Source: an uncultured Desulfobacter sp. (lineage in GTDB: Bacteria > Desulfobacterota > Desulfobacteria > Desulfobacterales > Desulfobacteraceae). Taken from it: a stretch of DNA of 64,000 nucleotides. A program made the translations under genes and the position numbers. The stretch is from assembly GCF_963665355.1 (NCBI RefSeq), contig NZ_OY762229.1:2170001-2234000 (forward strand), in the 5' to 3' direction. Numbering within the stretch: the stretch's first letter is position 1; every line of letters begins with the position of its first letter. Below, one piece after another: positions 1-64,000 of the stretch. The notes below the pieces were generated by a model, which was not told where the DNA came from, did no database searches, and worked only from the letters and a program-made list of their open reading frames with translations.

Positions 1-2637
1 CTGACGCCCTTTGATCTGATCAGTCATCTCACCCAGGCCAACCGGCAGTCATGTTCAGGAACCACCCAGGCCAATAATAAAGAAATACTCATCCAGACCG
101 GTACGTTTTTGAAAACCGACGAAGATATCGGCAATATCGTCATCGGTGTTTTCAGCGGAAATCCTGTCTACCTGCACCAGGTGGCAGAAATTGTAGATGG
201 CCCCGAAGAACCCCGGTCTTATGTATTGTTTGGAAACCGTGACCGTCATGATCCCGAAGCCGCTGTCACCCTTTCCCTGGCCAAACGGCCCGGAGCCAAT
301 GCCGTTGATGTGGTCAAACAGGTTTTAACCAAGGTGGATCAGCTTAAAGGCTCTTTGATCCCCGGGGATGTGGAAATTACCGTGACCCGGGATTACGGGG
401 AGACGGCGGCTGAAAAATCCAATGAGCTTCTTTTGCACATGGGCATTGCCGTGTTCGGGGTGGCTGTGCTGATTTTAATTTTTCTGGGATGGCGGGAGTC
501 CATGATCGTCATGCTGGCCATCCCCTCCACTCTGGCTTTGACCCTGCTGCTTTTTTATTTACACGGTTATACCCTGAATCGGATCACGCTGTTTGCCCTG
601 ATTTTTTCCATCGGTATTCTGGTGGACGACGCCATTGTGGTGGTGGAAAATATTGTCAGGCACATGCGGCTTCCCGAGAACCAGGCCCGTTCTTTTAAAG
701 ACATTGCCATCATTGCGGTGAGCGAGGTGGGCAATCCTACGATTCTGGCCACATGGGCGGTCATCGCCGCAATTTTACCCATGGCTTTTGTGGGCGGGCT
801 CATGGGACCCTACATGCGACCCATACCTGTGGGGGCGTCCGCCGCCATGGTCTTTTCCCTGGTCATCGCGTTTACCATCACCCCCTGGGCCGCCACCCAT
901 ATTTTGAAACGCAAAAAGGCTTCGGTGTCCGGGGGCACAGGGGTGGTTGCCAACAGCCATGACCACGACCATGCCCCGGATGATCCGTTTACCCGGTTTT
1001 ATCATCATATCATGGATCCGCTGCTCTCCCACGGCGGCTGGCGCATTCTGTTTTTCTGCATCATCGTTGCGATGTTACTGGGGTCCTGTGCCATGGTTGT
1101 TTTGGGCCTGGTTAAAGTGAAGATGCTGCCCTTTGACAATAAGTCGGAATTTCAGGTGATTCTGGACATGCCCGAAGGCGGTACCCTGGAGCAGACCGCC
1201 CAGGTGGCCATGGAGATGGCCCAGGTGATCAAACATGAACCCGATGTTACCGATTATCAGATTTATGCAGGCACGGCATCTCCGTACAATTTCAATGGCC
1301 TGGTCCGGCATTATTTTATGCGTTCGGGGCCCAGCGTGGCAGATATTCAGGTGAACCTGGCATCCAAGCAGGATCGTGACCGGCAAAGCCATGACATTGC
1401 CAAAAATGTACGTCCGGCTTTGGCAGCCATTGCCAAAAAATACGGGGCCACCATTGCTGTGGCCGAAGTTCCCCCGGGACCGCCGGTGCTCCAGACCCTG
1501 GTTGCCGAAATTTACGGTCCCAACGACTCCTCGCGTCTGGCTTTGGCTGAAAAGGTTAAACAGATTTTTACCCAGACAGATGGTGTGGTGGATATTGACT
1601 GGTACCGGCAGGAGCCCCGCGAAAAGACCATTATCACTGTGGACAAGGAAAAAGCCGCGCTGAACGGCATCAGTGAAAGTGACATTACCCAGGCGGTGAC
1701 CATGGGACTTTCAGGACTGTCCGTGGATCTATTCCACCAGCCCCGGGACAAGGAAGAGATAGATATTGTATTTCAATTGCCCAAAGCTGAGCGCGCAAGG
1801 ATTGATTCAATTCTGAACATCGGGCTGCGCAATCCCCGGGATCCCGCATCGGCCCTGACACCCTTGCGTGAACTGGTTACCCTGAACCGGGCACCCGTGG
1901 ACCAGCCCATCTACCGCAAGAACCTGAAACCGGTGATTTACGTCACAGGCGATGTGGCTGGCGCTGCGGAAAGTCCGGTATACCCCATCCTTGGGATGAA
2001 TAAAGCGCTTGGCCAATTGTCAGGCAAAGATTTTGGCGGAAAGACGGACCATGTGACTGTCTATAATTTAAAACAGCCGTTCAACCAGGACGAACCCTCC
2101 ATCAAATGGGACGGGGAGTGGCATATTACCCTGGAGGTATTCCGGGATCTGGGCCTGGCATTTTGTGTGGTCATGGTGCTTATTTATATGCTTATGGTGG
2201 GCTGGTTTAAAAGCTATATCACGCCGTTGGTGGTTATGGCTGCCATTCCTTTTTCGCTGATTGGCATCCTGCCTGCCCATTGGGCACTGGGCGCTTTTTT
2301 TACCGCCACCTCAATGATCGGATTTATGGCCGGTGCAGGGATTGTGGTGAGAAATTCCATTATTCTGGTGGATTTCATCGAGCTACGCCGAAGCCATGGG
2401 CTTCCCCTGGCTGAAGCGGTGGTGGAAGCCGGTGCCATCCGGTTCAGACCCATGCTGCTGACGGCTCTGGCGGTTGTGGTGGGCGCATCGGTAATTCTGG
2501 CAGACCCCATATTCCAGGGGCTTGCCATTTCACTGATGTTTGGAGAAATTGCCTCCCTGCTGATTTCCAGAATGGCAGTGCCGGTCTTGTATTACATGGT
2601 CCAGAAGAAACACGTAAGCAACGCAGATATATCTTAA
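1..2637 (+). CDS. RND-family efflux permease, 5'-truncated by window edge
   Basis: The frame is open from base 1, so the true start lies upstream; the TTG at 109 is internal. The product is the inner-membrane proton-driven permease of a tripartite efflux system. The N-terminal porter region is partly present. The transmembrane proton-relay pair is visible as [10 protein letters not shown] (about nt 622-650). The second half has the usual repeat, with porter domains followed by a C-terminal six-helix bundle. In TM10 the motif reads [13 protein letters not shown], with Arg where AcrB has its relay Lys. A short His/Asp-rich stretch (HDHDHAPDD, about nt 958-985) sits in the central cytoplasmic loop and might touch metal. 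The membrane-fusion and outer-membrane partners are not in the window. The substrate cannot be read from the sequence. Family call is firm; subclass is open. Confidence 0.9.
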
Positions 2638-2642
2638 TTTGG

Positions 2643-3833
2643 ATGAGTATAATGGCTGAATATATTATCGCAGGTGACGGTGTTGCGGGAACAACCGCCG
2701 CTGAAAATATCAGAAAATTGGATAATAAGGGTCGGATAACCATTGTAACCGATGAAGATCTTCCTTTTTACTACAGGATCCGGCTTGATGATTATATTTC
2801 AGGCGACATTAATCAGAACAAGCTGATTGCTAAAAAGGAATCCTGGTATGAACAAAACAATATTAACTTGATACTGAATACAAAAATTACAGGGGCTGAC
2901 CCTCAAAAAAAAATGGTCATAACGGATAAGGAAGAGCGTCTCTGTTATGATAAACTCCTTGTTGCCACGGGAAGCCATTCATTTATTCCCCATATCAACG
3001 GATCGGATAAAAAGGGTGTTTTTGCCATAAGAGATATACGGGACGCCCGAGACATTATGGAATACGCCAAAGGGATCCATGATGTCGTTGTGATTGGCGG
3101 GGGGCTTCTTGGGCTTGAGGCTGGTAACACATTCAGGAAAATGAACAAAAATGTAACGGTGGTGGAGTTTTTTCCCCGAATTTTGCCCAGGCAGCTTGAT
3201 GTTGACGGGGCAGAACGATTGAAGTCGATCATGGAGGGTATGGGTCTTTGTTTCAGGCTTGATGCCCGGACCGAAGCAATTGAGGGGGGCGATGTTGTAA
3301 AAGCAGTAAAACTTGCGGGTGGTGAAATTCTTGATGCCCAGATGGTAATTATCTCGGCAGGGGTCAGGCCTAACCTGGAACTGGCTGAACCACTGGGCCT
3401 GGAATGTGATAAAGGCATAAAGGTAAATGACCGCCTAGGTACGAACAGGCCTGATGTCTATGCCGCAGGAGATGTGGCTGAGTTTAAGGGTCTGGTTTAC
3501 GGCATATGGCCGGCTGCCATGGAACAGGGGAAAATCGCCGGGGCGAACATGGCCGGAAAAGATATGATCTATCCGGGTACCACAATGGCAAATACACTTA
3601 AAGTCGTGGGTATTGACCTTGCGTCAGCCGGAGAAATAGACGCGGAAAATAAATTTGAATCCCAAACGGTCAGTACTGAAAACATGTATAAAAAGATTGT
3701 AATAGATAACAACAGGATCATCGGCTGTATCATGCTTGGGGAAACAAAAACCTTTGGCAGGGTTACAAAGCTGATGTCATCCCGCAGTGATATTTCCCCG
3801 GTAAAAGATAAAATATTAAAAGGGGATTTTTAA
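2643..3833 (+). CDS. NAD(P)/FAD-dependent oxidoreductase (NirB/rubredoxin-reductase-like)
   Basis: A pyridine-nucleotide-disulfide-type flavoprotein that should pass electrons from NAD(P)H through FAD to a protein or small acceptor in the cytoplasm. Visible are the N-terminal FAD Rossmann motif AGDGVAGTTAAENIR, the central NAD-binding motif VIGGGLLGLEAG, and the C-terminal FAD motif YAAGDVAE. It lacks the CxxxxC redox pair of disulfide reductases. This fits the NADH:rubredoxin reductase / nitrite reductase large-subunit N-domain group (about 400 residues). It begins 5 bp after the RND stop. An alternative ATG at 2652, better placed after GGATGAG, would remove three residues. The acceptor is unknown and no rubredoxin gene adjoins it. 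Confidence 0.85.
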   Translation: MSIMAEYIIAGDGVAGTTAAENIRKLDNKGRITIVTDEDLPFYYRIRLDDYISGDINQNKLIAKKESWYEQNNINLILNTKITGADPQKKMVITDKEERLCYDKLLVATGSHSFIPHINGSDKKGVFAIRDIRDARDIMEYAKGIHDVVVIGGGLLGLEAGNTFRKMNKNVTVVEFFPRILPRQLDVDGAERLKSIMEGMGLCFRLDARTEAIEGGDVVKAVKLAGGEILDAQMVIISAGVRPNLELAEPLGLECDKGIKVNDRLGTNRPDVYAAGDVAEFKGLVYGIWPAAMEQGKIAGANMAGKDMIYPGTTMANTLKVVGIDLASAGEIDAENKFESQTVSTENMYKKIVIDNNRIIGCIMLGETKTFGRVTKLMSSRSDISPVKDKILKGDF

Positions 3834-4184
3834 ACGGCACTATAGTGGCGTTTTGGCGTTCGCGTTATTAATGATTGCATAGCCGTCAAATATACCTCAT
3901 GTTTTAAAGACGTCGTTGCAGGGGCAGTTCATGAATTGCCCCTGTATCCCACCATCTCCTGTCTGTTTCTGATTTTTTCGGGCAAAGATTTTTCTTTTTC
4001 AGTCACAATAAGCAGAATTTAAAAACCGTTAGATGTTTGTCAGTTGCGAATCTGCATGTTATTTGTCGTGGTTATGGCCAAATTGATTAGAAAAATATTT
4101 TGTTTGCATTAGGTTTGTGTTAGAGTTCTCGGGCGTATCGATTTTACCCGCAAGCATTTAAAAACAAAAGTAATAGGGCGTTAA
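3834..4184. other. Intergenic region, 351 bp
   Basis: No convincing reading frame. It contains one strong hairpin (3919-3944, listed separately) and an AT-rich stretch before the CPBP gene. No clear -35/-10 pair could be assigned. Confidence 0.5.
3919..3944. terminator. Long perfect-type hairpin, possible terminator
   Basis: CAGGGGCA at 3919-3926 pairs with TGCCCCTG at 3937-3944. The interior TTCATGAA is itself palindromic, so the whole 26 nt is self-complementary apart from one G/T pair. No T-run follows on the plus strand, so it is not a classic intrinsic terminator. It could end the oxidoreductase transcript or be a protein-binding palindrome. Confidence 0.4.
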
Positions 4185-4868
4185 ATGGAACGGAAGCAGG
4201 CAACTTTAAATTCATTATCAAATTCATTGTCCATACCGGAGTTGATGACAGGATTCAATGCCCGTGGCGGATTTGTTGAACAGTTCTTGCCGTTGCTGCT
4301 CCTGCTTTTCATATGCCATGCACCTGTGGCACTCATCTGGCTGGAAATCATCCCTTTTGAACACAGGTTTTATGCTTTCTTGATCGCTCTGCCCGGGTTG
4401 GCTTTTTTTTGCTTTTACAGGCGTTACCGTCTGGAGGAGCTGGGATTTCGCATTGATACGCTTAAAGGTGCTCTGGAACCGAATCTTGTGTTTTGTGCCA
4501 TGGGAGGCATAACTCTCTATATTGTAAACAAAACCGGAATGTTAACACCTAATAGCCATCGTTTGTTCCCTTATTTTTACGTGGTCTATATCGTTTTTCT
4601 GGGGCCTGTTCAGGAGATCATTTTCAGAGGGATTCTGTTCACGGAAATGAAACGGATTCAAAACGGAAGCAACCACCTGTTTTTATGGGTATCCACGCTG
4701 TCATTCTGCTTTCTGCACGTTATTTACAGGAATCCCCAGATGCTTGTGATTGCGTTTATCAGCGGACTGGTATGGGGGATAATATTCATGAAACGGCCCA
4801 ATATTTGGGGTGTCGCCTTTTCCCACTCCTTTCTGGGCGCTTTTGCCATACTTCTTGGCCTGATTTAA
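4185..4868 (+). CDS. CPBP-family intramembrane metalloprotease-like protein
   Basis: A 227-residue, multi-helix inner-membrane protein of the CPBP (CAAX protease and bacteriocin-processing) type. Motif 1, normally EExxxR, reads QEIIFR with Q143, E144 and R148. Motif 2 FxxxH is present as FCFLH (F174, H178). Motif 3 is represented by SHSFLGAF near the C-terminus. The first glutamate of motif 1 is therefore replaced by Gln, which may weaken or abolish proteolysis. Family members cleave membrane substrates or serve in immunity to bacteriocins; no bacteriocin gene is nearby. The convergent hydrolase ends 15 bp downstream. The family call is good, activity uncertain. Confidence 0.75.
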   Translation: MERKQATLNSLSNSLSIPELMTGFNARGGFVEQFLPLLLLLFICHAPVALIWLEIIPFEHRFYAFLIALPGLAFFCFYRRYRLEELGFRIDTLKGALEPNLVFCAMGGITLYIVNKTGMLTPNSHRLFPYFYVVYIVFLGPVQEIIFRGILFTEMKRIQNGSNHLFLWVSTLSFCFLHVIYRNPQMLVIAFISGLVWGIIFMKRPNIWGVAFSHSFLGAFAILLGLI

Positions 4869-4883
4869 ACGTAATCCCCCGAT

Positions 4884-5846
4884 TCACAAGCCCAGGATAA
4901 AATCTGAAATAATCGTCCCAAGGACTTGTGTTGATGCCGGTGACAAAATATCACCTGCCAGGACATGCTGATCCGGGTCACTTGAACCGGTGTACGGAAC
5001 CAAGAGTTTTCGCGCTGCGCCGATTTTTTTGAAGGCCGTTTCTGTCAGGGCCGAATCCACCACACGATCGGACGGTGAATATATAACCAGCACAGGTGCC
5101 TTAATTCTGGACAGATCAGCGGACGCTGCCAGTCGGACCACACCCATCATGGGCAGAAGTGCCCGTGTTGGGTACCGGCATGTCCAGTATTTCTCATGCC
5201 CGGGATTATCGGGCTTAAAGGCGCGCTCCCTGCCGATAAGAAGTTCTGCGATATTTCCACCCCAGGGCAACAGCAGGATTTTTGCCATTCTGTTGGCCGG
5301 ACCAAAGTTGGGTGAAATAAGAATGAATGCCGCAACGTTGCCGGCAGCAGGCTGGGTTGCCAGCCAGGCTGCAATGGTCCCGCCTGTGGAGGTTCCTATT
5401 ACAACAATCTTTTCACCAATGCGTTGTCCGATGGTCAAGGCTTGAGCACCATCATTGAGCCAGGCGTTGACGCTGCCGTCAAGCATGGCTTGGGAGGTGC
5501 GTCCATGCCCGGTAAACCTTGTGTAGAACACATTGGCGCAAAGCTTTTGTGCGACGATGTCCGCAAGGGGGGCCGTTTCCTTTCTGGAGGCTGAAAAGCC
5601 ATGGAGATATATCACAGAAAATGGTGTTCTGATTCCTTTTCCCCGTGCCCAGAAAATGATTTTTTCCGTTCCCGGAACAATATCATCAAACCTGGATTCA
5701 GACCCGACAAGAAACCGGTCAAGGTCCTGGGGAAGGCTGACCGGATGAATCCGGGTGTCGATTTCTACCCTTGGACCGGACAAAAAGACCACAGCCGATA
5801 TGAAAAATACAATGCCCCCAAGAGCCCATTTGTGTTTAATATCCAT
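4884..5846 (-). CDS. Membrane-anchored alpha/beta hydrolase
   Basis: A 320-residue serine hydrolase. Residues about 8-24 form one hydrophobic anchor, so the catalytic domain is probably periplasmic. The oxyanion region is YLHGFSAS, the nucleophile elbow is GTSTGG (Ser153), the acid is probably in SPSDRVVD, and the catalytic His is in DQHVLAGD. This is a complete triad of the carboxylesterase/lysophospholipase type. The substrate is not predictable. The gene stands alone, convergent with the CPBP gene and followed by the sensor gene on the same strand 77 bp away. Confidence 0.8.
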   Translation of the reverse strand: MDIKHKWALGGIVFFISAVVFLSGPRVEIDTRIHPVSLPQDLDRFLVGSESRFDDIVPGTEKIIFWARGKGIRTPFSVIYLHGFSASRKETAPLADIVAQKLCANVFYTRFTGHGRTSQAMLDGSVNAWLNDGAQALTIGQRIGEKIVVIGTSTGGTIAAWLATQPAAGNVAAFILISPNFGPANRMAKILLLPWGGNIAELLIGRERAFKPDNPGHEKYWTCRYPTRALLPMMGVVRLAASADLSRIKAPVLVIYSPSDRVVDSALTETAFKKIGAARKLLVPYTGSSDPDQHVLAGDILSPASTQVLGTIISDFILGL

Positions 5847-5922
5847 AAGTCTATAACGGTTGTTCTGTGTCTTGAGTTTAAATAAAAATTTGCCGGCAGA
5901 ATCTGTGGGTTATGCTGGTTTC

Positions 5923-8643
5923 CTAAAAAATCGTTTTATCAGGAACCGGTTCTGGTTTGCCGTGGAAAAATCCTTGCTGATAATCGATCCCAAGGGCTTT
6001 TGCCTTGGCCGAAAGCTCCCGGTTGGAGATAAACTCTGCAATGGTTTTCATCTTAAGCTTATTTGCATAAGATACAATGGAGTTGACAATATCAACGGCC
6101 CGGTCATCCTTGTTGATCAGTTTGATGATACTGCCGTCAATTTTGATATAGTCTGCTTTGATCTTCAAAAGATAATCAAAGTTGGAGTAGCCTGTGCCAA
6201 AATCATCAATGGCGATTTTTGCGCCGGCACTTTTAAACCTGTATATACGTTGTGTTGCATCAGCGTAGGAGGACAGGCTTTCGGATTCCACAATTTCAAG
6301 TATCATGCGTGACATGACGTTTTTCTCAAGGGCGTAGTCATAAACAAAAGTCATGGTGGAACTGTTCAGGATATCCTCGGTTGAAATATTGATACTGAAG
6401 GTACTGTCATCATCGGCAAAGGTGTCTATGGTCTTTTTTACAATAATCTGGGTCAGCGTCGGATAAAACCGGGTCTGTTTGCTGATATCAAGAAACTGTG
6501 CCGGAGAGATTATGCCGCCGTCCTTGTCCCTGATACGCATCAGACTTTCAAATTTCGGAGTCCCGGAACCTGTGATCGGCTGAAAAAACGGTACAACCCG
6601 GTCTTCATCAATGGCGCTGTTGAGCATTTTTACAACCCGGACATTCTGTTCGTAGATCCTGCTGTTATCCACTTTCAAAGGATCATAGCCCCAGTGGCTG
6701 ATATTGTTGGCTTTTGCAAACTGCAACGCCGCATCGGCATGGGCCATAATACTATCTGAGCCATGGGCGTAACCCGTGATGGTACTCACCATGAGCTCTT
6801 TGTCGCCTATGATGAAGGTCTCTTTGACAATACCTTTAAGCGCGTTTTCAACGTTGATGATGAACACATTTTTATCACTTGGGCTGGAAAATACGGCAAA
6901 GACATCAGAGTGTAGCCTGTACACGAAATAGCGGTACGGATGAATATGGTCGGTAAGCCGTAAGGCAAATAGTTTAAGCAGTTCATCTCCGGTCTTCATC
7001 CCGTATGTTTCGTTGATTTGATGAAAACCGTCCATATCAATGATCGCAAGGTCAGCTGATTTGGCGTTTTTGATTTCCATAAGAAGGCTGTTTCTGTTGT
7101 TCAATTCGGTCAGCGGATCATAATTGAGATATTTCTGAAGCTGGGATTTATTTTCAAATACTTCGGTGACATCATGGCTGATTGAAATATATTTGATCAC
7201 CTCGCCATCTTTATTATTGAAGGGCACAATGGTCGATTTCTGGAAAAAATATCCGCCGTCTTTTTTGAAATTTTTAATGATCCCGCGCCAGGTTTCCCCT
7301 TTTGTGATGGCAGTCCACAGCTCCTGGTATGTTGATGCCGGGTTGTCCGGATGGCTGAGCTGACTGTAGGTGGCATGAACCAGTTCGTCTTTGTCAAAAC
7401 CTGTGACTTCGCACATTTCGTCATTCACATGGACAATATTTCCGTCCAGATCTGTAATGCTGACTATGGCACTTTTGTCTATCACGGTTTTGTACTGTAA
7501 CAGATCGTTGAGGAAAATTTTTTGCTCGTATTCAATTTTTCGGATTCTTTTGTAGATAAAAAGGGAGACGGCCAATGTAAAGACAAAAAGGCAGATGATA
7601 ATCAGGCAATTCTTAATTATCTCCTGCCTGAGAAGAGAACTGCTTATCCCCTCCACCGTTCTCACAAGGTCATAAAAATTTTCAAAGTAGAATCCAGACC
7701 CAACAATCCAGTCCCAGTCCGGAATATATACCAGATACGATATTTTTTCAGAGGCCCTGGCCTGTCCCGGAATTTTCCAGAAATAGGTGCAGAATCCACT
7801 TCCTTTGCCCGTTGCAACATCAACAAATTCCTTGATGACCAGTTTGTTGTTTTCATCGACTAATGTTTTCAGATCCTTTTCATACAGGCTTGAATCTATG
7901 TGAAAGATTGTTTTATAATCCGTTGAAAATATCCAGAAATAGCCATAATTTTGATACCCGAACCTGTCCTTGGAAATAATACCCAGGATTTCCTGTTTGC
8001 CCCTTTCGTCCAGACTTTCCATGTAGTATCCGGTGCCGATAATAATATCAAACGCCATGGTGTATGTGGCATAACCCAGCTTTCTGTAAAGTTTGTCTCC
8101 TTTACCCGGCTTATAGAACATATATTCTCCCAGGGCAGATCCTTGGGTTTTCACCTCTTCAAGGAATTTCATCAAACCAGGGAACTTGTCTTTCAGAGAA
8201 TAAATATTTTTGCCCACCAGTTCCGGTCTTGCGCCGTGATGCTTAATAGTACCGTCACCGGATAAAATGTAAAAATAACCCAACTTATTGGCCCAGTTAA
8301 AAGATGAGATCATGGTGTCTATATGCGTTTTATACTGCTCCCCTTTATGGGTTACGTAGATAGTCTGAATAAAATCCTGGGCCGAACGGACCTGGTCTTT
8401 AAGATCCTGCTCGGCAGCTTTAATCACGGCTTTCTTTGTGGCGTGTATTCGTTTGACCAGCCGTTCAACTTCGTTCTTGATCAGTTTTTTTTGCTGATCA
8501 ACATAAAAAGTCCTAAGGCCTTCCTGATTTTCCCGGCTGAATTTTGTAAATGTGCTCTGCATATTCCACAGAATGATTCCGGAAAACACGGATGCGATGG
8601 AAAGAGCTGTAAATAGCGTGATATTGGAAATTTTAGTTTTCAT
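5923..8643 (-). CDS. Cache-PAS sensor with degenerate GGDEF and EAL domains
   Basis: The start was set at the ATG at 8643 (MKTKISN, followed at once by a signal-anchor helix); the longer frame to 8742 adds 33 non-membrane residues. The 906-aa layout is TM (about 8-27), a periplasmic tandem single-Cache sensor (about 40-335), TM (about 345-368), PAS (about 383-500), GGDEF-like (about 504-650) and EAL-like (about 670-900). The GGDEF signature is replaced by RLHSDVF (about residue 576), so cyclase activity is unlikely. The EAL signature reads ESL (FESLMRI), and the TIAEGVE loop reads TIAEFIS. DDFGTG and KIDGS are intact. It may be a weak phosphodiesterase or a c-di-GMP-binding receptor triggered by a small ligand. 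Confidence 0.85.
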   Translation of the reverse strand: MKTKISNITLFTALSIASVFSGIILWNMQSTFTKFSRENQEGLRTFYVDQQKKLIKNEVERLVKRIHATKKAVIKAAEQDLKDQVRSAQDFIQTIYVTHKGEQYKTHIDTMISSFNWANKLGYFYILSGDGTIKHHGARPELVGKNIYSLKDKFPGLMKFLEEVKTQGSALGEYMFYKPGKGDKLYRKLGYATYTMAFDIIIGTGYYMESLDERGKQEILGIISKDRFGYQNYGYFWIFSTDYKTIFHIDSSLYEKDLKTLVDENNKLVIKEFVDVATGKGSGFCTYFWKIPGQARASEKISYLVYIPDWDWIVGSGFYFENFYDLVRTVEGISSSLLRQEIIKNCLIIICLFVFTLAVSLFIYKRIRKIEYEQKIFLNDLLQYKTVIDKSAIVSITDLDGNIVHVNDEMCEVTGFDKDELVHATYSQLSHPDNPASTYQELWTAITKGETWRGIIKNFKKDGGYFFQKSTIVPFNNKDGEVIKYISISHDVTEVFENKSQLQKYLNYDPLTELNNRNSLLMEIKNAKSADLAIIDMDGFHQINETYGMKTGDELLKLFALRLTDHIHPYRYFVYRLHSDVFAVFSSPSDKNVFIINVENALKGIVKETFIIGDKELMVSTITGYAHGSDSIMAHADAALQFAKANNISHWGYDPLKVDNSRIYEQNVRVVKMLNSAIDEDRVVPFFQPITGSGTPKFESLMRIRDKDGGIISPAQFLDISKQTRFYPTLTQIIVKKTIDTFADDDSTFSINISTEDILNSSTMTFVYDYALEKNVMSRMILEIVESESLSSYADATQRIYRFKSAGAKIAIDDFGTGYSNFDYLLKIKADYIKIDGSIIKLINKDDRAVDIVNSIVSYANKLKMKTIAEFISNRELSAKAKALGIDYQQGFFHGKPEPVPDKTIF

Positions 8644-9038
8644 GATGGCCGTCTTTTTCCATAAATCTGGTACAAAACAAATTTTTCCAGAACATAGTCT
8701 GCCACTCCCCTCCACAAAAAAGAAAAATTCGTCAAGGGTCAAGGTATATGAGTTGAAAAAAATGATGGTTCATCGTAAGCGTGTTGCCTGAAAATGGGAG
8801 ATTTGTTATTTTTAGGCAGCAGATATCTTTTTTGTCAACCAAAATTATTTTATACAACTTACACATTTTCTTGCCATAAATGTCCCAGGGGAATACAAGT
8901 GTAGTAATAACGGGTTTTAACCCCAAGGCTGCCGATAAGGCGATAGCGCTCCCGTTACTTTGAAAAAACATTCGGCACTTTCTAACCAGCCTGACAGATT
9001 GGGGAATCTCATTAATCTGAACACAATCGGAGGTGGAA
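8644..9038. other. Divergent intergenic region between sensor gene and ppsA
   Basis: 395 bp separating two divergent genes, with no credible coding frame. It holds the ppsA Shine-Dalgarno (GGAGGT at 9029-9034) and a segment with competing stems (8908-8957, listed separately). Promoters for both genes should lie here, but none was clear enough to place. Confidence 0.5.
8908..8957 (+). promoter_or_regulatory. Candidate structured leader upstream of ppsA
   Basis: TAACGGG (8908-8914) can pair with CCCGTTA (8951-8957), enclosing GCTGCC (8928-8933) pairing with GGC..AGC (8939-8947). The same GGG also lies in a tight local hairpin (GGGTT..AACCC, 8912-8923), so two exclusive folds are possible. It ends 81 bp before the ppsA start. 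It matches no riboswitch class I recognise. Confidence 0.25.
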
Positions 9039-11462
9039 ATGAGCAAAGATAAGAACAAGAATCAGAAACCGTTCGTGGTCTGGTTCAAGGATCTGACTAT
9101 TGACGACGTACCCCTGGTGGGCGGCAAGAACGCCAGCCTGGGCGAAATGTACCGCAATTTGAGCCCCAAGGGGGTCAGTATTCCCAACGGATTCGCGGTC
9201 ACGGCCCATGCCTATACCTATCTTTTGGAAAAATCAAAGGCCATGGACAGGATTAAAGAAATTTTGTCAGACCTGGACACCCATGATATGGACAACCTTC
9301 AGGAACGCGGAGCAAGGGTCAGGAATTTGATTCGAAGCCTTGAATTTCCAGATATGTTGTATAAGGAAATAGCCGCGGCCTATGCTGAACTGGAGGAGGA
9401 ATACGGCAGGAGCGTAGATGTGGCCGTGCGCTCCTCGGCAACGGCCGAAGACCTGCCGGACGCAAGTTTTGCAGGCCAGCAGGACACCTATCTGAATATC
9501 CGTGGCGCAGAAGATCTGGTGGACGCCTGCCACCGCTGTTTTGCCTCTCTGTTCACCAATCGCGCTATATCCTACCGTGAAGACAAGGGCTTTGACCATT
9601 TTTCCATCGCTTTGTCCATTGCCGTGCAAAAGATGGTCCGAAGCGATCTGGCATCCAGCGGCGTCATGTTCAGCATAGACACCGAATCCGGCTTTCAGGA
9701 CGCTGTGTTCATCACCGGTGCTTACGGGCTGGGGGAAAATGTGGTTCAGGGCGCGGTCAATCCGGATGAGTGGTACGTGTTCAAGCCAACCCTCAAGAAG
9801 GGTTTTTCGCCCATCATCATGAAAAAGACCGGTGGCAAGGCCATAAAGATGATTTATACCACAGATGCCAAACAGCCCACCAAAAACGTGGCCGTTCCGG
9901 ACGAGGACCGCCGCCGACTTGTGCTCAGAGACGACGAGGTGTTGGAACTGAGCCGGATGGCCTGCGCCATTGAAGATCATTATTCGGCAAAGGCCGGGTA
10001 CCTTAAACCCATGGACATCGAGTGGGCCAAGGATGGTGAGACCGGTAAACTGTTCATCGTTCAGGCCAGGCCCGAAACGGTGCACACCTTGAAGGACAAG
10101 GCCGTTCTCAGGGAATACCACCTCAAGGAAACGGGGACGGTGGTGTGCACCGGCCAATCCGTGGGCGAACTCATCGGGCAGGGCGAGGTCAATGTGATTA
10201 AATCCGCCCAGATGATTTCCCGGTTTCAGAAGGGGCAGGTGCTGGTCACGGACATGACCGACCCGGACTGGGAACCGGTGATGAAGATTGCAAGCGCCAT
10301 CGTCACCAACAGGGGTGGGCGCACCTGTCATGCCGCCATTGTAAGCCGTGAACTGGGCATCCCGTGTATCGTGGGCTCAGGTAATGCCACTACCAGGATG
10401 CAAACCGGGCAGGCCGTGACCGTGAACTGCTCCCAAGGCAGCGTCGGTTACGTATATGAGGGCCTTTTGCCCTACGAGATCAAGGAAACAGATTTAAAAA
10501 ATCTGCCCAAAACCAAAACCAAAATCATGTTGAACCTGGCCAGCCCGGAGCAGGCCTTTGAAAAGAGCTTCATCCCTAATCATGGGGTGGGGCTGGCCCG
10601 TGAGGAATTCATTATCAACTCTTATATCCGGATTCATCCTCTGGCCCTTTTAAGGTACGAGGAGCTGGGAGATGAGATTTTAAAACGCGCCATAGCAGAT
10701 ATGACCATCGGCTACAACAACAAGAGCGATTATTTTGTGGACAAGCTGGCCGAGGGCGTGGGAATGCTGGCCGCAGCCTTTTATCCCAATCCGGTTATTG
10801 TCCGGCTCTCGGATTTCAAGAGCAACGAGTATGCCAATCTCATCGGCGGTGCCCAGTTCGAGCCGGACGAGGACAACCCCATGATCGGCTGGCGCGGGGC
10901 CTCGCGTTATTATGCAAAGGAGTACAAGGAGGCTTTTGGCCTGGAATGCAAGGCCATGCTCAAAATCAGAAACGAGATGGGGCTGGATAACGTCCAGGTG
11001 ATGATTCCCTTCTGCCGTACTCTGGACGAGGCCCGGCTGGTTATTGAAACCATGGCCGGGTTTGGCCTGTGCCAGGGTGACAACGGGTTTAAGGTCATCT
11101 GCATGTGCGAAATACCGTCCAACGTTATACTGGCCGAAGAGTTTCTGGAGATTTTTGATGGCTTCTCCATCGGCACCAACGATCTGACACAATTGTTGCT
11201 TGGCGTGGATCGGGATTCTTCCCTGGTTGCCCATGTATATGACGAGCGCAATCCCGCGGTGAAAAATATGGTCCGTCAGGTGATCGAGACTGCTGTGAAA
11301 AAGGGCAAGTACATCGGAATCTGCGGCCAGGCCCCCAGCGATTATTTGGAGTTCGCACAATTTGTGGTGGAATGCGGTATCGAGACCATGTCCCTTAATC
11401 CGGATACGGTGATCAAGACCACCCTGGCTGTGGCCGAACTGGAAAAGAAACTGGGAATATAA
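9039..11462 (+). CDS. ppsA: Phosphoenolpyruvate synthase
   Basis: An 807-residue pyruvate, water dikinase converting pyruvate and ATP to PEP, AMP and phosphate, the entry to gluconeogenesis from C2/C3 carbon. The N-terminal ATP-grasp domain includes VGGKNASLGEM and AVRSSATAEDLPDASFAGQQ. The swivelling phosphohistidine domain has GGRTCHAAIVSRELGIP with His431. The C-terminal TIM barrel contains GTNDLTQLLLGVDRD and the active-site cysteine loop ICGQAPSD, where Ala replaces the usual Gly. ATG 9039 was chosen over the in-frame GTG at 9033, because GGAGGT lies 4-5 nt before it. Length matches the family. The gene is monocistronic by context, and its role in autotrophic or acetate/lactate-based carbon assimilation is inferred. 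Confidence 0.95.
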   Translation: MSKDKNKNQKPFVVWFKDLTIDDVPLVGGKNASLGEMYRNLSPKGVSIPNGFAVTAHAYTYLLEKSKAMDRIKEILSDLDTHDMDNLQERGARVRNLIRSLEFPDMLYKEIAAAYAELEEEYGRSVDVAVRSSATAEDLPDASFAGQQDTYLNIRGAEDLVDACHRCFASLFTNRAISYREDKGFDHFSIALSIAVQKMVRSDLASSGVMFSIDTESGFQDAVFITGAYGLGENVVQGAVNPDEWYVFKPTLKKGFSPIIMKKTGGKAIKMIYTTDAKQPTKNVAVPDEDRRRLVLRDDEVLELSRMACAIEDHYSAKAGYLKPMDIEWAKDGETGKLFIVQARPETVHTLKDKAVLREYHLKETGTVVCTGQSVGELIGQGEVNVIKSAQMISRFQKGQVLVTDMTDPDWEPVMKIASAIVTNRGGRTCHAAIVSRELGIPCIVGSGNATTRMQTGQAVTVNCSQGSVGYVYEGLLPYEIKETDLKNLPKTKTKIMLNLASPEQAFEKSFIPNHGVGLAREEFIINSYIRIHPLALLRYEELGDEILKRAIADMTIGYNNKSDYFVDKLAEGVGMLAAAFYPNPVIVRLSDFKSNEYANLIGGAQFEPDEDNPMIGWRGASRYYAKEYKEAFGLECKAMLKIRNEMGLDNVQVMIPFCRTLDEARLVIETMAGFGLCQGDNGFKVICMCEIPSNVILAEEFLEIFDGFSIGTNDLTQLLLGVDRDSSLVAHVYDERNPAVKNMVRQVIETAVKKGKYIGICGQAPSDYLEFAQFVVECGIETMSLNPDTVIKTTLAVAELEKKLGI

Positions 11463-11516
11463 AAAAATATTTCAGTGGCCGTCCCATGGGGTATGGGTCG
11501 TATTGATAAATAATAT

Positions 11517-11550
11517 GGCACATAAATTGACCGCGAGGCACATAAATTGA
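11517..11550. repeat. 14-bp direct repeat
   Basis: The 14-mer GGCACATAAATTGA occurs at 11517-11530 and again at 11537-11550, a 20-bp period, in the gap between ppsA and the zinc-ribbon gene. Two in-phase copies two helical turns apart could be regulator half-sites or a small tandem duplication. Confidence 0.5.
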
Positions 11551-11622
11551 ATGAAAGTTAAACAGGGATTGAATAGGATTCTAACACAGTTTGGTTAATA
11601 CCTCTACAATAAGGAGAGAGTC

Positions 11623-11805
11623 ATGACTGAGAAAAAAAATAAAAAGCACAGAATCAAAGGGATATGCCCACAGTGTGGATGCAGCCATTTATCAACAATG
11701 ACCGAAGAAGAGATCAAAGAAAAATTTCCTGATCTTGAGAACGCCACAATGGAGTGCTCAGAATGCCTGGCCGCCGTAGAATTGGGTTTCGACGAAATTG
11801 AATAA
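11623..11805 (+). CDS. Small zinc-ribbon protein, function unknown
   Basis: A 60-residue acidic/basic protein with two cysteine knuckles: CPQCGC (C15, C18, C20) and CSEC (C45, C48), separated by a charged helix-like stretch. This spacing suits one structural zinc. It has a good ribosome site (AAGGAGAG, 7-8 nt before ATG). Stand-alone zinc ribbons of this size act in nucleic-acid or protein binding, but nothing more specific can be said. It lies alone between ppsA and the convergent peroxidase gene. Confidence 0.7.
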   Translation: MTEKKNKKHRIKGICPQCGCSHLSTMTEEEIKEKFPDLENATMECSECLAAVELGFDEIE

Positions 11806-12083
11806 ACATTAAACTCCTGCCTTACCATCCTCCGGGGAAACCAGCCATAAAAGTACCAAATATCTTGTGGCAGTTTCCCCAACCTATTAAAATGTCATTG
11901 GTCTTGTATCCCCGTTGCATCCATGGAATCTGACAGTGAAGTGGCCCGCCAAATTTTGATTAAACAGCCTGATACAGTTTTGTACCAAGTTGAAGAAGAG
12001 AGACGGAACAGGATTGTGGTATATCAGAACCTGTTTTAAATCCGGACAGCAAGCAATGCAGAAAATCAGATTCATTCTGTGCA

Positions 12084-12572
12084 TCAAACAGACCGCGAGC
12101 TTAAAAGCTGTTCAATGTCTTGTGATATTTTTTCCGGCGTGGTGACGGGTGCGTATCGTTTAACCGGATTGCCCGAGGGATCAATGAGGAATTTGGTGAA
12201 ATTCCATTTAATTGCCTTTCCGCCAAATCCAGAAATCTTTTCTTTTAGAAACTGGAACAACGGATGGGCATTTTTGCCGTTTACATCAATCTTCTGGAAC
12301 ATGGGAAAGGTGACACCGTAATTGATGGAACAGACCTGCAGAATATCTTCCTTTGATCCCGGTTCCTGACCTGCAAACTGGTTACATGGAAATCCCAGCA
12401 CATGGAACCCTTTATCATGGTATCTTTCATACAGGGTTTGCAACCCTTTGAACTGGGGAGTAAATCCGCACTTGCTTGCCGTGTTTACAACCAGCAAAAC
12501 TTCTCCTTTAAAATCTGCCATGGAGATGGTTTTGCCCTGGATGGTTGTCAGGGTAATGTCATAAATATCCAT
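12084..12572 (-). CDS. Glutathione peroxidase family, thioredoxin-dependent type
   Basis: A 162-residue cytosolic peroxidase reducing hydrogen peroxide or organic and lipid hydroperoxides. The peroxidatic cysteine is C35 in NTASKCGFTPQF. Q65 (FPCNQF) and W123/N124 (KWNFTKF) complete the tetrad. C81 in VCSINYGVTFP is at the position of the resolving cysteine of yeast-type and plant-type enzymes. It therefore probably uses thioredoxin rather than glutathione, which suits an anaerobe. No selenocysteine codon is involved. Full length, with an intact start. Confidence 0.92.
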   Translation of the reverse strand: MDIYDITLTTIQGKTISMADFKGEVLLVVNTASKCGFTPQFKGLQTLYERYHDKGFHVLGFPCNQFAGQEPGSKEDILQVCSINYGVTFPMFQKIDVNGKNAHPLFQFLKEKISGFGGKAIKWNFTKFLIDPSGNPVKRYAPVTTPEKISQDIEQLLSSRSV

Positions 12573-12861
12573 AAAAATCGATTCCTTTTAGAAGCTTGTT
12601 TATGGCCAGTTCTTTGCAGTTTCTTTGACTGTTGTGCAAAATTATGAACATGTTAGCAAAAATTCCCACCGGGTTCAAACTCCGGCAATGTATTTAACCG
12701 CCCATTTCCACATCCAGATTTCTAAAAAATGGGTGATATGAATTTTTTAATTTGATTGTATGAAAGTCGTCCTTACTTTTATCTAAATAGAAAAAGATAG
12801 CAAAATAGAACATGTGTTGATTGGGCTTTCTTTTTTAGCGAGCTAAACAGGAGATAACAGC

Positions 12862-13404
12862 ATGAAGAAAATCGGAATAATCGTTGGCAGCTTAAGAAAA
12901 GAATCTTTTAATCGTTCTGTGGGAAAATATCTGGCCTCAATTGCTCCTGAAGGCTATTCTTTCAGCTTTCCCGATATTGGCAGTCTGGAACTTTACAACC
13001 AGGATCTTGACGATACGCCCACCGCTGCCTGGGTTAAATTCAGAGATGAGATTAAGGCACTGGATGCCGTTTTATTTATAACGCCCGAGTATAACAGATC
13101 CTTCCCGGGAGTTTTGAAAAATGCCCTTGACGTTGGGTCAAGGCCTTACGGACAAAGTGTATGGTCCGGAAAGCCTGGGGGAATTATCAGTGTCTCTCCC
13201 GGAGCCATCGGCGGGTTTGGTGCCCACCAGCACCTGAAACAGGTACTCTCCTATCTGAATATTTATATCATGAACCAGCCAGAAGCTTATCTGGGGAATA
13301 TTATGGCATCCTTGAATGATTCAGGACAGGTGATCGCAGAAAACACCAAAACTTTTCTGACCGAATACATGGACCAGTTTATTAAGTGGATCGAGCGGTT
13401 CTAA
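12862..13404 (+). CDS. NADPH-dependent FMN reductase / quinone reductase family
   Basis: A 180-residue flavodoxin-fold flavoprotein. The FMN phosphate loop is GSLRKESFNR (about residues 9-18). The isoalloxazine loop is TPEYNRSFPGVLKNALD (about 74-90), the typical signature of the chromate/quinone/azo-reductase (YieF/ChrR) family. It should reduce FMN, quinones or similar acceptors with NAD(P)H in the cytosol as a dimer or tetramer. GGAGA lies 7 nt upstream of the ATG. It lies next to the divergent peroxidase gene, consistent with a redox-defence role. A strong hairpin follows at 13492-13538. Confidence 0.88.
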   Translation: MKKIGIIVGSLRKESFNRSVGKYLASIAPEGYSFSFPDIGSLELYNQDLDDTPTAAWVKFRDEIKALDAVLFITPEYNRSFPGVLKNALDVGSRPYGQSVWSGKPGGIISVSPGAIGGFGAHQHLKQVLSYLNIYIMNQPEAYLGNIMASLNDSGQVIAENTKTFLTEYMDQFIKWIERF

Positions 13405-13491
13405 TGGAAAAATGCAGGATAATAGAAGAAAAGTGCAAGGAAAAACTGATAGGCCTCCTGTAAAATATACATATAAATATGTGGTTATTTT

Positions 13492-13538
13492 AAAGGGTAC
13501 TTTCCGGAATAGAAATTAATTTGCGGAAAGCACCCTTT
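13492..13538 (+). terminator. Terminator-like hairpin after the FMN reductase gene
   Basis: A 15-nt stem (13492-13506 with 13524-13538) has one A-C mismatch, a 17-nt loop, A-rich upstream and T-rich downstream flanks. It lies between the convergent FMN reductase and ferritin genes and could serve both. Confidence 0.6.
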
Positions 13539-13655
13539 ATTGTATGTGGCGGCCTTTAACTAACGGCCATGTGCCGGCCTGGTCTTATTTACGCCTATAC
13601 TTATCCCACAGCAAAACAGGAAATTAACTTAACAGCATACAAATCAGCCCAACAG

Positions 13656-14180
13656 CTATTCTGCTGCCGTTGTCGTGCCAGGCAGGGGCCCGGGTTGGCG
13701 CTGTCCAAGTTCCTGGTCCAGAAGATACATCCCCTGGGCAGAATCTTTAACCCGTTTGATTTTTCCCAGCACCATGCCCACGCTCTCTTCTTCCTCCACC
13801 TGTTCGGTCACAAACCATTGTAAAAAGATCTGGGTGGCATGATCTTTCTGGGCAATGGCAATATCCATAAGATCATTGATCATGGCTGAAACTTTTTGTT
13901 CGTGGGCCAGGGTATCTTCAAAAACGGCCAGGGGCGTTTCCCATTCGACCTGGGGACCTTCAATGGCGGCCAGTCTGACACGCCCCCCTCTCTGGCTGAT
14001 AAAGTTATAAAACTTGGCCGCATGGGTCATCTCTTCCTGGGCCTGGGTTTCCAACCAGGCGGCAAAGCCGTCCAGGTTGTCGGCCTTGCACTGGGCAGCC
14101 ATGGACACATAAAGGTATGATGAATAAATTTCTGCATTAAGCTGTTGGTTCAGGGCATTTTCGACTTCAGGTACAAGCAT
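13656..14180 (-). CDS. ftnA: Ferritin (FtnA type)
   Basis: A 174-residue four-helix iron-storage subunit of a 24-mer cage. The diiron centre is fully conserved at E. coli FtnA positions: E17, E50, H53, E94, Q127 and E130, with E49 also present. There is no heme-ligand Met of bacterioferritin type. The C-terminal tail after about residue 160 is Gly/Pro/Thr-rich and variable. It should oxidise and store Fe(II) and limit Fenton chemistry. A promoter with an overlapping inverted repeat lies upstream (14306-14340). The adjoining NRAMP transporter gene suggests an iron/manganese block. Confidence 0.93.
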   Translation of the reverse strand: MLVPEVENALNQQLNAEIYSSYLYVSMAAQCKADNLDGFAAWLETQAQEEMTHAAKFYNFISQRGGRVRLAAIEGPQVEWETPLAVFEDTLAHEQKVSAMINDLMDIAIAQKDHATQIFLQWFVTEQVEEEESVGMVLGKIKRVKDSAQGMYLLDQELGQRQPGPLPGTTTAAE

Positions 14181-14305
14181 TTTTTTACTCCTTTAAGATT
14201 TGCGCAATCCAGGCAGATTGCAATTTTCCCGGGTGTAACAAGCTGTTGCCGTCACATTGGGAAATCGTTCAGGCACAGCGTCGGTCTTGGGCTGTTTATG
14301 GTATA

Positions 14306-14340
14306 TAAATATGAGGGTTATATTGAAAATGTCAATTTTC
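14306..14340 (-). promoter_or_regulatory. Ferritin promoter with inverted repeat over -35
   Basis: On the minus strand TTGACA (14335-14330), an 18-nt spacer and TATTTA (14311-14306) form a sigma-70-like promoter for ftnA. An inverted repeat (GAAAAT at 14325-14330, ATTTTC at 14335-14340, 4-nt gap) covers the -35 box and could bind a metal or peroxide regulator such as Fur or PerR. It does not match a canonical Fur box closely. Confidence 0.5.
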
Positions 14341-14365
14341 TTTATGGGGTGTTTCGCCCGGTTTT

Positions 14366-16261
14366 TTACACCACCACCACAGGGATTTTTACCTGATGGC
14401 GCAGGGGATCTACGGTTTGTCCCCATAAAAGATCTCCGATGAGCCTGTGCCCATGGGAGCCCATGACCAGCATGTCCACCTTGTGAGATTCAACAAAATC
14501 GGCCAGAGCCCTTGACGGGGTGCCAAAGCACAGTGCAACCTCTACGGCATGGCCGGCTGATCGGATCTCTTCGGCGATCTGTTCAAGGTATCGTTCATCA
14601 TCCCGGGTATGTTCATCATAACCGTCTTCACTGTATAGATGAGCCATGGCGGAATCGGCCACGTGAACAAAGGTCAAAAGCGCTTTTTCCACTTTGGCCA
14701 GGGTCAGTGCCTGGCTGATGATGGCCGCATCACTGTCATCCCGGCCAAGGGCGGCGGCAATGTGCCGGACGGGACGGGTTTGAACTGCCTGGACAACCAT
14801 AAGGGCGTCGGTGGTTTTCTCTTTGGGCCAGGGCTTGCTGCCCTGTACCAGGGGCAGGAAGATGATATAGATGAGAAAAAGCACCATGGCCGCTGTTACG
14901 ACCATAAGGCACACAATCATGGTGGCCGGAAGACTTCCCCTGATCCATTTCATAAACTGGCTGTATACAAGTTGTCCGTTGAGCACGATGATAATTGCGC
15001 TGGAGATCCAGGCCAGCACCTTGACCCAGGTCCTGGAAGCAAAGCTTCCCATTTTAAGTTTGTCGCTGGTGAAATGAACCAGGGGGACAATGGCAAAGGG
15101 CAGTTGCAGACTTAAAATCACCTGGCTTAAAATCAGCAGTTCATAGGTTCCTTCATCTCCGTATATGGCGATGACACCAACGGCCGGCGCCAGCGCAATC
15201 AGCCGGGTAATCAGTCGGCGCAGCCATGGTCTGAGCCGGATATGGACAAAGCCCTCCATGACGATCTGGCCTGCAAGGGTGCCGGTCAGGGTTGAACTCT
15301 GTCCTGCGGCCAGCAGGGCCAGGCCAAATGCTTTGGGGGCGACCTGACTGCCCAGAAGCTGTGCCAGCATGCTTTCGGCCTGCCGGATTTCCGTGACAAC
15401 AACGCCATGCCGGTAAAACACCGCTGCCGCAAGTACAAGAATGGCCGAGTTGACAAAAAACGCCATATTCAGGGCTACGGCCGAATCCAGAAGGTTGTAG
15501 CGGCAGGCCTGGGCTTTGGAGTCCACCATGCGGGAAACCTGCCGGGTTTGCACCAGGGATGAATGCAGATACAGATTGTGGGGCATGACCGTGGCACCGA
15601 TGATACCCAGAATAATATAGACAGACCCCTCGGGCACCGTGGGGGTCAGGCCTGCAAGGGCGGCCCCCCAGTCCGGCTTTGCAAAAAACAGATTAACGAT
15701 AAAACCGCCGGCAATAACCGTGATCAACGAAATGATAAACGCTTCCATTTTGCGCATACCAAGTCGCTGGATGGCCAGCAGCAAAAAGGTATCAAACAGG
15801 GTCACAAAAGCCCCCCATAACAGGGGCAGTCCAAAAAGAATATTCAGCCCCAGAATGGTGCCCAAAACTTCTGCCAGGTCACAGGCGGCAATGGCAATTT
15901 CACACAGGAACCACAGTCCCCAGGCCGCAGCTTTGGAGTATTCGGCCCGGCAGGCCTGGGCCAGATCCTTGCCTGTGACAATGCCCAGTCTGGCTGAAAG
16001 AGTCTGAAGCAGCACCGCCATCAGGTTTGACATCAGGATCACCCAGATCAGGGCGTAGCCGAAACGGGAACCGCCTTCGAGATCTGTGGCCCAGTTGCCC
16101 GGATCCATATATCCGACGCTGACCAGGTAGGCTGGTCCGGCAAAGGCAAATATACGTTTCCAGATGTTTGGATGCCGGGTCTGGACAGATCCGTGAACCT
16201 CTTCAAGGGAGGCGTTGCTCTTATCCGTATGCTGGTGTTCACTATGTTGTGTGGAAACCAT
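14366..16261 (-). CDS. NRAMP Mn/Fe transporter fused to universal-stress domain
   Basis: A 631-residue fusion. Residues about 30-470 are an 11-helix NRAMP proton-coupled divalent-metal importer. The metal-binding TM1 motif is DPGN (D53-N56) and the TM6 motif is MPHN. The N-terminus is His-rich (HSEHQH). After a hydrophilic linker, residues about 490-631 form a UspA domain ending in the nucleotide-binding signature GSHGHRLIGDLLWGQTVD and PVVVV. NRAMP proteins are usually about 400-450 residues, so the Usp domain is an addition that may sense ATP or stress and gate transport. The gene follows the sigma-54 regulator on the same strand (94-bp gap), hinting that the regulator controls it. Fusion is uninterrupted, with no frameshift. 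Confidence 0.92.
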   Translation of the reverse strand: MVSTQHSEHQHTDKSNASLEEVHGSVQTRHPNIWKRIFAFAGPAYLVSVGYMDPGNWATDLEGGSRFGYALIWVILMSNLMAVLLQTLSARLGIVTGKDLAQACRAEYSKAAAWGLWFLCEIAIAACDLAEVLGTILGLNILFGLPLLWGAFVTLFDTFLLLAIQRLGMRKMEAFIISLITVIAGGFIVNLFFAKPDWGAALAGLTPTVPEGSVYIILGIIGATVMPHNLYLHSSLVQTRQVSRMVDSKAQACRYNLLDSAVALNMAFFVNSAILVLAAAVFYRHGVVVTEIRQAESMLAQLLGSQVAPKAFGLALLAAGQSSTLTGTLAGQIVMEGFVHIRLRPWLRRLITRLIALAPAVGVIAIYGDEGTYELLILSQVILSLQLPFAIVPLVHFTSDKLKMGSFASRTWVKVLAWISSAIIIVLNGQLVYSQFMKWIRGSLPATMIVCLMVVTAAMVLFLIYIIFLPLVQGSKPWPKEKTTDALMVVQAVQTRPVRHIAAALGRDDSDAAIISQALTLAKVEKALLTFVHVADSAMAHLYSEDGYDEHTRDDERYLEQIAEEIRSAGHAVEVALCFGTPSRALADFVESHKVDMLVMGSHGHRLIGDLLWGQTVDPLRHQVKIPVVVV

Positions 16262-16355
16262 GGTGCTCCCTCTTATCTTGTTACTTGTTTTTAAAATAAG
16301 GTCAATGACAGAAACAACATGAAACTCCAGACGGATAACCTATGAAACATCCGGG

Positions 16356-17738
16356 TCAGAAGGTATCTGAAAAGGCTTTGATCTCTGGATGATCACTTAA
16401 AAAGCGGTACAGGGTCGCCCTGCCCACGCCTAACACCCGGGCCGCCTTGGATTTGTTGCCTCCGGTTTTGACCAGGGCGGATTGCACATTTTCCTGGTTG
16501 AGCCTGCCCCGGGTAAACTGTAGCACAGTCACCTCGGGTTCATCTGATAAGGCCGGTCTCAGGGGGTGTCTGTCGGATGCAAAGGGAAGATCCGTGGGCA
16601 GGATCCTATTGCCCCGGGCCCGGACCACGGAAAACTGGATCACATTTTTTAATTCCCTGACATTGCCGGGCCAGTGGTAATCCATCATTTCCCGGATTGT
16701 ATCAGGCGCAAGTTCCGGTACAGCTTTTTTGTTTTCTTTTTCCGCTTCCTGCAGGAAATGTTCGGCTAAAAGGGGAATGTCATTTTTTCTTTCCCGCAGG
16801 GTCGGCAGGTGGATGGGAATGACGTTGAGGCGGTAGTAAAGATCTTCCCTGAACCGCCCGGCCCGGACCTCTTCGGCCAGATCTTTATTGGTGGCTGAAA
16901 TAATTCGGACATCCACGCTGATCTTTGTTTCTCCGCCTACTTTTTCAAATGAGCCTTCCTGGAGAAACCGCAACAACTTGACTTGGGTTTTCAAGGGCAG
17001 GTCCGCCACTTCATCCAGGAATAAAGTACCTTTATGAGCCAGTTCAAATCGGCCTTTACGTTCCTTGACAGCACCTGAGAATGCGCCTTTGACATGCCCG
17101 AACAGCTCGCTTTCCACAATGCCTTCGGGGATGGCCCCGCAGTTCACCGGAACAAAATTGCCGTTTCCGTAGGAGGAGATGTCATGGATGGCACAGGCTA
17201 CTCTTTCTTTGCCGGTACCGGTTTCACCGGATATGTGGACCGGATAGTTATACAGGGCCACATCCCGGATCTGCCTGAATATGTCCTGCATGGCCTTGTC
17301 CTTGCCGATGATGCCTGCGAAATTGGAAAGGTCTTCGGCTTTCAGGGACAACCGTATGGAGTCGGTCATATCCCGAAACGAGGCCACAATCCCCCGGATC
17401 TTGCCTTCATGGTCCGGTATGCAGGACACGGTCATTTCCAGATGCCGGGTCTCCCCTGTTTTGGTGATGATGGCAACCGGGTACTCCTTTGTTCCGCCGG
17501 TAAGTTGCGGAGAATCCTGGCAAAAGGAACATTTTGTGCCGCAAAACGGGGCCTGGAATACATCGTGGCAGTCCTTGCCCAGAACCTCTTTTTTGGTATA
17601 TCCGGTGATCTTCTCTGCCTCCTTATTGAAAACCGTGATGATGCGCTCTGTGGTATGGGCCATGACGCCAAGTTTAAGGTTGTCTACCACGAGGTTGAGA
17701 TTATGAAGATCCAGCAGAGAGTGTGTAAATTTTTCCAT
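16356..17738 (-). CDS. Sigma-54-dependent regulator with Cys-bearing PAS domain
   Basis: A 460-residue enhancer-binding protein. An N-terminal PAS domain (about 14-130) carries C57 and a C66-x3-C70-x2-C73 cluster, able to bind a metal, Fe-S cluster or redox signal. The AAA+ domain has Walker A GETGTGKE (171-178), the sigma-54 contact loop GAFSGA (218-223, Ser replacing the usual Thr) and Walker B GTLFLDEV (237-244). A Fis-type HTH lies at about 414-447. There is no receiver domain, so it senses directly. It is immediately upstream of the NRAMP-Usp gene, its likely target, but no -24/-12 element (TGGCAC-N5-TTGCA) was found in the 94-bp gap. Confidence 0.92.
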   Translation of the reverse strand: MEKFTHSLLDLHNLNLVVDNLKLGVMAHTTERIITVFNKEAEKITGYTKKEVLGKDCHDVFQAPFCGTKCSFCQDSPQLTGGTKEYPVAIITKTGETRHLEMTVSCIPDHEGKIRGIVASFRDMTDSIRLSLKAEDLSNFAGIIGKDKAMQDIFRQIRDVALYNYPVHISGETGTGKERVACAIHDISSYGNGNFVPVNCGAIPEGIVESELFGHVKGAFSGAVKERKGRFELAHKGTLFLDEVADLPLKTQVKLLRFLQEGSFEKVGGETKISVDVRIISATNKDLAEEVRAGRFREDLYYRLNVIPIHLPTLRERKNDIPLLAEHFLQEAEKENKKAVPELAPDTIREMMDYHWPGNVRELKNVIQFSVVRARGNRILPTDLPFASDRHPLRPALSDEPEVTVLQFTRGRLNQENVQSALVKTGGNKSKAARVLGVGRATLYRFLSDHPEIKAFSDTF

Positions 17739-17908
17739 TTTTGATTTCCCGGCAGCGCGCTTTGAACAAAAATACCAAGTTGTTCTATAACCGGTCTTTT
17801 AAATGGCACATGTGTGTATCAGGCGCAATGTTTTTTTGCGTTTATAAAAAGAAAAATTTGTCAGGCTATAAGGATTCGCCAGGTTGTATCTGATAAAACA
17901 AAAAATAT

Positions 17909-18112
17909 TTAAGACCACTCCCAGGAAATGCAGTCCTTGGGGCAATTTTTTACAGCTTCAAGGACATCCGGGTCCTTTTCATAGCTGTCAAGGGGTAGAA
18001 TGTCAATATATCCTGCATCATTGATTTTAAAGGCATGGGGGGCCAGATCAATGCAGACCCCGCATTCAATGCAGCAGCCCAGATCAATGGCCGGTTTTTT
18101 TAGTTTGCTCAT
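17909..18112 (-). CDS. Short 4Fe-4S ferredoxin
   Basis: A 67-residue single-cluster ferredoxin. Cluster ligands come from CCIECGVC near residue 13-20 and NCPKDC near the C-terminus, as in the Desulfovibrio ferredoxin I type. A low-potential cytosolic electron carrier. The start was placed at ATG 18112 (MSKLKKP), because the longer frame to 18259 overlaps the upstream gene and is not ferredoxin-like. It overlaps the 3' end of the 85-aa gene by 29 bp, suggesting translational coupling. Confidence 0.88.
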   Translation of the reverse strand: MSKLKKPAIDLGCCIECGVCIDLAPHAFKINDAGYIDILPLDSYEKDPDVLEAVKNCPKDCISWEWS

Positions 18113-18341
18113 TGTAGGTTCCCTTCTCAGTGGATTCAACCCACCAGCCTTTCTGGATGTGGGCCTTTTTTTCTTTTTCAGCCAGGTCAAGGATCTTATA
18201 TCCAGTATCCAGCAAGATCCCGTAAAGTACGCCGCAGCCGGGATCCTCATGGTGTTCATATCCGGTTCGGGCCAGTTCTACCATTTTATGGGCCAGCTCA
18301 ATGGTGCGCGCGATGTTTATGTCACATTTTTTTTTCAGCAT
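18084..18341 (-). CDS. Small conserved-type protein, function unknown
   Basis: An 85-residue, probably all-helical protein (two amphipathic helices, with HHEDPGCGVLYG between them). It has single Cys residues near the N-terminus and in the central loop, and a charged tail. It overlaps the ferredoxin start by 29 bp and follows the HEAT-type gene by 48 bp. It is likely real because the frame has good composition and gene spacing is operonic. I do not recognise a named family. The His/Cys central loop could bind metal, but this is a guess. Confidence 0.6.
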   Translation of the reverse strand: MLKKKCDINIARTIELAHKMVELARTGYEHHEDPGCGVLYGILLDTGYKILDLAEKEKKAHIQKGWWVESTEKGTYNEQTKKTGH

Positions 18342-18389
18342 GGCAAATTCTCTTTAATCGTTTCACACCATGGTCGGTAAAGTTGATAA

Positions 18390-19088
18390 TTATTCACCGC
18401 TGGCTTGTATCCATTCCGGGGTACAGTCCAGCGCCATGTCCGATAGCCGGGTGGTCGAAAAATTCCATCCGGTGTAAATATCAATGGCTGTTTTGTCTGC
18501 TTGGATAAAATCCGGCAGGGCCGTACATTTGAGGACATCGCCATTGGACAGTGCCCTTATTGCGTATCCGCGCTTTACCGGGTCGCTGGAACACAAATGG
18601 GCTTCAAGTTGCTCCCTTGTGCCTTGGGTGAGATCCCGGGGAGCTGTCCCAAGATATGTTCCAATCCCCCACAAAACCCCGCGCTGGAGCATGTCATGTT
18701 CAATGTGGTTCCCTTTGTGGTCCAGGTAGGAAAACAGGATACTTTTAAATTCCAGAGCCAGTGCAGGGCTTTTGCTTAAAATTTCCCCCATGGCCTCGGG
18801 TGAGCCCCAGCCGATGCCCCCGGATTCGTCGTTCAGGTTCCACATGATTCGTCTCAGGATTACCCGTGCGTTTTCCATGCGGTTTTCGGCAATCCTTGCC
18901 ACAAGCTCCCCCATGGCGGTCACACTGCGAAACTTGATCAGTTCCTCCTTGCTGTAAAAATAGGAGAACAGATGCCCGGTGAGCTGGGTATCCGGAATCT
19001 GGGCCAGACTTTCCAGGGCCTGACTGCGACTGCCGAGGGCAAGAAGTCCGCCCACCAGTCTTTTTGTCTTTCTGCCGTAGGGTTTCAT
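18390..19088 (-). CDS. HEAT-like repeat protein (DVU0298-like)
   Basis: A 232-residue soluble helical protein. Features include SVTAMGELVARIAENRMENARVILRR-type helical repeats and the motif NDESGGIGWGSPEAMGEI. This composition fits a small family annotated in sulfate reducers as DVU0298-like HEAT-repeat proteins; I recall it from memory and could not check it. HEAT proteins act as scaffolds, for instance for cofactor lyases. It is first in a three-gene minus-strand run with the 85-aa protein and ferredoxin, so a shared redox or anaerobic role is inferred. Confidence 0.65.
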   Translation of the reverse strand: MKPYGRKTKRLVGGLLALGSRSQALESLAQIPDTQLTGHLFSYFYSKEELIKFRSVTAMGELVARIAENRMENARVILRRIMWNLNDESGGIGWGSPEAMGEILSKSPALALEFKSILFSYLDHKGNHIEHDMLQRGVLWGIGTYLGTAPRDLTQGTREQLEAHLCSSDPVKRGYAIRALSNGDVLKCTALPDFIQADKTAIDIYTGWNFSTTRLSDMALDCTPEWIQASGE

Positions 19089-19208
19089 GTGTGTTCTCTT
19101 TCAAGAGGTTGTTGCTTAAAAACCGTCTTAGCAATTATTCTAAGGCAGTCCTCAACAATCTGGAGGAGCACAAATTATGCCAGAATGCTTTTGCCGCACT
19201 CTTGACTT

Positions 19209-19559
19209 TCATTCTATGAACTGCCCCAATGCACTGAATTTGATCTTTAACTTATGGATATGTTTGTCATAGCTACGCATTTTGATGACAGCCCGGGTGA
19301 TCAGGTAACAGCCCAGGGTCACCAATCCAAGGTTGAGAATTCCAAAAGGAATAACCAGGTGCATAACACTGAAAATATTGTAATATTTCGATGTCGCGAT
19401 CAAAAGTCCCATCACGGACAAGGGCAGGGCCAGCACGGCAATTCCGGTTCTCATAACAGCCAGGGAGGTGCGTTTCTCCGCCAGAAGCAGTTGCACTTCG
19501 TTGATGACAATGGCATCAAATTTTTCAGGGGCGTCGGCGGTTTCATTCTGGGAACTCAA
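19209..19559 (-). CDS. DUF202-like small membrane protein
   Basis: A 116-residue inner-membrane protein. The segment LLAEKRTSLAVMRTGIAVLA resembles the conserved N-terminal motif of DUF202/YidH proteins (LLANERTFLAWLRTA). It is followed by two predicted helices (about 40-60 and 70-92) and a basic cytoplasmic tail. No biochemical role is known for the family. It is separated from its neighbours and probably monocistronic. Confidence 0.65.
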   Translation of the reverse strand: MSSQNETADAPEKFDAIVINEVQLLLAEKRTSLAVMRTGIAVLALPLSVMGLLIATSKYYNIFSVMHLVIPFGILNLGLVTLGCYLITRAVIKMRSYDKHIHKLKIKFSALGQFIE

Positions 19560-20127
19560 TACTTTTACTCCATATTATTATCTATTGTGATTCATGTATG
19601 ACAGCCCTTGCAGGTTGTTGAACACCACATAAAGATACTTAACAAGATTCATTCCAGAATTGCAGGAAAATAGTGATAGACAGCATTTACAGGCCTATCA
19701 ACAAGTGTTTTTAAATAGTTGAAAAAGATTACAGGCGGGGCGAATCTTTCAGTTAAGGCTTGGCTGTCTCAAAAGTCGGTACATAAATGTATCCCGATAC
19801 ATGTGTAATCGGTTGTCTCTACATACTTGAGTATGCTCCGGTTGCACATTTTCTTGTGCCTTGCATCTGGGCAACTTTTCGTCCAAACACGGGTTTTCGT
19901 TTAGGTACTATGTAAGTCTGTAAAACCACGTCTTGATAATCTTTTTATCCTTTGATATATTCGGGTTAACAAAAATAAATTTCTGCCTTACAAAAATGGC
20001 ATGCATTTTTTACGGTTCCTCATTAAGAAAAAGAATTTTTTTGCTGCGATCCCTGTTTTTATCGTAACAGAGCCTGATTTTTAGATTTAAGCATAAATTA
20101 CATAAAAAAACACAAGGAGATGCTGTA
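19560..20127. other. Large intergenic region with possible dispersed element
   Basis: 568 bp without a credible gene. The AT-rich last 130 bp leads to the chemoreceptor (SD AAGGAGA at 20116-20121). Between about 19770 and 19925 the composition shifts to a GC-richer segment with small palindromes (ATGTATC/GATACAT at 19787-19802; CATAC/GTATG at 19822-19835). The text of this segment resembles non-coding repeats I associate with related genomes. That similarity is from memory, not computed. Confidence 0.35.
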
Positions 20128-22119
20128 ATGAAACTGTCCCTTAGGTCTAAATTAATTATTGGTGGCGTATTATCTTCAATTGTTCCGATAATCATTGTGG
20201 GGTATTTCGCTGTGGACAGGTCGACCAAGGCGCTGGCGAAATGTGCAGAAGACAGGGCCATTCAGGTTTCCAAGGATCTGGCGAATCTGGCTGAGGAAAT
20301 TGTAGACCAGGAAAAGGCATTTGCTTTGTCCATTGCCAAAGCACCTGTGGTAACAGTCGCTGCTTCAACGGTATTGAATTCGGGTGTCGGTGCAGCTAAA
20401 TCAGAACTGAGTGCCCTCAATAAATTTTTGCATGACGTCTTTTCGAATCAGGATGGAAAGTATGAAGACCTGCTGGTCGCGGATCAAAACGGAGATGTTA
20501 TTGCCAACGGCAATAAATCGTCTTTAATAAAAGATGTGGGGGACAGGGACTATTTTCGAAAAGCGAAACAGGGCCAGCCCACCCTAAGTGAACCTGTTTT
20601 GTCAAAGGGTTCCGGAAGGCCGGTCATCGTCTTTGCCGCACCCTTGTACACCCCTGCCGGACAAAACTGCGGCGCACTGGTTAACGTTATTTCGCTCAGG
20701 AGTTTAAGCGATACCATTACATCTGTGAAAATAGGAAAAACCGGGTATCCGTTTATGATTGACCACAAGGGCCTGTTCATCGCCCACCCGGATCCCAGCA
20801 CTATCTTTAAAATTAATGCCACCCAATTAGATGGAATGAAGTCTTTTGCAAAGAAAATGGTGAACCAGGAGTCCGGTGTAGATAGTTATACGTTCCGGGG
20901 CGTGTTTAAAATTGCCGGATTCGCCCCTGTCAAATCCACGGGCTGGAGTATATCGGTAACCCAGGAGGCCGATGATTTTTTGGAAGCCACCAGAGCCATA
21001 CGCAATGTGATTTTAATGGTAGGCGTCGTTTTTCTTGTGCTCGTTGTGGCCGGTATTATCTGGTTTGTGAAAGGGATCATGTTGCAACTGGGTGGTGAAC
21101 CTGCAGACCTTGCCTTTATTGCTGATTGTATCGCCGATGGGAACTTGAACATTACTTACAAGAAGAAAAAAGACGAGAAGTCAACCGGGATTTTTGCCAG
21201 CATGCAAAAGATGCACGCAAGTCTGTTGGAAATGATTTCTGAAGTCTCCGATGGTATCAGCACCCTGACGAATTCCTCCACAGAGCTGTCGTCAATTTCA
21301 GATCAGATGACCATTGGCGCGGAAAACGCCTCAAGCAAGGCCAATGCCGTGGCTGCAGCGTCAGAAGAGATGACGGCCAATATGAATGGGGTGGCGGCGG
21401 CCACCGAAGAAACTTCTGCAAATATCCAGATGATTGTCGCGGCAGCTGAAGAGATGTCTTCCACTATTTCGGAGATTGCGGCAAATACGGCCAAAGGCAG
21501 CCAGACCACTCTGGATGCGGTGAAGAAAGCCGAGGAAGTATCGAAGAAAGTAAATAATCTTGGACAGGCAGCCTCTCAAATCAGCAAAGTTACGGAAGCC
21601 ATCGCGGATATCTCCGAACAGACCAATCTGCTGGCCCTCAACGCCACCATTGAGGCTGCCAGGGCAGGCGATGCCGGTAAAGGCTTTGCCGTAGTTGCCG
21701 GAGAAATTAAAGCCCTGGCACACCAGACTGCAGAAGCCACCAGCGAAATCGGAGCCAGGATAAGCGAGGTTCAGGCCACCACACAGGATTCGGTCAGTGC
21801 CATTGAGTCCATTGTCAAGGTGATCAATGAAATAAACTTGGTTGTAACATCTGTTGCAGCGGCCATTGAGGAACAAAGCGCCACCACCCAGGAAATTGTT
21901 CATAATGTGAGCCAGGCCGGGCAAGGCGTCCAGGAAGTCAACGAAAATGTCAATCAGGCCTCCACAGTGGCGGCAAGTGTAAGCCAGGAGATCCAGCAGG
22001 TGAATGAGGCCTCCGAGGAGATCAAACACGGTACCATCCAGGTGAATACCAGTGCGGCAGAGCTATCCAAGCTGGCTGAAACCCTTAACCTGATGATATC
22101 CAAATTTACTGTGAGCTGA
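20128..22119 (+). CDS. Methyl-accepting chemotaxis protein, dCache sensor
   Basis: A 663-residue transmembrane chemoreceptor. TM1 spans about 8-29, a periplasmic double-Cache ligand-binding domain about 35-285, and TM2 about 290-312. The linker lacks a strong HAMP signature, and the cytoplasmic signalling hairpin runs to about 655. The conserved tip is [18 protein letters not shown] (around residue 500), which contacts CheA/CheW. The Ala/Glu/Gln-rich heptads around it hold methylation sites. There is no C-terminal CheR-tethering pentapeptide. The dCache domain typically binds amino acids, carboxylates or similar; the ligand is unknown. A strong terminator follows at 22260. Confidence 0.93.
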
Positions 22120-22555
22120 TCACCTGCGAAACAGTCGTAAAGATTGTTGAAAATCTTTTATATGAAAGACTGGGTAAGTTACTCAGATCTTTCAACCTTT
22201 GTTGTGGGTCGAAGCCAGACAGATGATATGTCTGGCTCGGCCCGTGGCCGTTATATACAAACGGGGCGGGCATAGGAATCTGCAAAGCCCGCCCCGTTTT
22301 TCATTCTCCAAAAGCCCGGATCTTCCAGTGAACTGTTTCTTTGGGTTAGGGTGCAACATAAACACCCTGTTCTATAAAACTCATATGCCCTCTTTTAGCC
22401 TTTCCGAAATAGACGGCCGATCCAAGGCCTTTTCCTGGCCGTAAATCAAGCCGGATAGTAAAGTTGATCTGTACAGTTCGGCTGGAAAGTGATAACTGGT
22501 ATATAAATTCACCCGGTGGGCGAATCAAAATTTCTTGATTTAATGGTATTTTATA
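22120..22555. other. Intergenic region with two hairpins
   Basis: 436 bp. The first hairpin (AGCCAGACA 22213-22221 / TGTCTGGCT 22229-22237) is perfect, but no T-run follows. The second is the GC-rich terminator at 22260-22303. The remaining 250 bp before the HDOD gene shows no clear gene or promoter. Confidence 0.5.
22260..22303 (+). terminator. Strong intrinsic terminator of the chemoreceptor gene
   Basis: A perfect 12-bp GC-rich stem (AACGGGGCGGGC 22260-22271 with GCCCGCCCCGTT 22287-22298) is followed by TTT. It lies 140 bp after the chemoreceptor stop. Confidence 0.85.
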
Positions 22556-24541
22556 ATGGAAAATATACTGAATCTTCCCAGTGATTCTGATATCAAAAAA
22601 GTTCTAAAAAAAGATGACAAGGAACTTCCGGGGGTTGTCCAGGTCATGGGTAAGATGCTCTCTCTATGCAATGACCCCAACACCTCCATCGGGGAAGTCG
22701 CCAAACTGGTTGAAACAGATCCGGGTATCGCCGTAAAGGTCTTGGGTATTGTAAATTCTTCTTTCTTTGGTCTCAGGTCCAGGGTTTCGGCCATTTCAGA
22801 GGCTGTGCTGTTTCTGGGACTTGATGAGATAAAAAAAATTTGTCTTGGCGTGACTTTTTTTGAAAAGATGGTCAAATCCGGCCAGAGAGATCACTTTGAC
22901 CGGACGTTTTTCTGGCGCCATTGTCTGGGTGTGGCAAGTCTGTGCCATGCCATTGCCGTTGAGATCGGACATCCCTATCCTGATGAAGCTTATACGGCGG
23001 GTCTGCTCCATGATTTCGGAAAAATTATTTTGGACCGTTCCGGACGGGTGAATTATACGGATTTTTTTAATAACGCATATAACTGCACTACCCCTTTGGT
23101 CGAAGCCGAAAGGGACGTCATGGGGATCGGGCACGATGACCTCGGGGCTTATTACGGACATCGCCTGGGGTTCCCCGACAAATTATGCCTGGCCATACAA
23201 TACCATCATCGTCGCTTTGGCGATTTGGATATTTGTCAGGAGGATATGCAGTTAATCTGTATTGTCTGCCTGGCCGATTTCCTGGCCTGGACCCAGGGCC
23301 TGGGGCCTGTGGATGCAATTTCTCCGCCGACGCTTCAGGCCGAGGTTGAAAAAAATATCCGGCTTGACCGCATTGATTTTGAAGCGGTGATTCAAAAGAT
23401 GGATGAGGAAATTAAAAATACGGCCAGATTTTATGATTTTGAGTTTCCTTCTTCGGAACAGTATCGTGCCAACCTTCTCAAAGCCAATTTAAAATTAAGT
23501 TCCATCAATGCCGATAATTTCTCCCATAGAGAAGAAGAGGTTGATAAAAATCAGTCTGTGACCGCAAGCATCACCGCACCCCATCGCAGCCTGGAGCCCA
23601 AAAAGATTTTGTCGGCAACTTTGGAAGCCATTTGTCAGGATTTTGGTTTTGACCGGGTTTACATATTAAGAGTGGTCTCGCCCCTGCGTCGACTCCAGGT
23701 CGTGGAGTGTCTGCAACAGGACGGTTTTTCAGACCATTTGGCATCTCAATATATCAGTATGGGTGAGGCGGATAATGGTTTCCTCCAGTGCATGAGAAAT
23801 AAAGGGCCGGTTGTCGTCAATGGCCTTTTACCGGGCGAAAAAGAGGTTCTGGAAAGGTTTTCAGTCTCCCAGATGCTTGTTGTTCCCTTTTGCAGCCAGG
23901 ACAAGGTGATAGGGCTATTGGGGATGGACTATATCGTATCCGGTAAAAAAATTGAGCCGGGCCTGTTTTCGTCCATTGCCATCGTGGCCAATGAGCTTGG
24001 GCTTGCCATGGAGAATGCGTCGGCTTATAAAAAGGCCAAGTCTGCATCTCTTCATGATGGGTTGACAGGACTGCTGAACAGAAAAACCATTGATGAACTG
24101 TTGAATAAAGCCTTTGTCAAAGCTGCCGACGACAGTATTCCCCTTTCCGTTGCCATGATTGATGTGGATCATTTTAAAAAATTTAATGATATGTTCGGCC
24201 ATCAGGCCGGAGACATCGTCCTCAAACTGATTGCAAAAATCTTAAAAAAAATGTCCCGTCCCACGGACCATGTGGGCCGGTACGGTGGAGAGGAGTTTAT
24301 CGTGGTCCTGAATAATACAGCGCCTGACAAAGCGGTTGTGTATTCCGAACGTGTTCGGAAGGAGATTGAACACTTAGGTCGTCTGCTTTCCAAGCGCTTC
24401 CCCGGGCTTGGCTTGACCGTGAGTGTCGGCGTCAGCAGCTTTGTAGAGGATCTAAAAAATCAGGAAGCCCTTGTGTTAAAGGCGGATAAGGCTCTGTACA
24501 AAGCAAAGGAATCAGGCCGGAATCGGGTGGTTTCAGGATGA
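22556..24541 (+). CDS. HDOD-GAF-GGDEF signalling protein (diguanylate cyclase)
   Basis: A 661-residue cytoplasmic protein. An N-terminal HDOD domain (about 20-215) includes GLLHDFGK (about residue 151). A GAF-like sensor (about 350-490) follows, then a C-terminal GGDEF domain with active-site RYGGEEF (about residue 576). An intact inhibitory I-site RPTD lies five residues before it, so c-di-GMP synthesis with product inhibition is expected. HDOD modules are usually protein-interaction or signalling units. No membrane segment. The last 9 bp overlap the 3' end of the convergent ptsP gene. Confidence 0.9.
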   Translation: MENILNLPSDSDIKKVLKKDDKELPGVVQVMGKMLSLCNDPNTSIGEVAKLVETDPGIAVKVLGIVNSSFFGLRSRVSAISEAVLFLGLDEIKKICLGVTFFEKMVKSGQRDHFDRTFFWRHCLGVASLCHAIAVEIGHPYPDEAYTAGLLHDFGKIILDRSGRVNYTDFFNNAYNCTTPLVEAERDVMGIGHDDLGAYYGHRLGFPDKLCLAIQYHHRRFGDLDICQEDMQLICIVCLADFLAWTQGLGPVDAISPPTLQAEVEKNIRLDRIDFEAVIQKMDEEIKNTARFYDFEFPSSEQYRANLLKANLKLSSINADNFSHREEEVDKNQSVTASITAPHRSLEPKKILSATLEAICQDFGFDRVYILRVVSPLRRLQVVECLQQDGFSDHLASQYISMGEADNGFLQCMRNKGPVVVNGLLPGEKEVLERFSVSQMLVVPFCSQDKVIGLLGMDYIVSGKKIEPGLFSSIAIVANELGLAMENASAYKKAKSASLHDGLTGLLNRKTIDELLNKAFVKAADDSIPLSVAMIDVDHFKKFNDMFGHQAGDIVLKLIAKILKKMSRPTDHVGRYGGEEFIVVLNNTAPDKAVVYSERVRKEIEHLGRLLSKRFPGLGLTVSVGVSSFVEDLKNQEALVLKADKALYKAKESGRNRVVSG

Positions 24542-26908
24542 GGGTTGCTTTTCGGCAGGACTGCATTTGCCGGGTCTGGTGTTGAATACATCAGCGGCAT
24601 CCTTAACCCGGGTTTGGTCCAGTAAACGTCGGGCATAGTCCCTTGCCGTGGAAAAACGTGTCTCCATCACAGCCGTTTGGACCCTGGGCAGAAATTTGGG
24701 GTCCACGCTGAGGGTGGTGATCCCCACCCCGATCAGGAAGGGAATATGGTCGGGATCATGGGCCATTTCTCCGCACACGGAGACATCAATGCCATGGCCG
24801 GTCGCCGCCTCTGCAATTTTTGCAATGCCGCGGTTTACGGCAGGATGGTAAGGAATGTAGTGATCGGCCACCAGCTTGTTACTCCGGTCCGCACCCAGCA
24901 TATACTGGATAAAGTCATTGGTGCCGATGGCGAAAAAATCTGTCAGTTCTGCGAATTCATCTATGGTGGCAAGCACCGACGGCAGTTCGATCATTAAACC
25001 CAATTCAGGATCATTTTTGTGCGATACGCCTTCTATTTCCATCTGGCGTACACACTGCGCCACGATCTGTTTTGCCTCTAAAAATTCATCAATGGAACAG
25101 ATCAAGGGGAACATCAGGCGGACCTTTTCCCTGCCATGGGCAGCCCTTAAAATGGCTTTGATCTGGGTCTGGAAAATCTGACGGTATTTCAATGAAAAGC
25201 GGATGGAACGTAACCCCAACGCCGGGTTGGCCTCCTGGATGAAATCCGCGTGTTTTATTACTTTTTCTCCGCCGGCGTCCAGGGTGCGCACCGTGGTGAC
25301 GGTTCCTGGTTCAGTCTTGTCAAACAGTCCTTTATAAATAAGGTATTGTTCGTCTTCCGAAGGAAAGCCGGACCGGATCAGGAATGGAAATTCCGTACGG
25401 TAAAGCCCAATGCCTTCGGCTTTCAGTTCCCGGGCCATGTCGATTTCACTGAGCAGGTTGATGTTGGCAAGCAGCCGGATGCGCCTGTTGTCAAGGGTGT
25501 AGGTGACAGGCTTCATCTGTCGGGCCTTTGCCCGGTTTTCAACCTCCTGATTGGCCTTGAATATGGACAGAGTGTTGTCGTCGGGATTGATGTAAATATT
25601 CCCCTGGCCTGCATCCAGCAACAGCCGGGTTGTGTCGGGCAGATCCAGAAATACGGGGTCATCGGCAATGATCAGCGGGATGGATAAGGAGCGGGCAAGA
25701 ATGGCGACGTGGGAGGTGACGCCGCCGCTCACCAGCACAATGCCCCGGATGCCGTCTGCGGTGAGTTTCAGCATGTCCGAGGGATAGATGTCCTGGGTAA
25801 CAAAAATAGTTCCCCTGTCCACAGCTCTGGGCGCGTGCACGGTCTTGAGGTGGGACAGAAGACGAATGCCTAAATCCTCAACATCCACAGCTTTTTCCTG
25901 CATATAGGCATGGGGGCTGTCCGAGAATACTTTTATGTATTTCTGCGTGACCTGCTGGATGGCTGCCACAGGCGAAAGCCCCTGTTCCACAAGGGATTTC
26001 ATTTTTCCCGTGAAATTTTTATCCTTGAGCATCATGAAGTGGGCCGTGAAAATCAGGGATTCGCTTTCCGGAAGACTTGCGGCAAATTTATCCTGCAGAT
26101 CCTTTAATTCATCAATGGTTTTTTCAACGGCGGTTTGAAAGTCAGCAAGAGAGTAAGTGATATTGGATGTGTCTTCCTCAAGCAGGATGGCCTTTCGCCT
26201 TCTTCGTGAAGGCCGGATCGTGCCTATGGCCATGCCGGATCCGTTGGATTTGCCTTTAATGAATGCGGGAAATTTATTTGAAGTAATATCCGGGTCGTCA
26301 CCCGGAGTATCTGACTCAGAAGCCAGGGCCATAAGCAGCCTTGCATTTTCAATGGCACCGGCCAGCTGGGTGGCCGCAGTTCTCAATGCACGCTCATCAA
26401 GCAGGGTAAAATGGTCCATCTGCCGCTGCTGGACCACCAGAACGCCGATTTTTACCACCCCCCGCCGAATGGGTACACAAAGAAAAGAATTAAAAGGCTC
26501 TTCACCGGCATTGTCAAAATATTTAAACCCCGGGCTCGTTCTGGCGTTGCCCACCCGAAGAATCCGGTCCTGGGAAAAGCACTGGCCCACAAGACCTTCT
26601 CCGGGCAGCATCCTGACCCGGTTGACCGCTTCGGGTTTCAGGCCCCGGGTGGCTCTCAGCACCAGGGCTTTGGAACGGGAGTCAAAAAGGTAGATGGAGC
26701 AGACATGGGCCTTGAGGTGCTTTGCCACAAGTTCGGTGGCTCCGGTCAGAAAGGCTTCAATGTCTGATCCGCTGGTAATGATGGAGGCCAGTTCCCCCAT
26801 GTCGAACAGCAGATTAAGATGGTCAGGTTCTTTTCTATTTATACTCTCTTTTAATTGCTCCACCGGAAATATCCCAGCCCCCAATACAAATTTAGTCACA
26901 ACACACAA
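24533..26908 (-). CDS. ptsP: PEP-protein phosphotransferase PtsP (nitrogen PTS enzyme I)
   Basis: A 791-residue protein with an N-terminal GAF domain (about 35-185) fused to PTS enzyme I. It transfers phosphate from PEP to an NPr-type phosphocarrier. The phosphorylated His is H400 in GGVTSHVAILARS. GLYRTEFPFL binds PEP, and the C-terminal TIM barrel has GTNDFIQYMLGADR and the active-site cysteine loop VCGEMAHDP. NPr and EIIA-Ntr genes are not in the window. The start is uncertain: the frame begins at a TTG (26908) with a weak ribosome site, and no Met occurs before residue 37. GTG 26899 is an alternative. Convergent 9-bp overlap with the HDOD gene. Confidence 0.9.
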   Translation of the reverse strand: MCVVTKFVLGAGIFPVEQLKESINRKEPDHLNLLFDMGELASIITSGSDIEAFLTGATELVAKHLKAHVCSIYLFDSRSKALVLRATRGLKPEAVNRVRMLPGEGLVGQCFSQDRILRVGNARTSPGFKYFDNAGEEPFNSFLCVPIRRGVVKIGVLVVQQRQMDHFTLLDERALRTAATQLAGAIENARLLMALASESDTPGDDPDITSNKFPAFIKGKSNGSGMAIGTIRPSRRRRKAILLEEDTSNITYSLADFQTAVEKTIDELKDLQDKFAASLPESESLIFTAHFMMLKDKNFTGKMKSLVEQGLSPVAAIQQVTQKYIKVFSDSPHAYMQEKAVDVEDLGIRLLSHLKTVHAPRAVDRGTIFVTQDIYPSDMLKLTADGIRGIVLVSGGVTSHVAILARSLSIPLIIADDPVFLDLPDTTRLLLDAGQGNIYINPDDNTLSIFKANQEVENRAKARQMKPVTYTLDNRRIRLLANINLLSEIDMARELKAEGIGLYRTEFPFLIRSGFPSEDEQYLIYKGLFDKTEPGTVTTVRTLDAGGEKVIKHADFIQEANPALGLRSIRFSLKYRQIFQTQIKAILRAAHGREKVRLMFPLICSIDEFLEAKQIVAQCVRQMEIEGVSHKNDPELGLMIELPSVLATIDEFAELTDFFAIGTNDFIQYMLGADRSNKLVADHYIPYHPAVNRGIAKIAEAATGHGIDVSVCGEMAHDPDHIPFLIGVGITTLSVDPKFLPRVQTAVMETRFSTARDYARRLLDQTRVKDAADVFNTRPGKCSPAEKQPSS

Positions 26909-27083
26909 GGCCTAATTTAATTTGAAACAGTGCAAGATTCAACGAAAAAAGAAAGACCCGAAAAAGTTCAGGTAAACTGAAACCCATGGTTTTTTAATTC
27001 TATACTAACAAAGGGGTGGTAAAACGTGTTGACGCACCAGATTGATACAGCTGATGCCAGGCCGGTTATTATTTGGAATAGTT

Positions 27084-27101
27084 TAACTATCCGGATAGTT
27101 A
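27084..27101. promoter_or_regulatory. 18-bp perfect palindrome, candidate operator
   Basis: TAACTATCCGGATAGTTA is a perfect palindrome 57 bp before the start of the GGDEF-EAL gene, followed by the AT-rich TATATT (27106-27111). Such a site could bind a dimeric regulator of that gene. Confidence 0.5.
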
Positions 27102-27157
27102 GAATTATATTTAGCATTAGATCGCTTCAATATCGTTAATAAGGGGAGGGTTTACCT

Positions 27158-29917
27158 ATGAGTATTGTAGGAAATCTGCGGCTGCGTTATGTATTTGGTT
27201 TAAGCGCCATTGCCATTCTTATGACCACCTCATTTTTTACCATGCAGCATCTCATATCAAAACAGCGTGATTTTTCCCAGTTGATTAATCTTGCCGGACA
27301 CCAGTCCGGCCTGACCAACCGCATTGCATATTTTGCAAGCCTGATGGCGGCCACGGATGATGAAACCGAATTCAACCAGGCCCGAAGTCAGGTGGGACTG
27401 ACCATTAATAAAATGCAGGCAGCCCACAAGGCGTTAAGGGACGGTGACCGTGAAACCAGGATTCCCCAAGTGACCAATGACGCCCTGGAAATCATTTATA
27501 AAGACCCTATGATGGGATTGGACTCTGCTCTGGAACGGTTTCTGGAACGGGCCCGAAACGTGTATGAAACAGATCTGGACAGTTTGTCCACAGGATCCAT
27601 TGATTATATCTACCTGGTTAATTACGGCCCCCATGTGCTTGAGCCCTTGCTGGACGCAGCGGTTGATGAATATGAACACATCGGCAGAGCCTCCATTGTC
27701 AAAATAGAACGGTTTGAGCTGATTATATGGCTGGCAGCACTGGCTGCCTTGCTCCTGGAGGCTTTATTTATTTTCAGGCCGTTGGAAAAACAGGTGTGCC
27801 AGGCCCTTAACTCCCTGCAGGCCTCTGTCACCAAGCTGACAAGCACCCAGCAGCGTCTTGTGGAGGCCCAGAGGCTTGCCCTGGTCGGGGACTGGGAGAT
27901 GGATGTGGCCACAGGCGCCTTAAGCTGTTCGGAGCAGGTCTATGAGATTGTGGGAAGACCCATGGGAACCGTTGAAATGAACGGAAAAAATGTGCTCGAG
28001 TTTATTCACCCCGATGATAAAAACCTGGTCAAAAATCAGTTCAATGCCCTGTCCCGGAATCCCGAGGCACTGAATATGGAGTTCCGGGTAATCCGGCCGG
28101 ACGGATCAGAGCGGCTGGTATATCAACAGGCCGCATCTGTAAAGGGAGAGGATGGTGATATGGCCAAAATTTCAGCGACCATCCATGACATTACCGAACG
28201 TAAAGAGTTGTCAAACAGATTGGACAAGCTGTCCCGGCATATTCCCGGATTTATCTTCCAGTATAAGCGGGACAGAAATGAAAACGAATGCATGCCTTAT
28301 GTCAGTCCGGGGGTGCAGCAGACCTGGGGTGTAAATACCGACGTACTGAAGGACGATGCCCGGGTGCTTTCGGATCTTGTGTATGAAGAAGATCTGCAAA
28401 AGTTATTGAGCAGTATTGATGATTCGGCTTTATCGTTAAAAACCTGGAAGGCCCAGTTCAGGATCAGGCACCCGGAAAAAGGAGAGATCTGGCTGGAAGG
28501 GCATGCCACGCCGGAGCGCATGATGGACGGCGGAACATTGTGGTACGGCTATATCTGGGATATCACCGAAAGAAGGCAGGCAGAAAACAGGATTCGAAAG
28601 CTGGCTCTTTATGACGCATTGACCGGCCTTGCCAACCGGCGCATGCTCATGGACCGGCTGGCCCATGCCGTTGCCTTGTCCTGCAGGGAAAAAAACTATG
28701 GGGCCGTGCTCATGCTGGACCTGGATAATTTTAAAAGCCTGAATGATACCAGAGGACATGATACAGGCGATGCACTGCTTGTGGAAGTGGGAAAACGACT
28801 TACCGGCTGTGTCCGGAAAACGGATACTGTGGCCCGCCTTGGCGGTGATGAATTTGTTGTGCTTTTGGAATGTCTGGGCAGTGATGAAAAAATAGGCATT
28901 GAAAAAACCATGGCTGTGGCGGAAAAGATCAGGTCGGAACTGAACAAGCCCTACATTCTGGGGGATGCCCGGCATATCCACCACACCAGCGCCTCTGTGG
29001 GGGTGGCTATTTTCAACGGCAGGGACCGGGATGAAAGCGAGGTGCTCAAACACGCTGATGTGGCCATGTATGAGGCCAAGGATCTGGGGCGTAACCGCGT
29101 CTGTTTTTATTCCAAGGCCCGCCAGGTCATTGTGGACACCAGAAGCGCCATGGCCCTGGATATGAAAAACGGCCTGGATAACGGGGAATTCTGCCTGTAT
29201 CTTCAGCCCCAGGTTTCGAAAAAAGGTGCGTTGTGCGGTGCAGAGGCCCTGCTCAGATGGCTGCCCCGGGATAAACCGCCTGTCAGCCCAGGATCGTTCA
29301 TCCCTGTGGCCGAAAGTACAGGCCTGATTCTGCCTTTGGGGGAGTGGGTGCTCAAGCAGGCCTGCACCATTGTTATGGAGCTGGAAAAATGCCAGCTTCC
29401 TGAAAATTTTGCCCTGGCCGTAAATATCAGTGCCATGCAGTTTGCCCAGGAAAATTTTATTGACAAGGTCAGGCGGGTATTTGATGAAACCGGTGCCACA
29501 CCGTTGCGATTGAAATTTGAACTCACCGAAACCTGCCTGGTTCAGGATATCAAACGTGCCGGAAATATTATGAAAGAACTTCGCAACATGGGGCTTCAGG
29601 TTGAACTCGATGATTTCGGAACCGGTTACTCTTCCCTGAACTCCATTAAAAACCTGCCCCTGACTGCACTGAAGATTGATGCCTCTCTGATCCGCGGCAT
29701 TGAGAAGGATGAGCCCAGCAGAGCCATTGTCCGGGCGGCCCTTGCCATGGCCCGGGCCATGTCGCTGCAAACCATAGCCGAAGGGGTGGAAACCCACAGC
29801 CAGATGGATTACCTTGTGTCAGAAAAGTGCGATATGATCCAGGGTTATCTTTTTGCCAAGCCCATGCCCTATGAGGATTTTCTCTTTTACCTTGACCGGA
29901 AAGTAAAAACAGCCTGA
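27158..29917 (+). CDS. PilJ-type sensor, PAS-PAS-GGDEF-EAL protein
   Basis: A 919-residue membrane protein. TM1 spans about 10-28. A periplasmic domain (about 30-180) resembles type IV pilus/nitrate-sensor-like PilJ helices (LAGHQSGLTNRIAYF). TM2 is about 186-206. Two PAS domains (about 245-345 and 350-465) follow. The GGDEF domain has intact LGGDEF (about residue 561) and I-site RKTD. The EAL domain has intact EALLRW (about residue 694), DDFGTGYSS and IAEGVET. Both synthesis and breakdown of c-di-GMP are therefore possible, in contrast to the degenerate paralogue at 5923. The ribosome site is GGGGAGGG. It ends 22 bp from the convergent kinase gene. Confidence 0.92.
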   Translation: MSIVGNLRLRYVFGLSAIAILMTTSFFTMQHLISKQRDFSQLINLAGHQSGLTNRIAYFASLMAATDDETEFNQARSQVGLTINKMQAAHKALRDGDRETRIPQVTNDALEIIYKDPMMGLDSALERFLERARNVYETDLDSLSTGSIDYIYLVNYGPHVLEPLLDAAVDEYEHIGRASIVKIERFELIIWLAALAALLLEALFIFRPLEKQVCQALNSLQASVTKLTSTQQRLVEAQRLALVGDWEMDVATGALSCSEQVYEIVGRPMGTVEMNGKNVLEFIHPDDKNLVKNQFNALSRNPEALNMEFRVIRPDGSERLVYQQAASVKGEDGDMAKISATIHDITERKELSNRLDKLSRHIPGFIFQYKRDRNENECMPYVSPGVQQTWGVNTDVLKDDARVLSDLVYEEDLQKLLSSIDDSALSLKTWKAQFRIRHPEKGEIWLEGHATPERMMDGGTLWYGYIWDITERRQAENRIRKLALYDALTGLANRRMLMDRLAHAVALSCREKNYGAVLMLDLDNFKSLNDTRGHDTGDALLVEVGKRLTGCVRKTDTVARLGGDEFVVLLECLGSDEKIGIEKTMAVAEKIRSELNKPYILGDARHIHHTSASVGVAIFNGRDRDESEVLKHADVAMYEAKDLGRNRVCFYSKARQVIVDTRSAMALDMKNGLDNGEFCLYLQPQVSKKGALCGAEALLRWLPRDKPPVSPGSFIPVAESTGLILPLGEWVLKQACTIVMELEKCQLPENFALAVNISAMQFAQENFIDKVRRVFDETGATPLRLKFELTETCLVQDIKRAGNIMKELRNMGLQVELDDFGTGYSSLNSIKNLPLTALKIDASLIRGIEKDEPSRAIVRAALAMARAMSLQTIAEGVETHSQMDYLVSEKCDMIQGYLFAKPMPYEDFLFYLDRKVKTA

Positions 29918-29939
29918 ACCGGGCGGGTCTACCCTGTTA

Positions 29940-32900
29940 TCAAGTTTGAACTTGGACAAGGCCCTGGAGTTGATCAATTACAGCGGGAAAGCTTTTTAAG
30001 GTCTTGGGAAGCGAAGCCATGTCAAAGGTTCTGGCCTGTTTGAGTACGGCATCCCCCCACATCTCCAGGGGGGCGTACCCATAGGTCTGGCCCAGTTCGA
30101 CGATCTGCCCGGCAAAGGCTTCGACATTGCCGATAATCATGGTTTCACTGAGGTACGCCCACCGGTCCAGCATCTTGCCCGTGAGCAGGGACAACAACGC
30201 CTTGAGTTTTTCAATCTCCATGGGTGTATAGGTTTGGGCCGGGACAAAGAGCTTATGGAACTCCTTTTTCTCCTGGGCGTCATCTATAACATCGTCCCAA
30301 GGCAGGGTTTGGGTCATTTCGGATACACTTGCGACATTGGGAATGGTCACCAGAAACCGGCTGCCCCTGCCGGGGGTTGAGTTCACCTCAATGGTGCCGC
30401 CCATGGCCTCCACCAGTTTTTTGGATATGGAAAGCCCGATGCCGGTTCCGCCATAGGTGTCAAAGTCCTGGCCCTTCTGCTGGCTGAACCGTTCGAATAT
30501 CCGCTCCTTCTGGCCAGGGGCAATGCCCATGCCGCTGTCCTGGATGATAAAGAACAGCTCTGAAAACAGGGTCCCTTTTTCAAACTGCCGGTATCCGGCC
30601 GTGAGTTTGACAAATCCGGATGAGGTGAATTTAATGGCATTCCCCGTTATGTTCATCAGGATCTGCCTGAGCCGGACCCTGTCCAGAACGATACCGGAGG
30701 GTGTCTGTTCTCCCATCTCCACAGAAAATTCAAGCCCCTTGACCAGGGCGGAATTGGCATAAACCTGGTGAATCTCCCTGAGCAGTCCCCCAAGATTAAA
30801 GGCGGCATAATTCAAAGGGAAATTTCCTGATTCCGCCTTTGACAGATCAAGGATATCGTTGAGCATGGCCAAAAGTGAATTCCCGGCTGAACGGATGGTG
30901 GCCACATACTCTTTAATGGTTTCATCCTGACTCTCTTTATAAATGATATCGGAAAAGCCTATGACCAGATTCAACGGTGTCCGGATTTCATGGCTCATAT
31001 TGGCCAGGAACTCCCCTTTGGCCTGGCTGGCAGCTTCGGCTTTCTCCTTTTCAGCATTGAGGGCCAGGGTCCTCGTTTTAACCATTTCTTCAAGTCTCTG
31101 CTTGTTTTTGAGCAATTCGTTTTCCACCTGGACCTGTTTCTTGAGCAAATCGGATTTCATCCTGTCAATGGCGCGCAGCTGCTCGATGACCTGTTTTTCC
31201 CTTTCCAGCTCCGCTGCCTGAGCCTGGATTTTCTTTTTTACCTCCCTGTGGGCGAGCCGCCAGCCCCCGATCCAGATTCCGGTACCGGTAATGAAATAAA
31301 GTATAAAAGCCCAGGTCCGTTCCCAGGGTGGCTTATCCACCTGGATTTTGACAGCCTTGCCCTGTTTGTTCCATATCCCGTTGTTGTTGCTGCCGAACAG
31401 CCGCAGGGTATAGCTTCCTCCCGGCAGGTTGGTGTACTGGCCGTACCGGCGGGTGCCTGTCCGGTTCCACTGGGTCTCAAACCCTTCAAGAAAATAGGCA
31501 TATTCATTGTTTCCGGGGCGGGTAAAATTCAGGGCTGAAAATTTAAATTCAAAATAGTTTTTCTGCCAGGGCAGATGGATCAACTCAATGATTTCCGGTG
31601 ATTTCCCGATGGTGATGGGTTGCCCCCCCTGTTCAAGGGACACCAGTTTCACCGGCGGGATATAGGGGTTTTTCATGATGTGGTCCGGGTGGAAACGGTT
31701 CACCCCTGAAAGGCCTGAAAACCATAGCTCTCCCTCCCTGCTTTTCAGTGCACTGGTGGCAAAGACACTGAACCGGTCTCCCTGGAGTCCGTCTTTGGCC
31801 GAGTAATGCTCCAGCACCCGGCGATCTTTGGTGTCAAAGAGATACAGTCCCTTGTCAGAACTGAGCCAGAGCCATCCCCTGTCATCTTCCTGTATGGCCC
31901 GTATGGCTCCGCTGGGCAGTCCCTGGGCCTGTGTAACAGGTGTGAACACGCCGGTTTCCCTGTCAAGAAGATGAAGTCCTGCATCTTCGGTACTCACCCA
32001 GAAGCGGCCCTTTTTATCTTCATGGCAGTCATTGATATTGTTCCCCCGCAGTCCGTTTTTCCCTCTTATAAACCGCTGAAAGGTATCTGTGGCGGGGTCG
32101 TAACGGTTCAGTCCGACTTTTGTTGAAATCCACAGGGTTCCCTTGTGGTCCTCAACCAGGTTCAATGCCACGTTGTTGCTCAGACTCCGGGGGGTGGCAC
32201 TGTCATAGACAAACTGCCGAAACCTGCCTGTCTTTTTATTGAACTGGAAGAGTCCGTTTTCCTGGGTGCCGAACCACAGCAGGTCCGGATTGAGACGGTC
32301 CTGAATAAGGGCCCTGGGCGGCGCTCCGGCGACCAGAGGATTCTGATAGGTCGCCTCCAGGGTGTGGTTTTCCCGGTTGTATACATTCAGGGAGCCGTCA
32401 CCCGCCCCCACCCAGAATCGGCCGGCACTGCCCTCACACACAGAATATACCGCTGAAAAGGCCGGGAGTGTTTGTCCAGACGGACCTGCCCCGGAAAAGT
32501 CATCTGACCCGGGATTGAAACGGGAAAGTCCGCCCTGGCTTCCGCCGGCAACCCAGATGGTATTCCGGCTGTCCTGGTAGAGCATGATCACCGAGTTGGA
32601 TCCCAGGCTTGTGCAGTCCCTGGAATTGTGGCGATAGACGGCAAACTGGTGGGCAAATCTGTCCCAGGCATCCACAGGACCTGTGTTTTCAACAGTCCAG
32701 ATAATGCCCTGGCGGTCCATGAAAAGGTCCATGATCTTATCCCCCCTAGGGCTTAAAGGGTTGTCCGGATCATGGCTCAGGCGTGTGAATGTCTGTGAAT
32801 CAATGTTAAAAATTTCGAGCCCCACAGGGTCGGTATAGGAGTGGGAAATCCAGATATCACCTCTGCCGTCGGACATGAGCATGTAGACATAGTTGCTGGC

Positions 32901-33806
32901 GATTCCTTTGGCTTTATCGGGGGCATGGGCAAATTGCCGAATTTCAAGGGTCTGGGGATCAAGGCGCAAAAGTCCGGCTTTGGCTGTGCCTATCCAGAGA
33001 AATCCCTTTGGCCCCTGGATGATGCTGTTGATGCACCCGGGGCCGCCATTTTCTGAATCGCTCTGGGAGTGCTGTCCAAAATGTCCCAGGGAAATCCGGG
33101 CGACACGCTTTGTTCCTTTGTCCAGGCAATTCAGATCCCCGGCCTTGGTTCCGGCCCAGACCCTGTTCTCCCGGTCGATAAAGACCGTGGAAATATTTTC
33201 GTGGCTCAGGCTGTCGGGATTGCCGGGTTCCGGAAGATAGCGGACAAAGGTCCCTTTAAGGGGGTCGTAGATGTTCAGGCCTTGCTGGGTTCCGGCCCAG
33301 ATTTTTCCGTCCCGGTCTTCAGCAATGGTCCTGGGTGACCAGTTGAAAAAATCCGAACTGATGCTGGCCGGATTGTCAGGATCATGCCGGAAATAGATAA
33401 ATCTGTTCAACCGCTTGTCGTAACAATTTAACCCGCCCCCCATGGTGGCCACCCAGATCCTGAAACCGGAACTGTCGGCAAACACACAGGGCGCGATATC
33501 GTTGCTGAGGGAAGCAGGGCCGGATGAAAACCGCTTCATCTCATATCCGTCCCACCGGACCACTCCTTCGGGGGTCCCCACCCAGATAAATCCGTCCCGG
33601 TCCTGGGTAAGGCCGCAATTATATGATCCCGTATCAAAGGGGTGGGAGAACATGGCTCTGAAGGCCAGTGATGCGTCCGGACTGCACAGAATCAGAACCA
33701 GGGCCAGGAATGGAAGCGGGACCAGAAACAGACCAAGACGACCCGGCCGTCCATCCCACATGGGCACCATTTTTTTTTGACACTGTCCCCTGAAGAATGC
33801 CGTCAT
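29940..33806 (-). CDS. Two-component propeller histidine kinase (copy 1)
   Basis: A 1288-residue sensor kinase. An N-terminal signal or anchor is followed by about 14 Reg_prop beta-propeller repeats (each ending in forms of [10 protein letters not shown] / LWFGT) and a Y_Y_Y domain (about 750-825). A TM lies at about 830-852, then a coiled coil, HisKA (SHEIRTPLN, about residue 940) and HATPase (GNAIKFT about 1059, [10 protein letters not shown] about 1119). There is no receiver and no DNA-binding domain, unlike Bacteroides hybrid systems. The C-terminal 100 residues form a helical, Hpt-like region without an obvious phospho-accepting His. The start abuts the racemase stop (33807), so translation is probably coupled. 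Confidence 0.9.
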
Positions 33807-34523
33807 CTATAGAGCTTTTTGCTCCTCTGATTTGAAATAGGTCAGCCGGCTCTGGGAAAGCCCGTTTCGTATCAGGGACTGAAGCATGGTCACTGCGGTT
33901 GTGGTGGGATCAATGACCGGAGCGGGCTTCCCTTTTTCTTTCAGTATCCGGGCCACGCCCCTGGCCACATCCAGCATGCCGGTGCATCCCAGGACAATAG
34001 CCTGGGCGCCGTGGGTCTCAATGGCCTCCAGGCTCACCGCCACCAGCCGTTCTGTCAGTTTTTTCTTCTCTTTGAGTCTGTTGACCGGCATCCCGATGAC
34101 CGGCATGGAGGCGATATTTTCTGCCATACCGTAATCCCTGACCAGGGTCCGGTTCATGGCCACCACCCTGTCCAGCACATTGATGATGGAAAATTTTTGG
34201 CAGATCATGCTGGCCGCCATGAGGGCGCCTGCGAATCCCCCGATGACAGGGATATCCACTAACTCCCGGACCACCGGCACCAGGGGTTCGCCAAAGCAAT
34301 CGATAACGATGCCGTCAAACCCCTGGTCCTGGGCCTTACACGCGATTTTGACGATATCCGGTCCGGCCATGAATTCGTCGTACCGGCCTTCAATGGACTG
34401 GGGACCTTTTTTCAGATTTTCGATGCTGATGGTGCAGTCCGGGGCTTTTACCGTATCCACCTCTTCCTTAACACCGGCGTTGTACTCATCCGTGGCCAGT
34501 GGCACAATGATTTTGATCTTCAT
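33807..34523 (-). CDS. Aspartate/glutamate/hydantoin racemase family protein
   Basis: A 238-residue cytosolic cofactor-independent racemase-fold protein. The two catalytic cysteines are in VIDCFGEP and VLGCTGM, as in the Asp/Glu/hydantoin racemase superfamily. Spacing is closer to hydantoin racemase than to glutamate racemase MurI. It lies between the DUF917 gene (21-bp gap) and the kinase on the same strand. The pairing with DUF917, a family linked to hydantoin-type chemistry, favours a hydantoin or related 5-membered-ring substrate. This is inference. Confidence 0.85.
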   Translation of the reverse strand: MKIKIIVPLATDEYNAGVKEEVDTVKAPDCTISIENLKKGPQSIEGRYDEFMAGPDIVKIACKAQDQGFDGIVIDCFGEPLVPVVRELVDIPVIGGFAGALMAASMICQKFSIINVLDRVVAMNRTLVRDYGMAENIASMPVIGMPVNRLKEKKKLTERLVAVSLEAIETHGAQAIVLGCTGMLDVARGVARILKEKGKPAPVIDPTTTAVTMLQSLIRNGLSQSRLTYFKSEEQKAL

Positions 34524-34544
34524 GGACCCTCCGGGGCAGATGGG

Positions 34545-35645
34545 TTAGGACAGATTTTCAATGGGAACATATTTGCCATAGTACCCGACGTTCTTTAATC
34601 CGGTCAGGAACTGGGCTTTGAGGTAGGTATCGGTCCGGAGCCGCTCCTGGGCCCTGATGCCCACCACATAGACCTTGTCCCCCTCCTGGATATCGGCATT
34701 GGACAGTGCCCGGCCCTTTTTATTAACATATCCGATGCCGTCCGGAGCCATGGCCACAGGACAACTGGTGCCGGCATCCCAGGCGATCATGTTTTCGTTC
34801 TGGTTGACCACATGGATGGTTTTCTTTCCGTCCTCAAAGGTCAGGACACCCCTGTCAAACCCGCCGGATGCCGCCTGGACGATCCGGGTTAATTTCCCCC
34901 GGATAATCAGGGAAACGTCCTTGCCCAGTGCACTGTGAAGCGCCTCCATGGGGTCCTGATATTTGCGCAGGGCCCGGCCCACGTCACGGGCTTTTGTAAC
35001 GGTTCCCCAGATCAGGGGATTTTTTGTCGTAAGATCCTTTTGTTTCATGGCCCAGCCGGCCACGCCTCCGGTTTGGTCAAACTCTCCCGGTACGGAAATA
35101 AAGGGTCTGGCCATGTTTTCTATGTCTGCGGGGGTCTTCCCATAGAGGACGGCCCGGGCGTCAGGTTCATGGAACGTGGATGCGGCTTCGTTGGCCAGGG
35201 TAAAGGGGGAAATGGGAATGGGCTGGGCATAGGTCGTCATGGACAGGGTGGGGACGGCCCTGCCTGACCCGTCGGCGTCCAGGGCCGGAATACCTTTTTT
35301 AACCGCCGTAAGCATGGCGATCAGGGTGTTGACCGACCCGATTTCCCCGGGAACGGCAAAGGCGAATTTCCTGTCCAGGGTTTGCTCCAGAAGATCCCAG
35401 GCCCTGAACACCGAACCGTGGAAACCGATCTGCTTGAGAGCCAGGGGCGATCCCATACAGACCGCCACAGCCCCCGAGGTTTTAGGCGTCACCTCGTCAA
35501 GGCCGATCAGGTCCACATGGGCGGCAATCTTTAAAATTTCCGGGATGATCCATTCCGGGGCCTGGTTGGTGCCTCCGCCCCCGCTTGCCAGAAGGCAGGC
35601 GCCGTTGGCAATGTCTTTGAGTTCCTTTTCTCCAAGTTTCATCAT
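34545..35645 (-). CDS. DUF917 (S-methyl-thiohydantoin desulfurase-like) protein
   Basis: A 366-residue soluble protein of the DUF917 family. Recognisable features include the N-terminal glycine-rich LLASGGGGTNQAPE, VPGEIGSVNTL, ALDADGSGRAVPTLSMTTYA and the C-terminal GYVNKKGRALSNADIQEGDKV-type beta domain. As I recall, the Pfam domain is now named after S-methyl-thiohydantoin desulfurase. Members often sit beside hydantoinase/oxoprolinase subunits, none of which is present here. It is first in a minus-strand run with the racemase and kinase. The partner DUF917 gene is divergent at 36018. Confidence 0.85.
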   Translation of the reverse strand: MMKLGEKELKDIANGACLLASGGGGTNQAPEWIIPEILKIAAHVDLIGLDEVTPKTSGAVAVCMGSPLALKQIGFHGSVFRAWDLLEQTLDRKFAFAVPGEIGSVNTLIAMLTAVKKGIPALDADGSGRAVPTLSMTTYAQPIPISPFTLANEAASTFHEPDARAVLYGKTPADIENMARPFISVPGEFDQTGGVAGWAMKQKDLTTKNPLIWGTVTKARDVGRALRKYQDPMEALHSALGKDVSLIIRGKLTRIVQAASGGFDRGVLTFEDGKKTIHVVNQNENMIAWDAGTSCPVAMAPDGIGYVNKKGRALSNADIQEGDKVYVVGIRAQERLRTDTYLKAQFLTGLKNVGYYGKYVPIENLS

Positions 35646-36017
35646 GATTATATTCCCTTCGACTTTAAGTCAGTCCCCCTGATAGGACCAGGTTTTCCAA
35701 GATACACCCGGCCGATTGGATCCATGGTGAATCAGCCCCTGACACGGGCCGTGAACACTATTCGAATTTGTCTGATTATGAACGCTACCATAAAATGATA
35801 TGCATTGCCAGAGCCATGTAAGCTGAAAGCCAGGGGTTTTTCTTGACAAATAAACAGATTTTATCATAACTTGTGAGCACATTGCTTCACCAGTATCAGA
35901 AAAAGATGTTTTTTCTTTCATCCCGTCGGATTCGGGAACGAAAACCGTCCGTTCAGTAGCTGATCATCTTTCGGAATCATTCTGAACTTACAATATTTGT
36001 CAACAGGAGAGAAAATC
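35646..36017. other. Divergent promoter region between the two DUF917 genes
   Basis: 372 bp, with no credible gene. It holds a plausible plus-strand promoter at 35843-35872 (listed) and the ribosome site AACAGGAGA (36002-36010). It should drive both arms of the propeller-kinase/DUF917 island. Confidence 0.5.
35843..35872 (+). promoter_or_regulatory. Candidate sigma-70 promoter for the plus-strand DUF917 gene
   Basis: A consensus -35 TTGACA (35843-35848) is followed 18 nt later by TAACTT (35867-35872), a weak -10. It would leave a leader of about 140 nt. Confidence 0.35.
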
Positions 36018-37514
36018 ATGTCTGAATCCTTAAAAAGTCCTATTGTTACCTATTCCCAAGACGACCTGTATGATTTCATCGAAGGCGCCACCTTCCTTGC
36101 CACGGGGGGCGGCGGCCCAAAGGACGTGGCCCGGGATTTTCTTAAAAACAGCGGGGTGACGTCAGTGAATGCCATATCCAGCCCCAATGTCCCTGACGGA
36201 ATGTCCATTGCCTTTACCGCTGAGATCTTTGCGCCCTCTGCCATTGAAGTTAAAAGGGATTACATGGCTACTCTGAAATCCTATGAAGGCCTTGTTTCCA
36301 AAGAACCGGGGCTGCTTACCGGTGTGTTGCCAGGGGAAGTCGGGGCCATAAACGGGATTGTCCCGGCCATCATTGCCGGCCTGACAGACTCCTTCCTTAT
36401 TGCAGACACCCAGGCTGACCGTTCACTCCCGGAACTGGATATGGGATTATTCCAGAATATGGTGCCTTATTATTATTTGAACATGCTGGATGACGGCGGC
36501 GGGGTTGTCTGCCAGAAAAGCTATCCCGCTTCAGATGTGGATGCCATGCTGGTGGAAAAGGACGTGGCCGATGCCATGGACGCCCATCCGGAACTGAAAG
36601 GGGTGGGCGGTTTTGCTACCTACCCCATGACGGGCAAGGATTTGAAAGGATATTACAGCCAGGGCCTTCTCAGGCCCTATACCTTTGATTTTGCAAGGCG
36701 GATAGGTGTCTGTATGAAAGAGGCCGGGTTCGAATCCCTGATATTCACAACCGTAAAGGAATGGCTTGGCAGCGGATATACACCTTACCGCATGTTCAAG
36801 GGCTACCTGGTCAATGCAAGGCAGGTTGCGGAAAAACAGGATTACGGCGTGGCCGATTTCATCTCCTCGGATCCTTTGAGCAGCATGGGCGCAAGGGTAT
36901 ATTATTCCAACGAAAACATGATCGCCTATCATACCCTCTGGGTTCTGGTCAGGACCGTTCCCACCCCCATTGAGATCAGCCCCATGGCCATCGGGCCGGA
37001 CGCCATCTGCTACCTGCTTACATCCGCCAGGTACGGCCAGGGGTATGCATTTACCAACGAGGCGTTTACACAGGACTACGGGGACCCGGATTTTTTCAGA
37101 ACCAACGAGATCGAACTTATGGGGTTTCCCGAACCCACCCTGCGCAGGGCAGACCTGACCGCCAACTTCGAGCGGGAAATCAAAGCAACAATGAGTGCTT
37201 TCGGGGAAACTTACCAGGGCCCCTATATCCCCATAGAACAATTACAGGAGGGACAGATTACGGTTGATATCCCCAAATCCCGGGGCCTGAAAAGCGAATC
37301 TTCCTGCCTGACCCTGTCAGGGCCGCACCCGGAGGCCGTGATCCGGTATACCGTTGACAACAGCGAGCCGGACATGGATTCACCTGTATATAAGGCGCCC
37401 CTCCCCCTCGCGGACCTGGCCGGCCGGATTTTAAAGGCCAGGCCCTTTCACGTGAACGGGCTGCCGGGAATGACAACACGCATTGAGTTTCCCTCAAATA
37501 TCCAGGGGGAATAG
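36018..37514 (+). CDS. DUF917 protein with chitobiase-C-like C-terminal domain
   Basis: A 498-residue protein. The start at ATG 36018 follows AACAGGAGA by 7 nt; the frame extends to a TTG at 35997. The first about 410 residues match the DUF917 pattern (FLATGGGGPKDVARDF, LPGEVGAINGIVPA, ADTQADRSLPELDMG, GPYIPIEQL) and are clearly paralogous to the divergent gene. After residue about 420 there is an extra beta domain with the CHB_HEX_C-type motif IRYTVDNSEPDMDSPVYKAP, which in other proteins is an Ig-like carbohydrate-associated module. There is no signal peptide, so this module is cytoplasmic, which is odd. It ends 6 bp before the second propeller kinase. Confidence 0.85.
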   Translation: MSESLKSPIVTYSQDDLYDFIEGATFLATGGGGPKDVARDFLKNSGVTSVNAISSPNVPDGMSIAFTAEIFAPSAIEVKRDYMATLKSYEGLVSKEPGLLTGVLPGEVGAINGIVPAIIAGLTDSFLIADTQADRSLPELDMGLFQNMVPYYYLNMLDDGGGVVCQKSYPASDVDAMLVEKDVADAMDAHPELKGVGGFATYPMTGKDLKGYYSQGLLRPYTFDFARRIGVCMKEAGFESLIFTTVKEWLGSGYTPYRMFKGYLVNARQVAEKQDYGVADFISSDPLSSMGARVYYSNENMIAYHTLWVLVRTVPTPIEISPMAIGPDAICYLLTSARYGQGYAFTNEAFTQDYGDPDFFRTNEIELMGFPEPTLRRADLTANFEREIKATMSAFGETYQGPYIPIEQLQEGQITVDIPKSRGLKSESSCLTLSGPHPEAVIRYTVDNSEPDMDSPVYKAPLPLADLAGRILKARPFHVNGLPGMTTRIEFPSNIQGE

Positions 37515-37520
37515 CCAGCC

Positions 37521-40500
37521 TTGACAGTACCCGGAAAGATGGGACCCGCAAATATCCGGCTGGCACTGATGGCTTGTATCTGTCTCCTGGCGGCGACAAG
37601 TATGCCTGCATGGGCCGGGTTTTCTGTCCAGCACCCCTTCCATACCGGTGCCTATAACAACTGCCTTATCCAGGACAGGGACGGGTTTATCTGGGTGGGC
37701 TGCACCAGCGGCATTGTCCGTTATGACGGTTACACCACAAAATTCATAAAGGCCGGAGACGGCCTGCTCTCTTCGTCCCTTGCCCCCTGTATTTTCGAAG
37801 ACAGCCAGGGCCTTTTGTGGATCGGCACCCTGGCAGGCCTGGACCGGTTCGATAAAAAGACCAACACTTTTACCTGTTATAAAAACGATCCCGCAGATCC
37901 CTGCAGCATCAGCAGCAACCAGTTCAACTGGGCGCCCCGGACCATTGCCCAGGACAGGGAGGGGGGCATGTGGTTCGGCACCCGGGCCGGGGTCAACCGC
38001 TTGGACAAGGCAACCGGGAAATTCACCCGGCTTTGCCATATACCGGGGGATGCCAACAGCCTCAGCCACGATTCTGTCTGGACCGTGGTCGCAGGCAAAG
38101 ACGGGGTGATCTGGATCGGCACCGAGGCCGGGCTGGATGCTTTTTCTCCTGAGACAAACAAAGTGACCCGGTACAGCCACGATCCTGACTCCCCTTCCAG
38201 CCTTGGCAGTGGCCGGGTATATGCGGTGCTGGAAGATGAATGGCCTTTTGTATGGGCGGGCACAAGCCTTGGGGGCCTGAGCCGTCTGAACCGGAAGACC
38301 GGCCGGTTTCTGCGGTTTGAACATATTGCCGGCAACGCCGGCAGCCTGAGCCACAATCCGGTTTACACCATCACCAAAGACCGCAACGGCCTGCTCTGGC
38401 TCGGGCGTCCCTATGACGTGGCCGCAGGCCTTGAATGCTTTGACCCGAAAACTGAAAAATTCACAGTGTACAAACACGTTAAAGACGATGCCCAGAGCAT
38501 TTCCGGCAATATCATCATGGGATGCTTCCAGGACCGGGCAGGCATCTTGTGGATTATTGAAAATACAGGTGCCATAGACAAGTGGGACCCCCACCGCAAG
38601 CCATTTGACCAGTACCGTCACAGGAGCGGGGACAAAAGAGGCCCGAGTTCAAACATCATCACCACCATTGCCGAATCCCATGACGGCAGCCTCTGGATGG
38701 GGACCCAGCTTGGGGGGCTGAACCGGCTTGACCGGAAAACAGGGATGTTCAGAGCCTTTCGGAAAGCCGACTTGAAAGATGCCGGCATTACCAATGATTA
38801 TGTTTTCTCCGTGTTGGAAGATAATGACAACAACCTGTGGATTTCAATGAACAACGGGGTGGTGGGACTGTTTGACCCGGATTCCGGCAGGTTTGAAAAA
38901 CAGTTTGTCAACCCCTATACCGACGGGGTGGCACGGAGCATGATCCAGGACCGGCTGAACCCGGACATCCTCTGGTTCGGCACAGAGGCGGACGGGATGT
39001 TCAAGCTGAACAAACAGAGCGGAAAATTCACCCGGTTCTCCCATGATCCGAAAGATGAAAACAGCCTTGCCTGCAATGTGGTCATACGCCTGTTCCAGGA
39101 ACCGGACGGCTCGCTGTGGGTGCCGACCCTGGGCGGCGGCCTGGACCGGTTTGACACTGCCTGCGAAACCTTTGTCCACTATCGCAAGGATAAGGATAAT
39201 CCCCGGGCCATCAGCGGCGACATGGTGACGGACTGCCACATGGACGGCGAGGGCCGGCTCTGGATCGCCACGAGTGACGGCGGGTTGAACCGCCTTGACC
39301 CCAAGACAGGCAAATTCAGCCTCTACGGGACCGGGGAGGGGTTTGAGACCCGGACCATCCGGGCCATTTTGGAAGATGATATGGGAAACCTGTGGCTGAG
39401 CAGTGATTCCGGCCTGATCCGGTTCAGCCTCTCCTCGGAACGGGTCACCGGCCGGTTTACAGATCAGGACGGACTTTTGGGAAATAATTTCAACCTGTTC
39501 GCTTCCAGTGCCGCCAAAACCCGGGACGGAAAACTCTGGTTTGCAAGTTTTGACGGTGTTATCAGCTTCTTTCCCGATCAGATCAAAAACAATCCCTATA
39601 TTCCCCCGGTTGTCCTGACTACTTTTAACATACCCGGAAGGGGGCTTCCCACCCGGGCCTGCCCGGAAGCCATTGATACTATTAACCTGGACTGGCGGAA
39701 CAACTCCTTTGAATTCGAGTTCGCAACCCTGAACTTTACCCAACCCCGGAAAAATAAGTATGCCTATTTTCTGGAAGGTTTTGACAGCGAATGGAATCAG
39801 AGCGGCACCAGGCGTTACGGCAGCTATACCAATCTGCCCGGTGGAAGATATCTGTTGCGATTGATCGGGGCGAACAATGACGGGGTGTGGAACGAAAAGG
39901 GTTCCCGGATTACAATCCATGTGGCGTCTCCGCCCTGGAAAACCCCGTGGGCATACTGCCTGTACAGTTTCATGGGGATGGCTGTCTGGCTGTGGGGATG
40001 GAAACAAACGTCAAGAAATATAAGTAAAAGGCTGGCGGCTAAGGAAGCGGAACTGGAAAAAGAAAAACAGATCAATGACCAGCTCAAAAACATTGACAAG
40101 ATAAAATCCGAATTGCTTGAGAAAAAAGCCCATGTTGAAAACAGGCTTAGAAACAATAAGGCAAGACTGGAAAACATGGTCAAGGTGCGCACGGCGGAAC
40201 TCAAGGCAGAAAAAGAAAGAGTAGAAGACGCAAGCCGGGCAAAAAGCGAATTTTTAGCCAACATGAGTCATGAAATCAGAACACCTTTGAATCTTATTCT
40301 CGGGTACTCGGAGATGATTGAAAAACAGAGTCTGGATGATTCAACACTTGGATATATATCCACCATCCGCTCCGCAGGCGCCACCCTTTTAACCCTGCTT
40401 AACGATATCCTGGATCTGTCCAAGGCGGAGTCTGGCAAGTTTACCGTGGAATACGCCCCCTTCAATCTTGATCGCCTGTTTGAAGAGATCCGGCAGATTT

Positions 40501-41309
40501 TCTTCATAACCGCCAAGAACAAGGGGCTGGCTTTTCATATAGAAAAAAGCATGACTCTGCCCGCCGTTATTGTTTTGGACAAGACACGGCTGCGCCAGGT
40601 GCTTATGAACATCGTGGGTAATGCCGTAAAGTTTACAAAGGAAGGGTATATCAGACTCAGAGCAGATTTTCATGAGTATGACCGGGGAGATCTGTTTTCT
40701 GAATTGTTATTCTCCGTCGAGGATACCGGTATCGGTATTGCCCCGGACCAGAAAGAGCTGATCTTCGAGCGGTTCAGTCAGCAAAAGGGCCAGGATTTCA
40801 ATACGTATGGGGGCACCGGCATCGGACTTTCCATCTCAAAAAAATTGATTACGGCCATGGGGGGGACCATCTCAATAGAAAGCATTCCCGGCCGGGGCAG
40901 TAAGTTTTCGGTATCCATTCCCAATGTTACTACCCTTGATTTCCCGGGCCTTCCGCCATCCGATCCGCCCGGGACCGACTCTGCGCCTGAACCCGAGTCG
41001 GTGCTGCCGGATCAGGAGATTTCCCCTGAAATCTTTGCAGGGCTGCCCGTTTTGCTGAAGCGCCTGGAAAATGAATTGAAGCCCAGATGGGAATATATAC
41101 AAGGAGCCCTGGTCATCCCAAGAATCGAATCGTTTTCAAAGGATGCGATTGCCCTGGGTGTCCAATACCGGTATGACCCGTTAAAGCTGTGGGCCAAAAA
41201 ATTGCAGAACCTTGCCCGGGAATTCGACATGGCCCATCTGCCTGACACCCTGGCAGGATTTCCGGGTATAATCAACGAACTTGAGATCCTGGTTAACAAC
41301 GCCCGATAA
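37521..41309 (+). CDS. Two-component propeller histidine kinase (copy 2)
   Basis: A 1262-residue paralogue of the kinase at 29940-33806, with the same order: signal peptide (cleavage near PAWA|GFS), about 14 Reg_prop repeats, Y_Y_Y domain, TM, coiled coil, HisKA (SHEIRTPLN, about residue 916), HATPase ([10 protein letters not shown]) and a His-less Hpt-like helical tail. The start is either TTG 37521 (AGGGGGA 10 nt upstream) or ATG 37539. The cytoplasmic halves are almost superimposable ([20 protein letters not shown] in both). The propellers differ more, suggesting different ligands. No receiver or response regulator is nearby. Confidence 0.9.
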   Translation: MTVPGKMGPANIRLALMACICLLAATSMPAWAGFSVQHPFHTGAYNNCLIQDRDGFIWVGCTSGIVRYDGYTTKFIKAGDGLLSSSLAPCIFEDSQGLLWIGTLAGLDRFDKKTNTFTCYKNDPADPCSISSNQFNWAPRTIAQDREGGMWFGTRAGVNRLDKATGKFTRLCHIPGDANSLSHDSVWTVVAGKDGVIWIGTEAGLDAFSPETNKVTRYSHDPDSPSSLGSGRVYAVLEDEWPFVWAGTSLGGLSRLNRKTGRFLRFEHIAGNAGSLSHNPVYTITKDRNGLLWLGRPYDVAAGLECFDPKTEKFTVYKHVKDDAQSISGNIIMGCFQDRAGILWIIENTGAIDKWDPHRKPFDQYRHRSGDKRGPSSNIITTIAESHDGSLWMGTQLGGLNRLDRKTGMFRAFRKADLKDAGITNDYVFSVLEDNDNNLWISMNNGVVGLFDPDSGRFEKQFVNPYTDGVARSMIQDRLNPDILWFGTEADGMFKLNKQSGKFTRFSHDPKDENSLACNVVIRLFQEPDGSLWVPTLGGGLDRFDTACETFVHYRKDKDNPRAISGDMVTDCHMDGEGRLWIATSDGGLNRLDPKTGKFSLYGTGEGFETRTIRAILEDDMGNLWLSSDSGLIRFSLSSERVTGRFTDQDGLLGNNFNLFASSAAKTRDGKLWFASFDGVISFFPDQIKNNPYIPPVVLTTFNIPGRGLPTRACPEAIDTINLDWRNNSFEFEFATLNFTQPRKNKYAYFLEGFDSEWNQSGTRRYGSYTNLPGGRYLLRLIGANNDGVWNEKGSRITIHVASPPWKTPWAYCLYSFMGMAVWLWGWKQTSRNISKRLAAKEAELEKEKQINDQLKNIDKIKSELLEKKAHVENRLRNNKARLENMVKVRTAELKAEKERVEDASRAKSEFLANMSHEIRTPLNLILGYSEMIEKQSLDDSTLGYISTIRSAGATLLTLLNDILDLSKAESGKFTVEYAPFNLDRLFEEIRQIFFITAKNKGLAFHIEKSMTLPAVIVLDKTRLRQVLMNIVGNAVKFTKEGYIRLRADFHEYDRGDLFSELLFSVEDTGIGIAPDQKELIFERFSQQKGQDFNTYGGTGIGLSISKKLITAMGGTISIESIPGRGSKFSVSIPNVTTLDFPGLPPSDPPGTDSAPEPESVLPDQEISPEIFAGLPVLLKRLENELKPRWEYIQGALVIPRIESFSKDAIALGVQYRYDPLKLWAKKLQNLAREFDMAHLPDTLAGFPGIINELEILVNNAR

Positions 41310-41646
41310 TATTCCTTCCTGGACCTGTATCATCGTTCCTTCCGGCAGTATGCAGATATCAAGAAGACGAAATGAGATCAGCTGAAAAAATAAATGATTT
41401 CAATGGATAAAAAGAATCTATTCTCCCCCTCCCAAAAACAATTTTTTGATAATGCTTAAGTGTGACATCTACAAGCCGCGAGATTTTGAATTCGCCGGTC
41501 ATAGTTCTTGACAAACCTTCCCAAAGCAAATAGCGTACAGAAAATTTTTGGAAGTATTTAGTAATTAAGAAAAAAGCCCGGACGTTCGGAAACAAATACA
41601 GCGGGAATTAAGTATATATTAACGAAATCTTGAGATTGATGCTATT
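41310..41646. other. Intergenic region, 337 bp
   Basis: AT-rich, with no credible coding frame, hairpin terminator or confident promoter. The last 60 bp before the hybrid kinase is very AT-rich and probably contains its promoter. Confidence 0.4.
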
Positions 41647-44223
41647 ATGAGCCGAAAAAAATCCCCTGATCTGGCCCAGGTGTTTCAGCGCCCGGTGTTT
41701 TTATGTATGTTTCTGCCGTTTATCGTCTTGGGCCTGACGGCCATCGGCACAGTGGGGTTCTGGGGTAAGCAAACCATTGAAAAGGAACACCTTCAACGGG
41801 CACGCGCCATGGCCCGGGTGGCGACACATTTTCTGGATCAGGCATCCAGATCCCTTGATACCGTGGCCCGGGTGGCCGAGACCGCGCCGTCGGAAAATCA
41901 GGCCGTCATGCAGGGGGCCTGGGAAGCCTGCGGTTATTTTGATAGGATTTACCATTTGGATTCAGGCGGCAAGATCCGGTTACAGGTGCCTTCCGATCCG
42001 TCCTATCTGGGTCTGGATTTATTCTCTTTGCCGTATTTTAAACAAGAAAAAGAGAACAGTTTGGCGGTTTCACGTCCTTTCATATCTGTTCATACCGGTA
42101 ATCCCACGGTTTATTTGACCAGACGGCTTTCCCAGGGACGGCTGGTGATTGGGGCATTGAACCTTGGGGCTCTCCAGGATGAAATTATGGCCGAAAACAA
42201 TGCCAATGCATGGGAGCACAGTGTGGTCTTTTTGCTGGACCCGTCGGGAATCGTGCTGGCTCATCCCTCTTTTGATCTGGTCCGGCAGCAGTCTAACCAG
42301 GGGGATATGGAAATTTTTCGCCGGAGACGCGGCCGTGACCTTTCCCTGGTGTACGAATATAACGGGAAAATGGTTCTGGGAAGTGCCGCCCGGGTTGAGA
42401 GCACCGGTTGGGTTGCTGTGGTGCAAAGTCCGCTGTTCACCGCCTTAAGTCCTTTTATCTGGACACCGGCATTGATATTGGCGGCATCCTTTGGCATATG
42501 GATAGTACTGGTATGGAATTTTCGCAAGCAGGTCAACCACCGTTTTATTAAGCCATTGGCGCAACTCAACCGTGATGTCGATGCACTGGCCAATTCGGAT
42601 TTTGACCGGGGCAAAGTGCTGGCTGATATTCCTGGCGCTACTCCCGAATTAACGGCATTGTGGGAGAACCTTCAGCGGATGGCTGATGCCCTTGAAGTGC
42701 GACGGACTGCATTGCAGGAGAGTGAGAAAGGGTTTCGCAGCCTGTTTGAACGACTTCCCGTGTCTCTTTTTCGAAGTACACCGGCAGGGCATTTTCTTAC
42801 CGTCAACCCGGCCCTTGTTCGAATGATGGGGTTTCCGGATTGGGAAACTTTGATAAACACCAATCTGGTAAATATCTATCCGAATCCTGAGCAGCGTGAA
42901 CAATGGCGCTCAATAGCTGAGCGTGACGGGATCGTGCGGGATTATGAAGTTCAGATGAGACGGTTCGATGGCACCGACATCTGTATATGGTTGACATGCA
43001 GGGCGATCCGGGACAGTGAAGGCCAGGTGTTGTTTTATGAAGGTATCCTGGAGGATGTCACGGAACGTAAAAAACTTGAAGAGCAGGTCCGCCACAGCCG
43101 GAAAATGGAAGCCGTGGGACAACTGGCCGGAGGCGTGGCCCATGATTTCAACAATATGCTGAGTGTAATCATGGGTTATGCGGAGCTGATACTTTTAGAA
43201 ATTGACGATGATGATCCCCTGCGTGACAGAATTGAAGACATCCATGAGGCGGGGATTCGTTCCATGGAACTAACACGGCAGTTGCTGGCCTTTGCCAGAA
43301 AGCAGACAATCAATCCGGAAATTCTTGACCTGAACAGCACACTGCAGGGTATGCTCAAGCTGCTCCAGCGGCTTATCGGCGAAGATATCGACCTGCTCTG
43401 GATGCCGGGAGCGGATTTATGGCCGGTGAAAATGGATCCTTCCCAGGTTGATCAGATTCTGGCCAATCTGTGTTTGAATGCCAGGGACGCCATTGATGGG
43501 CCGGGCAAGATCACCATTGAAACCCAGAACATTGAATTTGATGCGGCTTACTGTGCCGAACACAGTGGTTTTTCCCCGGGCCGGTATGTCATGCTCGCGG
43601 TCAGTGACAACGGCTGTGGCATGGATATGTCAACCCTGGATAAAATTTTTGAGCCGTTTTATACAACCAAAGAGCTGGGTAAGGGCACCGGAATGGGGTT
43701 GGCCACGGTTTACGGCATTGTCAAGCAGAATACCGGCTTTATCAATGTATACAGTGAGACGGGACATGGCTCCACCTTCAAGATTTACCTTCGCAGAGAT
43801 GCTGCCGAAGGTGAAGAGATCAAAGAAACACGCCCTGTGGGCTCTTTTCTTACGGGAGATGCCACCATTCTTCTGGTGGAAGACGAACCGGCTGCTCTGA
43901 AAATGACAAAAGCAATGCTGGAAAAATTCGGATATACCGTCCTTGCTGCCTCGTCCCCGGCTGAAGCCATGCGTATTGCAGAAGAAAATTCGGACAGAAT
44001 TACCCTGCTCATCACCGATGTGGTCATGCCCGGGATGACCGGCCGCGACCTTGCCGAGAACCTGATTTTGCTTTACCCGTGGCTCAAGTGTATGTTCATG
44101 TCCGGCTATACAAGCAATGTCATCGCCCACCAGGGCGTACTGGACGAAGGCGTCAATTTCATTCAAAAACCCTTTTCCTCCCGGGAGCTGGCAACACGGA
44201 TAAGCCAAGCACTGAACTGTTAA
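41647..44223 (+). CDS. Hybrid sensor histidine kinase (Cache-PAS-HisKA-HATPase-REC)
   Basis: An 858-residue membrane kinase. TM1 spans about 18-36, a periplasmic Cache domain about 40-270, and TM2 about 278-297. Then come a HAMP-like linker, PAS (about 365-480), HisKA with [11 protein letters not shown] (about residue 498), HATPase ([23 protein letters not shown]) and a C-terminal receiver. The receiver has acidic pocket EDE (about 741), phospho-acceptor Asp in ITDVVMPGM (about 791) and Lys in QKPFS (about 840). The HDFNN class is the family with internal receiver relay. No Hpt or output protein adjoins it, so the phosphorelay partner is elsewhere. Confidence 0.93.
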
Positions 44224-44405
44224 TATGCTCGTTCTCCACTATTCCCCATGGAGGCTGCGAAGTTTTCTTTGCATATAACCGTTACACCCGAGATTGCTTG
44301 ATTTTTTGTTCTCTTTTTTTAATTGACAATGAATGAATTCGCCTTTACCGTAATAGGATAATTACGAAATTCATTTTAGCTTCCCATTTATTTAGGATTA
44401 TTGCC

Positions 44406-46418
44406 ATGAAAATCAGAACAAAAATGTTCCTTGTTTTCGGATGTTCCGTTTTTTTTATTGTCACCATCCTTTCCATTGGTCTCTATCTTTTTATTGAGCG
44501 CAACGTAAAATCAGGGTTGGACAGTGAACTTGCCAATACCATTTCTGCCGTTAAGAAGAGTATGGGGGGACTTGAGGATATCGCCATCAAAAATTATCTC
44601 AGGGCAATTACGGAAAAGGATAAAGATGTGATCGCCAATTTTTATGGACAATTCGAAAAGGGCGTAATTTCCAAAGAGACGCTGAGGCAAAAGACCTCCG
44701 AGATCATTTTAAGCAAAAAAATAGGAGCCACAGGCTATGTTGCGGGCGTTTCCAGTAAAGGTATCCTAACAATCCACCCCAAAGCCGAAGGCGTAAATAT
44801 TTCTAAAGCATCGTTCTGGCCCAAGGTGGAGGTATTGCTTAACAACGAAACCAAGTCAGGATATCTCGAATATGACTGGAAAAATCCCAATGAAGACAAG
44901 GCAAGAAAAAAAGCCGGGTATATATCCTATTTTGAACCCATGGACCTTATCCTCTGGGCCTCTTCCTATAAAGCAGAATTTGCCCAGCTCATTAAATCCG
45001 AAGATATGCATGATGCCATTCTTGCCATGAAAATTGGTCGGGATGGATATCCGTATGTGTTCAATTATAAAGGGGATATGCTTGTTCATCCGTCTCTTGA
45101 GGGGAAAAATGTCTACAACGTTAAAACTGAAGACGGCCAGTACATTATTCAGGCCATGATCCGGGAAAAAAAAGGCAAGCTTGAATATGACTGGAAAGAT
45201 GCAGACGGCAAGGTGCGTACAAAAATACTTTTATACGACAATATCCCTGATAAAGAATTGATTGTCGCGCTGGGCGTATATAAAGCGGAGCGGTATTCTT
45301 TATTGTACAAAATCAGAAACGTTCTCATCGTGGCTTTTTGTGTCAGCATGAGCATCATTATCTTTTTGGTGCTGTTTTTCAGCAACAGGCTGACAAAACC
45401 CATTATCAGAGGTGTTGAGTTTTCAAAAAAAATGTCCCAGGGGGATTTCACAGGGAAACTGGAAATCAACCAGGAAGATGAAACCGGTCAGTTGGCACGG
45501 GCATTGAATCTTATGACCGAAAATATCGGAACAATTTTCAAGCAACTCCAGAACAGTATTGAAAACCTGCTCTCTTCCTCCAACGATCTGGCTGGTATTT
45601 CCCAGAAAATGTCCCACAATTCGGCCCATATGACCGAAAGTTCCGATTCCCTGTCCCTGGCCGCAGATGAAATGAACAGCAATCTTGCCACGGTCTCCGA
45701 GGCCAGTGACAGCGTTATGGAAAATATCAATTCAGTGGCTTCGGCCACAGAGCAGATGTCTGCGACAATCAATAAGATCGCAAAAAGCTCTGAAACCGCA
45801 CGGTCAATATCGGATAAGGCTGTTACCTTCGCGAAGGAGACGTCAGACCTTGTGGATGCCCTAGGAAAGACAGCTTTTGAAATCAATCATGTCACTGAAA
45901 CCATAGAAGACATTTCGAAACAGACCAACCTTCTGGCCTTGAATGCAACAATTGAGGCGGCAAGGGCGGGCGAGGCCGGCAAAGGGTTTTCCGTCGTGGC
46001 CAATGAAATCAAAACCCTGGCCGGGCAGACGTCGGAAGCCACCGAGCAGATTAAAAATCAAATTGACAAAGTCCAGGAAGCTACGTCTGAAACTGTTGCA
46101 AAAATCAAAGAGATCTCCAGCATAATTCAGAATGTGAATGAAATCGTTTCCGGCATTGCCTCTGATGTGGATGAGCAGTCTGTAACCACAGGGGATATTG
46201 CAGAAAATATGAACCATACATCAACCAGGATGCATGAGGTCAATGAAAATGTGTCAAAAAATGCCGGATTTTCAAAACAGATCGGGGAACAGATTTCCGG
46301 GGTTCACAAAGTGGCTTCTGAGATGGAGGATATCAGTGCCGCAATTGGCCAGAAGTCAGAAACATTCAGGGCGCTTGCCCAGGAGGTCCAGTCAATGTTA
46401 TCCAAATTTCGTTTGTGA
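44406..46418 (+). CDS. Methyl-accepting chemotaxis protein, tandem single-Cache sensor
   Basis: A 670-residue chemoreceptor. TM1 is about 8-27. The periplasmic region has two single-Cache-like repeats ([16 protein letters not shown] and [16 protein letters not shown]). TM2 is about 302-325, followed by HAMP (about 325-380) and the signalling hairpin with tip [18 protein letters not shown] (around residue 505). There is no CheR pentapeptide. Tandem sCache_2 sensors commonly detect short carboxylates, suitable for a sulfate reducer, but the ligand is unproven. A 6-bp inverted repeat (CGTAAT/ATTACG, 44349-44366) lies 40 bp upstream. Confidence 0.93.
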
Positions 46419-46447
46419 AACGCAGATGGGTTCGTCCAAATTTTAAT

Positions 46448-47245
46448 TTAAAATTTTTGGGGCATCAGAAAATTTTTCAGGCTGTTCAGATACATATCAA
46501 ACCCCTTGATAAAAATATCGTTATGATTGGCTCCGGGGATCATCAAGAGTTTTTTGTCGGCACAGGGGCAAAGATTGTAAAGAGCTTCGCCCTGGGAAAA
46601 GCTGATAATATGGTCAAACAGGGCATGGATTATTAATAGGGGCTTATTCCATTTTCTGATTTTGTCGGCATTGCCAAAACCTTGGGTCTCCTTAAAACCG
46701 ATCATGTCAGGATCAAGCCCAAGGGTTTTCAGAAGCGGGGCTGCATAGGCAAATCCGCTTTCGATGATCAGTCTGTCAATGCTGTCCTGGCGGGTGGCGG
46801 CAAGTTCCAGGGCCGATGCGCTGCCAAGGGAACGGCCCATCACTGTGAGAGACCCTGTGAATTTGCGATCTTTAAGCGTGTTGATGACAAAATTAAGTAT
46901 TGTGTGGCTATCCAGGAGCATTGAAGATACTGTGGGCGAACCTGAGGATCTGCCGTATCCCCGGTAGTCCACCACCAGGAAATTGATGCCCAGGCGGTTG
47001 AAAATGGGGCCAAAATCATCATAATCGGATACGATCTCGCCATTTCCGTGAAAGAACAGGATGTTGGGGAATGAAGGGTCTGCCATATGAAAGGCTGCGC
47101 CTATTTGGATATCCTGGTCAACCGGAATAAAATAGTGCGTATTGGAGACCTCCTTTCCCGAATCATCACGTCTTGGGTGGAACAGGAACTGAAGTACCTG
47201 GGGCTGGTCCAGGGCTGCGTAGGGACTGGCATTCTTTTTTTCCAT
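46448..47245 (-). CDS. Alpha/beta hydrolase, cytosolic
   Basis: A 265-residue serine hydrolase of the BEM46/ABHD-like type. The oxyanion motif is FFHGNGE, the DYRGYGRSSG loop follows, the nucleophile elbow is GRSLGSAS, and the C-terminal catalytic His is in GANHNDI. The start was placed at ATG 47245, because TGGAGA lies 5 nt before it; the frame reaches 47257. It has no signal peptide. Substrate unknown. It follows the asparaginase-domain gene by 38 bp on the same strand. Confidence 0.8.
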   Translation of the reverse strand: MEKKNASPYAALDQPQVLQFLFHPRRDDSGKEVSNTHYFIPVDQDIQIGAAFHMADPSFPNILFFHGNGEIVSDYDDFGPIFNRLGINFLVVDYRGYGRSSGSPTVSSMLLDSHTILNFVINTLKDRKFTGSLTVMGRSLGSASALELAATRQDSIDRLIIESGFAYAAPLLKTLGLDPDMIGFKETQGFGNADKIRKWNKPLLIIHALFDHIISFSQGEALYNLCPCADKKLLMIPGANHNDIFIKGFDMYLNSLKNFLMPQKF

Positions 47246-47283
47246 CGAAATCTCCATAATCTATCTCTTTTTCAAGGTTTTTT

Positions 47284-47778
47284 TCAATTTTCTTCAAATC
47301 GGCCTAATTCTCTGTTTTTTCTAACCTTGTCCCCCGAAAATATTTTTCCGTTCATGGCGATATACACACCGGGGCAGGCCTTTTGAACAGCCCCTAATGC
47401 ACAGCCGATATTAAAAACCGCATCCGTGGCACTGAACATGGCCGGAAGAAGAGCGCCTGTGAGCACGACAGTTTTATCTTTTGCACCGCCATGGGCGATG
47501 ATATGCCTGGCTGTTTCCGGCATGGTATCTGTCCCGTGGGTAATAATAATCATCCTGCAGGGATCTGCCGCAACCGTTTCAGCGATAAGTTCCCTGTCTT
47601 CATCTGTCAGGTTCAGACTGTCTTTACGCATGAGTGATGTAATGGTGAAAGCAGCCTGCAGGTTGAATTGATTAAGCACCTCAATGGCGTTGGGAGGCCC
47701 GACTTCATATTCACTTTTTGCATCAAAGTAAATTTTATCAATGGTTCCGCCGGTGGCAATAATTGAAATTGTGTCCAT
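47284..47778 (-). CDS. Half-length asparaginase-domain protein
   Basis: A 164-residue protein covering only the N-terminal catalytic domain of L-asparaginase-type amidohydrolases (usual length about 330). Both active-site motifs are present: ATGGTID with the nucleophile Thr, and THGTDTMPET with the second Thr/Asp. There is also VVLTGALLP. The C-terminal domain is absent and no remnant follows. Stand-alone asparaginase-domain proteins of this size exist in other proteobacteria, so it is probably a genuine short form. Start at ATG 47778 (AAGGA 6 nt upstream) rather than 47784. Confidence 0.8.
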   Translation of the reverse strand: MDTISIIATGGTIDKIYFDAKSEYEVGPPNAIEVLNQFNLQAAFTITSLMRKDSLNLTDEDRELIAETVAADPCRMIIITHGTDTMPETARHIIAHGGAKDKTVVLTGALLPAMFSATDAVFNIGCALGAVQKACPGVYIAMNGKIFSGDKVRKNRELGRFEEN

Positions 47779-47917
47779 GTGCATTCCTTCTTAAAGCCTG
47801 TTATGATCATTGTCCTTTCCGGAAGAGGAATCAAATTCATCTGTTTTTGTATAGACATTTCGACATAAAAGCAATAATCGTTATCTTTACCCGAAAGCCT
47901 AAAAAGGCAAATGAACT

Positions 47918-47949
47918 TGATATTGTAAAAAATACGGCATTACAATATT
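47918..47949 (+). promoter_or_regulatory. Promoter with inverted repeat upstream of the caspase gene
   Basis: TTGATA (47918-47923), an 18-nt spacer and TACAAT (47942-47947) form a good sigma-70-like promoter. A perfect 9-bp inverted repeat (ATATTGTAA 47921-47929, TTACAATAT 47941-47949) spans the same interval and could be an operator. Confidence 0.5.
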
Positions 47950-48010
47950 GATAATGTTATTAACTATCGATGATTCGGATTGTTTTTTTTACACGAAACG
48001 GATGTGAATT

Positions 48011-51000
48011 ATGAGACTTTTACGGCTGTTATTCGGAATTCCGGCGATTTTGCTGTTTGGATTAGTGGTATCAAAACAAATCTTTCCACCTAGGGCAGAG
48101 GCTGCTCAATATGATTCCTTGCCGACTGATTTTTCACAGAATAAAGAAGCCATTCTGATACTGGATACCAAAGGGCACTCCGGTGTGGTCAGCCATGTCA
48201 TCACCACCAGGGAGAAGGAGATTATCTCCATCGCAGATGACAAAACCATCCGCATTTTCGATGAACAGGGAACCGAAAAACGAAAAATATTGGGCATGAT
48301 CGGCCCGGGGCCCCAAGGCGTCATAAATACCATTGCATTGAGCAAGGATGAACAGTATCTGGCCGTTGGCGGTTACTTTGACCGATATGATGGAAAAAAT
48401 GCCGGTGATATCCGCATTTATCATTACCCGACGGGAAAATTAACTCGCCTTCTCAAATCGCACAGGAACACCGTGGTGGGCCTGTCATTTAGCAGCGATG
48501 GCCGGTACCTCATATCCGGCTCCACCGACAGGACCGCCAAGATCTGGGACGTTCAGAATGGTTTTCAACTGGTGGACACGATCACTGTTCATGGCAACGA
48601 AGTTTATGCAGTGGGCATAGTAAAGACAAATAACGGCTATAGTGCGGTCACAGCCGGGTTTGACGGAAAAATTGCGCTTTACAGCATAAATCAAAAAAGG
48701 ATTATTGCCACCCGCCAAACCGATTTAATATTGCAGCAAATGGCATTCTCCAGGGACCACATTGCCCTGGCCGGAAACAGCAAGCAAATAAAAATTTATG
48801 ATCACATGCTGACACCTGTCCTGACCCTGGAACATTCGTCAGAGCCCAGCGGGATTGTATACAGTCCTGACGGCACCCTTTTCATTGCTGGAACCAGAGC
48901 TTCCCAGGGAAAGGTGGTCACCTACAATGCGAAAAAGAATTATCAGATCCAGAGCGCTTTCCATGCAGAGATCAATGTCGTGGGCCGCGTGGGTTTTCCG
49001 GACCCCAATACCATAGCCAGCGCCGGGAGAGATTTTAGTTCCATTTATCTGTGGGATATTCACAGCGGAAAAGTGAAATCCAGGATTGAAAGTGCAGGAA
49101 GAACCGTCTGGAATGTGGGCATTCACGGAGAGGACATTGCCTGGAGAAATATTATAAATGACAACAATCAAAAGCAACCCACCGTCCTGTGCAAAACATT
49201 CAGCTTCAAGGACTTCACCATAAACGATTGTCGTGGTCCCATGGATGTTAAAGTCATCAGTCAAAAAAACGGAAACCTGACCCTGTCCCATCGAAGCGGC
49301 GGAATCTACAAGCGCCACAACGCCGTTCTTGAAGTTCAAAAAAATGGCGTGAACATCGCGTCCGTGGCCAGGGATCAACACAGTGGATTTGGGCATAATT
49401 ACTATGGCTGGTATGGGGATTTGATCGTCAGCGGCGGCATGAACGGCGTACTTGAGATTTACAACCGGGAGGGGGTCAAAATGGCCACCCTGCAAGGTCA
49501 TCGCGGCGCGATTACCCAAATTGCCCTGGATAATGACCGGCTCGTCAGCAGCAGCAGTGATCAAACCGTTCGAATCTGGAACCTTGCTCAACTGGACAAA
49601 AACAAGCGGGTTATGGTTAATGAAAAATTAGTTTCCGAACTCATGCACCAGGCCGGGTGCACAAGAGCCCAGGTGATTGACAATGCCGCCCTGATACAAG
49701 AGAAAAGCGGACTAAGCATATATGTCACGGATATCCAGGTGATCAAGCCCGTTGTCAATATATTCGCGACCCGGACCAATGAATGGGTGGTGTGGACTAA
49801 CGAAGGTTTTTTTAACACCTCCAAGGCGGGGGCAAAGTATGTCGGCTACCACATCAATCAAGGGCCCGACAAAGAGGCGGAATATCTATCGGTGGACAAA
49901 TTCTATGACAGCTTTTACCGACCCGATCTTGTTGTGAAGGCGCTGCATGGTGAAGATTTGAAGGCCTACGCGTCTCGGATTAATATTGATGAAATTCTGA
50001 AAGGCGGCCTGGCCCCCCAAGTCGCCATAAACACGCCGTCCCACGCAAGTAAAGACAAAGATATCGTTTTGAACCTGAGCGTATGCGAAAAAGATGGCGG
50101 ATACGACAATCTGACATTGATATTGAACGGCATGGCCATTGATATCCTGAGCAAGGACAGGGGATTGATGGTTACAAATAAGAAAACAGCGGACAACCAC
50201 TGCTTCAGCTTTGAAAAATTGATATCCCTGCAAAATGGAGACAACCGCATCGGGTTCAAGGCCACCAACCGGGCCGGCAACATTGAATCCAACCTGGCCG
50301 AAATAGATGTAACCTATAAAGGAAAAAGCATGGGCAAGCCGGACCTTTACCTTCTGGCTGTCGGGGTTGACCGATACAGGGACGGGGATCTGTGGCTGAA
50401 ATACTCAAAAGCCGATGCGCAAGAGTTGATCCGCACGGTTTCAAGTGTGTCCAAACCATTGTTCGGCAGCATTCACACCCGCACACTGTTTGATCAGGAT
50501 GCCACAAAATCAGCAATCACCCAGGCAATCGCTGACATCGGCAAAAAAACCAATCGGGAAGACGTATTCATGCTCTATGTCGCCGGGCACGGCATCACCG
50601 ACAGCAAAACCGGGGCGTACTTTTTTCTTCCCGTTGATTTCAGATATAAGGATGAATCCAGCGTGAACCAGTTTGGTCTGTCCCACAATGATTTCAAGCA
50701 GGCACTGTCAACCATCCAGGCCATTAAGTCGCTGATTATTTTAGATACCTGCAATAGCGGCAGTTTTGCCGAAGCGTTTGCCAGCCGCGGGATATTGCAG
50801 AAGACAGCCATAAACAAACTTACCCGTGCCACGGGAAGAGCGACCATTGTGGCTTCAGCAAAAAACCATCAGGTGGCGCTGGAAGGTTACAACGGGCATG
50901 GCGTGTTCACTTACACGGTGATAGAGGCATTGGCCGGTGAAGGATACGGGAAGGACAATCAAATTACCATCAAGGAACTGGCGTCCTATATCGAAGATAT

Positions 51001-51091
51001 CCTGCCCGATCGAACCTATCAAAAGTGGGGATACGAGCAAATCCCGCAATCGAGCATCACCGGAAATGATTTTCCCATCGGTGTCCGGTGA
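48011..51091 (+). CDS. Exported WD40-repeat caspase-like (C14) peptidase
   Basis: A 1026-residue protein. A signal peptide or anchor (about 1-31, ending near RAEA) points to export. Residues about 45-560 are WD40-type repeats (HRNTVVGLSFSSDGRYLISGSTDRTAKIWDV, read in parts). A linker with Ig-like/beta character (about 660-770) follows. The C-terminal caspase-fold peptidase (about 775-1026) has the catalytic dyad His860 in YVAGHGI and Cys914 in LDTCNSGS. The WD40 part probably recognises a partner or senses state, and the peptidase cleaves a target. It is transcribed alone, divergent from the asparaginase-domain gene. The role is unknown: regulated self-killing, envelope stress and development are all possible. 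Confidence 0.88.
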   Translation: MRLLRLLFGIPAILLFGLVVSKQIFPPRAEAAQYDSLPTDFSQNKEAILILDTKGHSGVVSHVITTREKEIISIADDKTIRIFDEQGTEKRKILGMIGPGPQGVINTIALSKDEQYLAVGGYFDRYDGKNAGDIRIYHYPTGKLTRLLKSHRNTVVGLSFSSDGRYLISGSTDRTAKIWDVQNGFQLVDTITVHGNEVYAVGIVKTNNGYSAVTAGFDGKIALYSINQKRIIATRQTDLILQQMAFSRDHIALAGNSKQIKIYDHMLTPVLTLEHSSEPSGIVYSPDGTLFIAGTRASQGKVVTYNAKKNYQIQSAFHAEINVVGRVGFPDPNTIASAGRDFSSIYLWDIHSGKVKSRIESAGRTVWNVGIHGEDIAWRNIINDNNQKQPTVLCKTFSFKDFTINDCRGPMDVKVISQKNGNLTLSHRSGGIYKRHNAVLEVQKNGVNIASVARDQHSGFGHNYYGWYGDLIVSGGMNGVLEIYNREGVKMATLQGHRGAITQIALDNDRLVSSSSDQTVRIWNLAQLDKNKRVMVNEKLVSELMHQAGCTRAQVIDNAALIQEKSGLSIYVTDIQVIKPVVNIFATRTNEWVVWTNEGFFNTSKAGAKYVGYHINQGPDKEAEYLSVDKFYDSFYRPDLVVKALHGEDLKAYASRINIDEILKGGLAPQVAINTPSHASKDKDIVLNLSVCEKDGGYDNLTLILNGMAIDILSKDRGLMVTNKKTADNHCFSFEKLISLQNGDNRIGFKATNRAGNIESNLAEIDVTYKGKSMGKPDLYLLAVGVDRYRDGDLWLKYSKADAQELIRTVSSVSKPLFGSIHTRTLFDQDATKSAITQAIADIGKKTNREDVFMLYVAGHGITDSKTGAYFFLPVDFRYKDESSVNQFGLSHNDFKQALSTIQAIKSLIILDTCNSGSFAEAFASRGILQKTAINKLTRATGRATIVASAKNHQVALEGYNGHGVFTYTVIEALAGEGYGKDNQITIKELASYIEDILPDRTYQKWGYEQIPQSSITGNDFPIGVR

Positions 51092-51197
51092 CATCTTTTT
51101 ATTATGAATGGTCACAGAGCCTCTGTATGGATTAAACGTACAATAAACACAGTATCTGAAGTGGGACAGACTATCTGTCTGCCAGGAAAACAGCCCA

Positions 51198-51665
51198 ATG
51201 ACACCAGCGATTAACACAGCCCGAAAAGCAAAAGTTGAATTTAAGATCCATGAATACAGCCATGATCCCAGAGCCGATTCCTATGGGCAGGAGGCGGCTG
51301 AAAAACTCGGGGTCGACCCGGACCGGGTTTTTAAAACCCTTGTGGTATCAATGGACAGCAAAGACCTTGGGGTGGCCATCCTGCCTGTTTCCTGCCAGTT
51401 GAATCTGAAGTTGTTTGCCAGGGCCATGGGGGTAAAAAAAGCAGCCATGGCGGATAAAAAACTGGTGGAAAAGACAACCGGCTATGTCCTGGGCGGCGTA
51501 AGCCCCATCGGACAAAAAAAGAGACTGTCAACGGTGGTTCATGACACGGCAAAAAATTTTAACACCATTTTTGTCAGTGCCGGAAAACGAGGGCTTGACA
51601 TAGAACTGACACCGGACGACCTGGTTAAATTGACCAAGGGCAAATTTGACTGCATTTGCGAATAA
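51198..51665 (+). CDS. ybaK: Cys-tRNA(Pro)/Cys-tRNA(Cys) deacylase YbaK
   Basis: A 155-residue trans-editing deacylase of the YbaK/EbsC family, clearing tRNA-Pro mischarged with cysteine. Diagnostic features are the conserved Lys in AGDxxxK-type region (here RVFKTLVVSMD), AMGVKKAAMADKKLVEKTTGYVLGGVSPIGQKK, and the C-terminal GKRGLDIELTPDDL. Length is typical. AGGAAAAC precedes the ATG. It is a cytosolic housekeeping gene with no evident link to the caspase gene. Confidence 0.92.
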   Translation: MTPAINTARKAKVEFKIHEYSHDPRADSYGQEAAEKLGVDPDRVFKTLVVSMDSKDLGVAILPVSCQLNLKLFARAMGVKKAAMADKKLVEKTTGYVLGGVSPIGQKKRLSTVVHDTAKNFNTIFVSAGKRGLDIELTPDDLVKLTKGKFDCICE

Positions 51666-51759
51666 CAGCCATGGGCTGATCTGGCATATCAACTGCCAGG
51701 CACAACCCGCAACGAAGGTTGAAAGATCTGTGCAGGTTACACAGACTTTCCTATAAAGC

Positions 51760-52152
51760 ATGAATAGAAAAGAGTTTAAAAGAAATGTTGATTTAGCACT
51801 ATGGTTTTTATTTTGTTTCATCCTGGGAACCGGGCTGATGATCCATTACAGGCTTGTACCGGGATTCCAGGGCGGTTCAGGGGCCAGTTTTCTGGGAATC
51901 TCCCGCCATGTATGGGGCGATATTCATTTCTGGGCCTCCTGCCTTTTCACTGCAGCGCTGAGTTTTCATCTCTATTTGAATTTTAGTGTCATTAAACTGG
52001 TTATTTCAGGCCGGTCGAGCCGGAAGGCTGCCGCCCTGTTCGGCATTGGAGTGCTGATAGTGATTTTTTTCCTTCTGTTCCCCGTATTTCATGGACAAAA
52101 CGGATATGGAAACTATCACCGCGGACAGCCGCCCGGCCGTTTGTTTCGATAA
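51760..52152 (+). CDS. DUF4405-type membrane protein (cytochrome-b-like)
   Basis: A 130-residue inner-membrane protein with about three helices (12-30, 48-72, 85-105). Histidines in RHVWGDIHFWAS and SFHLYLN fall at helix positions that in DUF4405/FdnI-like small cytochromes hold heme. A heme-binding electron-transfer or assembly role is likely but unproven. The ribosome site is weak. A second small protein of similar pattern is convergent at 52184. Confidence 0.65.
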   Translation: MNRKEFKRNVDLALWFLFCFILGTGLMIHYRLVPGFQGGSGASFLGISRHVWGDIHFWASCLFTAALSFHLYLNFSVIKLVISGRSSRKAAALFGIGVLIVIFFLLFPVFHGQNGYGNYHRGQPPGRLFR

Positions 52153-52183
52153 AACCTTCTCCAGTCGTGGTCAGGGTGCGTCG

Positions 52184-52399
52184 TTATGATTTGGGACGCT
52201 GCAAAAGATTCTTTTTAACCCAGGCCCAGTTAAGATAGACATGGTAGATTGCAAGAATAACGAATACCCACCCGGCGTTGTGAAGCAATTCAAATATGGA
52301 ATCAGGTATGATTTCGTGAAGAGCTCCGGATACGGCTTGTATTAACAGGAAAATGCCCATCAAGGGGTTAATTATGGTGAGTTGCTTTTGTTTATTCAT
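52184..52399 (-). CDS. Small DUF4405-like membrane protein
   Basis: A 71-residue protein with two hydrophobic segments (NPLMGIFLLIQAVSGALHEI and AGWVFVILAIYHVYLNWAWV). Histidines in GALHEI, LLHNAG and IYHVYLNW resemble the second half of the neighbouring 130-residue protein. The start was set at ATG 52399, preceded by TGGAGA, in preference to the longer frame to 52438. Possible small heme-binding membrane subunit; convergent with the other gene. Confidence 0.6.
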   Translation of the reverse strand: MNKQKQLTIINPLMGIFLLIQAVSGALHEIIPDSIFELLHNAGWVFVILAIYHVYLNWAWVKKNLLQRPKS

Positions 52400-52716
52400 A
52401 ATCGTCTCCATTTTGGCTGAAATTGAAATACACATCACAAAGAACTTTTAATAAAGATCTGTTAGATGCGTATGAGAGAATTAATTTGATAGTACATCAA
52501 TTTGCATTTGCGGGAACCATAAAATTTTTTCGAAGCGCGTTAAGTTCATGGGATATTCAACATCCCCTACCAAAAAAAACTGTTATTCATGGATCAGGGA
52601 TGCTAAAAAAACCGCTCAGGTTGAATCAGGTTGAAATACGATAACGTAAATAGACATGTTAAAATTGATGTAATTGCCATTATCCCGCTGGTGGCGGTAA
52701 TAGATATAAGGATAGG

Positions 52717-53838
52717 ATGAACAGCGTTACACAGATTGATTGTCTCATTGATGATCTGATAGAAAAAAATGCCGCATTTGCCTGCTGGTTTCAGTCCTCC
52801 AGTGACAGCCCGCAACTGATTGCGGGAAGTGCCGGGGATATCATATTCCCGCAGAGTATTCAGCAGTTGAGCCAGGTCCGCGGGTTTGTATTTGCCCCCT
52901 TTAAAATATCCCGGAATGTCCCTGTCATTGTTTTGCAGCCGGCCATACACCTGAAAGGGTACAGTCAGATCCAGGCCTTTGACCCGGATACCCTGGATGA
53001 GACGCCGTTTCACCAGGAAACAAAAAAACCTTGCATCTCAACGGATTTTCAGGATTACCTCATTTGCGTCAACCATGCCATTGAACAGATCCACGCCGCA
53101 AGATTCTCCAAGGTCATTGTCTCCAGGCGTATTTGCAAAGAGAAAAAACATGAATCCCTAGGATCTTTGTTTCTTGGCATGCGTGAAAAAAATCCGGGCG
53201 TATTTGTCTTTGTGGTGAACTTGCCCAGGGCCGGACTTTGGATGGGGGCCACCCCGGAACTGCTCTTCCGTTCCGATGGGCGGCATGCCCAAACGGTGTC
53301 CCTGGCCGCCACCCAGCCCCGTCGTCCCGATGGGCAATACTGCTGGTTTACAAAAGAGATCGAAGAGCAAGCCTTTGTCTCCAGGTATACGGTGGATGTA
53401 CTCCACAGGTTTGGTTTTTCATCCTACCAGACAAAGGGCCCCCAGGACCTTGAAACCGCCACCGTGGCCCACTTGAAAACCTCTTTCTTCTTTTCCGGGG
53501 AACCCATTGAAGACCGGCTTGGGGAATTTGTGGAACAGCTTTGCCCCACGCCTGCGGTCTGCGGCCTTCCCAAGGCCGAGGCCGGTCAGTTTATCAATGA
53601 CTTTGAACCCCACGACAGGCGTTATTATACCGGGTTCCTGGGGCCCTGGCGCCTTGAAAAAAGCGGAACCGACGTGTATGTGAACCTGCGCAGCATGGAA
53701 ATTGAAGACACCCAGTATGTCCTTTACACCGGCGGGGGGATCACGGCCCGGTCCAACCCGGAACAGGAGTGGGAGGAGACCTCCCAAAAGTCCAGAACCC
53801 TTTTAAACGCCATTGAGGCGTTGCAGGAACAGGTGTGA
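52717..53838 (+). CDS. menF: Isochorismate synthase MenF
   Basis: A 373-residue chorismate-binding enzyme converting chorismate to isochorismate, the first step of menaquinone synthesis. The C-terminal ADIC/anthranilate-synthase fold is visible: RFSKVIVSRR, GATPELLFRSDG, TVSLAATQPRRP, QLCPTPAVCGLPK, YYTGFLGPW and YTGGGITARSNPEQEWEE. The N-terminal 120 residues are more variable and somewhat short. The stop overlaps the menD start by one base (TGATG), so coupled translation is expected. Confidence 0.93.
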   Translation: MNSVTQIDCLIDDLIEKNAAFACWFQSSSDSPQLIAGSAGDIIFPQSIQQLSQVRGFVFAPFKISRNVPVIVLQPAIHLKGYSQIQAFDPDTLDETPFHQETKKPCISTDFQDYLICVNHAIEQIHAARFSKVIVSRRICKEKKHESLGSLFLGMREKNPGVFVFVVNLPRAGLWMGATPELLFRSDGRHAQTVSLAATQPRRPDGQYCWFTKEIEEQAFVSRYTVDVLHRFGFSSYQTKGPQDLETATVAHLKTSFFFSGEPIEDRLGEFVEQLCPTPAVCGLPKAEAGQFINDFEPHDRRYYTGFLGPWRLEKSGTDVYVNLRSMEIEDTQYVLYTGGGITARSNPEQEWEETSQKSRTLLNAIEALQEQV

Positions 53839-55565
53839 TGATCTCGACAAAGCGCCATGTGCAGCAGCTTGCATCCCTGTTTTTCAGCAGAAAAATTTCA
53901 GATATTGTGCTGTGTCCCGGATCCAGGAACGGTCCCTTGATCCATACCCTGGCCGGGTGCGGGCAATTTGACTGCCGGGTGATTGTGGATGAGCGCAGTG
54001 CCGGTTATTTTGCTTTGGGGCTGGCCCAGGCAAGGCAAAAACCGGTTGTGATCGTGTGCAGTTCGGGGACCTCTGCGGTGAATTTTGCCCCGGCTGTGGC
54101 CGAGGCCTTTTACCAGAATATCCCTTTGATCGTGGTGACGGCGGACCGGCCCGCCTACTGGATAGACCAGCTGGAAAACCAGAGCATCCACCAGGAGTCA
54201 CTCTACGGTAATTTTATAAAGCAATCGTGTTCCCTGCCCCTGGAGGAGTCTGACAGCCAGTTATGGGCGGGCGCGCGTCTGATCAACGATATCCTGAATA
54301 CGGCCGTGACTGATGCCCCGGGACCTGTGCATATCAATATCCCCCTTGAAGAACCTTTGCACCGGACCGTGGATGGGCAGCTGCCTGGTGTTAAGGTCAT
54401 CGAGGATGCGGATACACGGACAGCTCTTGACGAGAAGATTTTGTCCCGGGTGGCCGAAGAGATCAGCCAAGCAGATAAAATACTTGTACTGGCAGGCCAG
54501 TCTGCAGCCAATCCGGAACTCACCAGCGCTTTGCTCGGGTTTGTAAAGAAAACCTGTGCCGTGGTTGCCGCAGAGCACCTTGCCAATCTTTCCATGCCGT
54601 CTGATTTCTGCTGTGCCTGTCCGGAACTGGTGCTCGGGTCCATAAGCCATGGTGATGCGCCCATTTTCCAGCCTGATCTGCTTATCACCTTTGGCAGGCA
54701 CTTTGTCTCCAAACGTATCCGGCAGTTTTTAAGAGATTACAAACCGGCCACACATATCCATGTGGATGCCGGCGGCGGCCATATGGACACCTACCAGGCA
54801 TTGACCCGGGTTTGCGCCGTCAGGCCTGAACGGTTTTTTGAACAATTGGACGAAATGCTGGCCCCAAAGTCATCCAAATGTTATGCTGGAGCCTGGAAAG
54901 ACAGGAAACAGGAGACTCTGCAAATTTACAACCATTATCGGGAAAAAGTCCCTTTCAGTGATTTTACCGTATGTTCCGCCATATTAAAGTCAGTTCCCGA
55001 AAATGGCGTCCTGCATCTTGGCAACAGCTCCACCGTAAGGTATGCCGTATTAAACCCCGGCATTAAGGGGCTTACCTGGCTTGGCAACCGGGGGACCAGC
55101 GGTATTGACGGCTCTGTTTCAACGGCGGTGGGATATGCCTCATGCAGTTCAAAAATGAATACGCTCATCCTGGGGGATCTCTCTTTTTTTTACGATTCAA
55201 ATGGGTTATGGAATAAATACCTGGGGCCAAACCTGAGGATTATTGTACTCAACAACGGCGGGGGCAATATTTTCAGTTTTGTGGAAGACCTTGCCGGCCG
55301 TACAGAGAAGGATAGTCAGGCGGTATTTCAAAACTATTTTTTTGCAGGCCACAGCGCAAAGGCCCGGGGACTTGCATCGGCATTCGGGCTGGACTATCTG
55401 CAGGCCGGCTCGGATTCCCAGTTGGGCAGGGCCCTTGAAGAACTCTATAATCCTGATCGGATTACCCCCACCCTTTTAGAGGTGTTTACGGATGCCGGGA
55501 CCAACACAACGGTTTTTAAAGGTTTGTTTAAAGAGCTTAAAAAGCTAACTATACATGGAGAGTGA
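53838..55565 (+). CDS. menD: SEPHCHC synthase MenD
   Basis: A 575-residue thiamine-diphosphate enzyme joining isochorismate and 2-oxoglutarate. Visible are CPGSRNGPL near the N-terminus, VDERSAGYFALGLAQA, VVCSSGTSAVNFAPAVAEA, and the ThDP/Mg motif GDLSFFYDSNGLW...NNGGGNIF (conserved GDxxxxxDxN pattern). ATG 53838 sits within the menF stop; GTG 53835 is the longer alternative. The final codons hold the ribosome site of menB (GGAGAG). Confidence 0.94.
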   Translation: MISTKRHVQQLASLFFSRKISDIVLCPGSRNGPLIHTLAGCGQFDCRVIVDERSAGYFALGLAQARQKPVVIVCSSGTSAVNFAPAVAEAFYQNIPLIVVTADRPAYWIDQLENQSIHQESLYGNFIKQSCSLPLEESDSQLWAGARLINDILNTAVTDAPGPVHINIPLEEPLHRTVDGQLPGVKVIEDADTRTALDEKILSRVAEEISQADKILVLAGQSAANPELTSALLGFVKKTCAVVAAEHLANLSMPSDFCCACPELVLGSISHGDAPIFQPDLLITFGRHFVSKRIRQFLRDYKPATHIHVDAGGGHMDTYQALTRVCAVRPERFFEQLDEMLAPKSSKCYAGAWKDRKQETLQIYNHYREKVPFSDFTVCSAILKSVPENGVLHLGNSSTVRYAVLNPGIKGLTWLGNRGTSGIDGSVSTAVGYASCSSKMNTLILGDLSFFYDSNGLWNKYLGPNLRIIVLNNGGGNIFSFVEDLAGRTEKDSQAVFQNYFFAGHSAKARGLASAFGLDYLQAGSDSQLGRALEELYNPDRITPTLLEVFTDAGTNTTVFKGLFKELKKLTIHGE

Positions 55566-55568
55566 CAC

Positions 55569-56393
55569 ATGACAGAAAAACGCCAGTGGGAAACCATAAA
55601 AGAGTTTGAAGACATTTTTTTTGAATATTATGAGGGCATCGGTAAAATCACCATCAACCGCGAACGCTACCGAAACGCCTTTCGCCCCACCACGGTCCAT
55701 GAGATCAGCGAATCATTGCGCATCTGCCGGGAGGATCAGCGTATCAATGTGGTTGTCCTGACCGGGGCAGGGGACACTGCCTTTTGCGCCGGCGGCGACC
55801 AGAACGTGAAAGGGGTGGGCGGTTACATTGACAAGGACGGCACCCCAAGGCTGAATATCCTGGAGGTCCAGAAACAGATCCGGTCCATGCCCAAGCCCGT
55901 GATTGCCATGGTCAACGGATTCGCCATCGGCGGCGGCCATGTCCTGCATGTGGTGTGTGACATCACCATTGCCAGCGAAAACGCCATCTTTGGCCAGACC
56001 GGCCCCAAGGTGGGCAGTTTTGATGCTGGGCTGGGCTCATCTTTTCTGGCCAGCACCATCGGACAGAAAAAAGCCCGGGAGATCTGGTTCATGTGCCGTC
56101 AGTATACGGCCGCCGAAGCCCTGGAAATGGGCCTGGTCAACAAGGTCGTGCCCCTGGACCAGCTTGAGGATGAGACCGTGGCCTGGGCATTGAAAATGCA
56201 GGAACACAGTCCTTTGGCCCTTCGAATGATCAAGCTGGGGCTCAATGCCGAGCTTGACGGCCAGGTGGGACTCCAGGAGTTTGCCGGAAATGCGACGCTT
56301 TTGTACTACCTGACCCAGGAAGCCCAGGAGGGCAAACATGCGTTTCTGGAAAAGAGGAAACCAAATTTTTCTCAGTTTCCGAAATTTCCCTGA
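55569..56393 (+). CDS. menB: 1,4-Dihydroxy-2-naphthoyl-CoA synthase MenB
   Basis: A 274-residue crotonase-fold enzyme closing the naphthoate ring from o-succinylbenzoyl-CoA. Typical MenB motifs are [65 protein letters not shown] and the C-terminal ARKPNF-like tail (here [13 protein letters not shown]). It begins 3 bp after menD, and length is typical. Confidence 0.96.
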
Positions 56394-56429
56394 TTTGGGC
56401 TTAGGTCTCCTTAATTTTATCAGGTGCAA

Positions 56430-57470
56430 ATGATGAAAGCACGTGTCATTGAACATAAGTTGCAGTTTAAACGGCCTGCCGGAACTTCCCGGGGGGTGTT
56501 GAACCACCGCCGGGTCTGGTACCTTGTTCTGGAAAAAGAGGGCCGGATTGGGGTGGGGGAGTGCGCGCCTTTGCCGGGGTTGAGTGCTGAAACCATTCCT
56601 GACGTGGAACAGGCCCTTGCAGCGCTTGCCGCGGACCCGGATGGCTTTTGTGCCCGGTCAGACCCGCACAGTTTGCCCTCTTCGGTGTGGTTTGCCGTGG
56701 AAACAGCTCTCAAGGATTTGGAAGAGGACAGCAATCAGATCCTTTTTCCTTCCCGGTTCACCAGTGGAGAAAAAGGTATCCCCATCAATGGACTGATCTG
56801 GATGGGGGAACTGTCGTTCATGAAAGAACAGGTCCGGCAGAAACTGGATATGGGGTGGCGGTGCATCAAGCTTAAAATCGGAGCGCTTCAGTTTGATGAT
56901 GAGCTTGCCGTCCTTAAAGGGATCAGGGCGGAATACAGCCCCGACGACGTCATTTTACGGGTGGATGCCAACGGCGGATTTACCCCTGACCAGGTTATGG
57001 ACCGGCTTGGGCAACTGGCAGAGCTGGAAATCCACTCCATAGAGCAGCCCATCGCAAAAGGGCAGTGGCCGCAGATGGCCGGGATATGCAGGCACTCTCC
57101 CCTGGACATTGCCTTTGATGAGGAACTGATCGGGATTACGGAGCGCGTAGAAAAAATTCGTCTGCTGGACACCCTGTCCCCCCGGTACCTGGTCCTTAAA
57201 CCCAGCCTGCACGGCGGGATGAAAGGCTGTGACGAATGGATTGAACTGGCCCGTGTCAGGGGTATCGACTGGTGGATCACCTCCTATCTTGAGTCCGACC
57301 TGGGTTTAAATGCCATTGCCCAGTGGACGTTTTTAAAGCAGCCCCATCTGCACCAGGGCCTGGGTACGGGGCAGCTGTTTACCAATAATATGGCATCTCC
57401 CCTGGCAATCCGCGGAGAACAACTTTTTTTTGATCCGGACAAACCGTTTGTCTTTCCGGGGATTTTTTAA
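56430..57470 (+). CDS. menC: o-Succinylbenzoate synthase MenC
   Basis: A 346-residue enolase-superfamily dehydratase. Catalytic residues are visible: the KxK pair in IKLKIG, metal ligands in RVDANGGF, SIEQP and AFDEEL, and the Lys in LVLKPS. ATG 56430 was chosen in place of the in-frame GTG at 56424. It lies 36 bp after menB and directly before menE, so it is in the operon. Confidence 0.94.
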   Translation: MMKARVIEHKLQFKRPAGTSRGVLNHRRVWYLVLEKEGRIGVGECAPLPGLSAETIPDVEQALAALAADPDGFCARSDPHSLPSSVWFAVETALKDLEEDSNQILFPSRFTSGEKGIPINGLIWMGELSFMKEQVRQKLDMGWRCIKLKIGALQFDDELAVLKGIRAEYSPDDVILRVDANGGFTPDQVMDRLGQLAELEIHSIEQPIAKGQWPQMAGICRHSPLDIAFDEELIGITERVEKIRLLDTLSPRYLVLKPSLHGGMKGCDEWIELARVRGIDWWITSYLESDLGLNAIAQWTFLKQPHLHQGLGTGQLFTNNMASPLAIRGEQLFFDPDKPFVFPGIF

Positions 57471-57474
57471 GACT

Positions 57475-58524
57475 GTGAATCTTTTTCCGGAGACCATATG
57501 CATCAACGGGGCCGTACACCGGGTGGAAACGCTTCTGGAAAAAAGCAGTCCGGTGTGTCCCGCGGGCATTGAATCCGATCTCATTGAGTTTCTGGCCCAA
57601 TGGTATGGGCCGCAAAATTTTATCACCGTTCACACCTCCGGCAGCACCGGTGCGCCCAAGCCCATTGCTTTGGACAAGCAGTTTGTGGCCCGAAGCGCCG
57701 GACGCACGATTCAGTTTTTCGGGCTGGAGCCCGGGCAACGCGTCCTGCTGTGTCTGCCTTTAAGGTATATTGCCGGAAAGCTGATGGTGATCCGGGCGCT
57801 TTTAGGGCAGCTTGACCTTTGCCCTGTTGATCCGGCCAGTGATTTTTCCTTTTTGGCCCAATGCAGGGATACACCTTTTCGGTTTGCGGCCATGGTGCCC
57901 AATCAGGTGTCAAAACTTCTGGATGATCCGGCACGGTTTGAGGGGCTTGACTCTTTGCTTATCGGCGGTTCAGCCCTTTCGTCACGACTTGAAACCCGAT
58001 TACAGAACGTCCCCACATCCTGTTTTGCAAGCTACGGCATGACGGAAACCGCCACACACATTGCCCTCCGCCGGATAAACGGGCCGGAGGCATCCGATGG
58101 TTTTCACTGTCTTCAGGGAATTTGTGTGGGATTGTCTGAAACGGGCTGCCTGACCATTGACATGCAGGGCTTAGACAGGCTTGTCACCAACGACCTGGCG
58201 CAGCTTGATGACGCAAAAACCTTTAGAATCCTGGGCCGGGCCGATCATGTGATCATCTGTGGCGGCATTAAATATTTTCCTGAAACCATCGAAAAAAAGC
58301 TGGAAAAGGCCATTGAACAGCCTTTTTTCATCGGCTCTCTGCCCGATGAGACTCTGGGACGCCGCATGGTTCTGGTCATTGAAGCCTTGCCTGACAACGT
58401 CCTTGAAAAAAGGGTGGCACAATCGCTGGCCCGGTGTCTGGACCGTTACGAACGGCCCAGAAAAATTGTGTTTAAGAAACCATTTGAGCGCACTGAAACC
58501 GGTAAAATCATAAGGACTTTTTAA
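57475..58524 (+). CDS. menE: o-Succinylbenzoyl-CoA ligase MenE
   Basis: A 349-residue AMP-forming ligase activating o-succinylbenzoate. The adenylation loop [11 protein letters not shown], the YGMTETATH motif, [20 protein letters not shown] and the C-terminal TGKIIRTF Lys are present. It is shorter than E. coli MenE (about 450), mostly by a reduced N-terminal region, but the core is intact. Start is uncertain: GTG 57475 was chosen because the longer frame to 57430 overlaps menC by 41 bp. The convergent dsdA remnant ends 3 bp into its stop region. Confidence 0.9.
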
Positions 58525-59655
58525 CGGCCATGTCGGTAATATTCCTGCATCACCGTTTCCGGTACCATGCCGCCGCCTGTTCCCCAGACAAGGTGGGCGG
58601 CGTTTTCAAGTTTTGGAGCTAACCCGTGTTGATTCAGGTAGCTCAAGCCCTGGGAGCTGTTTAAAAGGCCCATCGGGCCGGCCAGACCTGCGGCCGCAGA
58701 TGGTTCAAGAAAAATGGATTCCTGATCGGCCAGTGCCTGTAAAAGCCGGTAAAGGTCGGCATCCGGAACCGTGTAGACCCCGCTGATCAGGGCCCCCAAA
58801 GTTTTCCCCACAAAACCCGAGGGTCGTCCCACGGCAAGGCCGTCGGCATCCGTACGGTTGGAAAGACCGAAGTCCCGGACACTGATCTTGTCATGAAGCC
58901 CGGTCATCAGCCCTAAAAGCATACAGGGCGACGGGGTGGGCTCTGCAAAAAAACAGTGGACAAAGTCGCCGAAAACCAGTTTGAGGCCCAGGGTGATGCC
59001 GCCGGGGCCGCCGCCGACCCCGCAGGGCAGGTAGACAAAAAGCGGATGATCCTTGCCCACGCGAATGTTTTGCTCTGTCAGTTGTTTTTCCAGCCGTCCC
59101 GCAGCCACGGCATAGCCCAGCAGAAGATCCTTTGAGTTTTCATCGTCAATGAAGTGCATTCTGGAGTCCGTTGCCGCCTGTCTTCGTCCTGCGGCCACGG
59201 CGTTGCTGTAATCGCTTTCATATTCGATCACGTTGACCCCGCACGTCTTCAAGCGCTGCTTTTTCCAAAGCGCCGCATCTGCCGACATATGCACATGGAC
59301 CTTGAATCCCAGTTGGGCGCCCATAATGCCGATGCTAAGTCCCAGGTTTCCTGTGGACCCCACCGCAATGGAATATTGGGAGAAATACCGTTTGAAATCT
59401 TCCCCGGCAAGGCAGGCGTAGTCGTCTTTAAGCGTCAGCAGACCCTGATCAAAAGCCAGGGTCTCAGCCACCTTGAGCACTTCATAAATACCGCCCCGGG
59501 CCTTGATGGAGCCCGAAACAGCAAGAAGGTTGTCGCATTTTGTTAACAGTGTTCCCGGCTCTCTTGTATTGGGGATTGCACCAGAAAACCGGCTGGCTTG
59601 CCATGATGTTTTTGAGCAGCGGCAGGTCCTGCTGCCATTGCTCAATCAATAAATA
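58521..59655 (-). pseudogene. dsdA: D-serine ammonia-lyase (dsdA), internal deletion and frameshift
   Basis: The frame 59560-58521 encodes residues matching DsdA from the PLP-lysine motif [14 protein letters not shown] to the C-terminal [11 protein letters not shown], including [28 protein letters not shown] and [15 protein letters not shown]. Intact enzymes are about 440 residues. A second frame between about 59655 and 59550 encodes the N-terminal segment ([17 protein letters not shown], then PVFWCNPQY). The two segments meet near 59545-59560 in different frames, and about 70 codons of the family (roughly residues 30-105) are missing. An out-of-frame deletion of about 215-225 bp therefore disabled the gene. 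It would have deaminated D-serine to pyruvate. Confidence 0.85.
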
Positions 59656-59852
59656 TGGCCTTGAGGTTCCATTTGCACATCACTGTCAAGACTTCCGGCT
59701 GGAACAACCAACAGACCTCCATCCATTTGTATATTGGGAAGAGCTGATCCACAATTCGAGCAAAAATTTTTTATATGCCCCTCTGATTTGAAATTAAAGG
59801 TTTTGGCTTTATCTTTCCCCGATAGACATATTAACTTACGTTCTGTTGACAT
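59646..59852 (-). pseudogene. Truncated GFA/CENP-V-type zinc protein gene
   Basis: A 68-codon frame resembles the C-terminal half of glutathione-dependent formaldehyde-activating (GFA)-type proteins: NFCSNCGSALP and VVPAGSLD. The N-terminal half with the CxC and CxxC zinc ligands is absent, because the insertion sequence lies directly upstream. The family's last dozen residues also seem missing after GHIY. The apparent ATG (59852) lies inside the IS inverted repeat, so expression as drawn is doubtful. Confidence 0.75.
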
Positions 59853-59854
59853 TT
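59839..59854. repeat. IS terminal inverted repeat, left end
   Basis: A 16-bp repeat, perfectly complementary to 60673-60688. It also supplies an in-frame ATG for the truncated GFA frame (minus strand, 59852). Confidence 0.9.
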
Positions 59855-60312
59855 TAACGTAAACATATCAAAGCTGCAGCAAATCGAACAAAATACATAT
59901 AATTTTTTGCCCATTTTTCAAACCGGGAGAAAACCCGACGGAATTGTTTCAGCTTGCCAATAAAACGCTCAATAAGATTGCGTTCTTTATAGATATGCTT
60001 GTCATATTCCCGGGGTAACTTTCGGTTTGATTTGGGGGGAATAACAGGAATAATCTCCTGTTTCTTAAGCTGTTCAATCAGTTTATCTGCGTCATAAGCT
60101 CTATCCATCAATGCATATGTAGCCCGTATCCCTTCAATAAGAGTATAGGCTTGGGTTACATCGGCTGCCTGTCCACCTGTGAGAATGAAATTGAGCGAAT
60201 TTCCGAGAGCATCGCACATCACGTGAATTTTTGTTGTAAAGCCGCCTTTAGAGCGCCCAAGAGCCTGATCAGGAAGATCACTAAGATGCTTCTGGGTGCT
60301 CCGGCCGCACAA
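59854..60312 (-). CDS. IS5-family transposase, orfB part
   Basis: The C-terminal half, with [14 protein letters not shown], the second catalytic Asp in LMDRAYDAD and the third residue region [19 protein letters not shown] (Glu). It ends in the left inverted repeat. Its own start is doubtful; it is probably made as an orfA-orfB frameshift product. Confidence 0.88.
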
Positions 60313-60617
60313 GCATGTGCACGTACTATAGTACCGTCAATCATAATACATTCCATATCTGGATCATCTGAAAAATGGGAATGTATGGCATCCCAAATGC
60401 CTTTATCCCCCCATCTAATGAAACGTTTGTATACACTGTTCCACTTGCCCCTGTCTGGTGGCAGTAATCGCCACTGCGCACCACTGCGAAGAACCCAAAG
60501 GACTGCTTCAATAAACTTTCGGCAGGATTTTTCCACTCCGCTATAGATCGTTTTTAGGGTTTTAAGAAATACCCAGATTTTATGCCAAATAAGATCCGTA
60601 AGATTCGCGTTTCCCAT
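60219..60617 (-). CDS. IS5-family transposase, orfA part
   Basis: The N-terminal transposase half ([26 protein letters not shown], read in parts) with the first catalytic Asp in [10 protein letters not shown]. Good ribosome site GGAGGG 8 nt before the ATG at 60617. The homologous reading stops after AGAP, where continuity requires a -1 shift near 60296-60302 into orfB. Programmed frameshifting in this IS group is the known way to make the full enzyme. Confidence 0.88.
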
Positions 60618-60672
60618 GGGTTATCCCTCCAGATGGCTAATATTAAGGAAGGCAAATTATGAATGCTTTAAC

Positions 60673-60688
60673 AAATGTCAACAGAACG
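60673..60688. repeat. IS terminal inverted repeat, right end
   Basis: A 16-bp repeat, perfectly complementary to 59839-59854, followed by TA. Confidence 0.9.
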
Positions 60689-60690
60689 TA

Positions 60691-61110
60691 GTGTCTTGAT
60701 ATAGAATCAAATTTTTAAGAGGCTTTCTTTTTAACCTTCAGTCAATTGGAGACTATCCTGACTATCGCCTGGGTGGCAACGGGGAATTTGAATCCACGCA
60801 GCATATTTTATAGGGCGTTACTTTGATTTGTTATTGGTGATGGCATCATATTTTCGAATGGCCCGGTTTAATAAGTCCACGCGTTCATTTTTCTCACTGT
60901 GATAGGAGTTTCCTATTTTTACGTCCAAGTACTTTTTATACTGAAAGATTATCTTGGCTTCATTTTTTTAACGGGATAACAATACAACTACTTATTTTTA
61001 CTTAAAAAATACATAATCACCTATTAAACTCAAATATCAACAAAGTAAAATGTGTTACGCAACCTATTATTGCAACTCCGTCTGTTCACGCACAGTTCCT
61101 CAGTCCCGCC
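60691..61110. other. Intergenic/remnant region right of the IS
   Basis: 420 bp with no complete gene. A plus-strand stretch 60700-60813 reads as an open 37-codon tail (containing QSIGDYPDYRLGGNGEFEST) that looks protein-like. It may be the 3' end of a gene destroyed at the IS insertion, but I cannot identify it. The rest is AT-rich and featureless. Confidence 0.35.
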
Positions 61111-61728
61111 TCAGGGGCTCAAAGAGCGAATCATCTCGGCCATGGTGATTTGAGCCTGAGTTAGGGCGGTTTCAGGATCCTCTGACCGAGCTGCCCAGAA
61201 GGCCGCCTCATTGGCAGCACCTGATATGATATGGGCCAAAGCATCAACGGGGAAGGGGCGAAGTACTCCGTTGGCCATGAGCTCTGCTAAAAAAGCGCGG
61301 TATTTTCCTTGGACATGATCTTCATCAATCTCCCGCCATTCTTCCCAGCCCAGAACTGCCGGTCCTTCGGTAAGCAAAATACGTTGCAAACCGGGGTCGA
61401 GACAGGCCGCTAAAAACTCATTGTTTCCTGCAATGAGCATCTCCATAGGGTCCAGGACCTGTTCTACAGCGGTTTTCACACGCTTCTCGATCTCTGTTTG
61501 CACCTGATTCAGTACTGCACGGAATAGCCCTTTCTTGCCATCAAAGTGATGATATAACGCTCCACGGGTAACACCTGCGGTTGTTACAATTTGCTCGGCG
61601 GATACCCCTGCAAAACCGTATTCGGCAAATAAACGCCGTGCCTCATCAAGGATACGGTTGATGGTGCGCCGGCTACGCTCGTCCTGCTTGTTTCCGGTCC
61701 CGATATTGGATTGTTTGCCTTTTTTCAT
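61111..61728 (-). CDS. TetR/AcrR-family transcriptional repressor
   Basis: A 205-residue regulator. The N-terminal TetR HTH (about 18-65) reads AEQIVTTAGVTRGALYHHFDGKKGLF, in parts. The ligand-binding helical domain is about 75-205, with WEEWREIDEDHV typical of the AcrR-C subgroup. The start was set at ATG 61728, 7 nt after AAGGAGGG, rather than 61767. It is divergent from the acyltransferase gene, and its own promoter overlaps the palindrome 61742-61762, so autoregulation and control of the divergent operon are expected. Confidence 0.92.
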   Translation of the reverse strand: MKKGKQSNIGTGNKQDERSRRTINRILDEARRLFAEYGFAGVSAEQIVTTAGVTRGALYHHFDGKKGLFRAVLNQVQTEIEKRVKTAVEQVLDPMEMLIAGNNEFLAACLDPGLQRILLTEGPAVLGWEEWREIDEDHVQGKYRAFLAELMANGVLRPFPVDALAHIISGAANEAAFWAARSEDPETALTQAQITMAEMIRSLSP

Positions 61729-61738
61729 AAAACCCTCC

Positions 61739-61767
61739 TTGACATACATACAGCATGTATGTAACAT
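61739..61767 (+). promoter_or_regulatory. Promoter of the acyltransferase-EFR1 operon
   Basis: TTGACA (61739-61744), a 17-nt spacer and TAACAT (61762-61767) form a near-consensus sigma-70 promoter pointing to the plus-strand gene at 61841. The TetR-type palindrome fills the spacer. Confidence 0.7.
61742..61762. promoter_or_regulatory. TetR/AcrR operator palindrome
   Basis: ACATACAT (61742-61749) and ATGTATGT (61755-61762) form a perfect 8-bp inverted repeat with a 5-nt gap. It closely resembles the E. coli AcrR operator half-sites (TACATACAT...ATGTATGTA). It sits between the -35 and -10 of the plus-strand promoter. Confidence 0.8.
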
Positions 61768-61786
61768 ATTTTCGCTTCATATCCAA
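61758..61786 (-). promoter_or_regulatory. Promoter of the tetR gene
   Basis: On the minus strand TTGGAT (61786-61781), a 17-nt spacer and TACATA (61763-61758). The -10 box lies within the palindrome, so repressor binding would block this promoter also. Confidence 0.5.
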
Positions 61787-61805
61787 TAAAAATGGATATG
61801 AAGCG
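61773..61805. promoter_or_regulatory. Perfect 12-bp inverted repeat in the acyltransferase leader
   Basis: CGCTTCATATCC (61773-61784) pairs with GGATATGAAGCG (61794-61805), with a 9-nt loop. It lies between the promoter and the ribosome site of the plus-strand gene. It could be a second operator or an mRNA hairpin. Confidence 0.6.
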
Positions 61806-61840
61806 GTGGACAATATTGATCTAAAGCAAGGATAAACACA

Positions 61841-63007
61841 ATGTTCTCACAATACAATGTTAACAGAAGACAATTCCTGAAGATGGCTGGAATGGCCGCT
61901 ATAGCGAATTGGACGAAGCCTGTTTGGGGGGATACTTTTATGAAAAAAAATGTAAAGATGTCGTTGATTGAATTGGCTGGTACACCAGCCGAAGTGGGCC
62001 GAGGCTGGGGGAAAGCCATGGCTGAAAACATGCATCAAGGCTTGAATCGGATACTAACCGCGGTTAACGAGGTACACAAGACCTCGCGCACGGAAGCCCT
62101 GTCTTATGCCATGAAGCTGTGGCCGACGGCTAAACAGTTCGACCCTGAACTTGAACCATTTGTTCGCGGTCAGGCCCAGGGTGCAGGAATGAGCCTGGAG
62201 GAGGCGTGGGCTACACGATGCGGCTTAGAGCTGCTTTTTGTGAACACCGGACTGGCTGCCATGTGCACCACCCTGGCCGGTACCGGTCTGGCTACTCCTG
62301 ATGGTCAATCCATCATGGGCCAGAATATAGACTGGTTCAAGGGTACGCCGATTGCCCTTTTACATATCAAGCGAAGTGACGGCCTGCGACAATTGGTGCT
62401 GCCTTTGCTGGGCTTGGGTGAATACACACTTAATTCAGCAGGTTTGGCCTGTTGTCTCAACGGTGTTTCGGCCATGCAGCCAAATTTGAAACCAAAAATT
62501 TCCATGGGAGCTTATCTGCCACTATCCATGCGGCAAACCGACATAACCAAGGCACGCCAGTTGCTCGAACAGGCATGCCGGGGGATAGTTGCCGTTACCT
62601 TGGCAGACGCAAAAGGCAACCTTTTGTGTGTTGAAGGTACCCTGGACGACTATGAGGTCCTCCAGCCACATGACGGATTTCTTACCCACGCCAATAATTA
62701 CAAGACATTGCGCTTTCAGGCAGTGGACGGCTGCCAGATGATATTCCCAGACAGCCAGGCTCGAACCGCACGCATGGATGAATTGGCCGCTGGACTGGCC
62801 GGACAACTTACACCCCAGACTCTTGGTCAAGCACTGATGGACCACCAGGGGTTCCCCAACTCAATCTGCCGCCACCCGGATCCGTCCGTGCCGCCGGGAT
62901 TACAAGCGGAGTCGCTGGGGTCATTTATAATGTTGCCGTCCGAGGGCGCTATGCTGGTAGCCGAAGGCAACCCCTGCACGCATGAATATGTACGTTATGA
63001 TGTTTGA
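61841..63007 (+). CDS. Tat-exported C45/penicillin-acyltransferase-like hydrolase
   Basis: A 388-residue protein. The N-terminus has a twin-arginine signal (NRRQFLK followed by a short hydrophobic stretch, about 8-30). The rest resembles the acyl-CoA:6-aminopenicillanate acyltransferase (peptidase C45) family of self-processing Ntn hydrolases. Candidate nucleophile C142 is in AMCTTLAG (family GCT), and GQNIDW fits the conserved NxDW. Such enzymes cleave or transfer amide-linked acyl groups (beta-lactams, N-acyl amino acids, lipopeptides). Repression by the divergent TetR protein suggests induction by its substrate. The flavodoxin-ferredoxin gene follows after 36 bp. Confidence 0.82.
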   Translation: MFSQYNVNRRQFLKMAGMAAIANWTKPVWGDTFMKKNVKMSLIELAGTPAEVGRGWGKAMAENMHQGLNRILTAVNEVHKTSRTEALSYAMKLWPTAKQFDPELEPFVRGQAQGAGMSLEEAWATRCGLELLFVNTGLAAMCTTLAGTGLATPDGQSIMGQNIDWFKGTPIALLHIKRSDGLRQLVLPLLGLGEYTLNSAGLACCLNGVSAMQPNLKPKISMGAYLPLSMRQTDITKARQLLEQACRGIVAVTLADAKGNLLCVEGTLDDYEVLQPHDGFLTHANNYKTLRFQAVDGCQMIFPDSQARTARMDELAAGLAGQLTPQTLGQALMDHQGFPNSICRHPDPSVPPGLQAESLGSFIMLPSEGAMLVAEGNPCTHEYVRYDV

Positions 63008-63043
63008 TTGAGATTGAACAAAATTACAAAATGGAGACATCAT

Positions 63044-63871
63044 ATGAAAATCAAATCAGTACGTTGTATCTGCTTTTCCCCAACTGGAACAACAAGGACT
63101 ATTGCAGAAAATATTGTTAAGGGCATCAACCCTGAATGTGTGGAATTTCTTGATATAACGAAAAGATCACAGCGCAATGGTCTATTTTGGTTGGGTAAAG
63201 ACGAGATCGTCATTTTCGCAACCCCCGTATATTACGGCCGTGTGCCAGAGGAAATTTTACCATTCCTTACCTCACTTAAAGGTGCGCAGACGTCTGTTGT
63301 ACTTGTGGCAGTCTATGGTAATAGAGCTGTAGAAGATGCCCTCATGGAACTCAATGATATTGCTGTAAACATTGATTGTATTCCAGTAGCCGCAGGGGCT
63401 TTTGTTGCCGAGCATTCGTATTCTTCGAAAAGGTATCCGATTGCTCCCAATCGTCCCGATAAAAACGATATCCGCAAAGCGCAGGCGTTTGGCGCCGCAA
63501 TTCGAGATAAAATGCAACGCCTTGGATCATCGGGGCATGCAACCAACATTTCCATCCCAGGTCAGTCACCCTATATTGAACCTGTGAATTTGAATATGAT
63601 AAAAAAAGCACGATCGGCTATAACCCTGACTCCGGAAACAGACACATCCAAATGTACACAGTGCGGACAATGTGTCGAAGTATGTCCCACTGGAGCAATT
63701 TCTCCTGATGACGTCACTCAAACAGATAAGTGGCAATGTCTTATATGCTTTGCATGTGTGAAAATCTGTCCGGTAGAAGCAAGGCAAATGAACGAACCAA
63801 ATTTTCAATCAGCTATCCAGGCATTACAACAAAACTGCCTGGATAGGAAAGAGCCAGAAATATTTTTATAA
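63044..63871 (+). CDS. EFR1-type flavodoxin-ferredoxin fusion
   Basis: A 275-residue cytosolic electron-transfer protein. The N-terminal flavodoxin-like domain (about 1-165) has the FMN phosphate loop SPTGTTRTIAENI. The C-terminal bacterial ferredoxin domain has two 4Fe-4S motifs: CTQCGQCVEVCP and CLICFACVKICP. The start was set at ATG 63044, after TGGAGA; the frame extends to TTG 63008. Members of this family pass low-potential electrons between donors and unknown acceptors. It is probably co-transcribed with the acyltransferase. Confidence 0.9.
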   Translation: MKIKSVRCICFSPTGTTRTIAENIVKGINPECVEFLDITKRSQRNGLFWLGKDEIVIFATPVYYGRVPEEILPFLTSLKGAQTSVVLVAVYGNRAVEDALMELNDIAVNIDCIPVAAGAFVAEHSYSSKRYPIAPNRPDKNDIRKAQAFGAAIRDKMQRLGSSGHATNISIPGQSPYIEPVNLNMIKKARSAITLTPETDTSKCTQCGQCVEVCPTGAISPDDVTQTDKWQCLICFACVKICPVEARQMNEPNFQSAIQALQQNCLDRKEPEIFL

Positions 63872-64000
63872 AAATTGAATTCCGGGAACACAATACTTAG
63901 TTCTAAGCAAAAAATGCAACGGATGAACCGGTGCGTTTCACGTTAATTTTTCAAAAATTTTAAGAAATCGGATACTCCACAATCTGTCTATTTAACCGGA
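63872..64000. other. Window end, no feature
   Basis: 129 bp after the EFR1 gene. One weak hairpin (CTTAG/CTAAG near 63897-63908) without a T-run; no gene start seen before the edge. Confidence 0.4.

Follow-up and report, generated by a model that had tools for sequence, protein, structure and literature searches.

The main new finding of this work is a nested deletion series under one conserved leader, of which the window (the whole stretch of 64,000 nucleotides analysed here, from a member of the Desulfobacteraceae) carries the full operon. In G299, DUF917a is gone except for a remnant and the racemase is kept; in G301, G302 and G312 the racemase is gone besides DUF917a; and in G300 and G311 the kinase propeller has also disappeared, after DUF917a and the racemase. 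The leader was aligned just upstream of HK1, RAC or the shortened kinase in these six genomes, and a racemase remnant was traced in relatives other than G299. The kinases remain under purifying selection, with dN/dS ratios of 0.157 between the enzyme-less kinases of G312 and G302 and of 0.219 between the propeller-less kinases of G300 and G311. For DUF917b, comparison of G339 with G664 revealed matching LonB and kinase genes, between which DUF917b is absent in G339. The insertion of racemase and DUF917a beside an HK1 belonging to the genus core was considered and rejected, since the G299 racemase with its DUF917a remnant and the remnant and leader in other relatives are better explained by loss. 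Retention of the kinase after enzyme loss would be unexpected if it only served the substrate of those enzymes; the repeated loss of these genes among relatives that kept the kinase suggests a signalling system from which the enzymes can be detached.

All five genes of the island lie where the original prediction had placed them (Table 1), in the order HK1(-), racemase(-), DUF917a(-), a 372-bp gap, DUF917b(+) and HK2(+). Their tight coupling was likewise borne out: the RAC stop codon abuts the ATG of HK1 (0-bp junction) and 6 bp separate DUF917b from HK2. The start of DUF917b was placed at ATG 36018, which lines up with its orthologues, in preference to TTG 35997. The whole genome contains three DUF917 genes, two of them in the island, and it is unlikely that propeller kinases and DUF917 genes are grouped there by chance. 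The arm 1 leader includes a predicted promoter (CTTACA, 16 nt, TATCAT; 35822 to 35795; 9/12 match), the first hexamer of which reads differently in G301. The DUF917b leader block scored 68 between the window and G302, versus 40 for the largest of 100 shuffles; no regulatory motif common to the regions upstream of DUF917b emerged, 2 of 21 pairs beating all shuffles (G000-G302 and G321-G334, G000 being the window genome). Over the whole island, promoter-like sites numbered 16 and terminator-like sites 28, the shuffles giving 9.0 (sd 3.4) and 15.9 (sd 4.5), respectively. In G312, the leader has on its other side a gene for an alpha/beta hydrolase, to which the window genome has only a 34% partial match.

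Table 1. Features of the island, in window coordinates.
Feature	Position	Strand	Description	Evidence
HK1	29940..33806	-	N-terminal hydrophobic segment, Reg_prop propeller region, Y_Y_Y, second hydrophobic segment, HisKA, HATPase_c	Pfam, orthologues, alignment
RAC	33807..34523	-	Asp/Glu/hydantoin racemase family protein	PF01177, 3qvj alignment, relatives in G299 and G359
DUF917a (S-Me-THD-like)	34545..35645	-		PF06032 + PF20906, 2o3i match, motif
Conserved operon leader, predicted sigma-70-like promoter	35679..35841	-		Alignment with six relatives, promoter match
DUF917b leader block	35953..36017	+	Common to window and G302 only	
DUF917b	36018..37514	+	Divergent DUF917, altered core motif, C-terminal Fn3_assoc-like domain	Pfam, alignment, Foldseek
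HK2	37521..41309	+	Propeller histidine kinase, domain order of HK1, TTG start	Pfam, seven other loci

HK1 and HK2 are paralogous over their full length, as had been claimed, with 45% identity end to end over 1,273 aligned positions. Pfam analysis identified Reg_prop, Y_Y_Y, HisKA and HATPase_c in the single chain of each protein, which makes both of them Reg_prop propeller histidine kinases, and detected neither a receiver domain nor an AraC-type HTH in either, so that they are not of the HTCS type; the membrane (hydrophobic) segments of HK1 were judged by eye. Among the 109 matches to HK2 in the genome (E <= 0.001), the propeller is covered only by HK1 and HK2 itself. Orthologues of HK1 occur at 73-79% identity in five genomes of the same genus, one of them partial, and those of HK2 in other genera. 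A receiver protein adjoins the kinase in 8 HK2-type loci; none lies next to HK2 in either the window or G302, and a 70% orthologue is encoded elsewhere in the window's genome, at C2:1152801-1153367.

Both DUF917 proteins belong to the family, each domain exceeding the curated cut-off of 27 bits: PF06032 and PF20906 scored 107.2 and 100.9 bits in DUF917a and 41.8 and 32.9 bits in DUF917b. They share 23% identity over 417 positions, in agreement with the predicted paralogy. DUF917a matches structure 2o3i (E 1.1e-40), and the DUF917b model matches its fold (Foldseek E 5.1e-11); this model, built from 7 sequences, is middling (mean pLDDT 67.3), and the fold match is therefore the sole thing taken from it. 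The extra domain attributed to DUF917b was found at its C-terminus and is Fn3_assoc/CHB_HEX_C_1-like. The DADGxGRAxP stretch, which forms the core of most aligned members, is retained in DUF917a and changed in all 8 DUF917b genes (e.g. DTQADRS), which retain the GGGG and NENM stretches. NCBIfam now has two desulfurase models for DUF917 proteins, NF058529 and NF058532 (thiohydantoin and S-methyl thiohydantoin desulfurase); DUF917a reached 59.8 and 57.0 bits versus cut-offs of 440 and 450, and DUF917b gave no match to either. No relative of DUF917b was present in viral contigs, and distant matches occurred in 4 plasmid records.

RAC scored 120.5 bits against PF01177; it aligns over residues 22-237 of 238 with 3qvj and has a match for both cysteines of that structure. 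On family and cysteines, RAC is a putative hydantoin/allantoin racemase. Its relatives in G299 (88% identity) and G359 (46%) both lie, as RAC does, directly upstream of a propeller kinase, and these three genomes were the only ones with RAC at >=46% identity among the 389 of the order. PF01177 together with two catalytic-type cysteines was found in RAC and the G299 racemase; in the G359 protein, the first of these two positions holds no cysteine. The G299 racemase gene is overlapped by a longer ORF on the opposite strand.

The adjacency of DUF917 and propeller kinase recurs beyond the window's genome, including in G359 of another family. Six-frame scans placed all 8 DUF917b genes (44-100% identity; the window and 7 other loci) directly upstream of a propeller kinase, and in total 10 kinase loci, spread over 9 genomes, show the link. 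G359 has the arm 1 order, its DUF917, an 82-aa fragment at a contig end, being followed by the racemase and the propeller kinase. That DUF917 and kinase are neighbours by accident, with no working link, could be argued from the group's 18 assessable kinases, 8 of which have no adjoining DUF917, so that the link is not obligatory. The number of linked loci nevertheless makes such an accident very improbable, as do the spacing at DUF917b loci (6-11 bp at five of them, 34 bp in G348), the correlation of DUF917b with kinase distances (r = 0.935, shared species history still included; 1 of 5,000 permutations as high) and the absence of a propeller kinase from all 13 stretches examined around DUF917 genes outside the order. 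Neither of two distant DUF917b-like genes (28%; G660 and G661) was seen alongside a kinase, the G660 copy being at a contig edge.

The divergence of DUF917b in step with the kinase, its consistently altered core motif and its added domain would also be compatible with DUF917, or at least DUF917b, being a non-catalytic partner which contacts the kinase as a co-sensor of a cytoplasmic metabolite. This is improbable, given the retained GGGG and NENM stretches and the persistence under constraint of kinases without DUF917b.

The mirror layout and the paralogy of both gene pairs had led to the proposal that one operon was locally duplicated in inverted orientation and then diverged. This origin can hardly be upheld: the two arms are not each other's closest relatives, since in the tree HK1 and the G359 kinase form one group (93/96), HK2 and kinases of other genera another (97/98), and the HK1 and HK2 loci of G302 lie ~1.8 Mb apart.

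A self-contained sense-and-degrade system had been proposed for a hydantoin- or thiohydantoin-like compound. In the form considered here, which also admits cyclodipeptide-like compounds, the kinase would detect the compound outside the cell and induce DUF917 and racemase for its breakdown as a nutrient. This proposal agrees with the families to which DUF917a (motif retained) and RAC (cysteines retained) are assigned, with two neighbours 5-6 kb to the right of the island, one an alpha/beta hydrolase and the other an asparaginase-domain fragment, and with a passage of PMC11055893 which reports hydantoin racemases and DUF917 to be enriched in cyclodipeptide-oxidase gene clusters. However, no transporter, hydantoinase or carbamoylase is encoded by the five island genes or their ten right-hand neighbours, and the stretch covered does not qualify as a hydantoin-utilisation operon. 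Several DUF917 genes elsewhere adjoin what we take, from recognised protein starts, to be transport genes. With both DUF917 proteins below the desulfurase cut-offs, the DUF917b motif altered and the kinase persisting after enzyme loss, we consider this proposal unlikely.

The island is, in our view, slightly more likely than not to consist of two old operons, separately inherited and now head to head, whose DUF917 and racemase serve as accessories to signalling and tune the kinase input. Both would belong to one kind of operon, in which DUF917 comes first, a racemase may accompany it and the gene of the propeller histidine kinase lies downstream, and each would be a single transcript. The kinase would sense a periplasmic signal via its propellers, its phosphate going on to a separate receiver protein. 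Inside the cytoplasm, the signal compound or one related to it would be the target of DUF917 and racemase, which would thereby tune the kinase input and not make up a complete degradation pathway. A hydantoin-type cyclic amide would fit the protein families and is our guess for the substrate. Sequence comparison supports this model by showing that the link recurs, that DUF917b and HK2 diverge in step, and that the enzyme genes are repeatedly absent where the kinase persists under its conserved leader. The more specific claim that DUF917 and its racemase serve a sensor kinase as input parts which can be detached, and are not a nutrient pathway, DUF917b being a signalling subfamily with remodelled chemistry, is put forward tentatively as a lesser possibility. 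The same losses can equally be read as those of a catabolic trait, the kinase having other targets.

The same passage of PMC11055893 calls DUF917 proteins experimentally uncharacterised and suggests from comparisons that they are hydantoinases. In the open-access library searched, DUF917 is mentioned in 4 papers and PF06032 in 1, whose titles, abstract openings and one passage name no kinase link, and nothing was found there on propeller regulators in Desulfobacter, on propeller, kinase and racemase combined, or on Desulfobacteraceae with hydantoin. Little experimental work has been devoted to the DUF917 family so far, and the kinase-operon link offers a handle on what some of its members do. 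In close relatives, the deletion series provides natural knock-outs that successively remove the enzyme, the racemase and the sensor, and the role of each part is thus testable by comparing existing strains.

HTCS are the hybrid type of propeller kinases in Bacteroidetes, with a receiver and an AraC-type HTH at the C-terminus of the chain. HK1 and HK2 share Reg_prop repeats, Y_Y_Y, HisKA and HATPase_c with the two-component regulator propeller kinases, HTCS included, but unlike HTCS they have no receiver or DNA-binding domain and are linked to DUF917, and several HK2-type kinases are adjoined by a separate receiver protein. RAC is alignable to 3qvj with both cysteines present, like the hydantoin/allantoin racemases (PF01177; 3qvj, 5lfd), whereas its gene abuts that of a sensor kinase without a gap. 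The S-methyl-thiohydantoin desulfurase-like family (PF06032 + PF20906; 2o3i) has the same two domains and a fold like that of DUF917b; in contrast to the desulfurase equivalogs, DUF917a falls far under the cut-offs and DUF917b, with its altered motif and extra domain, gives no match. In the DUF917-racemase-AroM genes of cyclodipeptide oxidase clusters, as described in part of PMC11055893, DUF917 and a PF01177 racemase occur together as in the island, whose five genes include, instead of an oxidase or AroM, a propeller kinase.

The five genes of the island were found in the order and at the coordinates of the original prediction (Table). By Pfam analysis, neither of the propeller histidine kinases, HK1 (minus arm) and HK2 (plus arm), contains a receiver domain; two membrane segments were assigned by eye in each of them. 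The predicted paralogy of the kinases was borne out by 45% identity over 1,273 aligned positions, and the stop codon of the racemase-family gene RAC directly adjoins the HK1 ATG. In the window's genome, 109 matches to HK2 were detected (E <= 0.001), and just two of them, HK1 and HK2 itself, extend into the propeller; the remaining 107 start at query residue 826 or beyond. The same genome carries three DUF917 genes. The third one is found on a 59.7-kb contig (fetched stretch L093, C3:18000-37999), and its neighbours are URO-D, FMN_red, MFS and pterin-binding genes and MalT-like TPR/LuxR-type regulators.

Features of the island (window positions)
Feature	Position	Strand	Description
HK1	29940-33806	minus	Reg_prop repeats, Y_Y_Y, HisKA, HATPase_c (Pfam)
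RAC	33807-34523	minus	PF01177 protein
DUF917a	34545-35645	minus	both S-Me-THD-like domains, scores over cut-off
Leader upstream of DUF917a	about 35679-35841	minus	aligned to six relatives
DUF917b	36018-37514	plus	both S-Me-THD-like domains over cut-off, Fn3_assoc/CHB_HEX_C_1-like end
HK2	37521-41309	plus	Reg_prop repeats, Y_Y_Y, HisKA, HATPase_c (Pfam)

Further along the window were observed a protein of 166 aa whose only match is the N-terminal asparaginase domain (47284-47784, minus), a protein of 1026 aa that combines WD40 repeats with a caspase domain (Peptidase_C14) at its C-terminus (48011-51091, plus), and a run of chorismate-binding, TPP-enzyme, enoyl-CoA hydratase and MenC-like genes (52717-57470, plus) that resembles a menaquinone cluster.

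The kinase-DUF917 adjacency on which the predicted system was built is not confined to this genome. DUF917b was matched at E <= 0.001 in 8 genomes among 98 relatives, at full length and at least 53% identity in six of them (the window's own, G302, G322, G348, G321 and G334; G numbers denote genomes), the other two being G362 (29%) and G382 (added domain only). A scan of the genome collection with DUF917b gave 6 loci, four already known and two further ones, in G664 (56%) and G555 (44%). At all eight DUF917b loci a propeller kinase lies directly downstream on the same strand, with a spacing of 6 bp (window, G302, G322), 11 bp (G321, G334) or 34 bp (G348), figures that exclude G664 and G555 where the start codons are unsure. 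Across the eight loci, the distances of DUF917b correlate with those of the kinase (r = 0.935; 1 of 5,000 permutations as high), also when the arm 1 pair is added (r = 0.785; 8 of 5,000), shared species history being still included in both values. Distant DUF917b relatives (28%) occur in G660, where the gene stops 360 bases short of the contig edge, and in G661, where no kinase was found in the fetched stretch; neither was seen beside a kinase, and both genomes carry an HK2-like kinase on a separate contig.

Across the order, PF06032 was found at 20 places in 16 of 389 genomes, and 8 of these places directly precede a propeller kinase (RAC intervening for DUF917a); at the other 12, no propeller was found in the fetched stretches, some of which are short contigs. 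Outside the order, none of the 13 places (9 of 395 genomes searched) showed a propeller kinase near DUF917 in the fetched stretches. Seen from the kinases, 18 of the HK1/HK2 group have a readable upstream side, G348 and G331 being partial at the other end and G305 and G661 excluded as starting at contig ends. DUF917 stands in front of 10 (window HK1 and HK2, G302-HK2, G322, G348, G321, G334, G664, G555 and, as a fragment, G359) and is absent in 8 (G299, with RAC only, G301, G312, G302-HK1, G339, G331, and G660 and G669, assigned to the group from 54% identity to HK2 and not from the tree). Among more distant propeller kinases (7 fetched from a longer list of matches, 1 starting at a contig end), DUF917 was present in 0 of 6 stretches.

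The two arms had also been read as an inverted duplication, which did not hold. Orthologues of HK1 (73-79%) occur in five genomes belonging to the genus, namely G299, G301, G302, G312 and, partially, G305. HK2 is matched at 77% in G322, which belongs to the same family (Desulfobacteraceae), and at 74% in G302, other members of its group reaching 51-59%. A kinase tree (19 sequences, of which two are fragments), with some long branches and G555 unsettled, groups HK1 with the G359 kinase (93/96) and places HK2 with kinases from other genera (97/98). In G302, HK1 lies at 1.22 Mb and the DUF917b-HK2 pair at 3.01 Mb of one contig. The distinct orthologue sets, the tree and the separate loci contradict a single inverted duplication.

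A tree built from 31 DUF917 proteins shows one group (100/99), its inner order unsure because of long branches, made up of DUF917a, the 8 DUF917b and the G362, G458, G660 and G661 proteins, the rest standing apart. An intact DADGxGRAxP stretch is found in DUF917a; the DUF917b genes carry altered versions of it, such as DTQADRS in the window and DSTSDRS in G555, and retain the GGGG and NENM stretches. The G362 gene (stretch L097, 7319-13712) is flanked by a PAS histidine kinase about 0.44 kb away and by a divergent kinase-NtrC pair, and the propeller is absent from this locus. Around a DUF917 gene of G458, an ORF pair (136 + 101 aa) is repeated three times in tandem (stretch L141, 3141-5686).

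RAC matches were detected in 19 of 389 genomes, above 33% identity beyond the window's genome only in G299 (88%) and G359 (46%), and in all three genomes RAC directly precedes a propeller kinase. G359, of a different family of the same order, shows an 82-aa DUF917 fragment at the contig end, a 22-base gap, RAC, a 75-base gap and a propeller kinase that also has receiver, PAS and SpoIIE parts. The leader, a conserved stretch upstream of DUF917a, aligns directly upstream of HK1 in G301, G302 and G312 and of RAC in G299 (scores 95-127; shuffle maximum 42), and upstream of the shortened kinase in G300 and G311 (73-96; shuffle maxima 32-55), in which the propeller is gone and the N-terminal hydrophobic segment continues into the second segment and then the kinase. 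It contains a sigma-70-like pair (CTTACA-16-TATCAT, 9/12), the first hexamer of which differs in G301; such sites number 3 in 651 bases versus 0.6 expected.

Remnants of the enzyme genes were found behind this leader. In G299, RAC is intact and is preceded by about 19 remaining codons of DUF917a (E 0.002, 68% over 19 residues; 95% over 42 bases), and in G312 and G302 the first 57-59 bases of RAC are left immediately ahead of HK1 (scores 47-54; shuffle maximum 33; 0 of 300 shuffles). No RAC remnant was detected in G301 (score 18, reached by 293 of 300 shuffles, and score 26, reached by 35). Since RAC remnants occur in G312 and G302, which have the largest dS from the window, and the gene order recurs in G359, these sequences favour loss of the enzyme genes over gain. 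At least three distinct states of enzyme loss are seen; they are not three proven events, since one of them may have arisen from another by a further step. On the DUF917b side, G664 and G339 share about 80% DNA likeness in two blocks, one of 2.4 kb running through the LonB gene and one of 8.5 kb that starts at the kinase; in the interval, G339 retains a 51-base leader block and DUF917b is missing. This is not their sole difference, because G339 also lacks a stretch of about 0.74 kb that lies farther upstream, between the FKBP and LonB genes. DUF917b is also absent beside the kinase in G331, G660 and G669.

By simple pairwise estimates, dN/dS between the HK1 of G312 and G302, both without the enzymes, is 0.157 (propeller 0.209, kinase part 0.098), compared with 0.219 for the propeller-less G300 and G311 and 0.17-0.28 for other HK1 pairs. 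That the enzyme genes were repeatedly lost and the kinase kept argues against control of these genes as its sole purpose.

A receiver protein whose tail is rich in cysteines adjoins the kinase in 8 HK2-type loci, upstream of DUF917b in G322 and downstream in G321, G334, G664, G339, G660, G669 and G661; it does not adjoin HK2 in the window or in G302. In the window's genome an orthologue (70%) lies about 1 Mb off (contig position C2:1152801), beside an FKBP gene that shares 64% identity with its counterpart near the G664 locus, and may be the partner of HK2. The tail, for which Pfam gave no family, contains CxxC pairs (stretch L146, 6781-7362, minus) and occurs alone in other proteins of the genome, among them two with PAS or HAMP domains.

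Each arm would form one transcript; a periplasmic signal would bind the propellers, HK2 could phosphorylate a separate receiver protein, and cytoplasmic DUF917 and RAC may act on the signal compound, or on a ring compound related to it, thereby tuning the system. The main rival to this tuning scheme is a catabolic role of the system. As to known proteins, RAC matches 3qvj, a putative hydantoin racemase (E 1.1e-30), and has both of its cysteines, serines in variant 3qvk; in the G359 RAC the first of these two positions is not a cysteine. DUF917a matches 2o3i by sequence (E 1.1e-40); DUF917b gave no sequence match in that search, and its predicted model (mean pLDDT 67.3) matches the same structure, 2o3i (E 5.1e-11).
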